Of a stretch of 64,000 nt of DNA, positions 1 to 64,000 are shown piece by piece (the first letter of the stretch is position 1; each line of letters begins with the position of its first letter). The stretch comes from Myxococcales bacterium (GTDB lineage: Bacteria > Lernaellota > Lernaellaia > Lernaellales > Lernaellaceae): positions 1-64,000 of the forward strand of contig JAAYVF010000013.1 in assembly GCA_012517325.1 (NCBI GenBank). Reading direction: 5' to 3'. The notes below the pieces were generated by a model that did no database searches, was not told the DNA's origin, and saw nothing but the letters and a program-made list of their open reading frames with translations. A program made the position numbers and the translations under genes.

Positions 1-95
1 AGGGGCAGCTGCCCCTCCAGGACGCAGACCAGCAACCTCATCCGCTGTAACTCCTTGGGAGTCATCGAAATCATGTCCTTCTTCATGGGGGACAT
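1..95 (-). CDS. Transposase N-terminus, cut by the window edge
   Basis: Reading leftwards from the ATG at 95, 31 codons are visible before the window ends. The segment MTPKELQRMRLLVCVLEGQL is preceded by a short Lys/Met-rich start. A 'T-x-K-E-L-x-R' opening followed by a helix and an 'L-x-G-x-L' step resembles the N-terminal helix-turn-helix of ISNCY-family transposases, which begin the same way before a 'REAAxxLGxSxRQV' recognition helix. That helix is not in the window, so the assignment is tentative. A second in-frame ATG lies at 86. No strong ribosome-binding site is seen upstream. Confidence 0.45.
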   Translation of the reverse strand, partial: MSPMKKDMISMTPKELQRMRLLVCVLEGQLP

Positions 96-132
96 AATCG
101 CTAAGCAGTTACAGGGGACAAAGTCGCTAAGC
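1..132 (-). mobile_element. Terminal part of an insertion sequence (ISNCY-like)
   Basis: The left edge holds the 5' end of a transposase-like reading frame on the minus strand, preceded by two near-identical 19-bp direct copies of GGGGACAwArTCGCTAAGC at 88-106 and 114-132 (17 of 19 positions agree). Repeated terminal motifs just outside a transposase start are typical of an IS end, so 132 is a plausible element boundary. The rest of the element lies outside the window, and the family assignment is inferred from the short N-terminus only. Confidence 0.5.
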
Positions 133-314
133 TAATACAAACCGGAGGCGCGGTCTTTACAAAAACCGGCCGCAATCCTAGACTTCCTACGCCGTTTCAT
201 TATTCACAACGGATCCTGTTTCGCGCTCGGCCGATTGCTCAAAAAACGGCGCCGGGCCGACTGATCAACATCGGACCCTTCAGGGTTCGGTCCATCTTGT
301 AAGGAGAGGATGCA

Positions 315-704
315 ATGAACGTTCCGGGCGATCTTCGTTTCACCAAAGACCACGAATGGGTGCGTGTCCAGGGCGATGCGGCGGTCATCGGGGTGACCGA
401 TTACGCGCAGGACGCCTTGGGCGACGTGGTCTTTATCGAATTGCCGGAAGTGGGCGCCACCTTCGGCGCCGGCGACGCGCTGGGCGTCGTCGAATCGGTC
501 AAGGCGGCCAGCGACGTTTATTCGCCGGTCAGCGGTGAAGTACTCGCCGTGAACGAGACTCTCGTGGACGCTCCCGAAACGGTCAACCGCGACCCGTACG
601 GCGAGGCCTGGATGGTGAAAATCCGTCTTTCCAACCCCGCCGAACTTGACGACCTGATGGATGCGGCGGCCTATCAAGCCCTGCTCGACGAAATTAAAAA
701 GTAA
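315..704 (+). CDS. gcvH: Glycine cleavage system H protein
   Basis: The lipoyl carrier of the glycine cleavage system (129 aa, normal family length) shuttles the aminomethyl group from the P protein to the T protein and is reoxidised by dihydrolipoamide dehydrogenase in the cytoplasm. The lipoylation motif [12 protein letters not shown] is present with the modified lysine at K63, and the opening 'RFTKDHEWV' is typical. The start at 315 follows AAGGAGAGG at 301-309. gcvPA begins 25 bp after the stop, so the gene heads a gcvH-gcvPA-gcvPB operon. No gcvT or lpd lies in the window. The 180-bp leader shows a small hairpin around 274-296 but no glycine riboswitch that I can recognise. Confidence 0.97.
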
Positions 705-729
705 TCCACCATCCGGGGTAGGAAATACC

Positions 730-2061
730 ATGATGCGTTACATACCGCAGACCGCGGGTGATGTGTCGCGCCTCCTGGAGGCCGTCGGTGTCGCCCGGGT
801 CGAAGAATTGTTCGCTTCGCTGCCGGCCGCGGCGCGTCTGGCGGGCGAGCTCGACTTGCCCGCGCCACTGGCCGAGAGCGAGTTGCAGGCGCACCTGGGC
901 GCGCTGGCGGCCGCCGGCCCGACCGGGCCCTGTTTCGCGGGCGGCGGCGCTTACCGCCATTACATTCCCGCAGCGTCGGATCACCTGCTGCGCCGTAGCG
1001 AGATTTACACCGCCTATACGCCCTATCAGCCGGAAATCAGCCAAGGTACGCTGCAGATCATTTTCGAATTTCAGACGATGATCGCCCGCCTGCTCGGGCT
1101 GGAAGTCGCCAACGCCAGCATGTACGACGGCGCGACGGCGGTCGCCGAGGCCGCGCTGATGATCAAGCGCGTCGCCAAGCACGACCGGCTGATCGTTTCG
1201 GCCGGGCTGCATCCACAATACCTGGAAACCCTGCGGACCTACCTCAAGTGGACGACGCTGCGGATCGAAATCGCGCCGCTGGGCGCCGACGGCCGCACCG
1301 ATTACGAGGCGCTGGCCGGCCGGATCGACGACCAGACGGGCGGAGTGCTCGTGCAGTCGCCCAACTACCTGGGCGTCATCGAGGACACGCGGCGCGTCGG
1401 CGCGCTGGTGAAAGGCAAGACGACTCGCTTCATCCACGCCTTCACCGAACCGCTCGCCTTCGGGCTCATCGCCAGCCCGGGCGAAAGCGGCGCGCATATC
1501 GCCTGCGGCGAAGGCCAATCGCTGGGTGTGCCGATCTCGTTCGGCGGCCCCGGCCTCGGCCTGTTCGCCACCAACCCCAAGGACATGCGCGCCATGCCCG
1601 GCCGCGTCTGCGGCGAAAGCGTTGATCACGACGGCAAACGCGCGTTCTGCCTGACGATGGCCACCCGCGAACAGCACATCCGCCGCGAAAAAGCGACGAG
1701 CAACATCTGCACCAACAACGGTTTGATGGCGACCGCGGCCACGATCTACATGGCCCTGATGGGCCGCGAGGGCCTGCGGGAAACGGCCCAGCTCAACCAC
1801 GCCAAGGCCGAGTACCTCAAGGGCAGGCTCGCCGCTGTCGGCACACTGCCGTTCGCGGCGCCGACCTTCAACGAATTCGCCTGGATTCCGAAGCGGCCGG
1901 CGACCGAGGTATTGGCCGCGCTGGGCGAAGCCGGGATGATCGGCGGCCTGCCGCTCGCCGGTTTCGCGCCGGGCCTCGAAAACGCCGTCTTGACCTGCGC
2001 CACCGAACTGAACACGCGCGAGGAGATCGATCGCTATGTCGAAATCGTACGGTCCCTGTGA
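730..2061 (+). CDS. gcvPA: Glycine dehydrogenase (decarboxylating) subunit 1
   Basis: The N-terminal half of the split, PLP-dependent P protein (443 aa) decarboxylates glycine together with GcvPB. Recognisable stretches include 'YTPYQPEISQGTLQ', 'MYDGATAVAEA', 'CGEGQSLGVP' and 'FCLTMATREQHIRREKATSN', all conserved in GcvPA. The frame is open upstream to 661, but the ATG at 730 (a second in-frame ATG is at 733) follows GGGTAGGAAAT and gives the usual MxRYIPxT start, so I prefer it. The split P protein is common in Firmicutes, Thermotogae, archaea and many deltaproteobacteria, unlike the single long GcvP of enterics. The end overlaps gcvPB by 26 bp. Confidence 0.96.
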   Translation: MMRYIPQTAGDVSRLLEAVGVARVEELFASLPAAARLAGELDLPAPLAESELQAHLGALAAAGPTGPCFAGGGAYRHYIPAASDHLLRRSEIYTAYTPYQPEISQGTLQIIFEFQTMIARLLGLEVANASMYDGATAVAEAALMIKRVAKHDRLIVSAGLHPQYLETLRTYLKWTTLRIEIAPLGADGRTDYEALAGRIDDQTGGVLVQSPNYLGVIEDTRRVGALVKGKTTRFIHAFTEPLAFGLIASPGESGAHIACGEGQSLGVPISFGGPGLGLFATNPKDMRAMPGRVCGESVDHDGKRAFCLTMATREQHIRREKATSNICTNNGLMATAATIYMALMGREGLRETAQLNHAKAEYLKGRLAAVGTLPFAAPTFNEFAWIPKRPATEVLAALGEAGMIGGLPLAGFAPGLENAVLTCATELNTREEIDRYVEIVRSL

Positions 2062-3514
2062 CACTCCCGGCTCGCGCGGCCTGGCGCTGTGCGAACCGAC
2101 GCTTTTTGAACGGTCCACTCCCGGCCGCGTCGGCTACAGCCTGCCGGCGCTCGACGTGCCCGCGCCCGCCGAGTTGCCCGCCGAGCTGCGCCGCGCAACG
2201 CCGGCCGCCTGGCCCGAACTGAGCGAGGTCGAAACGTTCCGCCACTTCGTGCGCCTGTCGCAATACAACTACGGCGTGGACAGCGGCCTCTACCCGCTCG
2301 GCTCGTGCACGATGAAGTACAACCCCAAGATCAACGAGGATCTGGCGCGGCTGCCCGGCTTCGCCCTGGCCCACCCGAGCGTGCCGCACCAGGGCGCCTG
2401 GCGCCTGATTCACGAACTGGAAAGCTACCTGGCTGAAATCGCCGGGATGGACGCGGTCACCTGCCAGCCCGCCGCGGGCGCGCACGGCGAGTTGACCGGC
2501 ATGATGCTCATCCGCGCCTACCACGAGGCGCGCGGCCAGAACCGCACCAAGGTGCTGATTCCCGACACCGCGCACGGCACCAATCCGGCCTCGGCCGCGA
2601 TCTGCAACTACGAGGTCGTGCCGGTGCCCTCGGGTCCCGACGGCATCCTGACCGTGGAAAACGTGGCGGCGTTGATGGACCAGCAGGTCGCCGCGATCAT
2701 GATCACCAACCCGAACACGCTGGGCTTGTTCGAGAGCAACATCGAGGCGATCGCCCGCCTGGTGCACGATCGCGGCGGTCTGGTCTACATGGACGGCGCC
2801 AACCTCAACGCCATCCTGGGCATCGCGCGGCCCGGCGATTTCGGCGTCGACGTGCTGCACTTCAACCTGCACAAGACCTTCAGCACCCCGCACGGCGGCG
2901 GCGGGCCCGGCGCGGGCCCGGTGGGCGTCAAGGCGGCGCTGGCGCCGTTCCTACCCGGCCCGGTCATCGTCCGCGAGGGCGACACCTACCGGCTGGACGC
3001 CGACCGGCCGCAAAGCATCGGCCGGGTGCGCTCCTGGTGGGGCAACGTCGGCATCCTGATCCGCGCTTACGCCTACATCCGCGAACTGGGCGCGGCGGGG
3101 TTGAAGCAATCGAGCGAAATGGCGGTGCTCAACGCCAACTACATCCGGGTCCGGCTGCGCGATTTCTTCCACCTGCCCTTCGACCGGACGTGCATGCACG
3201 AGGCCGTCTTCAGCGACCAGGGGCTGCCCAACGGAGTGACGACCATGGACGTCGCCAAGCGCCTGATCGATTACGGCTTCCATCCGCCGACGGTCTATTT
3301 CCCGCTGGTGGTGCACGGTTCGATCATGATCGAGCCGACCGAGAGCTTCGAGCCCGAGGCGCTCGAGGGCTTCATCGCGGCCATGAAGGCCATTCGCGCC
3401 GAGGCCGCGAGCGATCCGGAGACGCTCAAGCAGGCGCCGCATCACGCGTTCATCAAACGGGTGGACGAAGTGGCCGCGGCCCGGAAGCCGCGCCTGACGG
3501 CGGATATGGGTTGA
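2036..3514 (+). CDS. gcvPB: Glycine dehydrogenase (decarboxylating) subunit 2
   Basis: The catalytic PLP-binding half of the split P protein (492 aa). The PLP lysine is K280 in 'HFNLHKTFSTPHGGGGPGAG', preceded by 'MDGANLNAILG'. The substrate-side motifs 'YPLGSCTMKYNPK' and 'DTAHGTNPASA' are intact. The start at 2036 is set by AGGAG at 2021-2025 inside the end of gcvPA. The 26-bp overlap implies translational coupling and 1:1 subunits. A strong terminator follows the stop. With tdh-kbl 2.3 kb away, the locus can take threonine to glycine and on to CO2, ammonia and methylene-tetrahydrofolate, provided gcvT is encoded elsewhere. Confidence 0.97.
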   Translation: MSKSYGPCDTPGSRGLALCEPTLFERSTPGRVGYSLPALDVPAPAELPAELRRATPAAWPELSEVETFRHFVRLSQYNYGVDSGLYPLGSCTMKYNPKINEDLARLPGFALAHPSVPHQGAWRLIHELESYLAEIAGMDAVTCQPAAGAHGELTGMMLIRAYHEARGQNRTKVLIPDTAHGTNPASAAICNYEVVPVPSGPDGILTVENVAALMDQQVAAIMITNPNTLGLFESNIEAIARLVHDRGGLVYMDGANLNAILGIARPGDFGVDVLHFNLHKTFSTPHGGGGPGAGPVGVKAALAPFLPGPVIVREGDTYRLDADRPQSIGRVRSWWGNVGILIRAYAYIRELGAAGLKQSSEMAVLNANYIRVRLRDFFHLPFDRTCMHEAVFSDQGLPNGVTTMDVAKRLIDYGFHPPTVYFPLVVHGSIMIEPTESFEPEALEGFIAAMKAIRAEAASDPETLKQAPHHAFIKRVDEVAAARKPRLTADMG

Positions 3515-3536
3515 ACGAAGCGGGTTGGTTTTTGCG

Positions 3537-3566
3537 ACGGGCGGGCCGCCGGGCTCGCCCGTTTTT
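3537..3566 (+). terminator. Rho-independent terminator of the gcv operon
   Basis: An 11-bp stem (ACGGGCGGGCC pairing with GGCTCGCCCGT, one G-T pair) with a GCCG loop is followed directly by TTTTT. It lies 22 bp after the gcvPB stop. The T-run also contains the stop codon of the small minus-strand gene, so the two transcripts converge here. Confidence 0.85.
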
Positions 3567-3687
3567 ATTTGACCGCCGTGATGATCCAGGTCGCGAGAAT
3601 CAGGATCCCGAGGACGACGCCGACGATGATTTCCACTTTGTCGTCCTGGCGCGGCGCTTCGGTCTTCGGTTTGTCGTTCTTGGCCAT
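3565..3687 (-). CDS. Small single-pass membrane protein (40 aa)
   Basis: A 40-residue product with a charged N-terminus (MAKNDKPKTEAPRQDDKVE) followed by one membrane segment, IIVGVVLGILILATWIITAV, at residues 20-39. The ATG at 3687 has GAGGAG 8 bp upstream, which is a strong signal for so short a frame. The topology suggests a cytoplasmic charged tail and a C-terminal anchor. I do not recognise a family. It stands alone between the gcv operon and a divergent secreted-protein gene. Confidence 0.7.
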   Translation of the reverse strand: MAKNDKPKTEAPRQDDKVEIIVGVVLGILILATWIITAVK

Positions 3688-3890
3688 GGATTTTCTCCTC
3701 ACGCGAAATCCGGAATTTCTCTTTACCAGATTTTTCGACCGGCGGCGACGATTTTTTCATCTCCCGGTTAATCGCTCGTCCGGCAGGCATCCTTGCCAAA
3801 CCGCCGATCGATGAGCATGTTCTAACCGGATATCCTTGATTTTGCATCGTTAAAAATAATGACTTAAAATAATTCCAACCGGAGGAGCCC

Positions 3891-5783
3891 GTGAAAAAAA
3901 ATGGCCTATTGATCTTCCTGTTCTTATTCCTCTTCGCCGCCCCGACTTATGCACAGACCCCGGTGGACGCCTGCGCCCTGCTCGACGAACCCGATGTCTG
4001 GGCGATCATGTCCACCTCGCTGGAAATGCATTTGCGGCAAATCTGCGGCCGGCCCATGCCGGCTGTCGCACCTTCCCCCTACTGGTCCGCCGAACCCATC
4101 GCGGCTCTCTCCGGCAAGGGCGACGACGTGCTGGTCAACGATCGCTCCGGCGATTCGGTGTCGCGGTCGACGCAAAGCGAATGCTCGATCACGGTTCGCT
4201 CCAGCGACGGACTGCTGTTGGCCGGCTGGAACGACAGCACACACTATACGGGCGCCGCGGGTTCCAGTTTCGCCGGCTTCGGTATTTCCACCGACGGCGG
4301 GGCGGTCTGGACGGACGGCGGCGCGATTTCCGGCGGTACGGTCGGCTCGCCGCTCGGCGATCCGGATGTCAATGTCGGGAGTGACGGCACGCTTTGGTTT
4401 TCCTGCATGATCGGCACCAATGTCTCGACCGGCCTGATGGCCACGAAAGCGCCGGTCGGCGGCGGCTTCGGCCAGCCGATCATCGTGCACACCGGGCCGT
4501 CCGACGACAAGGTGCTGATGACGATCGATAAAACCGGCGGCGCTTATGACGGCAACGTTTACCTCTGCGCCGTCGACTTCAACAATTTCTTCAGCTTCAA
4601 TCTGTTTTGCGCCGCCTCGTCCAATGGCGCGACGTTCGGCGCGCCGGTCAGCATCTGCCCTTCCTGCGCGGCCGGTTCCTATCAGGCGCCCTATCCCACG
4701 GTCGGCCCCGACGGCACGCTGTACGTGGCCTGGGTTGCGTTCAACGGCAGCAACGCCCAGATCCAGATCGCCAAATCCACCAACGGCGGCGCCGGCTTTG
4801 AGCGCCTGACCAATCCGATGGCGGCTTTCCCGCCCTCGCTTGAAACGCAAGCGACCAATTATTGCGGCCGTAATGCCCTGAACGGCAACATCCGCTACAT
4901 GGACTTCCCCTCGCTGGCCGTGGCGCCGGACGGAGTCGTCCACCTGCTGTTCAGCCGGCACGGCACGGGCGCCGACAGCGCCGACATCTTCTATGTGAAA
5001 TCGAGCGACGACGGCCAAACCTGGACGACCCCGATGCGGATCAACGACGACCAGACCGCCAATGATCAATTCTTCCCGACCATCGTCGCCAATCCGAACG
5101 GCGTCATCCTCGCTTATTGGTACGACCGCCGCGACGCGCCGAGCAACATTAATTACGGGGTGTACCTCAGCCGGTCGCTCGACGGCGGCGATACCTGGTT
5201 GACCAATGTTCCGGTTTCCGATGTTCTCTCGCCGCCCTATTCCGGCAGCGACACCGCCGATTGTTACATGGGCGATTACAACAAAGCCGTGGCCGACGAC
5301 GAAAACCTCTACGTCATCTGGTCGGACAACCGACTGCAAATCGGCGGCCACCCGGACCCCGACGTTTATTTCGAAGCAGTGCCGGTTTGCGACAACGCCG
5401 GGTTCCAGGTCGCGCTCGATCCGCCCGCTGGAACTTACTCCACCGAGGAGACCCCGCTGCAAGTGACGTTGCAAATAACCGGCGACGATCCCGCTTGCGT
5501 CACGGAAGGAACTCTGTATTACACGACCGACGGCAGCGCTCCGGACGCCGATTCGCCGGTCTACGACGGGCCGATCAGCCTGACGGCCGACACCCTGCTG
5601 CGCGTCCGTCCGCTGACTTGTTGCGGCCAGATCCGCGACGAGGTTTCGGCGCAATACGTTTTCGAAGCGCCCGCCGATGACGACACCGTCAATGATGACG
5701 ATAACGACGACGATAACGCCGATGACGACGCGGCTGACGACGACGGCGGCGACGACGACGATTCGGGAAGCTGTGGCTGCTAG
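3891..5783 (+). CDS. Secreted sialidase-like (BNR) protein with Asp-rich C-terminus
   Basis: A 630-residue exported protein with signal peptide residues 1-21 (cleavage after TYA). Residues about 60-490 carry repeated BNR/Asp-box-like units ('SSDDGQTWTTP', 'SLDGGDTWLTN', 'STDGGAVWTDG'), which indicate a sialidase-type beta-propeller. Residues about 505-595 resemble the CHB_HEX_C_1 module ('LYYTTDGSAPDADSPVYDGP'). The chain ends in an Asp/Asn run (596-624) and SGSCGC. The start is GTG at 3891 with GGAGGAG at 3881-3887. A possible promoter (TTGCAT, 17 bp, TAAAAT at 3865-3870) lies just upstream. No sialidase catalytic arginine triad is evident, so it may bind or display rather than cleave glycans. 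Confidence 0.8.
   Translation: MKKNGLLIFLFLFLFAAPTYAQTPVDACALLDEPDVWAIMSTSLEMHLRQICGRPMPAVAPSPYWSAEPIAALSGKGDDVLVNDRSGDSVSRSTQSECSITVRSSDGLLLAGWNDSTHYTGAAGSSFAGFGISTDGGAVWTDGGAISGGTVGSPLGDPDVNVGSDGTLWFSCMIGTNVSTGLMATKAPVGGGFGQPIIVHTGPSDDKVLMTIDKTGGAYDGNVYLCAVDFNNFFSFNLFCAASSNGATFGAPVSICPSCAAGSYQAPYPTVGPDGTLYVAWVAFNGSNAQIQIAKSTNGGAGFERLTNPMAAFPPSLETQATNYCGRNALNGNIRYMDFPSLAVAPDGVVHLLFSRHGTGADSADIFYVKSSDDGQTWTTPMRINDDQTANDQFFPTIVANPNGVILAYWYDRRDAPSNINYGVYLSRSLDGGDTWLTNVPVSDVLSPPYSGSDTADCYMGDYNKAVADDENLYVIWSDNRLQIGGHPDPDVYFEAVPVCDNAGFQVALDPPAGTYSTEETPLQVTLQITGDDPACVTEGTLYYTTDGSAPDADSPVYDGPISLTADTLLRVRPLTCCGQIRDEVSAQYVFEAPADDDTVNDDDNDDDNADDDAADDDGGDDDDSGSCGC
5676..5762 (+). repeat. Asp/Asn codon repeat (C-terminal acidic tail)
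   Basis: An in-frame run of GAC/GAT and AAC/AAT codons encodes an almost pure Asp/Asn tail of 29 residues at the C-terminus of the sialidase-like protein. The same composition occurs in three lipoproteins of this window (22508-22687, 29139-29192, 62042-62245). Confidence 0.85.
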
Positions 5784-5800
5784 CCCCGACGAAGGCCGAT

Positions 5801-5830
5801 AAAAAAAGGGCGGCCACGCGGCCGCCCTTT
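5801..5830 (-). terminator. Terminator of the tdh-kbl operon
   Basis: A perfect 11-bp stem (AAAGGGCGGCC at 5805-5815 with GGCCGCCCTTT at 5820-5830) with an ACGC loop. Read on the minus strand it is followed by a T-run (5801-5807), 22 bp after the kbl stop. On the plus strand no T-run follows, so it serves mainly kbl. Confidence 0.85.
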
Positions 5831-5851
5831 CCAGACGCGAATCGGTAACGA

Positions 5852-7039
<1,188 letters not shown>

Positions 7040-7110
7040 TGTCCTTCTCCCTGTGGCGCGGCCGCGGCCGCGCGGATCGATGACCATGGCGTGACGCGAC
7101 GCCGCCGGCC

Positions 7111-8148
7111 TTACAGTTCGAGAATCACCTTGCCGCAGTTGCCTTGCCGCATCAGTTGGAAGCCCTTTTCGTAATCCGCGAAAGGGAACGAATGGGTGAT
7201 GATCTCGTTCAATTTGATATTCGGGTTCCGCAGCAGGCCCTTCATGCGGTACCACGTGTCGTAGATGCGCCGGCCGGTGATGCCGTGAATGTGGATCGCC
7301 TTGAAGACGATCTCCTCGGAAACGTCGAACGTCACGGGTTGGCTCGGCAAGCCCAGCAGCACCAGGTCGCCGCCCGGGTGCACGCTTTGCACCGCCGAGC
7401 GCACCGCTGCCTGGGTGCCCGCGATCTCGATGACCACGTCGGCGCCCTTGTGGCCGGTGATTTGCCGGATCGCGGCGGGCACGTCGTCGAGGGTATCGAC
7501 GTCCAGCACGTGCGTCGCGCCCAGCCGCTTGGCCATGTCCATGCGGTAGGGATTGCCCTTGTCCAGGGCGATGATCGTCGCCGCGCCGATCGCGTGCAGC
7601 ACCGCGACCGCCAGGAGGCCGACCGGACCGCAACCGAACACCACGACTTTTTTCGTGACGCAATCGGCGGCGAACACGGCATGGACGGCGTTGCCCAGCG
7701 GGTCCTGGATCGCCGCGAGTTCCGCCGGCACCGCCGGATCGTTCTTCCAGAGATTGACCTCGGGCAAGGTCAGGTATTCGGCGAACGCCCCGTCGACGTC
7801 GTAGCCCAGGCCGACCCAGTCCTCGCAGATGTGCGCCTGGCCGGTGCGGCACATCTGACAGACGCCGCAAAACAGGTGGCCTTCGCCGGACACGTAATCG
7901 CCGACCTGGTGCCGCTTGACCGCCTTGCCGACCGCGACGATCTCGCCGGCGAACTCGTGGCCGATCACGCGGGGCGTTTTGACCCGATGTTGCGACCAGG
8001 CGTCCCAGTTGTAGATGTGCAGGTCGGTGCCGCAGATCGCTAGTTTGCGGATTTTAATGAGCGCTTCGTTGTCCTTCGGCTCGGGAATCGGCAGGTCGCG
8101 CAGCTCCAGCCCGCCCGGTTCCGGTCTCGCTTTCACTATCGCTTTCAT
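7111..8148 (-). CDS. tdh: L-threonine 3-dehydrogenase
   Basis: A zinc-dependent, NAD-linked medium-chain dehydrogenase (345 aa) that oxidises threonine to 2-amino-3-ketobutyrate. The catalytic zinc region is C39-G-T-D and H64-E65. The structural zinc site is C94, C97, C100 and C108. The nucleotide-binding loop is '[13 protein letters not shown]'. The product feeds Kbl directly (next gene, 71 bp), and the glycine formed can be used by the gcv genes at 315-3514. The ribosome-binding site is weak (GAGAG). An 8-bp hairpin lies just upstream at 8181-8200. Confidence 0.97.
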
Positions 8149-8180
8149 CGCTGTTCACTCTCGCTTGCGGTTGATGATGC

Positions 8181-8200
8181 GCCGCCTCCGCCGAGGCGGC
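8181..8200. other. Perfect 8-bp hairpin between two minus-strand genes
   Basis: GCCGCCTC and GAGGCGGC with a CGCC loop lie between the TatT-like gene and tdh. There is no T-run on either side, so it is not a classical terminator. It might be an mRNA-stability or processing hairpin in the tdh leader. Confidence 0.4.
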
Positions 8201-8232
8201 GTCGCTTGGTGTTGTCGCCTCCGGCCAGGCCG

Positions 8233-8985
8233 TTACTTGGCCGGGAACTTGGCTTGCAGCTTTTTGATTTCTTCCTTGTAGTAGTTGGTTTCCCAATCGT
8301 CGTTCGCGCAGCCCGGCTCGGCCAGGGCCGCGGCGGCTTTCGCGCGCACCTGGTCCCATTTGCCCATTTCGGAATACACCTGGACCAGGTAGAAGCGCGT
8401 CCGCGTCTTGCACGGGGCCAGTTTTTCGGAACGCAGATACATTTGCTCGGCCTTGTCGAGCTTGCGCAGCAGTTTGGGCAGGTTCTGGTAATACGCGCCC
8501 ATGGCGCGCAACGGGCCGGCGAAGTCGAAACCTTCGTTGAGGGCGATGGCCTTGTTGCCCAGTTCCTCGTACTTGCCGCCCAGGCCGCCGGTGATCGCCT
8601 TCATGATGCCCGAGCCCTTGGCGTATTCGCCGAGGCTGATGCAACCGAAGTAATAGCCTTCGACGCGGTTGGGCATCAAGCCGATGGCCTTGGTTCCCCA
8701 ATCCCAGCCCTTTTTCCCGAATTCCTGGTCGATTTTCGGATCCTCGTTGCGGTCGCAGATCCAAAAGGCGATGCGGGACGCCCGCCAGGCCAAGTCGAAC
8801 GACGGTTTTTCGGCGAAGGCCGCTTCCGCGACCGCCAGCATCTGCTTGGCGGTGGCGATCGAACCGGTCCGCGTCGCCCAATACGAGTCGAGTTTCGCGA
8901 CGGCATCGTCCGATTGGGCGGCGGCCACGGCCGCCAATCCCGCCAGCAACAAGCCCCCGATGACCAACCAAATCATTTTCTTCAT
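8233..8985 (-). CDS. Exported TatT-like TPR protein
   Basis: A 250-residue protein with an N-terminal signal peptide (about 1-23, cleavage near AAA-QSD) and a helical repeat body. The stretch 'YYFGCISLGEYAKGSGIMKA', the later 'GPLRAMGAYYQNLP' and 'LAPCKTRTRFYLVQVYSEMG' match the pattern of TatT, the periplasmic T-component of TRAP transporters. No TRAP permease or binding protein is nearby, so a role as a general periplasmic TPR protein is equally possible. AGGAGG lies 10 bp before the ATG at 8985. The gene sits upstream of tdh-kbl in the same direction (84-bp gap), possibly co-transcribed. Confidence 0.7.
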   Translation of the reverse strand: MKKMIWLVIGGLLLAGLAAVAAAQSDDAVAKLDSYWATRTGSIATAKQMLAVAEAAFAEKPSFDLAWRASRIAFWICDRNEDPKIDQEFGKKGWDWGTKAIGLMPNRVEGYYFGCISLGEYAKGSGIMKAITGGLGGKYEELGNKAIALNEGFDFAGPLRAMGAYYQNLPKLLRKLDKAEQMYLRSEKLAPCKTRTRFYLVQVYSEMGKWDQVRAKAAAALAEPGCANDDWETNYYKEEIKKLQAKFPAK

Positions 8986-9093
8986 CGGACTCCAACCTCC
9001 TCTTCTCGTTTGTTTTCGCCGGACCGGACGGATGGATGCTCGTTCATCGGCAGGCCGGCGCGGCGCTTTCGTTCGCGAACGCCCCCGCTGCCG

Positions 9094-9960
9094 TTAGCCG
9101 GCGGCCTTGCCGCGTTGCAATGCCTGCAAGGCGTCGTAACCGATGCAGACGATGCCTTCACGCGCCAGAAACGTCTGGATTTCCTGACAGGAAAAAAATT
9201 CGAGATCGAAGACGCGGTTGATCGCCGTGTTCTGGCAGATCGCCCGCAATTCCTCGGTGTCCTTGCTCGGATGGATGATGATCTCGGTGACGCCGGGCTC
9301 CAACCGTTTGAGGTTCTCCCGGTAGTATAATGAACGATCGCCGATCGGTACCTCGTACGAATCCCAGATCAGGCGGTCGACGCAGGCTTTGCCTTCCTGG
9401 CGCAGCCGGTCGCGGCGCGGCGCGTAGGCGATGCGCATGGCCAGACCGAATTCCTTCGCCAATTCGTAAGCGATCTGGAAAAAACGTTCATCCCAATGGT
9501 AGGCGCCCATGTGCGAGTCGATGTGCGTCGGCTGCAAACCCAGCGCGATCGCTCGTTCGATCTGCGCCCGGAATTCCAGTTCAACTTCCTCCGGCGCGGC
9601 TTTCGCGAAAAAATCGTGCTCGCTGGCGTAAAAGTATCCTTCCGAATCCAACAGACTCGGTACTTTGTCGCGGGAAGCCACCGGCCCCCACCGCAAACCT
9701 CGCCATTCGCTGGTCGTCGTCAGGTGGACGCCGCATTTAATCGCCGGGTTTTCCTTTTTCAGGTGCACGAATTCCATCAGCCAAGGCGCGGGAATCATGA
9801 CGGAACTGCTTTTTACCAATCCCGCTTTGAAGATTTCGACGATGCCCTCGTTGATCGCATGGCAAACACCGGCGTCGTCGGCGTTTAAAATCAGCAGTCG
9901 CGAATCTTTCGGATAGCCCAGGAGTTCGTTGAGCGGCGGATATTGGGGCGTAGTGCCCAT
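9094..9960 (-). CDS. YdjC/ChbG-family carbohydrate deacetylase
   Basis: A 288-aa cytoplasmic protein of the YdjC/ChbG family, whose members deacetylate N-acetylated sugars or oligosaccharides. Family motifs are visible in order: 'LILNADDAGVCHAINEGI' (metal Asp pair), 'CGVHLTTT', 'THIDSHMGAYH' (metal His) and 'EIIIHPS' (catalytic His). The frame opens 12 codons earlier, but the ATG at 9960 is preceded by GAGGTG and gives the better start. It is the last gene of the minus-strand carbohydrate run that starts at 17226. A 108-bp gap separates it from the gene upstream. The substrate cannot be read from the sequence. Confidence 0.85.
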   Translation of the reverse strand: MGTTPQYPPLNELLGYPKDSRLLILNADDAGVCHAINEGIVEIFKAGLVKSSSVMIPAPWLMEFVHLKKENPAIKCGVHLTTTSEWRGLRWGPVASRDKVPSLLDSEGYFYASEHDFFAKAAPEEVELEFRAQIERAIALGLQPTHIDSHMGAYHWDERFFQIAYELAKEFGLAMRIAYAPRRDRLRQEGKACVDRLIWDSYEVPIGDRSLYYRENLKRLEPGVTEIIIHPSKDTEELRAICQNTAINRVFDLEFFSCQEIQTFLAREGIVCIGYDALQALQRGKAAG

Positions 9961-10068
9961 GCAAACACACCTCGTGAATCGATCCCTGAACAGCAATTAC
10001 CTTCTAGCAGCAAGGATGGGTCCGGACAAGGGGGTGAGCGCCGGCTCCACTACGCTGCCGGAAAGCCC

Positions 10069-10593
10069 TCAACTATCCCTATCTTGTTGATTTTTCATTC
10101 TTTGTCGGTAAAACCGCCGACACTGCCAGTAGATCAACGGCGCGGCGAGGCGACGGCGAGTGAGGATTTTCGGCCGACCGGCGAGCCCTCCGCCGAACCC
10201 GGCGAGGACCGAACGCGGCTCGAGCCAAGCGGCGCTACCAAACCGGTCGTACACCAGGACGGCTCGCGAGCCGAGAATCCAGGGCAATAATTTCAGTTTC
10301 CAGAAGCCGGATTCGCCCGATTCGATCAGGCAGACCGCATCGAATCGCCCGGCCCGCAACCGCCGCAGCAGTCCGCGTTTTCCGCCGCGCGGGTTGTCGA
10401 TCGTTTGGTCGACCGGCAGATCGGCCGGCAGATAAGGCCGCATGTCTTTTTGCAACAGCGCCGTCAACCGCGCCCGGGGAAAACGGCGCCGCGCCTCGGC
10501 CGCGACGTGCGCCAGCAAATCCGGGTTGCAGGTCTGCACCAGCAAGATGTCGCGCAACGAATCGGGCTCGGTGCGGCTCCACAGGAATCTCAT
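10069..10593 (-). CDS. Short GT9/heptosyltransferase-like protein
   Basis: A 174-aa protein that begins MRFLWSRTEPDSLRDILLVQ and has a Rossmann-like half: 'ILLVQTCNPDLLAHVAAEAR', 'FDAVCLIESGESGFWKLKLL', 'RAVLVYDRFG'. This recalls the N-terminal half of GT-B heptosyltransferase (GT9) proteins, but at about half their length and without the donor-binding domain. It may be a stand-alone acceptor-side protein or a remnant. Its ATG (10591-10593) overlaps the stop of the large glycosyltransferase gene by 3 bp (ATGA pattern), so it is translationally coupled to that protein and probably works with it. Confidence 0.65.
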   Translation of the reverse strand: MRFLWSRTEPDSLRDILLVQTCNPDLLAHVAAEARRRFPRARLTALLQKDMRPYLPADLPVDQTIDNPRGGKRGLLRRLRAGRFDAVCLIESGESGFWKLKLLPWILGSRAVLVYDRFGSAAWLEPRSVLAGFGGGLAGRPKILTRRRLAAPLIYWQCRRFYRQRMKNQQDRDS

Positions 10594-13500
10594 CCGATCG
10601 CCTCCCGCCAGGTTCGCGCCAATTGCGCGGCGATCGCGTCCCAATCGTACTTCATCTCGACCAACCGCCTGGCTTCCCCCGCCAATCGCGCCGCCGTTTC
10701 CGGTTCGTGCAGTAGGCGCAGACACGCCCGCGCGAAATCCGCCGGATCGTCCGCCAGCAACAAGTGGCGGCCGTTTTCGACGGCGAGGCCTTCGCTTCCG
10801 ACGGTTGTCGAAATCACCGGCGCGCCGGCCGCCATCGCCTCGAGAATTTTGAGGCGCGTGCCGCTGCCGCGCCGGATCGGCGCGATGAAACCCGCGCATT
10901 CCGCCCATAACGGTCGCAGATCGGCGACGAACCCCGTGACGCGAATCGTCGGATCGTTCGCCAACCGCCGCACTTCCGCAGGCGGATCCGCGCCGGCGAC
11001 GATCAGCCGCGCCGACCACTCGGCGTCGCGGACGCGCGGCCAGACCTCGCGCGCGAACCAGGAGATGCCGTCGGCGTTGGGCGGGTGGCGGAAATTGCCG
11101 ACGAACAACAGCTCGCGGACGCCGGGCCGGCGCGGCAAAAAAGCGAATCGCTTCGTATCGACTCCGTTGGGCGCCACGCGCACGGGCGTGGATGACAGGC
11201 GGCGGCAAGACGCGGCGTCGGCCTCGCTCATCGCCAACAGCAGGTCGGCCCGCGCCGCCGCCTCGGCCTCATACCGGAACATGCGCAGCATTTCGTACCG
11301 CGCCGGCAGCCGCGCCGGCCACCGTTGCAGTTCGGCGGCCCGTTGGTAGGCGACGTGGTAGACATCGATCTCGCTGATGACTTTTTTCGCGCGGACGCCC
11401 GTGGGCAGAAAATGCGCCAGGATCGGATATTCCACCTGGATCAGATCGTAATCCTCCTCGCCCGCCAGCCGGTCGATCGCGCGGGCGAAATCCTCCGAGG
11501 CGAATTCGGCAACGCTCGCCGGCCACCAAAGCGGCGCGACGTCGGGCGCGCCCCGCCGGTGCAGATGCACCCGCGGAAAATATTTTTCCAGCTCCTCCCG
11601 CGCCGCCAGTTCGGCGTCGCGCTCGACCATCGCCGCCAGGTGGATCTCATGGGTCGCCGCCAATCGCGTCAGCAATTCCCACATTCGTACCGCGCCGCCG
11701 TGCGACGGCGGATACGGGCAGTACGGCGCGAGGGCCAGCACTTTCGGTCGCAGGCGCGGCGCCGCCGGTTGTGACCACCGTCGTAGATCCCAAACGCGCG
11801 ATCCGGCCTGAAATATCTCCGGGTCCGCCCGCCGGATCGGCCCATCTTGTCCCCGCTCGGCGATCGCCTCGGGCAGCTTTTCGATCGCGGCGGCGAACGC
11901 CTTCGCCGAAATTTTTCCCCGCCACACGGCCGCCGGCAACGAACGCCAATGCGCCTTCCAGAGCGTTTCATCACGCAAGTTGCTCCACGTGAAGAGCAGT
12001 CGGTTGCGTTCGAAGATCGCGTCGATCTCCGCGGGTGAAGCGACGCGGTCGATCGTGCCCCGGTGTCGATGACGGGCCCGGCTGCGCGGTTCGAAAAGCA
12101 CCTCGTAACCGGCGCGCCAGGCGCGAAAAGACAAATCCACATCTTCGAAATAGAAGGGGTGATACATCGAGCGAAATCCGCCCAGGGCCAGAAACGCCTC
12201 GCGGTCGAAGGCCGAGGAACCGCCGCCGGCGTAAAGGATCGAGCGCGGCGTCTCGCCGGGTTCGTGCCGGTGCGTCAGGTGCAACCGACCTCCGGTCCAG
12301 TGCCCGACGGTGAATCCCGTTTCGAGGTCCGCCTTCGCCGCGTCGGTCATGGCAATGGCCGAGGCGACCGCGAAGGCGCCCGTTTCCCACAACGTCCGCG
12401 CCGACCGTTCCAGCGCGCCGGGCAGCAGTTCCATGTCGTTGTTGCACAAATAGACGACCGGCCGGGTCGCTTCGCGGACGCCACGATTCGCCGCCGCCGC
12501 GAAGCCCTCGTTCGCCGCCGAATGGACGACCCGGATTTGAGGATGCGTCGCCGCCAGCCAGTCCGGCGTTTGATCCGTACCGCCGTCGTCGACCACCAGA
12601 ATCTCCACCGGAAACGGACAACGGGCGGCCTCGGCGAGCACCGAGGGCAGATGCTCGGCCAGCAGGTCGTGTCCATTAAACGTCGGGATGACCACCGAAA
12701 GGCCGGGCGGCGGGCCGGGTCGCGAAGTCAAAGGTGGCAAAGCGATGGGCGCCGGCGACGGTACGTTATCCAGGCGCTTCCGACAGCGACCCGCGACGAA
12801 CCAGGCACGCCAAAATCGCGGCATCCGGCCGATCAGCCGCAGCGTAGTGGGCAACCAACCAAGCAGTTCAACGATCAATCGAAAGAAAAAAAAAGAGGCG
12901 CGGCCGATCCCACGGCCCAACCGCCGCAGCAATGCCCCGACCGGCGCCAGCGCCGTTTGCAGGCGATAACCCCAGCCGGCGCGGGCCTGATCGCGCTCGC
13001 GCGCGGTCAGTACCAGGCGGACATTGCGGTTCTGCACCTGTTCGGCCAGCTCCCGCGCGCGCCGGTCCAGTTCCGTTCCCCAGCGCGTTTTCTCTTCCAC
13101 CTCGCGCTGCAGGGCCAGGATGCGCTGTTCGCGGTCGGCCATTTCCCCATCGCGGGCCGCCAGGTGCGCGCGCAGATCGTTCAGGTTTTGCCAGTAGGGA
13201 ATTTCGATCAACCGTGCCGCTTCCGGCAACATTTGTTGGCCGCAGACCGCGATCCAGTAGTCGGCGCTTTCCGGCGCGGCGGTGACGGCCTCGGTCGGTC
13301 GGTCCGCAGCAAACAGCATTCCGGAAAAGCGCCGCTGCCCGAGCAGTTGCACCCGTGCGAAATGCGATTGCAACAAGGCGGCGAATTCGTCGCGCCGGAA
13401 TTCCCGCACATGCCAGGGATTGGGCGTTTTCGCGGGGCGATCGGCATTGGGCGTGGAGACGAACGCCAGCCCGTCGGGCGCCAGCAGCCGCCGGATTTCG

Positions 13501-13856
13501 GCCGCCAGCGTTTCCGGTTCGGCCAGGTGTTCGATCAATTCGAAACAGACGATCAGATCGAACGAGGCGTCCGGCAGTTCGGTTCGCCGCGCCTCGCCGA
13601 CGAGAAAACGCAACCGCGGATCGGCGTAGTGCGCCCGGGCGTACTCGATGGCCTCCCGGCTATTGTCCAGCGCGGTCGCGTCGACGGCGCCGGCCGCGAT
13701 GAACAGATCGGCTCCATACCCACAACCACAACCCAGATCGAGCACCCGCTTGCCGGCGGCGAACGGCGCGGCGAGCCGATAGCGCGCGAGATGCTCCCAA
13801 TACAGATCCCGTTGGGCCGGATCGTCGGGAACCAGTCGCTCCCCGGTGAATTCCAT
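10590..13856 (-). CDS. Methyltransferase-GT2-GT4 multidomain glycosyltransferase
   Basis: A 1088-residue cytoplasmic fusion. Residues 1-190 are a class I SAM methyltransferase (motif I 'VLDLGCGCGYGADLF' at 38-52). Residues 220-290 are a charged coiled coil. Residues 386-640 are a GT2 glycosyltransferase ('SVVIPTFNGHDLL', 'VVDDGG' at 421-426, 'CNNDME' at 471-476, 'FYFEDVDLSFRA' near 568). Residues 703-1088 are a GT4 enzyme ('SHGGAVRMWELL', 'VAPNGVD', 'LLFVGNFRHPPNADG', 'RRGSGTRLKILEAMAAGAPV'). The arrangement fits stepwise extension and methylation of a surface glycan, such as an O-antigen or capsule chain. The ATG at 13856 has no strong ribosome-binding site. The stop overlaps the next gene. 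Confidence 0.9.
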   Translation of the reverse strand: MEFTGERLVPDDPAQRDLYWEHLARYRLAAPFAAGKRVLDLGCGCGYGADLFIAAGAVDATALDNSREAIEYARAHYADPRLRFLVGEARRTELPDASFDLIVCFELIEHLAEPETLAAEIRRLLAPDGLAFVSTPNADRPAKTPNPWHVREFRRDEFAALLQSHFARVQLLGQRRFSGMLFAADRPTEAVTAAPESADYWIAVCGQQMLPEAARLIEIPYWQNLNDLRAHLAARDGEMADREQRILALQREVEEKTRWGTELDRRARELAEQVQNRNVRLVLTARERDQARAGWGYRLQTALAPVGALLRRLGRGIGRASFFFFRLIVELLGWLPTTLRLIGRMPRFWRAWFVAGRCRKRLDNVPSPAPIALPPLTSRPGPPPGLSVVIPTFNGHDLLAEHLPSVLAEAARCPFPVEILVVDDGGTDQTPDWLAATHPQIRVVHSAANEGFAAAANRGVREATRPVVYLCNNDMELLPGALERSARTLWETGAFAVASAIAMTDAAKADLETGFTVGHWTGGRLHLTHRHEPGETPRSILYAGGGSSAFDREAFLALGGFRSMYHPFYFEDVDLSFRAWRAGYEVLFEPRSRARHRHRGTIDRVASPAEIDAIFERNRLLFTWSNLRDETLWKAHWRSLPAAVWRGKISAKAFAAAIEKLPEAIAERGQDGPIRRADPEIFQAGSRVWDLRRWSQPAAPRLRPKVLALAPYCPYPPSHGGAVRMWELLTRLAATHEIHLAAMVERDAELAAREELEKYFPRVHLHRRGAPDVAPLWWPASVAEFASEDFARAIDRLAGEEDYDLIQVEYPILAHFLPTGVRAKKVISEIDVYHVAYQRAAELQRWPARLPARYEMLRMFRYEAEAAARADLLLAMSEADAASCRRLSSTPVRVAPNGVDTKRFAFLPRRPGVRELLFVGNFRHPPNADGISWFAREVWPRVRDAEWSARLIVAGADPPAEVRRLANDPTIRVTGFVADLRPLWAECAGFIAPIRRGSGTRLKILEAMAAGAPVISTTVGSEGLAVENGRHLLLADDPADFARACLRLLHEPETAARLAGEARRLVEMKYDWDAIAAQLARTWREAIG

Positions 13857-13919
13857 CGAATCGCGAATCCTGTCGGTTCGGCTCCGGCGCGCCGGCGGTC
13901 GGACGCGGGTCGGGTCCGG

Positions 13920-14141
13920 CTAAAATACCGCGTAGATGAACGGCAATACGGCGCTGCCCTCGGTGAAAAAGATGAACAGGCTGAGCAGCAGCAACACCAA
14001 CACGATGGGCGTGATCCACCACAGCTTGTAATCACGCAAAAAGATGAAAAATTCCTTCACCAGGCCGGGTGGTTTTGCGGGCAGCGGCGGCAGGTCCGAC
14101 CGCGCTTGACCTTCTTCGATTTTCTCGTTCTTCTCGCTCAT
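13920..14141 (-). CDS. DUF5989-family small membrane protein
   Basis: A 73-aa protein with a charged N-terminus and one strongly hydrophobic segment. The core 'FLRDYKLWWITPIVLVLLLL' and the end 'GSAVLPFIYAVF' match the DUF5989 pattern. Such proteins are often found in gene clusters for modified or carbamoylated sugars, but their function is not established. The ATG at 14141 follows GAGGGGGAG. An upstream in-frame start would add 18 residues with no matching signal. It lies between two enzyme genes of the cluster with gaps of about 50-60 bp, which fits an operon. Confidence 0.75.
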   Translation of the reverse strand: MSEKNEKIEEGQARSDLPPLPAKPPGLVKEFFIFLRDYKLWWITPIVLVLLLLSLFIFFTEGSAVLPFIYAVF

Positions 14142-14191
14142 CGCGCTCCCCCTCGAAAGAAAGACCGACCGGCGGGCGATCGGCGTTTTGC

Positions 14192-15604
14192 TCAAATCGC
14201 GGTCACTTTCTCCAACGTCGGCAAATCGAGAATCTTGATCAATGACAGCGGCCTACAATCTAACACATCGGCTTCCTCGGAATAAAGTCGCCGGCATTCC
14301 GGACAGCGCCGGTCGACCAGCCGCGGCCGGTCCAGTCCGCCGTAGGGACAGGCGACCAGGCAATCGCCGCAACCGTCGCAGGTCGTCTTGACCGGCAGGC
14401 GCGGATCGGTCGGCGCCAGCGCCTCTTTCGGGCAGGCGGCGACGCATTCGGTCCGGCAGTCGCCGAAGACGCAGCGCTCGGTGAACACCACGCAGTCCGG
14501 ACACGCCATGCTTTCGTCCGGGTCGGCGGGGGCCGGCGCGGAAAAAAAATGAACGGCAGGCCCGACGGCGCCGACGCTGTCCCGCAAATCCAGTCGGTCG
14601 AACGGCCGTGGCGCCTGGAGCGTCAGCAGAACCTGGCCGGCCAGCTCGGCCGGCAATTCGATGAGCCCATTTTCCGCCCGCAACGCCAGACCGTTGCAGA
14701 GCACGCCGCCGGAAAAACCGCGCAGCGCCAGGTGGTCGTGCCGCGGGTCTTTGCGCACCAGATAAAATCCGCCGCCGAGATCGCGCAGCGGATCGGGTTT
14801 GGTCAGCCAGGCGAAGGCCGCCCCGCCGAACCAATGCGTCAGCCGTTTTTCGGTTTCCGGGTCGTCCGGCGAGCGATGCCGGGAAAACCAATCGGGCGCC
14901 GGCGTGTCGCCGTTGGATCGCGGCTGGTAAAACCATTTCATCGGCAGGTAGTCGGTAAAGAGATCCGTCAACTCCACCATGGTGAAGTCCCGGTCGACCA
15001 CTCCCCACCGGCTTTCGTTCAGGCCGCCGACGCGCGCCAGATAGGGCAACAGGCCCAGGCGCAAAAGGGTTTTACGCCAGCCGCGCAACTCCTGACCGGC
15101 GGCGGTCCGCCAGAGCGGGATTTGCAGTCGCCGGCGGATCGGTTCGTCAGCCAGAATCAGGGAGCCGTTGACCGCCAGCACACGCCGGATTTCGGCCAGC
15201 AACCGATCGGGTGTGGCGAAATGACGCAAAGCTCCCCAGAGCAGGACGGTGTTGAACGACGAGGCGGCATACGGTAGCCGCTCGGCGTCGGCGGCGACGC
15301 GGCGGCGCGGCGCGGCCAGGCCGAGCAGGCGCGCCATGGCGCCCGCGCCCTGCAAAGCGCGGCGCGACAGGTCGAGGGAAACGCTCGGCAGGCCCATCTC
15401 CGTTTCGAGCAACATGCCGTTGATCCCGTATTCCGCGCCGATTTCCAGCACCGGCGGACGCAACACTCCGGCCATCGCCGCGGCGCTGAAAAACGTCCGG
15501 CGCCAGGGCAAGGCACGGCGGTACCAATCGGCGTTTTCCTTCGCGTTCCAGTAGTGGTTGCGCCGAAAGACGATTTCCGCCCGTTTTTCCGGAGTCTGTT
15601 GCAT
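14192..15604 (-). CDS. SAM methyltransferase fused to a 2x[4Fe-4S] ferredoxin domain
   Basis: A 470-aa protein. Residues 50-155 form a methyltransferase core ('PVLEIGAEYGINGML', 'VAADAERLPYAASSFNTVLL', 'EIRRVLAVNGSLIL'). A middle region of no recognised family follows. Residues 366-440 are rich in cysteine: C378, C383, C387, C391-Pro and then C409-x2-C412-x2-C415-x3-C419-Pro, a bacterial-ferredoxin pattern, plus C368/C371 and C434/C437 pairs that could bind metal. This fusion is unusual. A redox-linked or radical step with the neighbouring radical SAM protein is a reasonable guess, since its stop and this start overlap by one base (TGATG). Confidence 0.8.
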   Translation of the reverse strand: MQQTPEKRAEIVFRRNHYWNAKENADWYRRALPWRRTFFSAAAMAGVLRPPVLEIGAEYGINGMLLETEMGLPSVSLDLSRRALQGAGAMARLLGLAAPRRRVAADAERLPYAASSFNTVLLWGALRHFATPDRLLAEIRRVLAVNGSLILADEPIRRRLQIPLWRTAAGQELRGWRKTLLRLGLLPYLARVGGLNESRWGVVDRDFTMVELTDLFTDYLPMKWFYQPRSNGDTPAPDWFSRHRSPDDPETEKRLTHWFGGAAFAWLTKPDPLRDLGGGFYLVRKDPRHDHLALRGFSGGVLCNGLALRAENGLIELPAELAGQVLLTLQAPRPFDRLDLRDSVGAVGPAVHFFSAPAPADPDESMACPDCVVFTERCVFGDCRTECVAACPKEALAPTDPRLPVKTTCDGCGDCLVACPYGGLDRPRLVDRRCPECRRLYSEEADVLDCRPLSLIKILDLPTLEKVTAI

Positions 15605-17226
15605 CAGCCTTTCACCGTCAGCGAAACGCGGCCCACGTCGCCGCCTCGTTGCTCGAACCAGGCGACGCCTTCCTGTACCATGGCCAAAACCAGCCGGTAG
15701 CGGCCGGGTTCGGCCGGCGCCGTCACCTTCAGCGGCAATGTCGTTTCCTCGCCGGGATGCAAATCAGTCGCCAGATAGACGCGCGGATTGTTGTCGAACG
15801 CGAGCATCCGGCCGCGCGTATCCAGCAAATGATAACCCAAACCGACCGCGTGTTCACCCGCAATATCCCAGGCCGGCCAGGGGATCCGGCTATCGTTGCG
15901 GACCGTGACCGGAAGCAGAAAACTTTCGCCCGGCCCGATTGCCGCGGGCCTTTCGCCTGCCCGCAGGGAGACGCGCATCGCCTCGTCCGGCAACGGCGCG
16001 GGGCGACCGGCGCGAGCCTTCCAGCGCGCGGCTTCATCAGTCAGCATCGTCTGGCGGCCACGCGCGAGATCCAGATAGTTGCCGGCCGCAAGCTCGTCGG
16101 TCAGATAGAGAAAATGACTGGCCTTGGGGCAATGTGCGCACCCGTTGACGAGTGGATCGGCCTCCTCCGGCCGCAGAGCGAACGACTCGCGCCTGAACTC
16201 GGCGTAGGCTGAGCCCGTCCAAATTTCCTGAAACGTCCGCTCAGTCAGCCGGCCCATTTGATGATGGCGAATGTCGGCCGACCGCAGACAACAGGGAAAC
16301 ACGGTGCCGTCGGCGTCGATGTAAGCGGCGGCGTATCCTTCCAGGCAATGAACTCCGGAACGATCGGGAAAAGAATCGCCGGCGGCATCGCCGCCCGTTG
16401 TTTCGCCCGACCGCTTCGAACCGGTCGGTGGACGCAGTACCGCCGCCACCTGAATCGTCTGTTTCGCTTCGCGGCCGTCGTCCTCGACCCGCCGCACGGC
16501 TTCGCGCGCTTCGTCAAGTTCAGCCGCCGAAAGCAGCAGGTCGCGATGCACCTCGCGCGGCTGGATCAACCGGTACTGCACTTGCGCCGCGCCGATCTCC
16601 CGTGACAGTTCCGCCAGGGCGGCGATTTCATGCCGATTGGTCCGGTGCACGACAAAATTGAGCGAGACGAAGGCGCCCTCGCCGGCGGCCCATTCGTTAA
16701 AGCGCCGCAGGAGCGAGACGATACGCGCGAAATCGCCGGGCCGTGCCCCGCGATGCACCTGCCGATACACCGCGTCGGTGGCGGCATTGAGCGACACCGC
16801 CACGTGCACGCCCTGGCGCGCCCACCGCCGGACCAGGTCCTCGTCGAGCAAGGAACCGTTGGTGCAAACGGAACAAGCCAGGCCGGCGTCCCGCACCGCG
16901 GCGACCATGGCGGGCAGTGACCGATACAACAGCGGTTCACCGCCGCCGGTGAAGCTGATCTGCTCGACGTTCGCCGCCGCCAGTTCCGCGATCACCGCCG
17001 TCAGCCGTTCCGGCGGCATTTCCTCGTGGATCGTCGGCTCGTGTGGCAAGGCGCAAAATTGACAACCGTGGTTGCAGCGATAGGTCGGAATGATCCCGAC
17101 TTCCAGCGGACCGGTCAGCGGTCGCTGCCGAAAGACGCCCTGGCGCACGAGATATCGCCGGCGGGCTTTTTCCAGCTCCCGGACGGGATATTCGCTATCG
17201 CTCAAGGGGAATCGCATTGGTTTCAT
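15604..17226 (-). CDS. Radical SAM/SPASM protein with C-terminal beta-sandwich domain
   Basis: A 540-aa protein. The radical SAM cluster motif is C51-x3-C55-x2-C58 ('CNHGCQFC'), followed by 'SFTGGGEPLL' (SAM-binding GGE) and 'VCTNGSLL'. A SPASM region with 'CLEGYAAAYIDADGTVFPCC' and a later 'CAHC' supports auxiliary Fe-S clusters. Residues about 430-540 look like an Ig-like or carbohydrate-ABC-type beta-sandwich ('LPVTVRNDSRIPWPAW', 'GRYRLVLAMVQEG'), which is odd for this enzyme type. Related enzymes modify peptides or sugars, so the substrate is unknown. The start is uncertain: ATG at 17226 or 17217, neither with a clear ribosome-binding site. It heads the cluster running down to 10069. Confidence 0.85.
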   Translation of the reverse strand: MKPMRFPLSDSEYPVRELEKARRRYLVRQGVFRQRPLTGPLEVGIIPTYRCNHGCQFCALPHEPTIHEEMPPERLTAVIAELAAANVEQISFTGGGEPLLYRSLPAMVAAVRDAGLACSVCTNGSLLDEDLVRRWARQGVHVAVSLNAATDAVYRQVHRGARPGDFARIVSLLRRFNEWAAGEGAFVSLNFVVHRTNRHEIAALAELSREIGAAQVQYRLIQPREVHRDLLLSAAELDEAREAVRRVEDDGREAKQTIQVAAVLRPPTGSKRSGETTGGDAAGDSFPDRSGVHCLEGYAAAYIDADGTVFPCCLRSADIRHHQMGRLTERTFQEIWTGSAYAEFRRESFALRPEEADPLVNGCAHCPKASHFLYLTDELAAGNYLDLARGRQTMLTDEAARWKARAGRPAPLPDEAMRVSLRAGERPAAIGPGESFLLPVTVRNDSRIPWPAWDIAGEHAVGLGYHLLDTRGRMLAFDNNPRVYLATDLHPGEETTLPLKVTAPAEPGRYRLVLAMVQEGVAWFEQRGGDVGRVSLTVKG

Positions 17227-17274
17227 TGTGCCGGGGAATCGCGCCGCGAGCAATCAGCTTCGGTCAAGCGGCCC

Positions 17275-18771
17275 TTATGGAACACTGAACGCCTCGGGCG
17301 ACACCTGCACCAGGCCGTATGGCCCGCCGACAAAGATTTTATCCATGAGCGCATTGAAATATACCACCTTGGCTCCTGGAAAGATCTTCACCGAGCCCAA
17401 TCGTTTCGTGGTTTCCAAATCAAACGCCAGCAACTCGCTGCCCCCACAGGCGGTGGCGTACAACCACAGTCGCGTCGGATCGACGGCAAACCGGGAAGTC
17501 CAATAACCGATTTCGATGGTGCGTTTGGTTTTCAAGGTTCGGGAATCGAGCACCGCGATCGTCTTGCCCAACGATCCGACATACAGTTCGTTTCGCTCGG
17601 GCAGGCCCGCTACTTGCGAAACATTCGGCAGCAGCCGTCGTTGCCTCATGGCAAGCAGCGCCTCGTCGTATCGGTATAAAAACAGATAATTGGCGGCATA
17701 AACCACCCTTTCGCCCGGCATCCAGAACAACGTAGTAAGAAGAAGCCTCGCGTCGAATTCCCGTTGCCGAACCAAGGCCAGATCCTTGGTAAACGAGGTC
17801 AGGCCATGATAAAAATCCAGGACATGAATCTGCTCGTCATCGCAATAACCATTAACGTAAAATCGCTTGTTGATGCGCAATCCGTTCCGCACCTGATAAA
17901 GCGGAGAACGACGGACGATTTTCCAGGCCGCCAGATCGATCGTCATCAACTCGGCCGGCTGTTCGACGGAGCCGACCGTGGCCAGATGCAGCAGATTCGG
18001 CTGTTGCCGATCCGGCGCGTAAAAGGCTGCGAATCCGGGCAACTGCCACTTCGAGATTTCCATCGTCGTCAAATCGATCCGGTCAAACTGGGATTGCCGG
18101 CGAGGCAGAAGATACAAATTGCCCGGTGGAAGAGCATAAAGCGCCACATCCTCATCCAGGTAATACTGTCCGCTCAGACCATTTACATACCGAAGGCTTT
18201 TTTCGCGATCTTTCGCTTCAAGATACCCGATCACCTTCACTCCCGCCTGTTTGGCGATGTCGTTTGGCATCGTCGCATCGAAGGTTTTACGGTCGGACAC
18301 TTGCGAGAAAACCGGATAGTAAACCAATGACAATAGGGTGAAAAAGAGCGAATGAAACAAGGTAATAAGGAAAAGCAGGTTGGGGAGCGGTTTTTCACGG
18401 CGTTGCAAAAGTATCCTTGCGATAACTGCCGAAACCAGCAAGGGGAAGTAGAGGACAGCCCAAAATGGATGGAGATAAATCAGGTACCCGATAAAGATAA
18501 GCGAAAAAGGACAAACACTTAAAAAAAGATAAACGCTCGGGGCGCCGCGAAGCCATGACTTTATCAGCCACCGGTTCAAGCCGACCAGAATGAAAAAAAA
18601 CAGAATAAAGAGGATCCAGGAAATCGCTTCGGGAGGATCGGTTTGATAAAAGAGGGGAAATGTCTGGATCCCCCAGATCGAAGCCGCGATGGTCAGGATC
18701 GCGATCAAGACGCGCCGCCAGACGGCGGGCGGATGTTCCCGGGGTGGTTGTCGCTCTTCCATCGGCGTCAT
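17275..18771 (-). CDS. Membrane protein with extracytoplasmic beta-propeller
   Basis: A 498-aa protein. Residues 18-155 hold about five hydrophobic segments ('VLIAILTIAASIWGIQTF', 'ISWILFILFFFILVGLN', 'FWAVLYFPLLVSAVIA'). Residues about 185-498 consist of short repeating beta units of YVTN/NHL type ('TIAVLDSRTLKTKRTIEIGY', 'LLAFDLETTKRLGSVKIF', 'LMTIDLAAWKIVRRSP'), which predicts a propeller on the outer face. I do not recognise a named family. The start at 18771 has GAGGGCG upstream, and a second ATG lies 9 bp on. It is followed downstream by the radical SAM cluster in the same direction, but base composition here is more AT-rich than in that cluster, so joint transcription is uncertain. Confidence 0.7.
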   Translation of the reverse strand: MTPMEERQPPREHPPAVWRRVLIAILTIAASIWGIQTFPLFYQTDPPEAISWILFILFFFILVGLNRWLIKSWLRGAPSVYLFLSVCPFSLIFIGYLIYLHPFWAVLYFPLLVSAVIARILLQRREKPLPNLLFLITLFHSLFFTLLSLVYYPVFSQVSDRKTFDATMPNDIAKQAGVKVIGYLEAKDREKSLRYVNGLSGQYYLDEDVALYALPPGNLYLLPRRQSQFDRIDLTTMEISKWQLPGFAAFYAPDRQQPNLLHLATVGSVEQPAELMTIDLAAWKIVRRSPLYQVRNGLRINKRFYVNGYCDDEQIHVLDFYHGLTSFTKDLALVRQREFDARLLLTTLFWMPGERVVYAANYLFLYRYDEALLAMRQRRLLPNVSQVAGLPERNELYVGSLGKTIAVLDSRTLKTKRTIEIGYWTSRFAVDPTRLWLYATACGGSELLAFDLETTKRLGSVKIFPGAKVVYFNALMDKIFVGGPYGLVQVSPEAFSVP

Positions 18772-18805
18772 TCTGTTCTGCGCCCTCGCACCGGACCGGC
18801 TGGGG

Positions 18806-19378
18806 TCACCCCTGATTGAACTGGATCGCCACGTCGGCGCGATGCTCGGGGGCGATTTCCCACATTTTTCTTTCAGTGAAGTTGAAGGGCCGGGCGATCA
18901 GCATATCCGGGAATTGCTGGATGCGGATGTTTAACAGGTTGACCGATTCATTATAGAATTCCCGGCGATCGGCGATCTGGTCTTCCAACTGGCTGATGCG
19001 GCTCTGCAATTGCCGGAAGGAGGCGTCGGCCTTCAGGTTCGGGTAATTCTCGACCACGGCAAACAGCGACTTCAACGCCTGGCTGATCGCGTTTTCAGCG
19101 CGGATGACGTCGCCCGCGGCGCGCGCGTCGTTCAGCATCGACCGGGCCTTGATCACCGCCTCGAGCGTCTGCCGTTCGTGTTGCATGTACCCCTTGCAAA
19201 CCTCGATCAGCTTGGGCAATTCGTCGAACCGTTGCTTGAGCAACACGTCGATATTGCTCCAGGCCTTGTCGATATTGTTGCGCAAGCGCACCAGGCCGTT
19301 GTAAATCACGATGAAGTAGCCGATCGTCCCCAATACCAGCAACAAAACAACGGCCAGAATGACGGCACACCCGATCAT
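18806..19378 (-). CDS. lemA: LemA family protein
   Basis: A 190-aa protein with one N-terminal membrane helix and a helical-bundle body. Family features are 'YNGLVRLRNNIDKAWSNIDVLLKQRFDELPKLIEVCKGYMQHE', 'ENYPNLKADASFRQLQ' and 'ISQLEDQIADRREFYNESVN'. The ATG at 19378 follows AAAGGAGG at ideal spacing, so the longer frame to 19414 is rejected. It lies 77 bp downstream of the GIDE-domain membrane protein. This pairing recurs in many bacteria, although the role of LemA proteins remains unclear. Confidence 0.92.
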   Translation of the reverse strand: MIGCAVILAVVLLLVLGTIGYFIVIYNGLVRLRNNIDKAWSNIDVLLKQRFDELPKLIEVCKGYMQHERQTLEAVIKARSMLNDARAAGDVIRAENAISQALKSLFAVVENYPNLKADASFRQLQSRISQLEDQIADRREFYNESVNLLNIRIQQFPDMLIARPFNFTERKMWEIAPEHRADVAIQFNQG

Positions 19379-19455
19379 GAACAGCCTCCTTTGAGCGATG
19401 GCATGAGCCACCATCGCAAATGCCGTGGCCGTCGGTCAAGAGCGGCCCGGTCGCT

Positions 19456-21378
19456 TCAGCCCAATACCGCCAGCAATCCGATGGCCGTCAACAACCCGGC
19501 GCCGATGAAACACGCCGCGATCCAGAGGGTGATGTTCGTCGTCAGCTTTTCTTCCGTCGACTGCGAAATCACGAACGGCAATCCGCTAAGCGGCGGTTTC
19601 CCCACGATGACCTGTTCCGCCGAGGGCTTGGTTTGTTGATCGCCGGCCAGGGTCTCTGCCAACACCTCGCGTTCGACCTCCGCCCGGGCGGCCTCCCATT
19701 CGTCCTCGTCGATTCGCCCATCGCCGTTCAGGTCAAACTGTTTCCGGCGAACGGGATCCTGTTTCACCTGGCGCAAGCGTTCGAGCAGGCGCCGATGCAC
19801 CGGCTTGGCTTCTTCGCGGCGCGGCGTCGCGAAACCCAGCACGTAAATCAACGCCCCTTCCGGCAGGATTTCCTCGACGTAGCGCGTATCGTCTTCCAGC
19901 AGGATCGGTGACCCCCAAAGCGAGGTCAGTTGGCCTTGCACGTCGCGGACCTGATTGGTGCGGATCGTGGCGCCGGCGGGATTCACCTGGGCGCGACCGG
20001 ACTCGTCGCACAAATAAAACGGCACCGGACCGCTGGTCTGGGTGTTGGCCAACACCCAAGCTGATTGACTCCGATCGTAGCGGTTCTTCTTTTTGAATTT
20101 TTGCAGCCGGTAATACACGCAGGGCACCTGCGACAGCGGGGAGACGAGGTTGTAGGCGCGCTCGGCGCGGCCCTTGATTTCCACCATACCCATGGCGGCG
20201 GAACGGGTCCGGGAAGTCGGCGTATTATCAACCCAGCGCTTGAGCCGTAAATTGTGAAAACCGCCGTAAAAACAGGCGGCGCCCATCGTAAAAAAGAACA
20301 AACCGCGCCGGAGGCCCCAATACAACAGGATGCCGGTCGCCTTTTCGCCGATCACCGTCGCGATGAGCGGACCGAGGAACCAAAAAACGAAAACGACCGC
20401 CGGCAGGATCACTTCCCGGCGCCATAAATTTCCGGGCCAGGCTTTGGATTCGGTCAATAACGGCGGCGGCGGCAAGGGTTCCGGAGTTTCCTCGGCCGAC
20501 GGTTCAGCGGTTTGGCGATCGTCGGGCACGATCAATCCCGGCAAGCTATTTCCCGCGCCACCGGCGGGCGGCAACGGATAGCCCTGCTCGTAGAGTTGCC
20601 GCAAGTACCAACCGTATTTGGTGATCGCCCGCAAATTCTGCTCATCGGCATCCAGGGCGTCCGAATTTTCGAAACGGCACCCGGGAATCTGAAACAAGCC
20701 GAAGTCCATTTCGAGGAAAAAATTCCCGGCGTTTTCCCGAAACAGGTCGATCAGGCGGCCCATGTTTTGCCGCGCGCTGTTGGTCGCTCGTTCGCCCAGC
20801 GAGGCCGGATCGAACTTACCGGGGAAAAAGCGCCAGCCGACGATTCGCTCCGGCGAGGACCCGGTCGGTGAATCCGGCAATGGATACAGATCCAATACCG
20901 TTTCCGAATGGATCAACTCCTGGTATTTCTCTTCGCTGGAAAGGCGTACCGTCTTGCCGCCCAGCAAGGTCGATTTGCGAACGAGCGAACTTAAGAGTTC
21001 GCTTTCCAGGCTGGCCAGGACGGCCAGCACGGCGGTGCCTTTTACCAGTTCTCCCCGTTCACGTTGACCTTCGAATTCCACCCGGTCGTTCAGAATTGAA
21101 AAACGCCGGACCACCGCCAATTCGGGCGGTGGCACGGCGGGATCGACAACACACCAGGAATAGCCCAGTTCGGTAAGCGTGGACCCGATCGCCCGCATCT
21201 GACCCGGCTCGCCGCGCGCCAGGACCGCCAAACCGTCGCCATTCAAGGTCAAATGCAACTGGTAGGCATCCAAATGATGGCGGCCGGACAGGCGGGAAAC
21301 ATGATCCGCCAACGTCTCCGAGGAAAGACGCTGCTTTCGGACCAAGAGAAAACGCATCTCCGCCGTGGCCGAATTCAT
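19456..21378 (-). CDS. GIDE-domain membrane protein with an EF-hand
   Basis: A 640-aa protein with membrane helices near residues 323-343, 350-372 and 617-639. Between them, residues 390-515 match the GIDE domain ('LSQVPCVYYRLQKFKKKN', 'PFYLCDESGRAQVNPAGA', 'YVEEILPEGALIYVLG'), known from mitochondrial MUL1-type E3 ligases and from bacterial partners of LemA. Right after it, residues 549-560 form a canonical EF-hand loop (D-L-N-G-D-G-R-I-D-E-D-E), a calcium site I would not expect here. The N-terminal 300 residues are soluble and of no recognised family, possibly two copies of a small alpha/beta unit. It precedes lemA in the same direction. Confidence 0.85.
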   Translation of the reverse strand: MNSATAEMRFLLVRKQRLSSETLADHVSRLSGRHHLDAYQLHLTLNGDGLAVLARGEPGQMRAIGSTLTELGYSWCVVDPAVPPPELAVVRRFSILNDRVEFEGQRERGELVKGTAVLAVLASLESELLSSLVRKSTLLGGKTVRLSSEEKYQELIHSETVLDLYPLPDSPTGSSPERIVGWRFFPGKFDPASLGERATNSARQNMGRLIDLFRENAGNFFLEMDFGLFQIPGCRFENSDALDADEQNLRAITKYGWYLRQLYEQGYPLPPAGGAGNSLPGLIVPDDRQTAEPSAEETPEPLPPPPLLTESKAWPGNLWRREVILPAVVFVFWFLGPLIATVIGEKATGILLYWGLRRGLFFFTMGAACFYGGFHNLRLKRWVDNTPTSRTRSAAMGMVEIKGRAERAYNLVSPLSQVPCVYYRLQKFKKKNRYDRSQSAWVLANTQTSGPVPFYLCDESGRAQVNPAGATIRTNQVRDVQGQLTSLWGSPILLEDDTRYVEEILPEGALIYVLGFATPRREEAKPVHRRLLERLRQVKQDPVRRKQFDLNGDGRIDEDEWEAARAEVEREVLAETLAGDQQTKPSAEQVIVGKPPLSGLPFVISQSTEEKLTTNITLWIAACFIGAGLLTAIGLLAVLG

Positions 21379-21505
21379 CCGGGAGCCTCATCTGGGTAAA
21401 CCGCTACCCTAAGGTAACGGCCGGTAAATACTTTGTACAAGGGGGCGAACAAGGTTCCGGCGCGGCCGGAGAAAAGAACGCCGCTCGAAAAGCCGGCGGT
21501 CCGCG

Positions 21506-22768
21506 CTATTCGACCCAAATCGGCGCCGCGACCAGGAAGTCGCCGTCGGCTTCGTTGGCGCGCGCCACATAATAGGTCGGTGCGACGGCCGTGACGTCGA
21601 ACGTGTCGGTGCACAAGGTCGCGCCGGCGCAGTCGATCGTGCCGAGCAGGGCCATTCCCGGACCGTAGATTTCGATGTTGGTGAAGCCGTCGCCGCCGTC
21701 GGCATCATAGGCTTCGAGGTTCAGCGTCAGGTCGGTGACGCCCGACAGGATGGAACCCATCCAACAGGTATCGTCCGACCGCATTTTCACGTAGGCGTTT
21801 TGATCCGAACTGGCAAACGACCGGCGTTCCGTCATCGCCACATGCAAGTCGGTACGGGTCAGATCCGCCAGGAAGAAGCCGCTGCGATGGCCGTTTTTCG
21901 TGCCCCAATCGGCGTCGTGGTTGTCCTGGTTGTACATCGGCGAGATGTGCCAACCCGCGTCCAGCGCCTCGAAGAACAGATCCCAGGCCGGGTCGCTGTT
22001 GAACTCGAACAGGTTCATCTGCGGGTCTACATCCGCGAAATATTCGAAATCGTTCCAGTTTTGGTATGGTTCGTCACCCGGGTGGTTGAACTGGCCGATG
22101 GCCGATTCGCATTCAATGAGCGATTGATAGAAGTTGTGGAAATCGAGTTGCACGATCGGCATCAGGTAATCGCAGAAAAACACGTTGTTGTGGCCGGTCG
22201 ATTGAAAGAACGGCAGGCGAAAACCGGAGCCGTATTCGTACCCGCAACCGGCGATATAGGTTCCGTCCTGGTTGTATTCGTCAGCCGCTTCGTTGCAGTT
22301 CGCCCACCGATTGAACTTAGGTTCCCAGATGAAATAAAGCTGTTCGAGGTGGTCGGTCACGTACATGATGTCCAGACCGGCCGTGTCGCGCGCGTATAAA
22401 AACGCGTCGGCGGGCATCTCTTCACCGTCCGAATTGGAGGTGTGGGAATGCAGGTTGCCCCAATATGGATCGTAATCGCCTTCGATGCAGCCTAAAACCG
22501 GAGTGGAATCGTCGTCATTGTCGTCGTCGTTGTCGTCATTGTCATCGTCATCATCGTCGTCGTCATCCGAGCCTGTATCGTTATCGTCATTGTCATTGTC
22601 GTCGTTGTCGTTATCGTCGTTGTCGTCGTTGTCATCATCGAGGGTGGTATCGTCGTCGGCGGCGCCGGAGTCGTCGTCATCGTCATCGCCGTTGCCGCAA
22701 CCCAAGGTCGCCAACGAGAACGAGAATAAAATCGCCAACCCGTAGAAAAGCAACATTTTTTTGTTCAT
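21506..22768 (-). CDS. PHP-domain lipoprotein with long Asp/Asn linker
   Basis: A 420-aa exported protein. A signal peptide ends in LATLGC, with C24 as the likely lipidated cysteine. Residues 28-87 are an Asp/Asn-rich linker. Residues 100-330 resemble PHP/CehA-type metallohydrolases: 'NLHSHTSNSDG' with H107 and H109, 'IMYVTDHLE' with D139-H140, 'GQFNHPGD' and 'NQDNHDADWG'. The last about 90 residues look like a beta-sandwich. Such enzymes hydrolyse phosphoesters or carbamates, so extracellular nutrient scavenging is plausible. The ATG at 22768 is preceded by AGGTGAG, and an upstream in-frame GTG (22777) lies inside that signal. Confidence 0.82.
   Translation of the reverse strand: MNKKMLLFYGLAILFSFSLATLGCGNGDDDDDDSGAADDDTTLDDDNDDNDDNDNDDNDNDDNDTGSDDDDDDDDDNDDNDDDNDDDSTPVLGCIEGDYDPYWGNLHSHTSNSDGEEMPADAFLYARDTAGLDIMYVTDHLEQLYFIWEPKFNRWANCNEAADEYNQDGTYIAGCGYEYGSGFRLPFFQSTGHNNVFFCDYLMPIVQLDFHNFYQSLIECESAIGQFNHPGDEPYQNWNDFEYFADVDPQMNLFEFNSDPAWDLFFEALDAGWHISPMYNQDNHDADWGTKNGHRSGFFLADLTRTDLHVAMTERRSFASSDQNAYVKMRSDDTCWMGSILSGVTDLTLNLEAYDADGGDGFTNIEIYGPGMALLGTIDCAGATLCTDTFDVTAVAPTYYVARANEADGDFLVAAPIWVE
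22508..22687 (-). repeat. Asp/Asn codon repeat (lipoprotein linker)
   Basis: Sixty consecutive codons are almost only GAC/GAT and AAC/AAT, read on the minus strand in frame with the PHP lipoprotein. On the plus strand the tract looks like an irregular GTC/GTT/ATC microsatellite. The mix of synonymous codons suggests selection on the protein sequence, not simple slippage alone. Confidence 0.85.
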
Positions 22769-22955
22769 TTCTCTCACCTGCTTTTAATTGTATCCGTACC
22801 GAATTTTTAGTCCTTCCCCGGCGGTTTGGCAACACTTCTCTTGCGTCTCGACAACGACCGATTAACGAAATTATAATACCTTTCGGTTGACGGTTTTTAT
22901 TTGCCGGATTGAGATAAAAGAATTATTATTAAAATATATTCCAAAAGGATCGGGC

Positions 22956-25661
22956 GTGAACTCCAATACCTTGCAATTGCCGTTTGATCGCGATTTTTTC
23001 GATCAAGTGAACGATGCGATCATCGTCACCGACGCGGCTTTTCGCATTGTTTTCTGGAACAAGGCCATGGAGCGGATCTTCGGCATTTCCCGCGCCGACG
23101 CCGAAGGCCGGTCGGCCCAGGAATTATTGCGTTCCCTGAATCCGACTCAGCCGCCACCGCAAGTGGCGGACGCCATTGACCGAACCGGCTTTTGGCGCGG
23201 TCAAACCTCTTATTCGGTCCGTCAAGGCGAGCGTATCTGGATCGATTGGTCCGTGACTCGGCTGCCCCTGCCGGAAAGGAATCAGTTCGCGATTTTCGCG
23301 ATTGCCCGCGACATCACCGAGCAACGACAACTCGTCGACAATTATGCGACCGCCCGGGATCAATATCGGTTGCTGTTCAATGAAATGATGAACGGCTTTA
23401 TGCTGATGCAAGCCATCCAGAATGAGCAGGGGGAAATCGTCGATTTGTTGATGCTGGACGCGAATCCGCCGTTTTACAAGGCGATCTCGATCCCCCGGGA
23501 ACAATTCGTCGGCAAGACCATGTACGAGCTGATCGGCGACCGCGCCGTTCTCTGGATGCAGAAAGCCAATCTGGTTCGGCAAACCGGCAAACCCGAACGT
23601 TTCGAATACCATGCCGTGGTGTTCGGCAGTTACGTGGAAATCAATCTCTTCAGCCCCCAGGCCGATCAATTCGCCGCCATCGTCATGGACGTCACGGAAA
23701 AGCGACAGGCCTATATCGAACTGCAGAAAAACCAGACGTTTTTGTTGAACGTCATCAATCACCTGCCGTCGGCCATCTTCGTCAAGGACGCGCCGACCGG
23801 TCAATTCGTCCTGGTCAATCGCGCCAACGAAACCCTGATCGGCCGGCCGCGCCAGGAATTGATGGGCAAAACCGACTACGACTTCTTTTCGAGGGAACAA
23901 GCCGATTTTTTCCGGCAAAAAGACTGGGAAGCCTTTGAAAAAGGCGAAGCGATCGAAATCGTCGACGAGCCGATCGACAGCCTGACGTTGGGCCGCCGCT
24001 ACCTGCACACCATCAAGGTGCCGATCTTCGACGCCGAACACCGCCCCCAATTTATAATGGGAATCGCCGACGACATCACCGAACACAAGGCCATAGAAGA
24101 AGCGCTCCGGCAAAGCGAAACGCGTTATCGCACGCTGTTTCACAGCATGCCGGAAGCCGTGATCATGCTCTCGCGCGAGGGCCATATCCTCGACTGCAAC
24201 CTCGCCACTTCGCACATCACCAGACTGCCTCGCGAACACTTGATCGGCGCCCGCTTTCAGGATTTGGGGCTTTACCGGACCGAGGACCTGGACGCCATGC
24301 AGCATCTCCTGGCGACGATTCTGGCGGAGCGAAAAGGCCCGGCGTTGATCCTGGAAATCCGGACGCCGGACGGCGAGCGGCGCTGGGTCGAGCATCACAT
24401 CGTGCCGCTTTTAACCAACAACGAAGTCAAGGCTTATCAGGTTCTGGCGCGCGATATCACCGAAGCCAAAAAGGCCGAGGCCGAACGCGAACGGCTGCAA
24501 CAACAGTTCTTGCAATCGCAAAAGATGGAAGCGGTCGGCCGCCTGGCCGGTGGAGTGGCGCACGACTTCAACAACCTGCTGACCGGGATTCACGGTTATG
24601 CGGAAATCGCCTTGAAATCATTGCACGGCAGCGATCCGTTGCGCCTGGAAATCGAGGAAATCCAACGCGCCGCCGAGCGCGCCTCATTTCTGACGCAACA
24701 GTTGCTGGCTTTCAGTCGCAAGCAGATGATCAATCCGCAACCGCTCGACCTCAACGAATTGATCGGCCATTCCATCCGCATGCTCGAGCGCGTCATCGGC
24801 GAGGACGTGCGGCTGATTTTCGAACCCGGCGATCTGCAGGGTTCGGTCAAGGCCGACGCGCATCAACTCGATCAAATTTTAATCAACCTGGCCGTCAACG
24901 CCCGCGACGCCATGCCCAACGGCGGCCGGCTGACCATTGCGACCGCCCCGCTCACCCTGAGCGAAGAGGAATGCCACGCCAATCCCGAAGCCCGCCCCGG
25001 GCGCTTCATCTTGTTGACGGTACGGGACACCGGGACGGGAATGAGCCCTGAGGTGATGGAACACCTTTTCGAGCCCTTCTTCACCACGAAAAGCAAGGAC
25101 AAGGGCACGGGTCTGGGATTGGCGACAATCTACGGCATCGTCAAGCAAAACCAGGGCTGGATCCTGGTCGAATCGGCTCCCGGCGCCGGCACCGCGTTTC
25201 ATCTTTACTTTCCGTGGTCGCCGGAAACCCCGGCGCAGTTGACCGCCGAGCCGGTCAACGCCGCGCCGCACGGCTGGGAAACGATCCTGCTCGTCGAGGA
25301 CGAATCGCTGGTTCGCGGCCTGGCGAAAAAAGTGCTCACCCTTCATGGGTACCAAATTTTGGAGGCGGCGGACGGCGGCAGTGCCTATCTGCTGGCCAAA
25401 CAGCGCACGGATCCGATCCATCTTTTATTGACCGATGTCATCATGCCGGAGATGAACGGGCGCGATCTGTACCAGAATCTGCAGGACCTGAAACCGGAGA
25501 TGAAGGTGCTTTTCATGTCCGGTTATCCCGAGGACATGATCGGCGAACACGGCGTCCTGGATGAAAAAATCCCCTTTATCAACAAACCGTTTTCCCTCCA
25601 AAGCCTGGTCCGTAAGGTGCGGGATGTCCTGGACGGAACGGCGACGCCGCCGGCCGATTAA
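22956..25661 (+). CDS. Hybrid sensor histidine kinase (4 PAS, HisKA, HATPase, receiver)
   Basis: A 901-aa cytoplasmic kinase with no membrane segments. PAS domains lie near residues 8-125, 130-250, 258-378 and 385-505. The dimerisation/phosphoacceptor segment is 'GRLAGGVAHDFNNLL' with H536. The ATPase domain has 'LDQILINLAVNARDAMP', 'DTGTGM' and 'GTGLGLATIYGIV'. The receiver (from about 775) has the phosphoacceptor D827 in 'LLLTDVIMPEMNG'. The start is GTG at 22956, because AAGGA lies 6 bp upstream and the N-terminus then opens straight into PAS1. An upstream TTG would add 23 residues without a signal. No DNA-binding partner is adjacent. The architecture closely parallels the kinase at 31076-34480. 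Confidence 0.93.
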   Translation: MNSNTLQLPFDRDFFDQVNDAIIVTDAAFRIVFWNKAMERIFGISRADAEGRSAQELLRSLNPTQPPPQVADAIDRTGFWRGQTSYSVRQGERIWIDWSVTRLPLPERNQFAIFAIARDITEQRQLVDNYATARDQYRLLFNEMMNGFMLMQAIQNEQGEIVDLLMLDANPPFYKAISIPREQFVGKTMYELIGDRAVLWMQKANLVRQTGKPERFEYHAVVFGSYVEINLFSPQADQFAAIVMDVTEKRQAYIELQKNQTFLLNVINHLPSAIFVKDAPTGQFVLVNRANETLIGRPRQELMGKTDYDFFSREQADFFRQKDWEAFEKGEAIEIVDEPIDSLTLGRRYLHTIKVPIFDAEHRPQFIMGIADDITEHKAIEEALRQSETRYRTLFHSMPEAVIMLSREGHILDCNLATSHITRLPREHLIGARFQDLGLYRTEDLDAMQHLLATILAERKGPALILEIRTPDGERRWVEHHIVPLLTNNEVKAYQVLARDITEAKKAEAERERLQQQFLQSQKMEAVGRLAGGVAHDFNNLLTGIHGYAEIALKSLHGSDPLRLEIEEIQRAAERASFLTQQLLAFSRKQMINPQPLDLNELIGHSIRMLERVIGEDVRLIFEPGDLQGSVKADAHQLDQILINLAVNARDAMPNGGRLTIATAPLTLSEEECHANPEARPGRFILLTVRDTGTGMSPEVMEHLFEPFFTTKSKDKGTGLGLATIYGIVKQNQGWILVESAPGAGTAFHLYFPWSPETPAQLTAEPVNAAPHGWETILLVEDESLVRGLAKKVLTLHGYQILEAADGGSAYLLAKQRTDPIHLLLTDVIMPEMNGRDLYQNLQDLKPEMKVLFMSGYPEDMIGEHGVLDEKIPFINKPFSLQSLVRKVRDVLDGTATPPAD

Positions 25662-25671
25662 AAAACAATCT

Positions 25672-25700
25672 TTCACTCCGCCATTTGACGCCGCTATAAT
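25672..25700 (+). promoter_or_regulatory. Candidate promoter for a leaderless transcript
   Basis: TTCACT at 25672-25677, a 17-bp spacer, then a perfect TATAAT at 25695-25700. The ATG of the FGE-like gene starts at 25707, the expected transcription start, and there is no Shine-Dalgarno sequence. This predicts a leaderless mRNA. Confidence 0.45.
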
Positions 25701-25706
25701 GGACCG

Positions 25707-26615
25707 ATGTCAGCCGATACCAAAAAACCATCCGCACACGAAGCCGATCGCGGTGTTTGCTTTCCGCGCCTGGGAAGATGGCTGGCCGCGTTTTTTCTGC
25801 TCGCGTTTCCGGCCTGGATCTCATGCTCCGGCGACTCCCCGCCGGCCGTGAGCAAATCGGGCATCGAAATGGTCCCCCTCTCCGCGGGTCGCTTCCTGCG
25901 CGGCTCGCCACTCAATGAACCCCGGCGGCTATCCGATGAGGTCGAACAATGGGTCGTGATCGATCGGCCGTTCGCGATCGGGGCCACAGAAGTTACCCAG
26001 GAACAATGGCAAAAGTTGATGGGCGTCAATCCCAGCCGGTTTAAAGACGGCGGGCCGGCGTCTCCGGTTGAAAACATCACCTGGTTCGAAGCGGCCGAGT
26101 TTTGCAACCGCCTCTCCGTCGCCGACGGATTATCCCCGTGCTATCGACTGAAAAGAAACGGCGTCCTCTGGTCGGTTCGCTGCCGGGGATACCGCCTACC
26201 GACGGAAGCGGAATGGGAATACGCGGCGCGCGCCGGCACGACCACGCCTTTTGCCGCCGGTTCCTGCCTCGAGACGACACAAGCCAATTACCACGGCGGC
26301 TATCCGCTGCCTTCCTGTCCGGCCGGAGAAAACCGCGAACAAACCATGCCGGTGAAGAGTTTCAAGCCCAATCCGCTCGGCCTTTACGAAATGCACGGCA
26401 ACGTCGCGGAATGGATTTGGGATTGGTATGCGCCCTATCCGGGAAATATTACCCACGACCCCACGGGACCGCGGCTGACCACCCTGCGGCGCGGCGTTCG
26501 CGGCGGCAGTTGGTTCGATCCGGCGACGTTTTGCCGCGCAGCCTATCGGGGCAAAGCCGCCCCCGATGCCCGCAGTCCGCTGGTCGGCTTACGGGTGGCC
26601 CGTACCCTGCCCTGA
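25707..26615 (+). CDS. Lipoprotein with formylglycine-generating-enzyme (SUMF1) domain
   Basis: A 302-aa protein. A hydrophobic segment ends in FPAWISC with C40, a lipobox-like site. Residues 52-300 are an FGE-sulfatase domain: 'GIEMVPLSAGRFLRGSP', 'IGATEVTQEQWQKLM', 'PVENITWFEAAEFCNRLS', 'YRLPTEAEWEYAARAG', 'GLYEMHGNVAEWIWDWY' and 'RGVRGGSW'. In true FGE two copper-binding cysteines follow the GGSW/F step. Here only the second is present ('FDPATFC'), so sulfatase activation is unlikely and a structural or other role is more probable. The 3' end overlaps the convergent photolyase gene by 27 bp. Confidence 0.85.
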   Translation: MSADTKKPSAHEADRGVCFPRLGRWLAAFFLLAFPAWISCSGDSPPAVSKSGIEMVPLSAGRFLRGSPLNEPRRLSDEVEQWVVIDRPFAIGATEVTQEQWQKLMGVNPSRFKDGGPASPVENITWFEAAEFCNRLSVADGLSPCYRLKRNGVLWSVRCRGYRLPTEAEWEYAARAGTTTPFAAGSCLETTQANYHGGYPLPSCPAGENREQTMPVKSFKPNPLGLYEMHGNVAEWIWDWYAPYPGNITHDPTGPRLTTLRRGVRGGSWFDPATFCRAAYRGKAAPDARSPLVGLRVARTLP

Positions 26616-27992
26616 TTTCGCTGCCGCTCGCGAGAAGCGTTTCGCGATTTTCTCGACCTGGCGAACGTAGCCGTCGGCGTCGAATTTCCGGCGCAGTCCT
26701 TGGTCGTTCATGTAGCGAATTTTCCCGAAGACGGCCCGTTCGCCCCAGGCGCGGTCGTGCTTGCCGAAGCACCAGGCGATGCCGGCATAGCCGTTCGGAT
26801 CGCGGCCGTCCAATTCGTACTTATCGTTCAGCCAAACGGCGATCCGAAAGGCCTCCTCGGGCGTCGGCGTCCATTCGAGAATCTTCTTTCCCCAATACAT
26901 TCGCAGGTAGCCGGGCATCCGGCCGGTGAGAACCATTTCCCGTTGCGCGGCGTTCCAGTAGGGGTCGTGCGTCCGGGCCTGTTCCCAATCCTCCGGCGAG
27001 TAGTGATATTCGCGCGGATCGCTCCGGTGCTCGTGCAAGGTTCGGAGAGCCCAAGCGGGCAGACCGGCCAAATCGTCGTACCAGGGATTGAAGTGGGCAT
27101 GGTTCATCGCCAGTTCGCGGCGGACAATCAGCTCCTCGAGAAACGCTTCCCGGGCCGGGAGTTTTTTTCGCCGCACCCTCAATGCGATCGTCAGCGGCGA
27201 GATTTGCCCGAAATGCAAGTACGGACTGAGCCGCGAGGTGGCGTCACGGGTCGGATCGTTGCGCAGCCTTTCGTAGTCGTTCAATCGTCGTGCGGCGAAC
27301 CGCTCCAGCAATTCCAGAGCGCGGGAAGTGCCGCCGGGACAATCGGCGACCGGCGGCACGTCACGCGCCACCCGCAACCGCGACAAAATGCCGGCCGGAT
27401 CGAGCGGGAGTTCCTCGCCGGGCAGTTCCAGATGGATCGACGGGCAACGGACGGGCGTGGACGTCAACGGTTGCAGGAATTCCGGCAACAGCCGGTGGAT
27501 CTTCGGCCGCAGCGTATAGGCGCCGAACTCTTCTTTTCGACTGGCCAATTCCACCGGCACGACGACATCGCTTTCGACCTGAATCAACGGCCGGTTCAGT
27601 TTTTGCGCCAGATCCTGCCGCCAGGCCCGTTGGTGGCGCAGATAGCCGCAATCGGTGACGACCAGCGAAGCCTGGTCGGCCAGCAGGGGTACGACCCGAT
27701 TCGGCCGCCCCTGGCGAACGGTCAGGCGGATACCGCGTTCGGCCAGTCGGGATCGGGTTTCGAGCAACCCCTGTAAAAGAAAAACGTAATGCCGGAGATT
27801 GGCGCCCGGATAGTCGTCGACGAGCGCGAAACACACCACCAGCGGTTGCCGGCGTTCGTTGGCGGCGCGAACCGCGAATTCCAAGGCATGGTTGTCGAGC
27901 GCCCGCTGCGATTGTTGCATCCAATAAAGCACGTAGCGGCCGGCGGTCGGCGCCTGGCGATTGAGGGCTTGAATTCGGGCCGGGTGAATCAT
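26589..27992 (-). CDS. phr: Class II deoxyribodipyrimidine photolyase
   Basis: A 467-aa flavoenzyme that repairs cyclobutane pyrimidine dimers with light. The N-terminal alpha/beta domain has 'YVLYWMQQSQRALDNHALEFA', typical of class II enzymes. The C-terminal FAD domain contains 'LEELIVRRELAMNHAHFNP', 'THDPYWNAAQREMVLTGRMPGYLRMYWGKKILEW' in part, and 'DGRDPNGYAGIAWCFGKHDRAW'. The ATG at 27992 follows GGGGAG. The presence of a photolyase suggests that the organism meets sunlight at times. The gene end overlaps the FGE-like gene on the other strand. Confidence 0.95.
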   Translation of the reverse strand: MIHPARIQALNRQAPTAGRYVLYWMQQSQRALDNHALEFAVRAANERRQPLVVCFALVDDYPGANLRHYVFLLQGLLETRSRLAERGIRLTVRQGRPNRVVPLLADQASLVVTDCGYLRHQRAWRQDLAQKLNRPLIQVESDVVVPVELASRKEEFGAYTLRPKIHRLLPEFLQPLTSTPVRCPSIHLELPGEELPLDPAGILSRLRVARDVPPVADCPGGTSRALELLERFAARRLNDYERLRNDPTRDATSRLSPYLHFGQISPLTIALRVRRKKLPAREAFLEELIVRRELAMNHAHFNPWYDDLAGLPAWALRTLHEHRSDPREYHYSPEDWEQARTHDPYWNAAQREMVLTGRMPGYLRMYWGKKILEWTPTPEEAFRIAVWLNDKYELDGRDPNGYAGIAWCFGKHDRAWGERAVFGKIRYMNDQGLRRKFDADGYVRQVEKIAKRFSRAAAKSGQGTGHP

Positions 27993-28016
27993 GGCACTCC
28001 CCGCGGAACCGGCGAT

Positions 28017-29300
28017 TTACTCCGGGAAAACCATCCGGGTGCGGAAAATGTACGTCGGGCTCAATTGACCCAAGAGCCAGATCGTATCCGGTCCTCGGAG
28101 CGGCGAACTGTAATTGTAGACCCAAAATTCGGCGGCGGAATCTTGCAGCAGACCCGGAAAACAGGTGTCGCCGCGCGAAGGGAAATCCAGCACGAACTCG
28201 ACGCTCAGGGATTCGGGATCAATTCGCCAGAGCGCGGTCCGCTTCGGCGCGATCCAATAATCGAGCTCGTACAGCAGATGTTGCAAAGCCGGCGAAAGGT
28301 CGTCATACCCGAGGTCGTAATCTCCGGTGCCGTTCAGATTGCGTCGCCCGATCAGGTACACTTCCTCGCCGTGCCGGAAAACGAGCGGCGAATCGTACTT
28401 CCGCGGATCGTTGACGCACTCCCAATCGCCCAGGTTGTCGGCCGCGGCCCGGCAGATATTGGTGCCGAAACCGCGTTTGTCGCCCATCTCGTTGCGGCTG
28501 ACCGCCACCAGCGAACCGTCGTCCAGAAAAACGAAATCGGTCTCGGAACTGCCGCCGGTGATGACGACCGGCTGTCCCGGAACCACCGGCTCCCATTGAT
28601 AGCCGTCGGCAGTGGTCAACCAATGAACCTCCATCGGTTCGGGATCGACATCGTAGATGTTCTCGCCGCCGACATAGGTCAGCAGGTACGGCACGTCGTC
28701 GATGACCTTGGCCCGCCAGGGGATGAACCCTTCCTCATAGAAAAATTCCGGCTCCGACCAATCGCCCGGCCCCCGGTACTCGGTGACCATCATGCCTTGC
28801 GGCTGGAAATCGAGCGGGTTCGTGCCGAGAACGGCAAAGTACAAAAACAGCTTACCGTTCCACGATAGCAGGCGCGGTTCGCGCAAGTCGGCCCCCCGGT
28901 GGATGCTCGTCTCCAGATCCCATTGCGCCTGATCGGCGCTGCTGACGACATAGAGCGTGGCCTGGTCGCTCGCGAAATGGGAAGGCGCCGTGCGAAACGC
29001 CAGAAAGACGCGGCCGTCGTGGCGCGTGACGTCCAGGTTGTTGTTGGCCGGCTGCAAATCGACCGCCGCGGGCAGGCCGTCCGACGGCACCACTTTTTCA
29101 GTTGCGGAGAGAACCGGCGGCGCGGGCGTCTCTTCATGGTCGTTGTCGTCGTCGTTGTCGTCGTCGGTTCCGTCCGCGGCGGTGTCGTCGTCGGCCGGCG
29201 AAGGGTCGGCGCAATCGCAATCCTCGTCGGATGAGCAACCCGCGCCGAAACACCAGAGCGACAGAATCAGAAATAGGAACAGCCTGGAGATATTTTTCAT
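28017..29300 (-). CDS. Exported propeller lipoprotein with short Asp-rich linker
   Basis: A 427-aa protein. The signal peptide ends in FGAGC (C22), and C28 and C30 follow closely. Residues 37-54 are an Asp-rich linker. The body consists of beta-rich repeats ('VVSSADQAQWDLETSIHRG', 'EPRLLSWNGKLFLYFAV', 'YDSPLVFRHGEEVYLIGRRN'), recalling the five-bladed propellers of glycoside hydrolase families 32/43/130 or BNR proteins. I cannot place catalytic residues. The architecture (lipidated Cys, acidic linker, surface domain) repeats that of 21506-22768 and 61214-62326. It is divergent from the ATP-grasp gene across a 203-bp spacer. Confidence 0.75.
   Translation of the reverse strand: MKNISRLFLFLILSLWCFGAGCSSDEDCDCADPSPADDDTAADGTDDDNDDDNDHEETPAPPVLSATEKVVPSDGLPAAVDLQPANNNLDVTRHDGRVFLAFRTAPSHFASDQATLYVVSSADQAQWDLETSIHRGADLREPRLLSWNGKLFLYFAVLGTNPLDFQPQGMMVTEYRGPGDWSEPEFFYEEGFIPWRAKVIDDVPYLLTYVGGENIYDVDPEPMEVHWLTTADGYQWEPVVPGQPVVITGGSSETDFVFLDDGSLVAVSRNEMGDKRGFGTNICRAAADNLGDWECVNDPRKYDSPLVFRHGEEVYLIGRRNLNGTGDYDLGYDDLSPALQHLLYELDYWIAPKRTALWRIDPESLSVEFVLDFPSRGDTCFPGLLQDSAAEFWVYNYSSPLRGPDTIWLLGQLSPTYIFRTRMVFPE
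29139..29192 (-). repeat. Asp/Asn codon repeat (short lipoprotein linker)
   Basis: Eighteen codons, nearly all Asp or Asn, lie directly after the lipidated N-terminus of the propeller lipoprotein. This is the shortest of the four such tracts in the window. Confidence 0.75.
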
Positions 29301-29428
29301 TTATTTCCCCTATCCTGACGACCAACCCGGATTATTGTCACCCTGCGCGAGGCATTGGCGCTCGGTCGATGATACACAAACCTTTCAGGCCGGAACAACA
29401 ACCATTTGCCTGACGATCCGGAATTCCC

Positions 29429-29456
29429 TTGACATCATCACCGGCGCCCTTACCAT
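29429..29456 (+). promoter_or_regulatory. Candidate sigma-70 promoter of the ATP-grasp/GNAT operon
   Basis: A perfect TTGACA at 29429-29434 is followed after 16 bp by TACCAT at 29451-29456. Transcription would start near 29463, leaving a 40-base leader before the ATG at 29504. Confidence 0.45.
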
Positions 29457-29503
29457 AGCCTCAAATTTGATCAATCGACGGCGAAACGGATATACCGGCA
29501 ATC

Positions 29504-30580
29504 ATGAAAACGGCTGTTGCCCGCGACGGAAAAAAACGGATCGCGGTCATCCACAATATCGATTTCCTCTCCCGGCCGGCGACCGCCGGGCCCGATGAAC
29601 CTCTGACTTTCGAGGCCGACGCCGAGGTCGCGCAAACCGCCGCCAAAATCGCCGAAATCTTGCGCGCGCAAGGGCACGAAGTAACGATCCTGCAGGCCAG
29701 CGATTCACTGGATCACCTACCCGCCGAATTGCGTCGCCTGAGCATCGAGGTCGTTTTCAACCTGGTCGAGACGCTGGCGAGCGACGCCTCGCGCGAGGCC
29801 GAGCTGCCGCTGCTGCTCGAAGCGCTGCAAATCCCTTATACCGGCAATGGCCCACGGGCTTTGCACCTGGCGCACGCCAAGGACGAGACCAAAAAACTGC
29901 TCGCCGCCCAGGGCATCCCGACGCCGCAAGGCCTGGCGATTCACCGGATCGGCGATCTTTCACCCGCTCTCGTCGCCGGTTTGCGCTTCCCTTTGTTCGT
30001 CAAACCGGCCCGGACCGACGGTTCCATCGGGATCGATCAGGATTCCATCGTGCGCGACTTTTCCGCCTTGCACCGGCGGGTCGCCTGGCTGCTGGAACAC
30101 TTGCCGGCGCCGGCGCTCGTCGAGGAATATCTGCCGGGCAAGGAAATCAACGTGGCCGTCTTTCCCGATCCGTTCGCGGGCCACGTGGTGCCGACCGAAA
30201 TCGTGTTCGATTGCTTTCCGGCCGGGCACGAACCGATCGTCACCTACGATTGCAAGTGGCTTCCCGAATCGCCGGAATTCGCGGCCTATTCCCGCCCGTG
30301 TCGCGACGATCTGCCCGCGGAGCTGCGCGAGGAAATTTTACGGATCGCCCGGACGACGTTTCTCGCGCTGGGCGGCACCAGCTACGGACGCGTCGATATG
30401 CGGCTGAACGAGCAAGGCCGGCCGGCGGTGATCGACGTGAACCCGAACAACGACCTCGACCCCGAAGCCGGCCTGGCGGTCGCCGCGCGATCCGCCGGAG
30501 TCGAATATCCGGATTTGATCGCCCAAATCCTCGCCGGCGCATCCTTGAAGGGAACCCATGAAAATCCGACCCATTCTTAA
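29504..30580 (+). CDS. D-Ala-D-Ala ligase-like ATP-grasp enzyme
   Basis: A 358-aa ATP-grasp ligase. Residues 75-110 ('EVVFNLVETLASDASREAELP', 'ALQIPYTGNG') resemble Ddl, as do 'RFPLFVKPARTDGSIGIDQDS' (ATP-binding loop), 'ALVEEYLPGKEINVAVF' and the metal-binding end 'YGRVDMRLNEQGRPAVIDVNPNNDL'. In true Ddl the first motif is VFNxxEGxxGE; here it is VFNLVETLASD, so another amino-acid or peptide substrate is likely. The last 23 bp overlap the GNAT gene, so the two are co-expressed and probably act in one pathway, for example on a small peptide or an amino-acid conjugate. No strong ribosome-binding site is visible. Confidence 0.85.
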   Translation: MKTAVARDGKKRIAVIHNIDFLSRPATAGPDEPLTFEADAEVAQTAAKIAEILRAQGHEVTILQASDSLDHLPAELRRLSIEVVFNLVETLASDASREAELPLLLEALQIPYTGNGPRALHLAHAKDETKKLLAAQGIPTPQGLAIHRIGDLSPALVAGLRFPLFVKPARTDGSIGIDQDSIVRDFSALHRRVAWLLEHLPAPALVEEYLPGKEINVAVFPDPFAGHVVPTEIVFDCFPAGHEPIVTYDCKWLPESPEFAAYSRPCRDDLPAELREEILRIARTTFLALGGTSYGRVDMRLNEQGRPAVIDVNPNNDLDPEAGLAVAARSAGVEYPDLIAQILAGASLKGTHENPTHS

Positions 30581-31046
30581 ACAAGACCGCGAGCCGTTGG
30601 CCGCCCTGTTGCGCCGCACCGACAATTTCACGTCTGAAGAAGCGGCGGTTGCGCTGGAATTGATCGACGATTCCATCGAACGGCCGGATTCCAGCGGTTA
30701 TCGCTGCCTGGTGGCGCTGGACGAAAACGGTCCGGACGGCTCGGACTACCTGGGATATGTCTGTTACGGCTCGACGCCGATGACGACGCATACCTACGAT
30801 TTGTACTGGATCGTCGTGGACTCGACCCATCGCGGCAAGCATATCGGGCGCCAATTGCTGGCCGCCATGGAGGGAGACTTGCAACTGATCGGCGGCCGGA
30901 TCATCCGCGTCGAAACGTCCTCGCAGGAATCCTATCAAGGCACGATGAAATTCTATGAGAAAGAAGGTTTTGTGGTCGCCGGGCGGATTCCGAATTTTTA
31001 TAAGGACGGAGACGACCTGCTGATTTATATCAAGGCGTTATCATGA
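30558..31046 (+). CDS. GNAT-family N-acetyltransferase
   Basis: A 162-aa acetyltransferase that uses acetyl-CoA. The fold is readable in order: 'MKIRPILKQDREPLAALLRR' (beta1-alpha1), 'LGYVCYGSTPMTTHTYDLYWIVVD' (beta4), the acetyl-CoA pyrophosphate loop 'HRGKHIGRQLLAAME' and 'YEKEGFVVAGRIPNFYKDGD'. The start lies inside the ATP-grasp gene, with AAGGGAACCC immediately upstream as a ribosome-binding site. The tight coupling implies that both act on the same amine-bearing substrate. The end is 29 bp from the convergent kinase gene. Confidence 0.9.
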   Translation: MKIRPILKQDREPLAALLRRTDNFTSEEAAVALELIDDSIERPDSSGYRCLVALDENGPDGSDYLGYVCYGSTPMTTHTYDLYWIVVDSTHRGKHIGRQLLAAMEGDLQLIGGRIIRVETSSQESYQGTMKFYEKEGFVVAGRIPNFYKDGDDLLIYIKALS

Positions 31047-31075
31047 CTGCAGGCCGGCGGCCGCCACGAAGCCGA

Positions 31076-34000
31076 TTAATTCTCCAAGGCCTGGCGAATT
31101 TTTAACGACAGGGTCTCGATCGAAAACGGCTTCTGAATAAAGTGCGTACCCTCTCTGAGCGCCCCTTGGTGTGCGATGATGTCCTCGGTGTATCCCGACA
31201 TATAAACCACTTTCAATTCCGGAATGATCTCCCGCAAGCGATTGTACAATTCCTTTCCGTTTAGGGCCGGCATGATCACGTCGGTGAGCAGCAAGTCGAT
31301 TTTCCGCGCCATGGCGAGACAATGCTCTTGCGCTTCCGAGAGGGTTGCCGCAGCCAGTACCCGGTAACCCAATTTGCGCAGGATCTTTTCCGCCAACCGC
31401 CGGACGGTGTCCTCGTCCTCGACCACCAGGATGGTTTCCCGGCCGGTCGCCAGCGCCGGCGAATGCTCTTCCAAGCGGTCTGATGCACGTTCGGCCGCCC
31501 GCGGCAAATAAATATTGAACGTCGTGCCGATCCCGGGTTCGGAATATACGCCGATCACCCCCCGGTTCTGCTGCACGATGCCATAGACCATCGCCAGCCC
31601 CAAGCCGGTGCCTTTGTCCTTGTCCTTCGTGGTGAAAAACGGCTCGAAGATGTTTTTCAACAAGGTGGAATCCATGCCGATCCCCGTGTCGCTGATGGAC
31701 AACAGCACATAATCGCCCGGAACGATCTCCGGATGATCGGCGCAGAAAAACTCGTCCAACCGGCAGTTCGCGGTCTTGATCGACAGGATGCCCCCGGTCG
31801 GCATGGCGTCGCGCGCGTTCACCGACAGGTTGACCAGAATCTGGTCGATTTGATGCGGATCGGCCATGACCGCCCACAGGTCGGGCGCGGGGTTGAACTG
31901 CAACTGGATATCCTCGCCGATGATCCGCCCGAGCATCCGTTGCGCCCGGCTCAGGACGTCATTGAGGTCGATGATTTTCGGGGCGATCAATTGTTTTCGG
32001 CTGAAGGCCAGCAACTGCTGGGTCAACGCGGCGGCTCGATCGGCGGCGTATTTGATTTCCTGCGCATCCTGAAAGAGCGGATCGGCGGGCGGCAAGGCCA
32101 GCGACAATATTTCGGCATAACCCTGAATCGCCGTCAGCAAATTGTTGAAATCGTGCGCCACCCCACCGGCCAGACGGCCGATTGCTTCCATCTTTTGCGA
32201 TTGCCGCAATTGCTCCTCGAGCTTCCGTTTCTCCTGTTCGGATCGCTTATTGTCGCTGATGTCGATGACCGTGGCGATCACCGCTTTTTCCGCCGGCTTA
32301 CCGATGGACGCCAGGCGAATCCAGGCATCAAACAACACGCCGTCCTTGCGGACCCATTTGGTCTCCGTCTCGCAGTATCCAAGCGGATTGTCCAAATGGT
32401 AAGCGATTTCGCCGACGCGTGCGTATTCTTCATCGCTCGGGTAAAGAACCCTGGCGCTTTGGCCGATCAGTTCCTGTTTGTCGCGCCCGAGCATCGCGGC
32501 CATCGCGTCGTTGTACCAGTCCAGGATGCGATTCCGCACCACGCCAATCCCGATCGGCGAGGAGGAAAAGATCGCCCGCAACGTTTTTTCCGACTCCGCC
32601 AAGGCGTGTTCGGCCTTTTTACGATCGGTGATATCGCGGCTGACGCCGACCATGCCGATCGGCTCGCCCGAATCATCCAGAATCGGCGACTTGATGGATT
32701 CAAAATATTGTATGCCGCCTTCCGGCAAAGGATTTTCCTCTTCGAACCGCAATGGCCGCTTTTCGCGAAAAACGGCTTCGTCGCTACGCCGGCAGTATTC
32801 CGCCAGATCGGGAGGAAACAATTCCGCGTCGGTTTTACCGATCAACTCCTCGGTAGTGCGACCGACCATCCGCTCGAATGCCCGGTTGACCAGCATGTTG
32901 CGGCCTTGCTGGTCCTTGAAATAGACGATGTCCGGGATCGCCTGCAATAGGGTCTGCAAATGGGTGGTCTTTCTGGCCAGCTCCATTTCCGCATTTTTTC
33001 GGTCGGAAATATCGTGCACGATTGACAAAATATGCGGCTCACCCCGGATATCGAGCAATCGGGCGGACATCAATCCGGGCGCGATCCGGCCGTCTTTCAG
33101 CCGGAAGTTAGCCTCGAAATCACGTACGAAGCCATCCTGCCGCAGCCGTTGGATCAGTTTCTCGCGATCCGCCGAGTCCGCCCAGATGTTGATTTCGATC
33201 GAGGATCGACCGATCACATCTTCGCGCGTATAGCCGGTCAGATCGGTAAAGCCTTGATTGACGTCCACATAGAGACCATCGACCAGACGGTTGATATTCA
33301 TCGAATCGGGGCTGGTATGAAACGCCAGGCGAAACAGTTCCTCGCTGCGCGAGGAAGTGTCCTCGAAAAGTTTGCGATCGGTAACATCCAGGAAGACGGC
33401 CAGAATTGCGGACGTATTCCCATTCAAATCGGTCAATGGCCGCGCGGACACGATGATATAGGCCCGCGAACCGTTCGGCCGAACAATTCTCAAATGGTAG
33501 ACGTCCGAATGCCCCGCCACCCGCCGGCGGGTTTGAGCGCGCAGAATCTCCGCGTTTTCCTGGTCCACGAATTCGAAAAAGTTACGGCCGGTCAATCGGC
33601 TGTCGAAAATCCGTTCCGCGGCCGGATTGACGAAAAGGAAATTGTCCTCCAGATCGACGATCCCTACCCCTTCGGTGATTAATTCCACCAACAATCGATA
33701 ACGCTCCTCGCTGGAACGAATCATTTCCTCCGTGCGCTTCCGGTCGGAGATGTCGCGGATGATGACCAGAACGGCTGGACGGCCCTCGAATGGAATGCGA
33801 CTGGCGTGAAAATCGACTTCAACTTGGGTGCCGTCCCGGCGCTTCACCTTGCTTTCCACAATCGCCATATTCCGCTCGCCGCCGGAATACCGACGATAAT
33901 ATTCCTTCACGCGATCCCATTCGTCCGCGGTGAAAAACCGCTCCATTTCCCGGCCGATGATTTCCTCCAGCGAATAGTCCAACAACTCCACCAGACGCGG

Positions 34001-34480
34001 ATTGGCAAAACGAACCCGGCCCGCCTCGACTACGCAAAGGCAATCGCTGGCGGCATCCACCAGGGCGTGATATTTTTCCTCGGACTCCCGGAGTTTGTTT
34101 TCGGTGCTCTTGTATTCGCTGATGTCTTTAATGATTGAAATCGTCCCGAAGAAATCGACTTCCGGAAGTCGGAGCGGTTGCAGTAGCCAATCCAGCCAGA
34201 TTTCTCTGCCCAGTTGATTCACTGAACGGATTTCACCACGCCAGACGTTTGTCCGCTGAAAATCCTCCTGTGCTTTCTCGAAGACCTTTGCCGAACCCTT
34301 GGTAATAAGCACCTCCTGCAGCGGCTTCCCTAAAGCCATGGTTTCTTCGATGCCGAAGAGCCGGATCGCCGCTGGATTCCAATAGATAATGAAGAACTGA
34401 CTATCCGTCACAACGATTGTGTCTTTAAATTCATGAAAAAGATGAAGATGGCGGTAGACTTCCTTGGATGCGATCAACAC
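31076..34480 (-). CDS. Hybrid sensor histidine kinase (6 PAS, HisKA, HATPase, receiver)
   Basis: An 1134-aa soluble kinase. Six PAS/PAC units lie near residues 12-125, 133-252, 258-372, 380-500, 505-628 and 630-748. Most PAC units end in a 'V/I-x-D-I-S/T-D-R/N-K' linker. The phosphoacceptor segment is 'GRLAGGVAHDFNNLL' with H776. The ATPase has 'IDQILVNLSVNARDAMP', 'DTGIGM' and 'GTGLGLAMVYGIV'. The receiver has D1067 in 'LLLTDVIMPALNG'. The start is GTG at 34480, with GAGGCG 8 bp upstream. Its kinase and receiver parts resemble those of 22956-25661, so the two are probably paralogues with different sensor arrays. There is no membrane anchor and no adjacent response regulator. Confidence 0.93.
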   Translation of the reverse strand: MLIASKEVYRHLHLFHEFKDTIVVTDSQFFIIYWNPAAIRLFGIEETMALGKPLQEVLITKGSAKVFEKAQEDFQRTNVWRGEIRSVNQLGREIWLDWLLQPLRLPEVDFFGTISIIKDISEYKSTENKLRESEEKYHALVDAASDCLCVVEAGRVRFANPRLVELLDYSLEEIIGREMERFFTADEWDRVKEYYRRYSGGERNMAIVESKVKRRDGTQVEVDFHASRIPFEGRPAVLVIIRDISDRKRTEEMIRSSEERYRLLVELITEGVGIVDLEDNFLFVNPAAERIFDSRLTGRNFFEFVDQENAEILRAQTRRRVAGHSDVYHLRIVRPNGSRAYIIVSARPLTDLNGNTSAILAVFLDVTDRKLFEDTSSRSEELFRLAFHTSPDSMNINRLVDGLYVDVNQGFTDLTGYTREDVIGRSSIEINIWADSADREKLIQRLRQDGFVRDFEANFRLKDGRIAPGLMSARLLDIRGEPHILSIVHDISDRKNAEMELARKTTHLQTLLQAIPDIVYFKDQQGRNMLVNRAFERMVGRTTEELIGKTDAELFPPDLAEYCRRSDEAVFREKRPLRFEEENPLPEGGIQYFESIKSPILDDSGEPIGMVGVSRDITDRKKAEHALAESEKTLRAIFSSSPIGIGVVRNRILDWYNDAMAAMLGRDKQELIGQSARVLYPSDEEYARVGEIAYHLDNPLGYCETETKWVRKDGVLFDAWIRLASIGKPAEKAVIATVIDISDNKRSEQEKRKLEEQLRQSQKMEAIGRLAGGVAHDFNNLLTAIQGYAEILSLALPPADPLFQDAQEIKYAADRAAALTQQLLAFSRKQLIAPKIIDLNDVLSRAQRMLGRIIGEDIQLQFNPAPDLWAVMADPHQIDQILVNLSVNARDAMPTGGILSIKTANCRLDEFFCADHPEIVPGDYVLLSISDTGIGMDSTLLKNIFEPFFTTKDKDKGTGLGLAMVYGIVQQNRGVIGVYSEPGIGTTFNIYLPRAAERASDRLEEHSPALATGRETILVVEDEDTVRRLAEKILRKLGYRVLAAATLSEAQEHCLAMARKIDLLLTDVIMPALNGKELYNRLREIIPELKVVYMSGYTEDIIAHQGALREGTHFIQKPFSIETLSLKIRQALEN

Positions 34481-34878
34481 GATCTTCGCCTCAACACTTC
34501 TTTAATAGCCGATCCAAAGCATTTTCTCTTCCATTTCAGTTCGGCGGTATTTTCGCGAAGAATGAGTAAAAATTACTACCTTTTTCATCCTCCGCATCCC
34601 TGAAATGTAAGGTTGTCCAAACAAAAAAACTGACCCCAATATGAAAAAAGAAAAGATAAATGGCATTGGAATATACATTTGCTTAATAATATCAATTAGT
34701 TAAGAGACTTTTACAGAAAATGAGCCATTGCGAATAAAAAAAATTATAAAAATTTTAAAAAAAATGTTGACAGCAAAAATAAAAGAAGATATAGAAGATA
34801 CAGATTATATGAAAGCCTATGGATGGGCACTTAAAGAGGCAGTAATCAACACCCTATAAAAGGGAAAGGGAGCAAATA
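34481..34878. other. AT-rich intergenic region (398 bp)
   Basis: No convincing gene. The stretch 34560-34860 is far richer in A and T than the genes on either side, with long A-runs. It contains one near-perfect promoter for the downstream secreted-protein gene (34767-34795) and that gene's ribosome-binding site. The composition fits a strong promoter with an UP-element, or a short laterally acquired segment. Confidence 0.6.
34767..34795 (+). promoter_or_regulatory. Strong sigma-70-type promoter
   Basis: A perfect TTGACA (34767-34772), exactly 17 bp, then TATAGA (34790-34795). A-tracts just upstream could act as an UP element. Transcription from about 34802 gives a leader of about 77 bases to the ATG at 34879. 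Confidence 0.75.
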
Positions 34879-35760
34879 ATGAAGATGCAGAAATTCTACG
34901 TCCTGGCGAGTGTAGTGTTGGCGGTCCTGGCGTTCAGCGCCGTCTCTTATGCCGGAGTGCCGGTCGTCATCGGCGACTACGTTTGGTTCGATGCCAACGG
35001 CAACGGCCAACAAGATGATGGTGCGGATGCGGGTATCAACGACGTGCAGGTTCTGTTCTTCCGCGACTACGACTGCAACGGCATCATCGACGGTTATGAT
35101 GAGCTTTACGACTACGACTTCACCTCGAACGACGCGGCCGGTAATCCGGGCTATTACCAAATCGCCGGCTACAGCAGCTTCTGCTTCGTGGCTTTCCTTA
35201 ATGAAAGCACCGTTCCGGCGGACCTGATCCATACGACGGCGACGGAACTGGGTGTCGGCCAGTCCACCAGTAATCAGTTCTGGGTCGATTTCGGCCTCGG
35301 CTACGAGATCATTCACGAAGCGGATTTTGTCTGCCCGAAGACCATCGGCTTCTGGAAGCAGCAGTTCACCGCCAAGAAATCGGCGAAATACACCCCGGCT
35401 GAAATGGCGGCGATCGTTGACCTGGCGCTCGAGCTGACCCCGGTATTCAATTCTTACGAAGAATTCCCGTACTACCTGAACATCAACGGCAATGCCGGTC
35501 CCTTGGCTCGCGCGAAGAAACAATTCGCGGGCTTGACCCTGAACCTGGCGGCTTACGAACTTCGCAACCAGATCAGCTTCAAGGCCGGTATGCCTGACTT
35601 CGCCGAACTGAATTCGGTTCTGACCGACGCGGAAACCGTTAGCGAAGCGTACACCGAAATCGAGAGCTACATCCTGGACGGCGCGAACCTGGAACTGGCC
35701 AATGACCTGGCCGATGCGTTGAACAACGGCATGGGCCTCAACACGACCTGCGCGGACTAA
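34879..35760 (+). CDS. Secreted protein with SdrD-B-like domain and TIGFWK motif
   Basis: A 293-aa exported protein. The signal peptide is residues 1-25 (cleavage after SYA). Residues 31-145 are an SdrD/Cna-B-type beta-sandwich ('IGDYVWFDANGNGQQDDGAD', then 'DYDCNGIIDGYDELYDY'), whose Asp/Asn pattern suggests calcium binding. Residues 151-163 carry 'VCPKTIGFWKQQF', a motif that recurs in secreted bacterial proteins after such domains. The rest is helical, ending at C291. The start has AAAGGGAG 8 bp upstream and a near-consensus promoter, so high expression is likely. Possibly a cell-surface or matrix protein. The precise role is unknown. Confidence 0.8.
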   Translation: MKMQKFYVLASVVLAVLAFSAVSYAGVPVVIGDYVWFDANGNGQQDDGADAGINDVQVLFFRDYDCNGIIDGYDELYDYDFTSNDAAGNPGYYQIAGYSSFCFVAFLNESTVPADLIHTTATELGVGQSTSNQFWVDFGLGYEIIHEADFVCPKTIGFWKQQFTAKKSAKYTPAEMAAIVDLALELTPVFNSYEEFPYYLNINGNAGPLARAKKQFAGLTLNLAAYELRNQISFKAGMPDFAELNSVLTDAETVSEAYTEIESYILDGANLELANDLADALNNGMGLNTTCAD

Positions 35761-35836
35761 ACGGATTCGGGTTTACCCGGAAGAAGATGGGGTTATGGGG
35801 ATGCGGGCGGTAACCAGAAGCAAAGGGGTAGTTCTG

Positions 35837-35935
35837 ATGAACTTGATTGACAACATGATTGAATACAGCGTGTCCGGTTTGCTGATGTTGCTGCCCGTTG
35901 CATTGATCATGGCGACAATCGTTCGGTTGACGTAG
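35837..35935 (+). CDS. 32-aa hydrophobic peptide
   Basis: A short frame MNLIDNMIEYSVSGLLMLLP continues into a hydrophobic stretch ending in ATIVRLT, one amphipathic or membrane helix in total. AAAGGGG lies 8-9 bp before the ATG. An in-frame ATG at 35801 would give 44 residues. It sits 76 bp downstream of the secreted-protein gene and before a strong terminator at 35979, so it belongs to the same transcript. It could be a small membrane peptide that assists the secreted protein, a toxin-like peptide, or a chance frame. Confidence 0.5.
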   Translation: MNLIDNMIEYSVSGLLMLLPVALIMATIVRLT

Positions 35936-35978
35936 CGAAACAAAATCGCGCCTGACCAAACGTCAGCCATATTTACCA

Positions 35979-36003
35979 GCCCGCTTCGGCGGGCCTTTTT
36001 TTT
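35979..36003 (+). terminator. Rho-independent terminator
   Basis: A GCCCGC stem (35979-35984), TTCG tetraloop and GCGGGC (35989-35994), followed after one base by eight T residues. It ends the transcript of the secreted-protein gene and the 32-aa peptide. Confidence 0.9.
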
Positions 36004-36032
36004 ATTGATCGCGCCAATTACTCGTTTCGTTG

Positions 36033-36200
36033 CTTGGCCGGTCGGCAAACAGGCGATCCTTTATCCCCTGTTTGAAAGAAGGGCTGGGAATAAGCCGCCT
36101 AGGACCTAAACCTTTCACATCGGACGAGCCATTGGAGCGAGCGGGGAATCCCTACGCGGCGGGAACGAAGAGTCGCTTCGGTGGGCGACAACCGGCCGAG
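36033..36200. ncRNA. Possible structured RNA of unknown class
   Basis: The 243 bp between two converging terminators (36004-36246) hold no plausible gene, yet fold into a closed shape. CTTGGCCGG (36033-36041) pairs with CCGGCCGAG (36192-36200). Inside are an 8-bp hairpin CAAACAGG/CCTGTTTG (36046-36053 with 36067-36074) and GTCGC/GCGAC (36173-36177 with 36185-36189). I compared it by eye with 6S, tmRNA, SRP, RNase P and common riboswitches and saw no match. The strand is undetermined and no clear promoter is seen, so this may also be a degenerate mobile-element remnant. Confidence 0.3.
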
Positions 36201-36230
36201 GAGACGAGCCGGCAAACAACGCGAGAAAAA

Positions 36231-36298
36231 ATACGGTTTAAATACAACAAGGGCAGGCTTCTCAGCCTGCCCTTGTAATCGACTTTATACGGTTTAAA
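36231..36298. repeat. 13-bp inverted repeat flanked by 12-bp direct repeats
   Basis: ATACGGTTTAAA occurs at 36231-36242 and 36287-36298. Between them lies a perfect 13-bp hairpin (ACAAGGGCAGGCT at 36247-36259, TCTC loop, AGCCTGCCCTTGT at 36264-36276). The hairpin could terminate the HTH-PilZ gene, which ends at 36303 on the minus strand, but it lacks a proper T-run. The direct repeats give it the look of an inserted miniature element. Confidence 0.6.
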
Positions 36299-36302
36299 CC
36301 GA

Positions 36303-36845
36303 TTATCGTTGATCGACGAATTGGATCAGTCGGTTTTCTTCCTCGAGGTTTAGGGCCGCGAAACGCATGCCGATGCCCAGATTCTCTTCTTTCGGCTGCA
36401 GGTAGGCGATGTCCCCTTGCCATTGGGCGCCGCCGAGCGGCCCGTCGATGACCGAAACGTTCAACTTGAACAGCCCGAAGGGAATCATCAGCGCTTTTTC
36501 GCCATGGACCACGAGTCGCGCGCCGCCGCGTGAAAGATCTTGAATCACGGCTTCGTAGGGCCCATAGGCCTCGCCGTTCCGCACGAACAAGCGAGCCGGT
36601 TCATTGCAGAGAATGCGCCGGAACTTACGCTGCCAGGGCGTTTCGCCCTCGCCCAACAGATCGGCCGGCATCTGATTCTTGGCCATGAAACGGTACAACC
36701 CCGCGGTGGAAATCCGCCGCTCATTGCTGCCTGGGAAACGGAACCCTTCCAAACGGTTCTCGTCGAACCATTTGATCACCGTGTTGATATTGACCCCAAG
36801 CAGGCGAGCAACTTCACCAGTCGTGTAGATTTTCTTGGTTGCCAT
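36303..36845 (-). CDS. HTH-PilZ regulator
   Basis: A 180-aa protein. Residues 5-58 are a MerR/excisionase-type winged helix ('IYTTGEVARLLGVNINTVIKWFDENRL', then 'RFPGSNERRIS'). Residues 70-178 are a PilZ domain with the c-di-GMP motif parts R-K-F-R-R near residue 73 (RxxxR) and 'QDLSRGGARL' (DxSxxG). This predicts a DNA-binding protein directly controlled by c-di-GMP, acting in the cytoplasm. The ATG at 36845 follows AAAGGGAAAA. The upstream spacer contains a perfect palindrome at 36953-36970 that might be its operator. It is divergent from the TPR gene at 37195, which could be a target. Confidence 0.88.
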   Translation of the reverse strand: MATKKIYTTGEVARLLGVNINTVIKWFDENRLEGFRFPGSNERRISTAGLYRFMAKNQMPADLLGEGETPWQRKFRRILCNEPARLFVRNGEAYGPYEAVIQDLSRGGARLVVHGEKALMIPFGLFKLNVSVIDGPLGGAQWQGDIAYLQPKEENLGIGMRFAALNLEEENRLIQFVDQR

Positions 36846-37194
36846 GGTTTTCCCTTTCCAATCCGTTGATCTGCTCCGTCGTGCCGGAACGGAACAGCAA
36901 CAGTATAATGACTCATCACTCCATAGTTCGCATTCGCGTATTTTTCAACCCACTCCAAATCAATTTGGAGCCAATGGAAGTATTGCAAGTTTTATCCTTA
37001 TTGTCAATGATTTTCTCATTCCTATTAAAATTGCATTTTAAAGCTGGGAAAATCGTTGAATCAACATTCCATAATCATTACAATTAATTAGACAATTTTC
37101 AATTATTTCCCACCTCATGATCCTTTTGTCTTTTTTCTATGCAATGGGGTCAAATCCTGATAAAACCGGCAGGCAAATCCAATTGAGGCCATTC
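36846..37194. other. AT-rich divergent intergenic region (349 bp)
   Basis: A spacer between the HTH-PilZ gene (minus) and the TPR gene (plus). It holds no convincing gene. It contains the palindrome at 36953-36970 and, on the minus strand, TTGAAA followed after 17 bp by TATGGA as a weak promoter candidate. The segment 36990-37120 is strongly AT-rich. Confidence 0.6.
36953..36970. promoter_or_regulatory. Perfect palindrome, candidate operator
   Basis: CTCCAAAT and ATTTGGAG are separated by CA. It lies about 110 bp before the HTH-PilZ start and next to the weak -35-like TTGAAA on that strand. Symmetric half-sites suit a dimeric MerR/excisionase-type regulator. Autoregulation is inferred from position only. 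Confidence 0.35.
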
Positions 37195-39102
37195 ATGACG
37201 CAAAAAATCCGCTTTTTATTGATCGCTTGCACGATCATTTTCCCGCTTTTTATGACCACCACCGCGCATTCTCAGGCACCGGAAACCGAGGATGCCGCCT
37301 GGGCAAAAATTCAAAAGCTGCTGGTGGAACCGGATGACAACCGCGATGACCTGTTCAATCTGCTGGACGCATTCCGCGAAGCCTATCCCGAAAGCGCGCA
37401 CAAAGACGAAGTGGCGTTATGGATGTTGAAGATAACCACCGACTTCAAGGATCCGAATACCGTCCGGTTCGTCGACATCCTGGAAAGCCTGGCGCAAAGC
37501 GCCGCCCAGACCGAAGTCCGCGGCGAAGCGCTTTTCTGGAAGGCGCACATTCTGTACAGCTCCGTCAACATTCAGGACGGCTTGGCCGGGTTCCGGCAAT
37601 ACCTCGAACGTTTTTCGGACGGTCCCCGCGCCGACCAGGCGCGCTTGTTTCTATCGTTGGAAGACAAGATCGAGGAAACGCGCCGGAATTTTCTGACCGC
37701 GATCCACGCGACGCTGAAAACGGTCGCCGAGAAAAAAATGTTCGAGATCGGTTTGCGGGTGCAGCTTTATTCCAACTCGCTGGACGCCCGCCTCGCGTTG
37801 ACCGCCGATCGCGGCAGTTCCATCCGCGCCACCGCGCCGTGGATGAATTTCCACCTCTACACCGGCGCCGAGGGCTTGTTCGTCCACCTGCCCGACGACA
37901 AGACCCTGCTCCGTTTTCCGACCGATCTGCACATGAAGCCGACCCTGGTCTGGAACGCGGATCAGATCAATCTCGGTTTCATTTCCACCCAGCAGCCGGC
38001 CGAACCGAAGCCGACGGTCGACGTGAAGCCCGATGAGGTGATTCCGGTGCTGGCCGATCGCCTGGCCACACTGCACCTGTCGCAATCCGGGCGCGATTTC
38101 CGCATTTACAACGTCGGCCTGTTGCCGCCGGCGAGTCAGGCGCCGAGTTCCGTTTTTTCCTTCGACCGCGACAATCGGCTGGCCAACGTTTTGTTCAACG
38201 ACCGCCACGGCGCGAAACTCCTGGAGGTGAGCGAAATCACCTTCGCGCCGCAACCGGATAAATCGCCCGTCAAAGCTCCCGCCAAACAGGTGCGCGAATT
38301 GGCGATTACCGACATATCGCTGGCCAATGCCGGCAGCTATCTCTTCGCGACGATCGAAAAACGCAAAGCCGCCATTCCCGATTACGAGTCGCTGATGCAG
38401 GCCAAACCGACTGTCATGGCCCTGTTGAGCCAGTTGGACGGCATTCTTTCGCTCGTGCGCGCCAGCGTCACCAACGAGGAAAAGCTGGCGCAGGTCGACG
38501 CGCAATTGAAGGCCGGCCCGGCGGACGCCGCCTTGCTGTCGCGTCGCGCGACCCTGCTGACCGATCTGCGCCGGCTGGATGAAGCGGAGCAAGCCGTCGC
38601 GCAAGTGAAAACCGCGCTCGGCGAAACGCCCGAAGCGATCTTGCTCGAAGCCGAATTCCTGGTCGCGAAAAACGAACCGGCCCGGGCGCGCGAACTGCTG
38701 GCGACGGCCGTCGCGAAGTACCCGCAAAACGGGGCGTTGCTCGGCCGCTACGCCCAGTTGTTGTTCTACGAAAACGCGTCCGAGGCGATGCGTCTGGCCG
38801 CCCAGGCGATCGACCTGGATCCGACGCAGACCGACGCCTACCGCTTTCTGGCGAGCGTTTATCTCAAGGTGGGGATGACCGACGAAGCCTTGCGCGTACT
38901 CAACGCCGGCATTCAGAAAGCCGCCGCGCCCGATGAACTGCGCACCTTGCAGGGATTGATTCTGTTCAATGCCGGGCGGCTCGAAGAAGCCCGCGAAGCG
39001 GTGAAAAGCATTCTGGATGCGCCGCCGTCGGAGCAGACGCCGATGGCGAAGATGATCGAGCTGATGGTCAACCTGAAAAAGGCGGACGCCGGCCAGCCGT
39101 GA
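37195..39102 (+). CDS. Exported TPR protein
   Basis: A 635-aa protein with signal peptide residues 1-26 (cleavage near AHS-QAP). Residues 35-170 are helical TPR/Sel1-like ('LFWKAHILYSSVNIQDGLAG'). Residues 175-360 are beta-rich with no recognised family. Residues 450-630 contain clear TPR units ('SRRATLLTDLRRLDEAEQAV', 'ETPEAILLEAEFLVAKNEPA', 'QTDAYRFLASVYLKVGMTDE', 'RTLQGLILFNAGRLEEAREA'). I chose the ATG at 37195, with GAGG upstream, because it begins the signal peptide. The open frame extends to 37117. Probably a periplasmic scaffold. Position suggests control by the divergent HTH-PilZ protein. Confidence 0.8.
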   Translation: MTQKIRFLLIACTIIFPLFMTTTAHSQAPETEDAAWAKIQKLLVEPDDNRDDLFNLLDAFREAYPESAHKDEVALWMLKITTDFKDPNTVRFVDILESLAQSAAQTEVRGEALFWKAHILYSSVNIQDGLAGFRQYLERFSDGPRADQARLFLSLEDKIEETRRNFLTAIHATLKTVAEKKMFEIGLRVQLYSNSLDARLALTADRGSSIRATAPWMNFHLYTGAEGLFVHLPDDKTLLRFPTDLHMKPTLVWNADQINLGFISTQQPAEPKPTVDVKPDEVIPVLADRLATLHLSQSGRDFRIYNVGLLPPASQAPSSVFSFDRDNRLANVLFNDRHGAKLLEVSEITFAPQPDKSPVKAPAKQVRELAITDISLANAGSYLFATIEKRKAAIPDYESLMQAKPTVMALLSQLDGILSLVRASVTNEEKLAQVDAQLKAGPADAALLSRRATLLTDLRRLDEAEQAVAQVKTALGETPEAILLEAEFLVAKNEPARARELLATAVAKYPQNGALLGRYAQLLFYENASEAMRLAAQAIDLDPTQTDAYRFLASVYLKVGMTDEALRVLNAGIQKAAAPDELRTLQGLILFNAGRLEEAREAVKSILDAPPSEQTPMAKMIELMVNLKKADAGQP

Positions 39103-39111
39103 AGCGGCGGG

Positions 39112-39621
39112 TTATAGATAACACGCGTCCACACATTCCAGTAGCGAATCGCAATTATTCGTTTCGTCCGCGAAACAGGCTTGGGTGCATTCTTGTACTT
39201 TCTTCGGCAGGCCGGGGTAGCAAACCCAGATGGCATATTCAGAGTAAGTCAGCGCGCATTCTTCAAAGGGGCCATAATAGTATCCCCAAAAGCAGTCGGG
39301 TGCGTCGGTAGCCATGCAGGTATCCACGCAGGTATCGGACCCGGAGCAACCCGCTTTTGTCCCTAATTCACTGTACAAAGCCGCGATGCAGTCCTCAACG
39401 CAATCCTTTCGCCATTGTTCGAGGTTTTCATCGCAACCGTAATACTTGAATTTGTCGTAGTCCATGCAGGGTTTGTAATCCGAGATGTCATAGTAGTTAC
39501 TACAAGCCAGTTGCGCCTCCGTGGCCTGATGCTTGGTTTTTTTCCCGCCGCCGCAAGCCGTGAAAATAACGGCCACGAAAACAAGCAGGCAAATGAAACA
39601 CGCGAATCGACGACCTTTCAT
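39112..39621 (-). CDS. Cys-rich lipoprotein with CxxxC repeats
   Basis: A 169-aa protein. The signal peptide ends in VIFTAC (C23). The mature part has 16 further cysteines, including four C-x3-C pairs at 74/78, 98/102, 145/149 and 163/167. An even number of cysteines in an exported protein suggests disulfides. Repeated helical CxxxC units recall small Cys-rich surface repeats, though I do not recognise a family. The ATG at 39621 follows GGAGGGAA. It converges on the TPR gene with a 9-bp gap and carries no linker of the Asp-rich type. Confidence 0.8.
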   Translation of the reverse strand: MKGRRFACFICLLVFVAVIFTACGGGKKTKHQATEAQLACSNYYDISDYKPCMDYDKFKYYGCDENLEQWRKDCVEDCIAALYSELGTKAGCSGSDTCVDTCMATDAPDCFWGYYYGPFEECALTYSEYAIWVCYPGLPKKVQECTQACFADETNNCDSLLECVDACYL

Positions 39622-39788
39622 GGATCTTCCCTCCGAAATGAAAAAACAATCAACTGGGAAATGCCTATTCTTTTATCATCTTAATCTCGGGCATACAAGC
39701 GGCAAGGCCGGGTAACGCCGGGTAACGCCGTTGACAGACCGGCGATTCGCAACAACAGTAGGCAAACATCATCCGTAAGGGAGCACTA

Positions 39789-41075
39789 TTGGCGAACAGA
39801 GGACTGATCCGGGCGGCGATTGTTCTGGCGGCGCTCTTTTTCGCGGCCGTCGCGGCGGCGGCACCGCGGGCGCTTAAACCGGTCTGGCAAACCGAATTGG
39901 GCGAACCGGTGACGGACGCCGTCGCCGCCGGAAACCGGTTGTTCGTCGGCCACGCCGCCGGCGTCCGCGCCTGCTCCCTCGCCGATGGGCACGAACTCTG
40001 GAAAGTCGATGCCGCCGGTCTCACAAGCCTGGCCGCCGACAATGACAATCTCTGGCTGATCGCCGGAACCGCGCTACGTCGGCTCGATCCCGCCACAGGC
40101 CGCGAGCAGGCCGCCGCGACGCTCGAAAGCGGCGGCGCCCTCCTGGCGCCCGCGCCGTTCGAAAATCGCCTGCTGCTGGAAATCGCCGGCGGATCGCAGG
40201 TGCGCGACGCCGCATCGTTGCAATTGCTGTATCAAAGCCCCGCCCCGCTCTTCGGCGAGCGGGCGGCGTTTTTACGCCAATCGGGCCAATGGCGCGCCCG
40301 GCTCGACACCGGGCGGCGGCAAATCTTTTTCGTGGAAAATGGCCGCCTGCGCGCCGTGGACGCGGCGACCGGCAAACCGGCCTATACCGTCGCGGAAGCC
40401 GTCGACCTGATCGACTGGCCGACGGTGCACGAGGATCGCGTTTTCGCCGTCAACGCGAAAAAAATCCATTGCTTCGCCACCAAAAACGGCAAGCTCCTCT
40501 GGTCGAATCGCTTTGCGGCGCCGAATCCGATCGACCCGGCGATCCTCACCAACCGCGCCGATTCGGCCGCCTTGAGCGACCTGCCCTGGCACCAGCGCCT
40601 TTGGAAATGGGGCAAACGGCTGGCCGGCGCCGATTGGGAAGACCTGCTCACGTTGCATTACAAGAACGGCCTCGTTTTTTATTTCATCCATCGCAACAAG
40701 TTGCATCTGTCCCATCCCCTGCCCGACGAGGTGACGCTGATCGCCGACGACGGACGCTTCGTTTTTTGGCTGTATACCTTCGTCGACGAGAAGGACGGCA
40801 CGACGAAGAGCGTGCTGATGCGTCATGACAAGGTGAAAGAGATGCTCTACGGCCGTTCGGCGGTCGCCGGGCGCGGCAGCGGGTTTACGGTTTTCGGAAA
40901 TAACCGCCTGTACGCCGAGCTCGCGCCCGGATATCTGGCCGAACTGACGCCGATCGAATTGGAGCCGCGGGGCGTGTCGGTGTTTCCGGAGGATGAATTG
41001 CGGACGTTGCTCGAGGCCGGCTCGCGGATCGTCGCGGTTTCGCGCCTCGGCCGCATCCACGTCTTTCCGCGCTGA
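39789..41075 (+). CDS. Exported PQQ-type beta-propeller protein
   Basis: A 428-aa protein with a signal peptide (1-25). Its repeats have the PQQ/BamB pattern: 'DGHELWKVDAAGLTSLAADND', 'GTALRRLDPATGREQAA', 'NGRLRAVDAATGKPAYTV' and 'AKKIHCFATKNGKLLWSNRF'. That predicts a propeller in the periplasm or on the surface, without evidence for bound PQQ. The start appears to be TTG at 39789, since AAGGGAG lies 5 bp upstream and the signal peptide begins there. The stop is one base from the convergent GT2 gene stop. Confidence 0.75.
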   Translation: MANRGLIRAAIVLAALFFAAVAAAAPRALKPVWQTELGEPVTDAVAAGNRLFVGHAAGVRACSLADGHELWKVDAAGLTSLAADNDNLWLIAGTALRRLDPATGREQAAATLESGGALLAPAPFENRLLLEIAGGSQVRDAASLQLLYQSPAPLFGERAAFLRQSGQWRARLDTGRRQIFFVENGRLRAVDAATGKPAYTVAEAVDLIDWPTVHEDRVFAVNAKKIHCFATKNGKLLWSNRFAAPNPIDPAILTNRADSAALSDLPWHQRLWKWGKRLAGADWEDLLTLHYKNGLVFYFIHRNKLHLSHPLPDEVTLIADDGRFVFWLYTFVDEKDGTTKSVLMRHDKVKEMLYGRSAVAGRGSGFTVFGNNRLYAELAPGYLAELTPIELEPRGVSVFPEDELRTLLEAGSRIVAVSRLGRIHVFPR

Positions 41076-41076
41076 A

Positions 41077-41808
41077 TTAGCGGGTATACCCGCCGCTCAA
41101 CCAACGCCAACGAATCCGGGCCAATTCCAGCAGGCTGCGCGGCAAGTCCACCGCCAGGCGAACCTTGGTTTCGGGGTTGTTGGTCCAGACGACTGGAATC
41201 TCGCGGACCGTGAAGCCGAGCCGCAACGCCAAAAAGAGGATTTCCGCATCGAAGCTCCAGCGGTCGATCGCGCTGTGCGCGAACAGTTTTTCGGCCGCGT
41301 CGGCCCGAAACAGTTTGAAGCCGCAGGTGATGTCCGTGAGGCCGGGAGTGAAAAACCGCAAGGTCATTTGTCGAAAGACCTCGCCCAGCATTTTCCGGTA
41401 TTTCGGTTGCGGCACCGGAACCTGGCTTTGATCGGTCTTGCGCGTGCCGATGACGATGCTCGCGCCGGCTTCACCCAGCCGCAGAAATTCGCCGGCCACC
41501 TCGATCGGCACCGACAGGTCGATATCGGTGAAAAGGCGCCAGCGTCCGCGCGCCGCCAGCATTCCGGTTTTCACCGCATAGCCCTTGCCGCGATTGACCG
41601 GCAGGCGGATCAGCGCGGCGTCCGCCCGGCCGCGCAACAGGGTTTCCACCCGGTCCGGCGTGCCGTCGCGGCTACCGTCGTCGACCACCAGCAAATCCGC
41701 CGCCAATCCCGCCGTATCCAAAAAGCGCAACAACGCGGTCAGGCCGGCCTCGAGCCGCCGCATTTCGTTGTAAACCGGAACGATGATGGTCAAATCCGTC
41801 GGGGTCAT
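41077..41808 (-). CDS. Dolichyl-phosphate glucosyltransferase-like GT2
   Basis: A 243-aa family-2 glycosyltransferase. It begins TDLTIIVPVYNEMRRLEAGL and has 'LLVVDDGSRDGTPD' (nucleotide site), 'NRGKGYAVKTGMLAARG', 'FTDIDLSVPIEVA' (DxD) and 'DITCGFKLFRADAAEKLF'. These are features of enzymes that load a sugar onto a polyprenyl phosphate. The ATG at 41808 overlaps the stop of the DUF2723 gene (ATGA), so the pair is co-translated. Polyprenyl-phosphate sugar made here could be the donor for the DUF2723 membrane protein. Confidence 0.9.
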   Translation of the reverse strand: MTPTDLTIIVPVYNEMRRLEAGLTALLRFLDTAGLAADLLVVDDGSRDGTPDRVETLLRGRADAALIRLPVNRGKGYAVKTGMLAARGRWRLFTDIDLSVPIEVAGEFLRLGEAGASIVIGTRKTDQSQVPVPQPKYRKMLGEVFRQMTLRFFTPGLTDITCGFKLFRADAAEKLFAHSAIDRWSFDAEILFLALRLGFTVREIPVVWTNNPETKVRLAVDLPRSLLELARIRWRWLSGGYTR

Positions 41809-44072
41809 TTTCCTTCCGTCGTCGTTGGCTCGACCGGCAATCCGCAATCCTGGCCGAACCGTTTGATGGCCGGATGTCCGGGTTCCAGCCGGCGCAATTG
41901 ATACAAGGTCGCGGCGACATCGCCGCAGCGGTTCAACTGCCGGTAGGTCGCGGCGGTCAGCACCAGGTTTTCCACCCACTGCCGCCGGTTCAGATTGCCG
42001 CGGCGGTGCTGCGCCAACACCGACAGCGCTTCCGCCGGCATGCCGTTGATCAGATAGGCGTGCGCCAGCGAGATCGCCAGATCCAAATTGGCCGGCTGCA
42101 AGGCGAAAGAGCGGCGGTAATCCGCGAGCGATCCTTGCCGGTCCTTGAGGGCGGCGTGCAACTGGCCGCGGTAGTAATAGCACGGCGCGCAGAGCGAATC
42201 CAATTGCAACGCCTCGTCCATCTCGGCCAAGGCGTTTTCATACTGTTTTTCGGCCAGGTACACCAGGCCCAGAAACGAATGATATTCGGCGAAATCGGGG
42301 CGGATGTGCAGCGCCAGCTTGGCTTCGGCCTCGGCCGCCGGCCAGCGCCTAGCGTCGACCTGCAGCTTGGCGCGCAAGTGGAAGGCCCGCGAATAGATTT
42401 CCTGCGCCGTCCAGTCGTAGCCCCGCGGCGCTACCAGCGGGCTGTTCAAGACCGTCAGAAAATATTTGCGCCAGAGATCGCGGTCCGCGGCCGTCTGGAC
42501 GCCATCCCACGGTTCCGCCGCCAACCGGTAGATCACGCCGTGGGGAGTCAGGTTCGCCGGCTCGATCAGCGGCTGCGTCTCCCAGCCATAATCCCAATAA
42601 ACGCCGCCCGGCCCGGCGCTGGCCAGCAGCATGCGTTGCGCGTCGCCCGGCCGGTTCGGATCGTAATCCGCCAATCGCAACGCCGGAAACCGCCGCGCCA
42701 GTTCGTCAGGATACGCCAGCCAGACACGATGAATGAAGCGGACGTCGGGGCGCCATTTCTCGATGAGCTGTTGATAAAACATGTTGTACGCCAGGGCATC
42801 CTGAAATCCGACGAGAATCGCGCCGGTCGGCAGCGAGGCGAGAACGCCGTTGCCGTGCCGTTGCGCGAGATCGTGGGTATGGCGGTCGCATTCCGCCCAA
42901 TTGCGCCCAACACCCCAAACCGCGACGCCCGCCGACAGCAACGCCGCCGCCGCGATCAATCCGGCGGCCCCGGACTTCCCGCGGCGCGTCGCCCATTGCC
43001 CGAGCCGGGCCAACCCCAACCCGCCCAACAACGCTTCCAGCAAAAACAACGGGATGTAGCCGAAGGCGCGGTACCAATCCTTGATGTAAAGGTAGAGGTG
43101 GCCGAAGAAAATCAGGATCACCAACAGCGCCAGGCGCGGCGCGCGCGCCGCCAGCACGCCCAGGCCGATCAGCGCGCCGACGGCGAGGACCGGATTGAGC
43201 TGGTCCCAGAAATGGGAAAACAGGCTCTTCAAATCGAACCCGATCCGCTGCCAGGGAAAATGATGAATGACCCCCGAGTATTTGCGGCCGGTGATCTGCG
43301 CCAGGAAGGCATCCCACGTTTCGGGATTGCCGTAATCGTAGGGCAGACCGGTCGACGAGCGAACCGGCAGATAGGCGAAAACGGCGAACCCCAGAAAAAA
43401 GAAACCGATCATCAGCAGCAGGCCGCGCCACCGGAGTCGCCAACGCGAGCCGACGCAGAGCGCCAGGCCGAACGCTGGCGCGTAAAGGATCTGCACCATG
43501 TGGATGCCGCACGACAGTCCGAGCAGCAAACCGATCGCCGCCGGCCAGCGGTAATCGTCCGCCGCTTGGTAGGCGAGCGCCGCCATCCAGAGCAGGCCGG
43601 CCAACACGGCGGCCTGCAGCGAATAGACCTCGGCGACTTCGCTCCAGGACCAGAACGCCGGCGAAAAGGCGAAGCCCAGGGCCGCGACCGCGCCGAACAA
43701 CCGCGCCGGGACCGGCGCCGCGAAACGCAATGTCTCCAGCCAGGCGACGGCCGCCCGATACAAAAGAAAAACCGCCGCCAGCGCGCCGAGCACGCTCAGC
43801 AGATTGGCGCGCCAGGCCAACGTGGCCAGCGGCAGAAAACTCAGCGCTTTCGACAAGAGGGAAAAAGTCGGCGAACCCGCCGGATGGCCGATGTCGAGTT
43901 GATGGCCGAGCAGGCAGAATTCCATGCTGTCGCGCCAGAAGATACCCGGCGCCATGGCGGCCAGGTAGACGGTAAAAACGGCCAGCCCGCCGGCGATTAC
44001 GGCCGGCCGGTGGAAAGATCGCTGGGTGGAATCGAACAAATGGTTTCCCGCATCCTGCCGGCGCGCCGCCAA
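41805..44072 (-). CDS. DUF2723 membrane glycosyltransferase-like protein with TPRs
   Basis: A 755-aa protein. Residues 25-410 hold about ten membrane helices. The opening 'MAPGIFWRDSMEFCLLGHQL' and 'GHPAGSPTFSLLSKALSFLP' are the DUF2723/TMEM260 signature, a GT-C-type fold that uses lipid-linked sugars. Residues 440-560 are a soluble domain, and residues 575-745 carry TPR units ('AEYHSFLGLVYLAEKQYENA', 'CAPCYYYRGQLHAALKDRQG'). It probably glycosylates exported proteins. The start is uncertain: the frame opens at TTG 44072 without a good ribosome-binding site. The gene for the likely donor-making GT2 follows with an ATGA overlap. Confidence 0.82.
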   Translation of the reverse strand: MAARRQDAGNHLFDSTQRSFHRPAVIAGGLAVFTVYLAAMAPGIFWRDSMEFCLLGHQLDIGHPAGSPTFSLLSKALSFLPLATLAWRANLLSVLGALAAVFLLYRAAVAWLETLRFAAPVPARLFGAVAALGFAFSPAFWSWSEVAEVYSLQAAVLAGLLWMAALAYQAADDYRWPAAIGLLLGLSCGIHMVQILYAPAFGLALCVGSRWRLRWRGLLLMIGFFFLGFAVFAYLPVRSSTGLPYDYGNPETWDAFLAQITGRKYSGVIHHFPWQRIGFDLKSLFSHFWDQLNPVLAVGALIGLGVLAARAPRLALLVILIFFGHLYLYIKDWYRAFGYIPLFLLEALLGGLGLARLGQWATRRGKSGAAGLIAAAALLSAGVAVWGVGRNWAECDRHTHDLAQRHGNGVLASLPTGAILVGFQDALAYNMFYQQLIEKWRPDVRFIHRVWLAYPDELARRFPALRLADYDPNRPGDAQRMLLASAGPGGVYWDYGWETQPLIEPANLTPHGVIYRLAAEPWDGVQTAADRDLWRKYFLTVLNSPLVAPRGYDWTAQEIYSRAFHLRAKLQVDARRWPAAEAEAKLALHIRPDFAEYHSFLGLVYLAEKQYENALAEMDEALQLDSLCAPCYYYRGQLHAALKDRQGSLADYRRSFALQPANLDLAISLAHAYLINGMPAEALSVLAQHRRGNLNRRQWVENLVLTAATYRQLNRCGDVAATLYQLRRLEPGHPAIKRFGQDCGLPVEPTTTEGK

Positions 44073-44203
44073 ACGGCGCGGGCGTTTTCATCCGCGACCG
44101 ATCGCTGCATCGGTGTTTGACCGCTAGGTTAGACCGTTTCGCGGCTCGGAATCAATCAGTTTCGCTGGCGGGCGGAAATCCGGCGGCCGGCCGGATCGCG
44201 GCG

Positions 44204-47200
44204 TCATTGGGGCTGTTGCTGCTCTTGGTAGCGCAGCCATTCGCCCTTGTGCTTGCCGAAGATGAACATATAGCTGATGAACGCCTGGTATTCGAAATAG
44301 TCGTTGCTGTTGAGGTCGGCGCCGAAGCCGCCGCCGACGGTCAGGCGGTGCTTCAAGGCGATCTGCCATTCCAGGCTGCCGTAGCCGCTGAGCGAGACGT
44401 TGTCCTCGTCCTTGGCGATTTCGCTGGAGACGATATTGTAGGCCGGCACCAGGCCGACGGTGTAGATGAGGTTGGGCCGGACATCGTCGCGCAAATCGAG
44501 CGAGATGCCGTGGCTCTGGTAAACGTGCGGCGAGAAATAAACGCCGAGCACGCCGGGCAGTTCGTCGTCGAAGGTCTGATAGCTGTAAATGTAGCCGGGC
44601 GTGAAATACGGCCCGTCGAAGAAGGTATAACCGAGCGCGGCGCTGATCAGGTCGGCCTGGTTCTGATCGACCAGCGTGCCGCCGTCGACCCACGTGTGAC
44701 GATACTCGCCGCGGATGTTCATCCGATCCAGCGGCGTGACGCGCAGGACGCCGCCGACGTTGTCGCTGCCGATGCCTTCGCTGATCGCCACGTTCGTCTG
44801 CTGGATGTCGTCGCGGTAGGCGTAGCCTTCCAGGCCCACGTAATCGTAGATGTTGGTTGAGAGTGCGCCCAACCAGTTTTGCGTGGTGGGCAGATCGGAA
44901 TAGCAGTTGACGCCATATTCGCCGCGCGCCGAAACCTCGCCGAACAAGCCGACGACCAGACCGACGCGGGGCGAAACCCGGTTGATCGATTCTTGACGAT
45001 CCTCGTTGTGCCGCGCTCCAACCACTTCACCAAACGCTTCGCCGCCATCGCCGAAGAGATAGGTGAACCGGCTGCCGAGCGAAATCTCATTGTTCCGGCG
45101 GTCGAACCGCCAGGCTTCGCGCCAACCGAGCGTCGTCTCGACGCGCGGCGCCGACTCGTAACGCACGCGGGCCAGGCCGGCTTTCGCGTCCTCGTTGTCC
45201 GGATCGATTTTCGAAACGATTTCGTATTCGCGCCTGGCGCTGGCGAACATCCCCGACTGCAGGTAGATGGCCGCCAAAGCCAGGCGATAGCCGATGTTGG
45301 TCGGATTTTCCTTGACCAGCTTCTCGAAGATGTAGCGCGCCCGCTTGTAGCGGTTGTGCAGCGCCAACTCCTCCGCCAGGCGGAGCCGATAGCGCTGCTC
45401 CGCCTCGTCCATTCCGGGCGGACCCGTGCCGGGCCCGCCGGCCATCATGGTTTTACCGGGGTAGTTGAACCATTGATCGAGGAACGCGCCCTCGACGTAC
45501 TCGATGTTGTAGAGTTTCAGGAAATCGCGCGCTTCCTGGTCTTTCGGATCGACGACGACGATGCGCTTGTACTGGTCGATCGCCGCGTCGATGTTGCCCG
45601 CGCCCTTGTAGGCGTTGGCCAGGCCCTTGCGCGCCCGCATGTTCCAGGGGTCGCGGTCCACCGCGTATTCGAGGTTCACGATCGCGTCGCTGTACGTCCC
45701 CAGCGCGTTGTAGGCCAGGCCCATTTCGAGGCGGATGTTGGCGTCTTCGGGTTTCTTCTGAGCCAAAATCTGGAATTGTTCCAGCGCGGCGCTGTACTGT
45801 TCGGCATACGACAGGTTGAGCGCGTATTGCAACCGGAATTCGTCGTCGTTCGGGTTGTTCGCGACGAGGATTTCGTAGTGCTGCGCGGCGATGGTGTATT
45901 TTTCCTGGAAGGAAGTGATTCGTGCGGCCATTTCGCGCACTTCGTCGTTTTTCGGCTCGACCTGCAACACGGAATTGGCGTGTTCCAGCGCCAGATCCCA
46001 GGTTTTTTCGTCGGCGGCGTACATCTGCGCCAGGTAGTAATGGGCGTCGACGTTGTCCGCCTTGGCGTCCAGCACGGCCTGGAATTCGGCCGCGGCCTTG
46101 TCGTTTTCGTGCTTGGCGATGTAAATGCGCCCCAACATCAGGTGCGCGTCGAGGTTGTCTGGTTCGAGTTGGATCGCGTTGCGATAGGCCTCTTCCGCGT
46201 TGCTGAACTCGCCCCGCTCGTAGAGCAACCGCGCGTACTCCATGCGCGATTCGACGTTCTTCGGGTACTTGAGGAACAGCTTGCGGTACAGATCGATCGC
46301 CCGGTGATAGTACCGCCGGTCCCAACTGTAGAGGTTGGCCAGGGCGAAGCTGGCTTCGAAGTTGTTGGGATCGCGCTGCAGAATGAGTTCGTATTCGCGG
46401 ATCGCGTCTTCCATGCGGTTTTCGTAGCTGAACACCTTGGCCAATTCGATGCGGGCGTCGGTCTGCGTCGGATCCTGCGCCAGGACGACCTGATACTGGT
46501 TGATCGCTTCTTTGTAGCGCTTGTCGTAGGCCAGGGTTTCGGCGAGTTCCTTGCGCACGTCGAGGGCGTCGGGGCGCGCGTTGATGCACCAGGCGTACTG
46601 GTTGATCGCCGCGTTGTACTGCATCGACCAGGCATAGAGCCGGGCCAGGCGGAGGTGCGCCTCGTAATTGTCCGGTTCCTGCTTGATGATTTCGAGCGTT
46701 TCCTTGATGGCCCAGGCGTAGGTCGACGGGCTGTAGGAGAAGATGTCGGCCAGGGCGATGCGCCCGCCGATGTGGTTGGGGCAGTATTGCAGCAACTTGC
46801 GGTATTCGCCCACCGCTTCCTTGTTGCGGTTGTGATTTTGCAATTCCTGGCCCAGCAGATAGCGCAGGTCGCAATTGCCGGGATCGTCCAACAGGATGGC
46901 CTGCATCTGCTGGATGTTGTCGGGATACTCGCCCCAGACGCCGTAGAGGTCGCCCCAGTTGTTGTTGAGCAACCACCAGGCGCGGTGATACTGGCCCGTG
47001 GTGGCGACGTAACGCCGCGACATCAGGTAGTGGTTGTAGGACAGTTCGGCGAAGGCGTTGAGGTTGCTCGGATCGAGTTCGAGCACCTTTTTCTGCATGG
47101 CGATGGCGCGTTCGTACCGGCCGTTGCGGCGGTCGATTTCGCCCAGGCCGTAATAGGCCTCGGCGCTGTCGGGGTTGCTGGAGAGCACTTCGCGGTACTC

Positions 47201-49510
47201 GACCACGGCGCGGTCGTAATGTTCCTGCAGGCGGTAGATCGTCGCGATGCCCAGGTGGGCGTGCGAGTTTTTCGCGTCGGCCTGCAACACGGTGCGGTAT
47301 TCCTTTTCGGCCAGCTCGAAATTGTTGGCCACCTGATAGGCATTGGCCAGGGCGAGCCGCGCGTTGATGTTGTCGGGGTTTTGCGTCAACACGTCGCGCA
47401 GTTCGGTGACCACTTCGTCGGCGCGGCCGGAATAGACCTTGGTCTTCATGGTTTCGAGGTAGAGATCCTGGTCGTTGGGCCGGTTCTTCAGCACTTCCTC
47501 GTAAACCACCAGGGCCTCGTCGTATTTCTCGCTCCAGGAAAGCACGCGCGCCTTGAGCAGGCGGGTGTCGTCATCGGCGGCGTCGCGTTCGAGGATGAAA
47601 TCGCACTCGCGGACCGCCTTCTCGTAGTACTTGCGGTTCTGCGAATACAAATTAGCGAGGCGGCGGTGCAGGTCCAGGTCGGTGAAGCGCAGCGCGACGG
47701 CCTTTTCGAGGGCCTCGATCGCTTGGGAAACATCTTGCTGGTAGGCATAGGCGTCGCCGAGCCCGCCGAGGATTTCCGCGTTGGTCGGATCGATCTGCGC
47801 GGCGCGGCGAATGGCGTCGACGGACTTCTGCGGGTTGCCCATCTGCCCGTAGACCCACGACATGCCGAGGTAGGCGTCGACGCAGCGCGGATCGATTTGC
47901 AGCGCTTTTTCGTAGGCGTCGATCGAGCTTTTGTAAGCCTTGTGCTGAGCGTAGACATCGGCCAGCCGCAATTGCGGTTCCGGCGAATCCGGATATTTCT
48001 CGGCCGCGTCGGTCAGCAGGCTGATGGCCTTGTTGAAATGCCAGACCTCGTTGGCGCTGACGTAGAGATAATGGATGCGGTCGATGACGGCCAGGAACTG
48101 TTTCTGGATTTCGGCCTGTAGTTTCGAGCCTTGATCCTGGCGGTACAGGCTGTATTGATGATGCGCCCAGCCGACACCGATCATCGCCGGCAGATAGGTC
48201 GGCTTGTCGTCGAGGATGTCCTCGTACAATTCCAACGCGTCCTTGTGCTTGCCGGCGGCGCTCAGCGTTTCGGCCATGAGCAGCCGGGCATCGACGTCGT
48301 CGGGCACCACGCCCAGCAGGTTGCGGGCCTCGGCGATGGCGTTGTCGTAATCCTTGACCTTCAACAGCGCGCGCACCAGGGAGGTGCGGACCTGCACGTC
48401 CTCGGGGTGCTTGGCCAGCAGGTCGCGGTATTGTTCGACCGCCAGTTGCATGTTGTTCGATTCGGCGTAGATGTTGGCCAGTTCGGTGCGGATTTCCACG
48501 TTGTCCGGCTGGCTTTTCAGCACTTCGCGGTACGCGGCGACCGCCTCGGGATAGGTGGCCGCGTTCTGCGCGTAGTTGCGGGCGAGGAAGATCTTGGCGT
48601 CGATGTCTTCCGGATTGAGTTCGATGGCCTTGTTGAACGCCTCGGCCGCTTCGGTGGTGCGGCGTTGTTCGGCCAGAATGAGGCCCTTCAACCGCCAGGC
48701 GAACGCGTTGTTCGGTTCTTTTTCCAGCACGACATCGGTGACCGCCATGGCGTCGGCATACCGTTTAGCCTGGTAGTAGGCCTGGGCGAGCCCCAGCAGG
48801 CTCTGATCGCGGGCGCCGCGTCGGCTGCTGAGGTAATTGAACTGCTGTATGGCGTCGTCAAAGCGCTTGGCCATCGACAATTCGTTGGCGTATTCCAACC
48901 GGATCTTGTCGTCTTCCGGATCAATTTCCAGGTAGGCCTCGTAGTTTTTCAAGGCCGGAGTGTGTTCACTCTTGTACGAGTAGACGCGGGCCGCGATCAA
49001 ATGGGCGCGCTTGTTTTTCGGTTCCTTCTGCAAGACCTTTTCGATCTGTTCCAACGCTTTCGGATAGGTATCGGCCTTCCAGGAATAGATTTCGGCCAAT
49101 TCGGTCATCGCTACGGTATTTTCAGGTTCCTTTTCCAGCAGGGTGTCCAACTGTTTGACGGCGTTTTCGGTGTCACCGGACCACGAATAAATTTGGGCGA
49201 GACGCAGGCGGGTGACGCCATCCTTGGGGTCGGCTTCCACGGCTTTGCGATAGGCTTCGATCGCGATTTTGGCGTATTCGGGCTTTTCTTCGGAATAAAG
49301 GTTGAAGTAGCAATCGCCGAGGCGTTTCATCGCCTCGAGATTGGTCGAATCTTGTTCCAGGGCCGCTTGAAAACGCGCCGCGGCCGCCTGGTATTGGCCT
49401 TTATTGAAAAGCGAAATGCCCTCTTCATACGCCCCAGCCCACGCGTGGCCGGCGCCAAGCGCCAATCCCAGCAAAACCACGGTGGCCAGGGCCATCCAGC
49501 GTCTGTTCAT
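44204..49510 (-). CDS. TPR/beta-barrel exopolysaccharide export protein (BcsC/PelB-like)
   Basis: A 1768-aa protein, the last gene of the exopolysaccharide operon. The signal peptide is residues 1-25 (AWA-G). Residues 26-1440 are an almost unbroken chain of TPR units, well over 30, of the type 'DAYLGMSWVYGQMGNPQKSV' and 'NIRLEMGLAYNALGTYSDAI'. The last about 320 residues change to alternating beta sequence ('NEISLGSRFTYLFGDGGEAF', 'GDGGEAFGEVVGARHNEDRQ', 'HRLTVGGGFGADLNSNDYFE', 'AFISYMFIFG'), which fits a C-terminal outer-membrane barrel. BcsC, PgaA and PelB share this plan but are 800-1200 aa, so the scaffold here is unusually long. It starts 68 bp after the GH8-like gene. The strand prediction is by eye. 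Confidence 0.85.
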   Translation of the reverse strand: MNRRWMALATVVLLGLALGAGHAWAGAYEEGISLFNKGQYQAAAARFQAALEQDSTNLEAMKRLGDCYFNLYSEEKPEYAKIAIEAYRKAVEADPKDGVTRLRLAQIYSWSGDTENAVKQLDTLLEKEPENTVAMTELAEIYSWKADTYPKALEQIEKVLQKEPKNKRAHLIAARVYSYKSEHTPALKNYEAYLEIDPEDDKIRLEYANELSMAKRFDDAIQQFNYLSSRRGARDQSLLGLAQAYYQAKRYADAMAVTDVVLEKEPNNAFAWRLKGLILAEQRRTTEAAEAFNKAIELNPEDIDAKIFLARNYAQNAATYPEAVAAYREVLKSQPDNVEIRTELANIYAESNNMQLAVEQYRDLLAKHPEDVQVRTSLVRALLKVKDYDNAIAEARNLLGVVPDDVDARLLMAETLSAAGKHKDALELYEDILDDKPTYLPAMIGVGWAHHQYSLYRQDQGSKLQAEIQKQFLAVIDRIHYLYVSANEVWHFNKAISLLTDAAEKYPDSPEPQLRLADVYAQHKAYKSSIDAYEKALQIDPRCVDAYLGMSWVYGQMGNPQKSVDAIRRAAQIDPTNAEILGGLGDAYAYQQDVSQAIEALEKAVALRFTDLDLHRRLANLYSQNRKYYEKAVRECDFILERDAADDDTRLLKARVLSWSEKYDEALVVYEEVLKNRPNDQDLYLETMKTKVYSGRADEVVTELRDVLTQNPDNINARLALANAYQVANNFELAEKEYRTVLQADAKNSHAHLGIATIYRLQEHYDRAVVEYREVLSSNPDSAEAYYGLGEIDRRNGRYERAIAMQKKVLELDPSNLNAFAELSYNHYLMSRRYVATTGQYHRAWWLLNNNWGDLYGVWGEYPDNIQQMQAILLDDPGNCDLRYLLGQELQNHNRNKEAVGEYRKLLQYCPNHIGGRIALADIFSYSPSTYAWAIKETLEIIKQEPDNYEAHLRLARLYAWSMQYNAAINQYAWCINARPDALDVRKELAETLAYDKRYKEAINQYQVVLAQDPTQTDARIELAKVFSYENRMEDAIREYELILQRDPNNFEASFALANLYSWDRRYYHRAIDLYRKLFLKYPKNVESRMEYARLLYERGEFSNAEEAYRNAIQLEPDNLDAHLMLGRIYIAKHENDKAAAEFQAVLDAKADNVDAHYYLAQMYAADEKTWDLALEHANSVLQVEPKNDEVREMAARITSFQEKYTIAAQHYEILVANNPNDDEFRLQYALNLSYAEQYSAALEQFQILAQKKPEDANIRLEMGLAYNALGTYSDAIVNLEYAVDRDPWNMRARKGLANAYKGAGNIDAAIDQYKRIVVVDPKDQEARDFLKLYNIEYVEGAFLDQWFNYPGKTMMAGGPGTGPPGMDEAEQRYRLRLAEELALHNRYKRARYIFEKLVKENPTNIGYRLALAAIYLQSGMFASARREYEIVSKIDPDNEDAKAGLARVRYESAPRVETTLGWREAWRFDRRNNEISLGSRFTYLFGDGGEAFGEVVGARHNEDRQESINRVSPRVGLVVGLFGEVSARGEYGVNCYSDLPTTQNWLGALSTNIYDYVGLEGYAYRDDIQQTNVAISEGIGSDNVGGVLRVTPLDRMNIRGEYRHTWVDGGTLVDQNQADLISAALGYTFFDGPYFTPGYIYSYQTFDDELPGVLGVYFSPHVYQSHGISLDLRDDVRPNLIYTVGLVPAYNIVSSEIAKDEDNVSLSGYGSLEWQIALKHRLTVGGGFGADLNSNDYFEYQAFISYMFIFGKHKGEWLRYQEQQQPQ

Positions 49511-49578
49511 AGCCGTACCCCCAACACCATAGCCGGCGCCCCGCGCTCGCCCGGCGGCGGCGCACCAGCGACCCGAAA

Positions 49579-50694
49579 CTACCTGTACTCCGCGTTATAG
49601 CGGCGCAACGTCAGCAGCGCCTCCAGATTGTCGAAACTATAAACCTCGTCATCGCTGAAACCGCCGTACATCGGCGAGATCGGATTGACGTTTTGAAATT
49701 CCAGCAATTTGGCGAGCAGCGACTCGCCCAGCGCCCGATCGCCGATGCGAAATGCGTAACGCGCCGCCAGCGCGTAGACGCTCGTCGATTCAAAAAACTG
49801 CAACGGCTGCCCGCTGCCGTCGTACTGCGCGTACAGCACTCCGTCGGCCGCGAACCGGTTGCGCAACCATTCGGCGAACGGATGATCGCCCTGTTCTAAT
49901 TCAGCGGCGAAAAGAGCGCAATAGAGCTGGTTGATCATGTTCTGCTGGTCGCCCATGTAACGCTTTTCCGCGAAATTGTAGTTCTCGTAAAACAGCCCGG
50001 ACGCCATCCGCCCGGCGAGCAGGATCCGGCCCGTTTGTTCCAGAATCGGTTGCCATTCCGGGGCGCGTTTGGCCAGCGCTCGCAGCGTCGGAATTTCGAT
50101 ATACGACAACTGCAGGGTGTCGGCCACCACCGGATCGCCGTAATCCCGCCAGTTCAGGAAATCGCGCAATACGCCTCCCACGACCTCGTATTGCCAAATA
50201 TTGCCCGCGATATCGTCGGCGAAACTGCGATAGGCGGCGTCTCCCCATTTCTCCGCCGCCTGCAACGCCGCGCCGACGATGCGCAAATCGTCGATCACCG
50301 CCGACGTGCCGGCCACCAGCTCGCCGTCGTAACTGACCTTCCAGTAAAAGAGCCCTTGCGGCCCCAGCATCTTCTGCCGGGCGAACTGCAATTGCTTATC
50401 AAAAAATGGCCGATCATCGGCCAACACCGCGTATTGCATCGCCAAACCGATCGTTTCGGACAGCACGCCCGAGGCCAGCAGATCGGCCGGGTCGAAAATC
50501 GGGAACAACAACAACCGCCGGACCTTGCAGTTGGTCAGGATGCCGCCGTTCGGCCCGCTCATGCGGTCCAGCACGAACCGCTTCGCCAGTTCCTCGGCTT
50601 TCGACGGCGAGATGGCCCACGGAAACGCCATCAAGCCTCCCACGCCGACCAGTGACAACAACACCAACCCGGCGACCAGGCGTCCGCGCCGCAT
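49579..50694 (-). CDS. GH8-like glycosidase of the exopolysaccharide operon (YdaJ/BcsZ-like)
   Basis: A 371-aa protein with an N-terminal signal or anchor segment (residues 6-24). The two GH8 landmarks are visible: 'SETIGLAMQYAVLADD' with E80 as candidate general acid, and 'SAVIDDLRIVGAAL' with D135/D136. The rest is alpha-helical ('QLYCALFAAELEQGDHPFAE', 'ALLTLRRYN'), consistent with an (alpha/alpha)6 barrel. Enzymes of this type (BcsZ, YdaJ, Listeria PssZ) trim the nascent polymer. Its ATG abuts the stop of the GT2 gene (TAAATG), with AGAGGACC as the ribosome-binding site inside that gene, so they are translated together. Confidence 0.82.
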   Translation of the reverse strand: MRRGRLVAGLVLLSLVGVGGLMAFPWAISPSKAEELAKRFVLDRMSGPNGGILTNCKVRRLLLFPIFDPADLLASGVLSETIGLAMQYAVLADDRPFFDKQLQFARQKMLGPQGLFYWKVSYDGELVAGTSAVIDDLRIVGAALQAAEKWGDAAYRSFADDIAGNIWQYEVVGGVLRDFLNWRDYGDPVVADTLQLSYIEIPTLRALAKRAPEWQPILEQTGRILLAGRMASGLFYENYNFAEKRYMGDQQNMINQLYCALFAAELEQGDHPFAEWLRNRFAADGVLYAQYDGSGQPLQFFESTSVYALAARYAFRIGDRALGESLLAKLLEFQNVNPISPMYGGFSDDEVYSFDNLEALLTLRRYNAEYR

Positions 50695-52026
50695 TTATAG
50701 GTCCTCTTCGCGCAATTCCCGCATGCGGTCGCGACTGACCTGTTTGTCTTCCTGCTGCTGGCGCAAACGGTAACGGACGGTTTTGTCCCAGACCGTGCCG
50801 GAACCGCGGCGCCACTGCAGGAATTCCATGTACAAAGCGCGGAACACGACCACGATCCACACCTGGGAATACGTGATGTACATGAGGAAGGAAAAGACAA
50901 TGTTGGTAAAGCTCTCTTCTTCCTCGATGCTGATCGCGATCAGCAGTTCCATGAAAAACAGCATCGCCGCGAGGAACCAGATGAAGGTGAAGGGACCGAC
51001 CAGGCCCAGCTTCACCACCCCCAGCAGCGACAACAACGCGATGGCGTCGGAGAGGATCAACGCGATGAAAAACATGTAGTAGAGGCTGAACATGTAGAAG
51101 AGGTCGACCATGATGCGCCGGTTTTTCATCTGGAACGCGACGCGCAGGAATTTGCGGATGATGTAGTGCATGCCCTGGGCCCAGCGGGTGCGCTGGCGGA
51201 TGAACACCTTGAGCTGCTGGGGTTCCTGTTCCCAGGTGACCGCGTAGGGGATGAACTTGATGCGGTAGCCCAGTTCGTAGAGGCGGATCGACAGCTCGGC
51301 GTCTTCGGCAATGGCCTCTTCGTCGAAACGGCCGGCTTTCTCGAGCACCTTGCGCCAGATCACGTAGTTCGTGCCCGGCAGGGTGGCGAGGTTGAAGATC
51401 TTGTAGCGGCCGCCCTGGATGATCCATTGGAAGGAGATAAATTCGATGTTGATGAACCGGGTGAGAATGTTCTGCTTGGCGTTGATCGTGCGCACCTTGC
51501 CCAGGACCGCGCCGAGTTTCGGGTCGTTGACCAGGTTGGCGACCAGATAGCGCAACGAGTTGGGCTCGGGGCGGTTGTCGGCGTCGAAGATGCTGATGAC
51601 GTCGCCCATGGCGTGTTCCAGGCCCACGTTCAGCGCCCGGCTCTTGCCCTTGCCGCCCTCGCCCTGCGGAATGTTCACCAGTTTCACGTTCCGGTAGCGC
51701 TCGGAAATGCTTTCGACGATCTCCGCCGTTTCGTCGGTCGAACCGTCGTTGACGACGATGACCTCGTACCGTTCGCGTGGATAGTTGAAGGCGAGCATCG
51801 CTTCGATGGTGCGCCGGATGACCACGCCTTCGTTGTGCGCCGGAATCAGGATTGAAACGAAGGGGAACGGGAACGGTTCTTGGAAGAGTCGTTGCCGCTC
51901 TTTTTCGCTGTTCAAGTGATGGATGAAGGCGAAGAAGGTCAGCACGACGTTGAACAGCAGGAACAGCCAGATGCCGATCGCCGACGCCAGAAAGAGCAGG
52001 TCGATGTAAACACTGGTATACGGCAC
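50695..52026 (-). CDS. Processive GT2 polysaccharide synthase (YdaM/PgaC-like)
   Basis: A 443-aa inner-membrane synthase. One N-terminal helix (about 10-36) and about four C-terminal helices (305-415) flank the catalytic domain. The hallmark residues are all present: 'VVNDGSTDE' with D94, D148-A-D150 in 'SIFDADNRPEP', E241-D242 in 'AIAEDAELS' and Q278-R-T-R-W282. The QxxRW motif marks processive enzymes such as cellulose, PNAG and hyaluronan synthases. No PilZ domain is attached, so regulation must come from a partner, probably the degenerate GGDEF protein two genes upstream. The start is GTG at 52026, preceded by GGAAGGGGG. Confidence 0.93.
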   Translation of the reverse strand: MPYTSVYIDLLFLASAIGIWLFLLFNVVLTFFAFIHHLNSEKERQRLFQEPFPFPFVSILIPAHNEGVVIRRTIEAMLAFNYPRERYEVIVVNDGSTDETAEIVESISERYRNVKLVNIPQGEGGKGKSRALNVGLEHAMGDVISIFDADNRPEPNSLRYLVANLVNDPKLGAVLGKVRTINAKQNILTRFINIEFISFQWIIQGGRYKIFNLATLPGTNYVIWRKVLEKAGRFDEEAIAEDAELSIRLYELGYRIKFIPYAVTWEQEPQQLKVFIRQRTRWAQGMHYIIRKFLRVAFQMKNRRIMVDLFYMFSLYYMFFIALILSDAIALLSLLGVVKLGLVGPFTFIWFLAAMLFFMELLIAISIEEEESFTNIVFSFLMYITYSQVWIVVVFRALYMEFLQWRRGSGTVWDKTVRYRLRQQQEDKQVSRDRMRELREEDL

Positions 52027-52031
52027 GGCGC

Positions 52032-54059
52032 TTACCCCCTTCCCCGGGCGCGCAGGACGTTGCGGAATTCCTGCGTCGCCTTACGGCTGAGGAGGAAGAT
52101 CCAGATGACCAGGAACACGATCAAGATCGCCAGGCCGACGAACAGCAGGAAAATCGCGATCGGGTTGGTGATGCCCGAAACGGCCGGCCGGAACTTGGTG
52201 ATGTTTTTAAACGTATAGGGAGGCGCCGTGTACGCGCCTTGATAGACCTGGATTTCGCCCTGGTGCGTCGAGGCGAACAGACTGACGTTGCCGGTCACGG
52301 GACGGAAAGAGTAGGTCTCGTCGGTCCGTTTGCCGTGCAGGTCAAGCGTCATGCTCTTCAGGTATTGGCTTTTCAGGGTGAGATCGATCTGCCCCACGCC
52401 GCTGATCGCCACGGTGTCTTCGGTCCGGACCTTGTTGTTGAAATCGCGGAGGTCGACCCATTCGTAACCCAATTTGCCCATGCCTTCGACGACGTCTTTC
52501 AGCAGTTGCAGGTCGAGGAAGGTATGAAAAAAGAAACTGCCCCAACCGTCGCGCACCACCAGGCTGTTGTCGGCGTCTTGCAGGATGGCCGCCGCGTCGC
52601 GACCCGCCGCCGGCTGAATATAGCCGAGGTTTTCGGGCAGAATGATCTGCTGGTGCATGTCGCGATAAATCACGTAGGGGAAGAATTGATCGGATCCCAG
52701 TTTGTCGATCGGCTGCCGCCGTTCGACCACCGTGGTGAAATAATTGTGCAAAGACTCGTAATCGACCTGCCCGGCGGCATAGTGCGGCGTGGTCCAGGCC
52801 AACGGGAAAATATCGGCCAGGAAGCATTCGGACAACCCGCGCAACGCCCGTTCGGCCGCGTATTCCGGCCCTTGGGCGATCGGCACATCGGTATCGGTGG
52901 CCCAGAACTCGTAGTCCACCGCCGATTCGCCGGTATGCTGGTGCGTATAGCCGTGGAGGATCGGCGTCCCCCCGCGGTTGATCAGGCCGCGAACGACCTC
53001 CAGGAATTCGGGCGAGCTGCTCAGGTATACGGTCTGATCGGTGGCCGGGTTCACGTATACCGGCACCAAGGTGAAGGAGAACGGCACTTTCTTGCTTTGC
53101 AGGTAGTCGGCCGCGGCGATCAAATCGGTGCCGTTACGCATGGCATGAACATCTTCCAGCCGCACGAAGCCCGGGTGTTTGGCTTCTTTGATGCCGGAAG
53201 ACATCATGTCATGCAGCACGTCGCAAAACGCCAGGTAGGCGCCGCCCTCGACGTTGTAAGAGAAGGGATTGGAAGCGACGTACCAGAATTTCTTGCCGCG
53301 GACGACCCAGGGCAACCGTTCTTCTTTCGAAATTTCGGGCTTCGGTTCCGGGGTCGGTTGCGGCAGCGGTTCGATATCGAAGTTCAGCTTCGGATCGAGC
53401 GGCGGCATGGACAGCGCCGTCAAGTCGGCCTCGGTCGGGGCCGGTTGGCCGGCATGGATCACTTCCGGACCGTACATTTCATTGTGGCCGGAAGGCGGTT
53501 TGGCGCTCGGATCGGCGATCGCCCAGGCCACGACTTGATCGATTTCCGGGTTGACCACCTCGACCGCGTAGGTATGCGTATCGAGCTTCCACAACGATTT
53601 CTTTTTGTATTCAACCCGGTTGGTCGGGTGATTGTCGGTATCGTCGATCTGACGCAGGCCGAAGGATTCGAGGTTGTGCCGCGCCGCCATGCTGTCGAGA
53701 TTCGCCCCGATCCAGATCAGTTCGCCCTTGCGGAAAAACAGGTCGTCGAGCAGATAGGTCGGCAGGGTCATGTCATCCTTGGTGCCGACGTAGAAGATGA
53801 TGTCGTATTTTTTCGCCTGGCCTTCTTTGTATTCGCCGGTGCTGACCAGGTCGATTCCGGCCGTTTCGAAATGCCCGAGCAACTGGCGCAGCATGAGGGC
53901 GTCCAGGCTGTCTTGCTGGACATGGGCGGGATCGGGTTCGTCGAAAATGACCAGCGTCGCGCGGCCGCCGCTCAGCATCCCTTTCAGCGGGAGAAGCCAA
54001 AGCGCCACCAAGACCGCTAAAAAGAATGCAACTATCGGTAAAACCAATCGCCTTAACAC
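52032..54059 (-). CDS. Membrane-anchored DUF2334 polysaccharide deacetylase (YdaL-like)
   Basis: A 675-aa protein. An N-terminal helix (residues 5-25) and a C-terminal helix (about 640-663, 'AIFLLFVGLAILIVFLVIWI') hold a periplasmic body. Residues 35-230 resemble a flavodoxin-like or GATase-like unit ('RATLVIFDEPDPAHVQQDSL'). Residues 255-560 are DUF2334: 'KHPGFVRLEDVHAMRNGTDL' with a metal-type Asp, 'FTLVPVY' and 'ILHGYTHQHTG' with the paired His. The family is related to NodB-type deacetylases and suggests that the polymer contains N- or O-acetylated sugars. The GTG at 54059 has only a weak ribosome-binding site. It lies 5 bp before the synthase gene. Confidence 0.88.
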   Translation of the reverse strand: MLRRLVLPIVAFFLAVLVALWLLPLKGMLSGGRATLVIFDEPDPAHVQQDSLDALMLRQLLGHFETAGIDLVSTGEYKEGQAKKYDIIFYVGTKDDMTLPTYLLDDLFFRKGELIWIGANLDSMAARHNLESFGLRQIDDTDNHPTNRVEYKKKSLWKLDTHTYAVEVVNPEIDQVVAWAIADPSAKPPSGHNEMYGPEVIHAGQPAPTEADLTALSMPPLDPKLNFDIEPLPQPTPEPKPEISKEERLPWVVRGKKFWYVASNPFSYNVEGGAYLAFCDVLHDMMSSGIKEAKHPGFVRLEDVHAMRNGTDLIAAADYLQSKKVPFSFTLVPVYVNPATDQTVYLSSSPEFLEVVRGLINRGGTPILHGYTHQHTGESAVDYEFWATDTDVPIAQGPEYAAERALRGLSECFLADIFPLAWTTPHYAAGQVDYESLHNYFTTVVERRQPIDKLGSDQFFPYVIYRDMHQQIILPENLGYIQPAAGRDAAAILQDADNSLVVRDGWGSFFFHTFLDLQLLKDVVEGMGKLGYEWVDLRDFNNKVRTEDTVAISGVGQIDLTLKSQYLKSMTLDLHGKRTDETYSFRPVTGNVSLFASTHQGEIQVYQGAYTAPPYTFKNITKFRPAVSGITNPIAIFLLFVGLAILIVFLVIWIFLLSRKATQEFRNVLRARGRG

Positions 54060-54084
54060 GCTGTTAGTCCCAATCCTCGAAAGA

Positions 54085-54942
54085 CTATTTCAATTGCTGA
54101 TAACGGGAATCGACGACGTCAATCAGCTCTTCGAGATTGCCGGCGTCCTTCGGATAATTCGCGCGACTGTACTCGAATTCCAGATTGATTTCATCCCACT
54201 TCTTCTTTACATGAACTCGCAAATCGGCGATCCTTTCCTCCAACCGGGCGCAGACTACGTTTACACCCGCGATTCCCGTCTCCGGCAAAACCACGCCGAT
54301 TTCATTGTCGCTGTATTTCCCCACGTAATCGGCCTCGCGCAACATCCCGCGGAACAATTGGCCGATTTCTCGGAAGAGCATGATTTCCTGTTGGTAATCG
54401 TAACGCTTTTGGAAACTGTCGAGGTTGACGATTTTCAGGAAGATCAATGAGAGTGGAGTATTGTATCGTTTGACGCGCCGCATTTCGCCACGCAGCATCC
54501 AACGGAAGCTTTTAAAGTTATAGAGGCCGGTTTCCTCGTCGGGCACGAAGGTCTCGACGATCGTGGCTTCCTCGCGGAACGGTTCCGAGCGACGGAAATG
54601 GAGGAACTCCATGACCAGGCCGACGACAAACCCGCTGCCGACGATCACTGTGATGTTGATCAGTTCGTTGCGCAGCAGGCTTTCGCCCAGCCCGCTCTGG
54701 AAAAGTTGCCCATAGAGAAGCTTGGTGCCGTAAATCGCCGCGCCGATAACCGCCGCCAAGGCACCATGACGAAAACCCTTGGCGACCGCGAACAACACCA
54801 CCGGCAGGGAAATGAAAAACGCGAGCCGGTATCCGGTTTTAATGTCGAACCACTCCAGGAACACCACCGAGGCGATGAGACCCACGACGAGGATGACGAG
54901 CAATTCGCGAACGTCGATATTTTTTTTACCGGTTTCGTTCAT
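54085..54942 (-). CDS. Membrane protein with degenerate GGDEF domain (YdaK-like c-di-GMP receptor)
   Basis: A 285-aa protein. Residues 13-115 hold about four membrane helices. Residues 133-285 are a GGDEF-type domain ('PDEETGLYNFKSFRWMLRGE', 'LSLIFLKIVNLDSFQKRYD'). The active-site loop reads S211-D-N-E-I215 instead of GGDEF, so synthesis of c-di-GMP is not expected. The inhibitory I-site R202-E-A-D205 is retained at the canonical spacing of five residues. This combination is typical of c-di-GMP receptors such as YdaK in Bacillus and PelD in Pseudomonas. It probably activates the synthase at the inner membrane. Its ATG overlaps the stop of the 67-aa gene. Confidence 0.88.
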   Translation of the reverse strand: MNETGKKNIDVRELLVILVVGLIASVVFLEWFDIKTGYRLAFFISLPVVLFAVAKGFRHGALAAVIGAAIYGTKLLYGQLFQSGLGESLLRNELINITVIVGSGFVVGLVMEFLHFRRSEPFREEATIVETFVPDEETGLYNFKSFRWMLRGEMRRVKRYNTPLSLIFLKIVNLDSFQKRYDYQQEIMLFREIGQLFRGMLREADYVGKYSDNEIGVVLPETGIAGVNVVCARLEERIADLRVHVKKKWDEINLEFEYSRANYPKDAGNLEELIDVVDSRYQQLK

Positions 54943-55142
54943 AGATCTCTATCCTCCTCATCGAGCAATTCCTGGTGCCGGCGTTTTTTCTCGATGGCCA
55001 TATTGCGAACCCGACGACGCCATAAAAACAAGATGACGTCGCGAGCCAGGATGATCAGTGAGATCAATGCCACCACGACGACCACGATGACCGCCATGAT
55101 GATCATCGAATTGTTAAAACAGAAATCCACACAAGTCTCCAT
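54939..55142 (-). CDS. Small membrane protein, first gene of the exopolysaccharide operon
   Basis: A 67-aa protein. A short N-terminus with C4 and C8 is followed by one long hydrophobic segment (residues 13-40, 'IIMAVIVVVVVALISLIILA') and a highly charged cytoplasmic tail ('RRRVRNMAIEKKRRHQELLD'). The ATG at 55142 has AAGG upstream. The last four bases (ATGA) overlap the degenerate GGDEF gene, so the two are co-translated. I do not recognise a family. It may stabilise the synthase complex. The 211-bp AT-rich spacer upstream separates it from the divergent wecB and must contain the operon promoter. Confidence 0.78.
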   Translation of the reverse strand: METCVDFCFNNSMIIMAVIVVVVVALISLIILARDVILFLWRRRVRNMAIEKKRRHQELLDEEDRDL

Positions 55143-55353
55143 TTAGCCTTAACAGGTCATGAACGCTTGAATGGTATAGTTTCGCCGCCACCAACTAAAT
55201 ACCAACTGCGAATGGTTGTAAAGAGAAATTTTGAATTTTCGTATCAAAAAAATGAAAATAAAAAAAGAATGGAAATCAAGTCTTTTTAGATAGTTTCTTC
55301 CAAAAAGCTGTGTTAAAACTTGACAGATTTTGCTCAATTCGCTTGGAGACCAG

Positions 55354-56454
55354 ATGATTCGCTCATTATTTGTCTTCGGGACGCGTCCGGAAGCCATCAA
55401 ATTGGCGCCGCTCGTGCTGGAAATGAACCGCCGTGCGGCTTTCACCCCCTTGGTCTGCGTCACCGCCCAGCACCGGCAGATGCTGGACCAGGTTCTGGAT
55501 CTGTTTTCCATTCGTCCGGAATATGATCTGAACCTGATGAAACCCGGGCAGACGCTCGAACAGATACTCGCCGGCGTTTTCGATCGTCTCCCAGCCGTCC
55601 TGGAAGAAGCCAAACCCGATCTGGTCATCGTTCAGGGCGACACGACTACGACCTTCGCCGCCGCGGAGGCTGCCTTCTGCCGAAAAATCAAAGTCGGTCA
55701 TGTCGAGGCCGGGTTGCGGACCAACAACCGCTACTCGCCCTTCCCCGAAGAAATCAATCGCCGCCTGACCAGCGTGCTGACCGACTTTCATTTCGCGCCC
55801 ACCGAACAGAACCGGGACAATCTACTGTCGGAGGGCTTCCCCGCCGATCGGATCTGGGTCACCGGCAATACCGTGATCGATGCGCTGCAAATCGTCGCGG
55901 CCCGTCCCTATGAATGGCAAATCCCGGAACTGGCCGACCTGCCGGGACGGTTGATCCTGGTGACGGCTCACCGTCGCGAGAGCTTCGGCGAACCGTTCCG
56001 CGATCTCTGCCGCGGCCTGGCCGAAATCGCCCGCCGCAATCCACGGGATACCGTCGTTTATCCGGTCCACCTGAACCCGAACGTTCGCCGCCCGGTCGGC
56101 GAAATCCTGCAGGGTCTGGACAACATCCGCCTGGTGGAACCGCTGTCGTACGAACCGTTCGTGCACCTGCTGAAAAAAGCCTATCTGGTGCTGACCGACT
56201 CCGGAGGGATCCAAGAGGAGGCGCCCGGGTTGGGCAAGCCGGTGCTGGTCATGCGGGAAACCACCGAACGGCCCGAGGGCGTCACCGCCGGAACCGTCAG
56301 ACTCGTCGGCACCGCGACCGACCGCATCGTCGCCGAGGCATCCCGCCTGTTGGACGATCCGGCCGCTTATCAAGCCATGGCTCAGGCGAAAAATCCCTAT
56401 GGCGACGGCACGACCAGCCGGCGGATTTGCGAGATCCTCGAAAAGAATTGGTAG
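55354..56454 (+). CDS. wecB: UDP-N-acetylglucosamine 2-epimerase (non-hydrolysing)
   Basis: A 366-aa cytoplasmic enzyme that interconverts UDP-GlcNAc and UDP-ManNAc. The signature is complete: 'FGTRPEAIKLAPLV', 'CVTAQHRQMLDQ', 'VIVQGDTTTTFAAA', 'GHVEAGLRT', 'PFPEEINRRLT', 'VTGNTVIDAL', 'VTAHRRESFG' and 'LTDSGGIQEEAPGLGKPVLVMRETTERPEG'. The ATG at 55354 has TGGAG upstream; a TTG at 55330 is rejected. It is divergent from the exopolysaccharide operon and may share its control region. That suggests, without proving it, that ManNAc or a ManNAc-derived sugar is used in the polymer. Confidence 0.96.
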   Translation: MIRSLFVFGTRPEAIKLAPLVLEMNRRAAFTPLVCVTAQHRQMLDQVLDLFSIRPEYDLNLMKPGQTLEQILAGVFDRLPAVLEEAKPDLVIVQGDTTTTFAAAEAAFCRKIKVGHVEAGLRTNNRYSPFPEEINRRLTSVLTDFHFAPTEQNRDNLLSEGFPADRIWVTGNTVIDALQIVAARPYEWQIPELADLPGRLILVTAHRRESFGEPFRDLCRGLAEIARRNPRDTVVYPVHLNPNVRRPVGEILQGLDNIRLVEPLSYEPFVHLLKKAYLVLTDSGGIQEEAPGLGKPVLVMRETTERPEGVTAGTVRLVGTATDRIVAEASRLLDDPAAYQAMAQAKNPYGDGTTSRRICEILEKNW

Positions 56455-56460
56455 GCGCGG

Positions 56461-58386
56461 TCAGTTGATGTAGCCCAATTCCTTCAACCGCTGCAGGCGA
56501 GTTTCGTCCAGGCTGATCGAACCGGTATGCCAGGCGCCGTATTTTTTGATCTGCTCGCCCACGAACTTTTCCATCGTTTCCTGCAATTCGGCGGCTTTTT
56601 CCGGTTGCCCGCTCATCAGGTCCGTTTTTTCGGCGCGGTCGGCGAAGTCGAACAAAAGCGGCGGATGGATGTTGTGGTGATCGCCGTAAATGTAATCGCC
56701 GGCGGTCATAAAGCGATACGTTCCGTCGCGCCAGGCGTAACGGTGATTGCCGAACGCGTTGGTGTGGCCGTAAGCGACGCCGCGCGCTTCGATGGCGCGC
56801 CAGTCGCGTTGGAGCGGATCGGCCACGCCGGCCAGGGAAAGAATGAGCGGCGCCAGCATTTGCTGGTCCGCCGTTTGGGTGCGCACCTCGCCCCGCGGCA
56901 GGTTGAGGCCGGCCAGGATCAACGGCACGTGCAGGCTTTCCTCGTACAATTCGACGGAATGGCCGGTCCAGCCGTGTTCGAAAAACTCCTCGCCGTGGTC
57001 GCTGGTGACGATCACCAGGGTGTTTTTCACGTCGAACCTTTGGGCGATGTACTTCAACAACGCGCCGATCGCCCGGTCGCTGTCGCGCACGTCGCCGTCG
57101 TACAGCAACCGGACCGCGTCCTTTTCTTCCTGGTTGTAGGGCAGGTAAATGTCGATGAACTTGTAAAGCAGGTGGGTCATCGTTTCCAGGACCTTCTGAA
57201 TGTCCGGCCCGTAGATGCCCAGTTCGTCGCGCGATTCCTTGGACGGCCGATACGGCAGGTGCGGATCGAAATAATGAACGAAGCCGAACCAGGGTTCGCG
57301 GGCCTGATCGACCAGACTCGCGGCGCCGCGCGTCACTTCCGCCGCGATGCCTTCGGGCTTGAAGAGGAAGCGGTCGAACCCGCGCCCGAATCCGTAGGGC
57401 GGGCTGACCAGGAAATTGCTGGTCATGGCCCAGGTATGATAGCCCGCATTCTTGAATATTTCGGCGAGCAACGGCGCTTCCCGCGGGATCGTGCGATCCA
57501 GCGAATAGGTGCCGTGCACGTCGGTCAGCATGCCGGTGAGCATCGACACGTGGCCCGGCAGCGTCCAGGGAGCGATCGAATAGAAATTTTCGTACTTGAC
57601 GCCATTGGCGGCCAGCGCGTCGATGATCGGGCTGGTCGCCCGCGGATTTCCGTAACAATGCAGGCCGTCGGCGCGTAACGTATCGATGCTGATCAGAAGC
57701 ACGTTCGGAACGCCCTTCGGCCGGCCCAGCAGCGACGGCAAGAGAACCAGACCGAGGATCACCGCCAGCGTCACTGCGACCGGCACCGCGGACCGGCGCG
57801 TCATGGCGAGTGACGGAACGCGGCGGAACGGCGTTTCCGGCAGGCGTTTGCGCAGCAGCCGGTAAAGACCGAAGCCCACCCCGAAGGGAATGGCCAGACT
57901 GAGGAAAAGGATGAACAGCACCAGGCCGGGGCGAATGTCGATGGTGAACGACACCAACGGCCAGATGAACCGGGAAAAGAAGATTTTCGGCGTCACCTGC
58001 TCCTGGTAGGGCAACGGCAACTTGGTGCCCAAGCTGGATAGGAGGCGCAGCGCCCCGATGCCGAGCATGCCCAGCCACACCAGCAGCATGAACCCGAAAG
58101 TCATCACGGCCCGCCGACCGCTGCCGGTCAACAACATCAATAGAAATCCATAGATCGCGATCACCAGCCCGGAAATGACTCCCCAGACCAGGCAGTCGCC
58201 GATATCCCGCGATAGCGTTTCCAACGCCAGCCGCGTCAGGCCGAACGGAAACGCCGCCGACTGGAAAATATCCACCAGGCCCTGAATCAAACCCACCACC
58301 GCGCCGGACAGGATTCCGAAGGCCAGGAAACTCGCCGTGGCGGGAAGCAATTTGACCACCGTGGCAGACCAAGTTGAACGGCTCAT
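56461..58386 (-). CDS. Sulfatase-like membrane enzyme (Thr nucleophile)
   Basis: A 641-aa protein. Residues 10-220 hold about five membrane helices. Residues 226-641 are an alkaline-phosphatase-superfamily domain: 'NVLLISIDTLRADGLHCYG' (metal D235), 'APWTLPGHVSMLTGML' with T275 in the nucleophile position, 'HYFDPHLPY', 'VIVTSDHGEEFFEHGW' and 'ELYEESLHVPLIL'. Sulfatases carry Cys or Ser here (CxPxR). The Thr and the missing Arg favour a phosphoglycerol- or phosphoethanolamine-transferase-like or related hydrolase activity on the outer face of the membrane. The ATG (58386) overlaps the stop of the upstream paralogue by 4 bp. Confidence 0.85.
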   Translation of the reverse strand: MSRSTWSATVVKLLPATASFLAFGILSGAVVGLIQGLVDIFQSAAFPFGLTRLALETLSRDIGDCLVWGVISGLVIAIYGFLLMLLTGSGRRAVMTFGFMLLVWLGMLGIGALRLLSSLGTKLPLPYQEQVTPKIFFSRFIWPLVSFTIDIRPGLVLFILFLSLAIPFGVGFGLYRLLRKRLPETPFRRVPSLAMTRRSAVPVAVTLAVILGLVLLPSLLGRPKGVPNVLLISIDTLRADGLHCYGNPRATSPIIDALAANGVKYENFYSIAPWTLPGHVSMLTGMLTDVHGTYSLDRTIPREAPLLAEIFKNAGYHTWAMTSNFLVSPPYGFGRGFDRFLFKPEGIAAEVTRGAASLVDQAREPWFGFVHYFDPHLPYRPSKESRDELGIYGPDIQKVLETMTHLLYKFIDIYLPYNQEEKDAVRLLYDGDVRDSDRAIGALLKYIAQRFDVKNTLVIVTSDHGEEFFEHGWTGHSVELYEESLHVPLILAGLNLPRGEVRTQTADQQMLAPLILSLAGVADPLQRDWRAIEARGVAYGHTNAFGNHRYAWRDGTYRFMTAGDYIYGDHHNIHPPLLFDFADRAEKTDLMSGQPEKAAELQETMEKFVGEQIKKYGAWHTGSISLDETRLQRLKELGYIN

Positions 58387-60260
58387 TGAATGTATCCCAG
58401 CGTCCGCAATTGTTCTTTTTCTAGCGATCGCGGCTCGGCGGCCTGCGGTGAGAATACTCCGCCCAGACGACCGGCCAGGGAAAACAGGCCGGCCATCCAC
58501 TGTTCGCTGAACGAATTCCGATAAAGATTCGCCGACTCGACCGGATCGCTACACAGATCATAAAACCGCGGCGGGCTTTCCCCGCCGAAAGCGCCGAAGC
58601 GCCATTGGTAGTCGGTTATACCCTTCCGACAGTCGCGGATCAAGGCGAAACGCGGCGATCCCCACAGTCTCGACGCGGCCAGGAAATCGCGACTCGCGCC
58701 GGCGTCGACGGTCAGCGGCAAGCCATCCCCGTCGGCCTTACCCGGCAACGCCAGTTCGTTCACCAGGGTCGCCGGCACGTCCAGCAAGGACACGGTGCGC
58801 TCGATCGCGGCGGCCGCTGCTTGTTCCGGCCGCTTGACGAGCAGCGGGACGCGCAAGACCTCCTCGTAGAGGGTGATCGCGTGGCCCAGAAAACCGTGCT
58901 CCCAGAATTCCTCGCCGTGATCGCCGGTCACGATCACCCAGGCCTTTTCCCAGCGACCGGCGGCGCGCAGGGCGTCGAACACCCGGCCGGCGGCGCGGTC
59001 GGCCCGTGCCACATCGGCCAGGTATTGCCCGCGCCAGGCGGCTCGATCGGCTTCACCGGTCGGCAGCGCCTGTTCGACGAAGGCGTGAAAATCCTTGGCG
59101 CCGGCGCCCGGCAGCGACGAAGCGGGGTCGCCGTACGGCCAATGCGGATCGAACAGATGCACGAATAAAAAGACCGGCCGGCCGCTCCGCCCGGTCAGCC
59201 AGCGCGCCGCCTCGTCCGCCACCGCCGCGCCGCTTTCCTCGGGCATCGTCACGTAACGGCGAAAGCCCTGGCCGAAACCGTAGCGCGGGCTGAGCAGGAA
59301 GGAATTGACGAACGCGGCGGTATCGTAGCCCGCGGCGGCGAACCGCTCTGCCAGGGTCACGATTTCCTCCGGCAGCCGCGCGTCCATGGTCTCGGCGCCG
59401 TGGCGCCAAGGCGCCAGGCCGGTCAACAGACTGGCGTGGCTGGGAATCGTCCAGGACGACGGCGCATAGACGCGCCGATAAAGATCGGCCCCCGCCGCCA
59501 GTTCGTCGAGCCGGGGAGTCACCGACGGCGAGGCGCCGTAGGCGCCGACGCTGTCGGCCCGCAGCGTATCGATGCTGATGAGGATCACATCCGGATGCTT
59601 GCCGTCGCTCTTGGCAAACGACGGCAGGGTCATCGTCGCGGCGGTGGCGCCGAGCGCCACGGCCAGCACGGCCGGCCACGGCCACCGTAGCGCGATCGTT
59701 TCCGGCCGCGGACGTTTCAAAACCGAAAGGATCAACGCGGTCAGGCCGCCGCCAAGCAGACCGGCGATAAACAACCCCCCCAGACCGAGGACGAACGTCT
59801 GCCAATGCGGCCAGGGATCGGCCGTGGCGATCCGTTCGACGAGCGGTGGTAGGAAGACCCGCCAGACCGTTTCCGGTGAAATGCCCGGCGCGGTGGCGTA
59901 GGCCGCCGGCAGGAACGCGGCGAAATGTGCGGCAAAGCCGCGTTGCAGAACGGCGAAACCGACGGCGCCCGCCACGATCATGCCGCTCGAAGCCGCGAAA
60001 CCCGCCGCCCGTCGCCGGAACAAAGCGGCGTTCGCGGCCGCCGAAACGCCCAACAACAGGGCGAGCGCGAACCCGGCCAGCAGCCCGGTTTCGGCGGCTT
60101 CGGCCATCGTCAGCGCGGCCAGTCGCGTCCATGGTTCGCGCCAATAACCCGCCGCGCGGGAAAGCCAGAGCCCGCGCCCCAGGCCGGCGGCGATCGTCAG
60201 GCACCAGGCTGTAATCGCCGTCTGTCCGCCGGTAACGGCCGCCAGCCGTAAGCGCGTCAT
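58383..60260 (-). CDS. Sulfatase-like membrane enzyme, paralogue
   Basis: A 625-aa protein with the same plan as its downstream neighbour. About five N-terminal membrane helices are followed by the alkaline-phosphatase fold 'DVILISIDTLRADSVGAYG', 'YAPSSWTIPSHASLLTGL' with T271 as nucleophile, 'HLFDPHWPYGDP' and 'WVIVTGDHGEEFWEHGFLGH'. It ends 'LEKEQLRTLGYIQ', closely similar to 'RLKELGYIN' in the other protein. The pair is a tandem duplication with diverged membrane domains, coupled by an ATGA overlap, and could act as a two-enzyme surface-modification unit. The ATG at 60260 follows GGAGGAATGA. Confidence 0.85.
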   Translation of the reverse strand: MTRLRLAAVTGGQTAITAWCLTIAAGLGRGLWLSRAAGYWREPWTRLAALTMAEAAETGLLAGFALALLLGVSAAANAALFRRRAAGFAASSGMIVAGAVGFAVLQRGFAAHFAAFLPAAYATAPGISPETVWRVFLPPLVERIATADPWPHWQTFVLGLGGLFIAGLLGGGLTALILSVLKRPRPETIALRWPWPAVLAVALGATAATMTLPSFAKSDGKHPDVILISIDTLRADSVGAYGASPSVTPRLDELAAGADLYRRVYAPSSWTIPSHASLLTGLAPWRHGAETMDARLPEEIVTLAERFAAAGYDTAAFVNSFLLSPRYGFGQGFRRYVTMPEESGAAVADEAARWLTGRSGRPVFLFVHLFDPHWPYGDPASSLPGAGAKDFHAFVEQALPTGEADRAAWRGQYLADVARADRAAGRVFDALRAAGRWEKAWVIVTGDHGEEFWEHGFLGHAITLYEEVLRVPLLVKRPEQAAAAAIERTVSLLDVPATLVNELALPGKADGDGLPLTVDAGASRDFLAASRLWGSPRFALIRDCRKGITDYQWRFGAFGGESPPRFYDLCSDPVESANLYRNSFSEQWMAGLFSLAGRLGGVFSPQAAEPRSLEKEQLRTLGYIQ

Positions 60261-60412
60261 TCATTCCTCCCCGCGAAAGCAAGTGAACTTAGCGCGGATC
60301 GACGGCCGGCGGCAAGCGGACGGCCGCGTCGCGTCCTTCGCCGGATGTAGATGTCATTGCGGGAAACTGGGATTTTGTTACGATCGTCGCAGAGCAACCT
60401 TCCGGAGGTATC

Positions 60413-61189
60413 GTGAGCATCTCGGACTTGACCCTCGCGCTCGAAATCGCCCTCGAAGCCGGCGAATTGCTGCAAAGCCATTTCGGCAAGGCCGCCGTCC
60501 ATCACAAGGGCGACAAGAATCTCGTCACCGATGCCGATCAGGCCGCCGAGGAATTGATCTTCAAGCGCCTGACCGCCGCCCGACCGGGCGACGAGGTGAT
60601 CGCCGAGGAAGGCTCGTTCGTCAAGGGCGAAAACACGCGCTGTTGGTACGTTGATCCGCTCGACGGCACCAACAACTATGCGCATGGATTCTGGATTTTC
60701 GCCGTCAGTCTGGGTCTGGTATTGGACGGCGAGTTGCGGGTCGGCGTCGTGCATGCGCCGCAATTGGGGCAGACCTTCGCCGCCCGCCGTGGGTTCGGCG
60801 CCACGCTCAACGGTCAGCCGTTGCGCGTCAGCCGGACGGACAAATTGTCCGAAGCGATGCTGGCGACGGGTTTTCCCTACGCGCGCCGCACCTTGAAGCA
60901 CAACAACCTGGCCGAGCACGATCGCGTGCTCATGGAAGTCCAGGACGTGCGGCGGGTCGGTGTGGCGTCGCTGGATCTGTGCTGGACCGCCGCCGGGCGT
61001 TGGGACGGCTACTGGGAAATGTCGTTGATGCCCTGGGACGTGGCGGCGGGGATTCTCATCTGCCGGGAAGCGGGCGGCACGGTGACCAACCTGGCCGGTG
61101 AGCCGGTCAACCTGCTGCAACCGGATGTGGTCGCCACCAACGGCCTGCTGCATCAGGATTTGCTGGCGTTGCTGGGCGGCAAAAAATAG
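60413..61189 (+). CDS. Inositol-monophosphatase family phosphatase
   Basis: A 258-aa Mg2+-dependent phosphatase. The metal-binding motifs are E65-E66 in 'IAEEGSF', 'WYVDPLDGTNNYAHGF' with D81 and D84, and 'MPWDVAAGILICREAGG' with D209. Members of the family hydrolyse inositol monophosphate, fructose-1,6-bisphosphate, histidinol phosphate or PAP, and the sequence alone does not decide between them. The start is GTG at 60413 with GGAGGT directly upstream. It is divergent from the sulfatase-like pair and convergent with the Asp-rich lipoprotein gene. Confidence 0.93.
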   Translation: MSISDLTLALEIALEAGELLQSHFGKAAVHHKGDKNLVTDADQAAEELIFKRLTAARPGDEVIAEEGSFVKGENTRCWYVDPLDGTNNYAHGFWIFAVSLGLVLDGELRVGVVHAPQLGQTFAARRGFGATLNGQPLRVSRTDKLSEAMLATGFPYARRTLKHNNLAEHDRVLMEVQDVRRVGVASLDLCWTAAGRWDGYWEMSLMPWDVAAGILICREAGGTVTNLAGEPVNLLQPDVVATNGLLHQDLLALLGGKK

Positions 61190-61213
61190 CCCGCGCCCGC
61201 CGAACGTTTTTCT

Positions 61214-62326
61214 TTAGTGAAACGCTTGGCAAGCGACGCGATAGAGCATCGACCGTGAGCCTTCCGCGGCGTGCAGGTAGTTGCCGGTCGCCGGATCGTA
61301 GGCCACCGCCTCGCCCTGCAATTCCAACCCGAACGGTTGACTGCGGCGTTCGGCTTCCAGAATGTTGATGAACGGTTCGCCGGCCGCCAGCCGCCACTCC
61401 AGCACGGAAATGTAGGTGCGCAACAGCAGCCGCGTTCCGTCGCGATGAATATCGGCCCCCGTCACGATCGCCAGCGCGCCGCCGGTCTCCAAATCGCCCA
61501 GGTGCTCGAGGACCACCGGCTCATCCGGATTCAGTTCGGGAAAAACGTACATCGCGCTCGTGCCGCCGGGATACTTGCCGAAGATGTAAACCGAACCGTC
61601 GGGGTGCACGGCCAAGGCCTCGGCGTCGCGCGGGCCGTCCGGATAGCTGAACGCGAAATGCTCCCAGCTGTCCAGTGCGATTTCGCCGAACGGCACGTAC
61701 GGGTTCACTTCCGGCTCGACCGCGCGATAAACCCCGCAATCCGTGCGCCCCGCGCCGTTGTCGCCGATGTCGCCTACATACAGGCATTCGTCGCCGTCGC
61801 ACGGACCGACCGCCATGTCTTCCCAATCCACCGCGGTCACGCCGGCCAGCGTCACCCGGCCCAGATACGCGCCCTCCAGATCGAACGCATACAGATACGC
61901 GCCGTCACCGGAATCATTATGTGCCCATAACACGCCGGGATTTTTCAGGCTGACCGCGATGCCGGAAGTCTCGTCCAGATCGGCGGAGTCGAGGCGGCCG
62001 ACGGCCAGCGGCGTCGCGTATTGTTCGCAAGCCGGGAAACTGTCGTCGTCGTTGTCGTCGTTGTCGTCGTTGTCATCGTTGTTGTTATCGTCGTCGGCGA
62101 CAGTGTCGTCGTCATTGTCGTTGTCGTTGTCGTTGTTGTCGTCGTCGTTGTCATCATCGTCATCGGCGGGTATCGAATCATCGTCGGTCAGGGTGTCGTC
62201 ATCATCCGAATCGGAGTCGTCGTCGTCGTCGGTCGAATCGTCGTCTCCCTGCTCGCCGCAGGTGGCCAGCGACATGACAATCCCCATCAGGCACATCAGC
62301 ATGAACCAACGGGGTTTGCGTGTCAT
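61214..62326 (-). CDS. Asp-rich exported lipoprotein with beta-propeller-like body
   Basis: A 370-aa protein. The signal peptide ends in SLATC (C23). Residues 28-95 are an Asp/Asn linker of 68 residues. The body has propeller-like repeats ('VLWAHNDSGDGAYLYAFDLE', 'GDECLYVGDIGDNGAGRTDC', 'GSVYIFGKYPGGTSAMYVFP'), similar to SdiA-regulated or esterase-like phytase propellers. The 'DIGDN' and 'HNDSGD' loops could bind calcium. The ATG at 62326 has GTGGAG upstream. The gene lies directly downstream of rpmA's terminator and is transcribed separately. Confidence 0.78.
   Translation of the reverse strand: MTRKPRWFMLMCLMGIVMSLATCGEQGDDDSTDDDDDSDSDDDDTLTDDDSIPADDDDDNDDDNNDNDNDNDDDTVADDDNNNDDNDDNDDNDDDSFPACEQYATPLAVGRLDSADLDETSGIAVSLKNPGVLWAHNDSGDGAYLYAFDLEGAYLGRVTLAGVTAVDWEDMAVGPCDGDECLYVGDIGDNGAGRTDCGVYRAVEPEVNPYVPFGEIALDSWEHFAFSYPDGPRDAEALAVHPDGSVYIFGKYPGGTSAMYVFPELNPDEPVVLEHLGDLETGGALAIVTGADIHRDGTRLLLRTYISVLEWRLAAGEPFINILEAERRSQPFGLELQGEAVAYDPATGNYLHAAEGSRSMLYRVACQAFH
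62042..62245 (-). repeat. Asp/Asn codon repeat (long lipoprotein linker)
   Basis: Sixty-eight consecutive codons, nearly all Asp or Asn with scattered Ser/Thr, read on the minus strand in frame with the lipoprotein at 61214. It is the longest of the four such tracts. Its length may vary between strains because of slippage. Confidence 0.85.
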
Positions 62327-62371
62327 TGTAAGTCTCCACTGCACCGCGATCGCTCGCGGGCCCATCCCCAT

Positions 62372-62398
62372 AAAAAAAGCCGCCCGTAGCCAGGCGGC
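62372..62398 (-). terminator. Terminator of the rplU-rpmA operon
   Basis: GCCGCC (62379-62384) pairs with GGCGGC (62393-62398), with an 8-base loop. On the minus strand it is followed by seven T residues (62372-62378). It lies 28 bp after the rpmA stop. Confidence 0.85.
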
Positions 62399-62425
62399 GT
62401 TTGGGTTATATGTCGATTTTATTAG

Positions 62426-62716
62426 CTAATTTTTCACGGGAGCCGTCTCGTTCAACGCCTCTTCGATCGGAATGATGTGCGCTTTTTTACGATCCTTGCC
62501 CCAACGGGTGAACTTCACGCGGCCGGGAATCTTGGCAAAAAGGCTGTAATCGCGGCCCATGCCCACGTTCAATCCCGGATGGATGAGGGTTCCGAGTTGG
62601 CGGATGATGATCGTGCCGCCGGTGACCAATTCGCCGTCATAGGCTTTCACGCCGTAGCGCCGGCCCTGGCTGTCACGACCGTTCCGACTGCTGCCGCCCG
62701 CTTTCTTGTGAGCCAT
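62426..62716 (-). CDS. rpmA: 50S ribosomal protein L27
   Basis: A 96-aa ribosomal protein at the peptidyl-transferase centre of the large subunit. It begins [20 protein letters not shown], the standard L27 N-terminus without a leader peptide, followed by 'QRGTxxHPGxNVGxG'-type sequence ('[19 protein letters not shown]'). The gene lies 15 bp downstream of rplU, as in most bacteria. The usual third gene obg is missing here, and a lipoprotein gene follows the terminator instead. Confidence 0.98.
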
Positions 62717-62731
62717 GGCGTCTCTCCTCGC

Positions 62732-63043
62732 TTATCCCAGAATCTGGGCGATTTTCAGTTGAGTGAACGGTTGCCGATGACCCCGCTTCTTCTGGAAGCC
62801 CTTGCGGCGGCGGTACTTGAAAATCACGACCTTGCGCGCCTTGCCCTGGGCGACGATCTCGCCGATCACCTTCGCGCCCGCCAGATAGGGAGCGCCGATC
62901 TTGGTGTCGGACTCGCCGCGAATCATCATGACCTTATCCAACTCAACCTTGTCGCCGACGCCGCCGGCCAGTTTCTCGACTTTCAGGAGGTCGCCTTCCT
63001 GAACCTTGAATTGCTGTCCGCCGGTTTCAATCAATGCATACAT
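62732..63043 (-). CDS. rplU: 50S ribosomal protein L21
   Basis: A 103-aa ribosomal protein that binds 23S rRNA. It starts MYALIETGGQQFKVQEGDLL and contains 'VIFKYRRRKGFQKKRGHRQP', the signature of L21. The ATG at 63043 is set by AAGGAA upstream and by the exact family length; the frame is open further upstream but those residues do not fit. The AT-rich spacer to the divergent FHA gene must hold the promoter. Confidence 0.98.
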   Translation of the reverse strand: MYALIETGGQQFKVQEGDLLKVEKLAGGVGDKVELDKVMMIRGESDTKIGAPYLAGAKVIGEIVAQGKARKVVIFKYRRRKGFQKKRGHRQPFTQLKIAQILG

Positions 63044-63234
63044 AGGCCCATTCCTTATCGAAAGACTTGGAGCGGCAGAAAATAATGAAAAGCACATTTT
63101 TTGTCAAGGGCATTTTCCGTTTTATTTTTTCGTGGTATGGGTGTGAAAAATCCCGCGCCTGTAGAATGATGGCCTGAATCGGCGGAGCGAACCGGTCCCA
63201 TCCGCCCGAGATTGCGGAAACAAAGGGAGACCCC

Positions 63235-64000
63235 ATGTTTCAGTTGGAATCCAGCGACGACCTAGGCCGCAAGCTGGTTTTTCCCCTCGTCAAGGTGAAA
63301 ACGACCATCGGCCGCGATCCGAGCAGCGATATCGTGCTGCAGGATGAAGACGTGTCCCGCCACCATTGCCGCCTGTACGTGATGAACGCCCAGGTGAAAA
63401 TCAAGGACGAGGATTCGGCCAACGGCACATTCGTCAACAATGTCCGGGTGAAGGACATGATCGACGTGACCGTCGGCGCCGAGCTCATCATCGGGTCGAA
63501 CCAATTTTATCTCCGGTCCGTCGAAGACCTGCCGGAAGAGGAAAATCTGCAACTGACGACCATGCTGACGGTCGATCAACTTCGCGATATGACACAGAGT
63601 TTCGATAGTCTGCTCGACCAGATGCCTCCCCCGTCCGACCAGATCGCCACCACCATGGTCGCCGACAAGGAGCAACTGCTCGAAAACATCTACCAGAAGA
63701 AGATCAACCTGAAGATTCACCCGAGCCTGGAAGTGATTTACGGCCCGGACAAAGGCAAGAAGTTTCTGCTGACGCCCGGCGAACACCGCATCGGTCGCGG
63801 CGGCAATTGCAACATCCACCTCGCCGACCCGATGATCAGCGGCGTGCACGCCACCGTCGAGGTGGACGGCGCCAGCATCATCTTCACCGATGAAGGCAGC
63901 CGCAACGGTTCCATCCTTAATAACAAGATCGTCCACACCCACCCGCTGCATCACAAAGACGTGCTGGTGTTGGGCGGCACGAAGATGAAATTCGTCTATC
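63235..64000 (+). CDS. Tandem FHA-domain protein, cut by the right edge
   Basis: At least 255 residues are visible before the window ends. Two FHA domains are present. The first, about residues 20-95, has 'TTIGRDPSSDIVLQDEDVSR', 'HHC' and 'DSANGTFVNN'. The second, about 165-255, has 'HRIGRGGNCNIHLADPMISG', 'VHATV' and 'GSRNGSILNN'. The conserved Gly-Arg, Ser and His residues for phosphothreonine recognition are present in both. The start is ATG at 63235 with AAAGGGAG upstream. More domains may follow. FHA proteins often report Ser/Thr kinase signals or organise secretion systems; neither is visible here. Confidence 0.88.
   Translation, partial: MFQLESSDDLGRKLVFPLVKVKTTIGRDPSSDIVLQDEDVSRHHCRLYVMNAQVKIKDEDSANGTFVNNVRVKDMIDVTVGAELIIGSNQFYLRSVEDLPEEENLQLTTMLTVDQLRDMTQSFDSLLDQMPPPSDQIATTMVADKEQLLENIYQKKINLKIHPSLEVIYGPDKGKKFLLTPGEHRIGRGGNCNIHLADPMISGVHATVEVDGASIIFTDEGSRNGSILNNKIVHTHPLHHKDVLVLGGTKMKFVY

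Follow-up and report, generated by a model that had tools for sequence, protein, structure and literature searches.

The window analysed here, i.e. the whole 64,000-nucleotide stretch of DNA, carries a six-gene operon that is likely to specify a c-di-GMP-activated machinery for a partly deacetylated polymer of the poly-ManNAc type, in which a core as found in the Yda and Pss systems is combined with a channel resembling PelB, BcsC and PgaA. We infer the functions of all parts from gene order, homology, conserved residues, a barrel prediction, co-occurrence and the absence of particular families. Read in this way, the operon extends the type of EPS known from Listeria, Bacillus and Clostridioides to a two-membraned phylum that is known from metagenome bins only; a description of exactly such a gene set was not found in the open-licence literature.

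The six open reading frames are tightly packed on the minus strand between 44204 and 55142 (Table 1). The first two genes overlap at 54939-54942, the synthase and glycosidase genes abut at 50695/50694, and the other intergenic gaps measure 25, 5 and 68 bp, so that the ORF coordinates agree with the six genes, the overlap and the abutment that an earlier note on this DNA had reported. Pfam searches recovered GGDEF (1.5e-14), DUF2334 (3.6e-41), Glyco_tranf_2_3 (2e-35), Glyco_hydro_8 (6e-9) and 19 stretches of TPR_19. The same genes, with their order kept and with similar lengths, are present in five of the seven genomes of the phylum that were examined, namely that of the window (a 5.2-Mb bin of 134 contigs) and G002, G004, G005 and G006, the last of which has frameshifts that break four of the five larger operon genes. 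Because both genes and order recur in these four further genomes, the set is not a product of chance; the neighbours of the operon mostly differ between these genomes. The downstream neighbour in the window (41805-44072, minus strand), for instance, encodes a TMEM260-like O-mannosyltransferase (PF11028) with TPRs, for which no counterpart adjoining the operon was found in the relatives.

Table 1. Positions of the operon genes and of associated features in the window
Feature	Position	Strand	Remarks
Small membrane protein gene	54939-55142	-	67 aa; ORF
Degenerate-GGDEF gene (YdaK/PssE-like)	54085-54942	-	285 aa; PF00990
DUF2334 deacetylase gene (YdaL-like)	52032-54059	-	675 aa; PF10096
GT2 synthase gene (YdaM-like)	50695-52026	-	443 aa; Glyco_tranf_2_3
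GH126 glycosidase gene (PssZ/YdaJ-like)	49579-50694	-	371 aa; PDB matches and family residues
TPR exporter gene	44204-49510	-	1768 aa; TPR families, barrel prediction
Predicted exporter beta-barrel	44261-45145	-	residues about 1456-1750; 16-17 strands, AF2
wecB, non-hydrolysing UDP-GlcNAc 2-epimerase	55354-56454	+	TIGR00236 5.7e-147; ATG at 55354, GGAG upstream
Divergent intergenic region operon/wecB	55143-55353		211 bp; expected to hold both promoters

The largest product of the operon has a signal-like N-terminus, followed by a very long TPR scaffold (19 two-unit TPR_19 stretches). An AF2 model of its last 430 residues places 16-17 strands after the TPRs, albeit at low confidence (mean pLDDT 60, pTM 0.52), and when the barrel was compared with 350,542 PDB chains the top five matches were PelB, BcsC, BcsC, PgaA and BcsC, with modest TM-scores of up to 0.50. 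The protein is thus a predicted outer-membrane exporter that has a TPR scaffold and a C-terminal barrel in common with BcsC, PgaA and PelB, and that would export the polymer made by the operon. It differs from these exporters in that its scaffold is about twice as long and in that it has no match to their sequence families (PF05420, PF13283); family searches likewise revealed neither BcsC_C nor NfrA_C in the class. The barrel region is confined to the five operon-bearing genomes among the seven examined. An NCBIfam match of the TPR protein to PrsT of the XrtA/PEP-CTERM system (434 bits, cut-off 312) was judged to be repeat-driven and was set aside. The proposal in the earlier note that the operon has its own outer-membrane exporter is supported by these fold matches to EPS exporters. 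The TPR protein does have a (low-confidence) predicted barrel, BcsB is missing genome-wide (see below) and PelG (PF16933) is absent from the class. In G001, a genome of the same family that lacks the synthase operon, a 1009-aa TPR protein (L153:7293-10322, minus strand) is colinear (32%) with exporter residues 1-988 and stops before the barrel; its gene is divergent from wecB at exactly the position that the operon has in the window, and the protein appears to be either a remnant or a scaffold put to another use.

The synthase shows the motifs VNDGS, DADN, AED and RQRTRW of the processive GT2 type. In a tree in which some outgroups sit on long branches, it groups with the YdaM proteins of Firmicutes and Elusimicrobia (support 93/97), apart from NfrB, PgaC and BcsA, and on sequence grounds we consider it a YdaM-like processive GT2. 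Its best NCBIfam match is to PgaC/IcaA (181.7 bits, below the cut-off of 422), which brings up a divergent pga system that makes PNAG-like poly-GlcNAc, with the TPR-barrel protein as PgaA, the DUF2334 protein as PgaB, the synthase as PgaC and the small membrane protein as PgaD. The same classes of parts are indeed present, and PgaA is among the top fold matches of the barrel. Nevertheless, the synthase clusters with YdaM and not with E. coli PgaC, and a GH126 enzyme and a degenerate-GGDEF receptor (both discussed below) are foreign to pga. Moreover, Listeria PssC also resembles IcaA/HmsR most closely (about 30% identity, PMC4125290), and the Pss EPS nevertheless contains ManNAc. We therefore regard a pga system as unlikely.

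The glycosidase had been labelled GH8-like in the earlier note, a label that has to be replaced. Its PDB matches are CPF_2247 (3REN, 1.4e-38) and PssZ (6R2M, 2.5e-22), and it carries the five residues by which family GH126 is defined, two of them being unique to that family (PMC7479077): E80, D135, R138, Y198 and Y307, invariant in an alignment of eight sequences. Given the matches and the full signature, an identity as GH8/BcsZ was discarded, and the sequence identifies the protein as a GH126 enzyme of the PssZ/YdaJ-like kind, either membrane-anchored or exported. Among 18 genomes searched for other Gram-negative carriers of GH126 together with YdaL/YdaM, a single one (Myxococcales) had GH126, and there it occurred alone. 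The succession of GT2, glycosidase and TPR-barrel genes mirrors E. coli bcsA-B-Z-C, weak matches to PF01270/BcsZ were obtained and BcsC is prominent among the barrel matches, all of which would fit a cellulose-like beta-glucan system with BcsA, BcsZ and BcsC counterparts. We hold such a system to be very improbable, as BcsB occurs in no genome of the class, PilZ was not found in the six proteins, the CelA score of the synthase is 106.6 bits against a cut-off of 699, the glycosidase belongs to GH126 and a deacetylase would be useless on a glucan. The likeness in gene order may be convergent.

Control by c-di-GMP is suggested by the membrane-anchored GGDEF protein, whose active-site motif is degenerate (SDNEI) and whose RxxD I-site is intact (READ), five residues upstream of SDNEI. 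All four intact orthologs have the RxxD motif, as does Clostridial YdaK. The same arrangement is found in B. subtilis YdaK, where RxxD lies five residues upstream of SDERI and where the substitutions R202A or D205A abolish EPS (PMC5422440); the I-site of Listeria PssE binds c-di-GMP with a Kd of 0.79 uM (PMC4125290). The protein thus looks like a c-di-GMP receptor of the YdaK/PssE kind with a dead active site, through which c-di-GMP would activate synthesis of the polymer. The first gene of the operon encodes a protein with a single TM that has no family match above the curated cut-offs in Pfam and NCBIfam searches, although counterparts of 58-85 aa occupy the same place in G002, G004, G005 and G006; it is perhaps an assembly or regulatory subunit.

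The YdaL-like DUF2334 protein was modelled with AF2 at good confidence (pLDDT 86.6, pTM 0.82) as an N-terminal TM, an alpha/beta domain, a CE4-like barrel, a beta-sandwich and a C-terminal TM helix. PDB fold matches of the model include acetylxylan esterase, ArnD, PgdA and IcaB, and the residues R300, E302, D303, H369 and H373 are invariant among 32 homologs. The model hence points to a CE4-fold deacetylase with a conserved metal site that is anchored at both ends, and that would deacetylate the polymer in part. Several further DUF2334 paralogs without the synthase operon occur in the phylum (G000:C9:348-1745, i.e. L009, and L033-L041). In Elusimicrobia (L043-L047, e.g. L044:9845-13897) YdaL continues into a fused C-terminal part of about 700 aa that ends in a TM helix and that has neither a Pfam match nor detectable similarity to YdaN/BcsB; these fusions adjoin YdaM and, in three loci, wecB as well.

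None of the seven genomes of the phylum has a match to BcsB (PF03170), while the E. coli and B. subtilis controls were matched. The remark in the earlier note that the system lacks an obvious BcsB/YdaN subunit accordingly holds for the whole genome, but the lack is not special to it: PF03170 is also missing in 12 Bacillus-type genomes with YdaL-YdaM and in three Elusimicrobia, Halopseudomonas and Variovorax with YdaL-type genes, and it is present in three Clostridia. Since these YdaL carriers do without BcsB and the Clostridia have it, BcsB appears to be optional in YdaL-YdaM systems. A hidden YdaN/BcsB homolog was sought in the YdaL of the window and in the C-terminal part of Elusimicrobial YdaL and was dismissed (hhalign probability at most 0.3%); nor was BcsB among the fold matches of the window YdaL model. 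We tentatively put forward, as a possibility that we ourselves doubt, a BcsB-free two-membrane poly-ManNAc machine in which the doubly anchored YdaL holds the chain at the synthase exit, i.e. does the job of BcsB, and hands it over to the long TPR scaffold.

The identity of the sugar is suggested by wecB, which the earlier note, right about the six genes, had missed next to the operon, and which points to ManNAc. The gene is a single copy in the genome of the window. In that genome (G000), as in G002, it is transcribed away from the operon, and the region between the two in the window shows no sigma-70-like consensus and no Rfam match, riboswitches included. A YdaL scan of 84,980 genomes yielded 80 DUF2334 loci that were kept (1.38 Mb of DNA), of which 32 contain wecB, where less than one copy would be expected by chance at the rate of about one copy per 5 Mb seen in the phylum. 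The linked loci span Bacillota, Actinomycetota, Elusimicrobiota, Pseudomonadota and others, and in eight loci of the Bacillus type the immediate neighbours of wecB are YdaM on one side and GH126 on the other. Furthermore, the Pss polymer of Listeria consists of beta-1,4-linked ManNAc with galactose (PMC11439720), and an EPS that is rich in ManNAc and deacetylated in part has already been proposed as the product of a C. difficile cluster that encodes WecB and a CE4-like deacetylase (PMC7710045). On the basis of the linkage, Listeria Pss and the C. difficile proposal, a ManNAc polymer is our best guess: WecB is the probable supplier of UDP-ManNAc, and it is fairly likely that UDP-ManNAc is the substrate and ManNAc the sugar of the polymer.

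It could also be that the polymer is real and WecB an accidental neighbour, the substrate being a different UDP-HexNAc, for example UDP-GalNAc. Of the five genomes that carry the operon, three (G004, G005 and G006) have wecB away from it, and both operon-less genomes possess wecB as well, which implies that the gene has other uses. In the window two sulfatase-family membrane proteins are encoded beyond wecB (56461-60260, minus strand), and wecB lies beside a sulfatase gene in G004, G005 and G006 too, a pairing that seems to be old. In addition, the Yda EPS of B. subtilis is recognised by a lectin for alpha-Gal/GalNAc (PMC13274460). Against an accidental presence stand the recurrence of the linkage to DUF2334/YdaM across many unrelated phyla, as in the C. 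difficile cluster, and the ManNAc nature of Listeria Pss, so that we grant this alternative a small, though appreciable, chance.

In the preferred ManNAc reading, WecB would make UDP-ManNAc, and c-di-GMP bound at the I-site of the YdaK-like receptor would cause the YdaM-like GT2 to polymerise the sugar, the chain crossing the inner membrane. Once in the periplasm, the chain would lose some of its N-acetyl groups to the YdaL-like CE4 deacetylase, which is tethered to the membrane, and would be trimmed by the GH126 enzyme. The 1768-aa protein would then lead it along its TPR scaffold and out via the C-terminal barrel, like BcsC, PgaA and PelB.

The view of the operon as a Gram-negative counterpart of yda/pss, as put forward in the earlier note, gains support from the YdaM clade, the PssZ-family glycosidase, the YdaK/PssE pattern and the barrel. 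With Yda (B. subtilis ydaJKLMN) and Pss (Listeria pssA-E, pssZ) it shares the GT2, the DUF2334 protein, the degenerate GGDEF with its I-site and the GH126 enzyme, i.e. all components of a strict definition except YdaN/PssD, which is itself not universal. It differs in that the genome lacks the BcsB-like YdaN/PssD, in that its YdaL is anchored at both ends and in that the long TPR-barrel outer-membrane exporter and the small membrane protein are added. The C. difficile cluster (YdaK-YdaL-YdaM-BcsB-glycosidase-WecB; PMC7710045) has the same core genes and WecB but includes BcsB and a GH113-type glycosidase, and lacks GH126 and an outer-membrane exporter. Bacillus-type YdaL-YdaM-WecB-GH126 clusters (e.g. 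L084, L104, L119) share the core, WecB, GH126 and the absence of BcsB, whereas their hosts have a single membrane and their loci contain no exporter and no YdaK match. The hallmarks of cellulose (BcsA with PilZ, and BcsB), PNAG (a PgaC score above cut-off) and Pel (PelG) systems were not found.

Taken together, the comparison suggests that the core of such systems consists of YdaL and YdaM, usually joined by WecB and often by GH126, that BcsB and YdaK are optional and that an exporter is added where an outer membrane exists. It predicts a partly deacetylated ManNAc polymer for several phyla and offers a natural comparison of how synthase-dependent secretion adapts to one versus two membranes.

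The closest functional Gram-negative parallel is the Nfr/NGR system of E. coli (nfrA, nfrB, wecB), which likewise has a c-di-GMP-controlled GT2, a TPR-barrel exporter and a need for WecB/UDP-ManNAc (PMC8669469, PMC8669472). NfrB, however, has its own MshEN domain and belongs to another clade than the synthase of the window, no DUF2334 or GH126 is reported for Nfr/NGR, and NfrA_C is absent from the class, which places the window system outside Nfr/NGR. Two loci recovered in the scan, one from Halopseudomonas (L062:9956-19621) and one from Variovorax (L067:3638-9783), encode a DUF2334 protein, an NfrA-type TPR barrel, a DUF4434 protein and WecB, the former also an NfrB-like GT2; these are Nfr systems with an added deacetylase.
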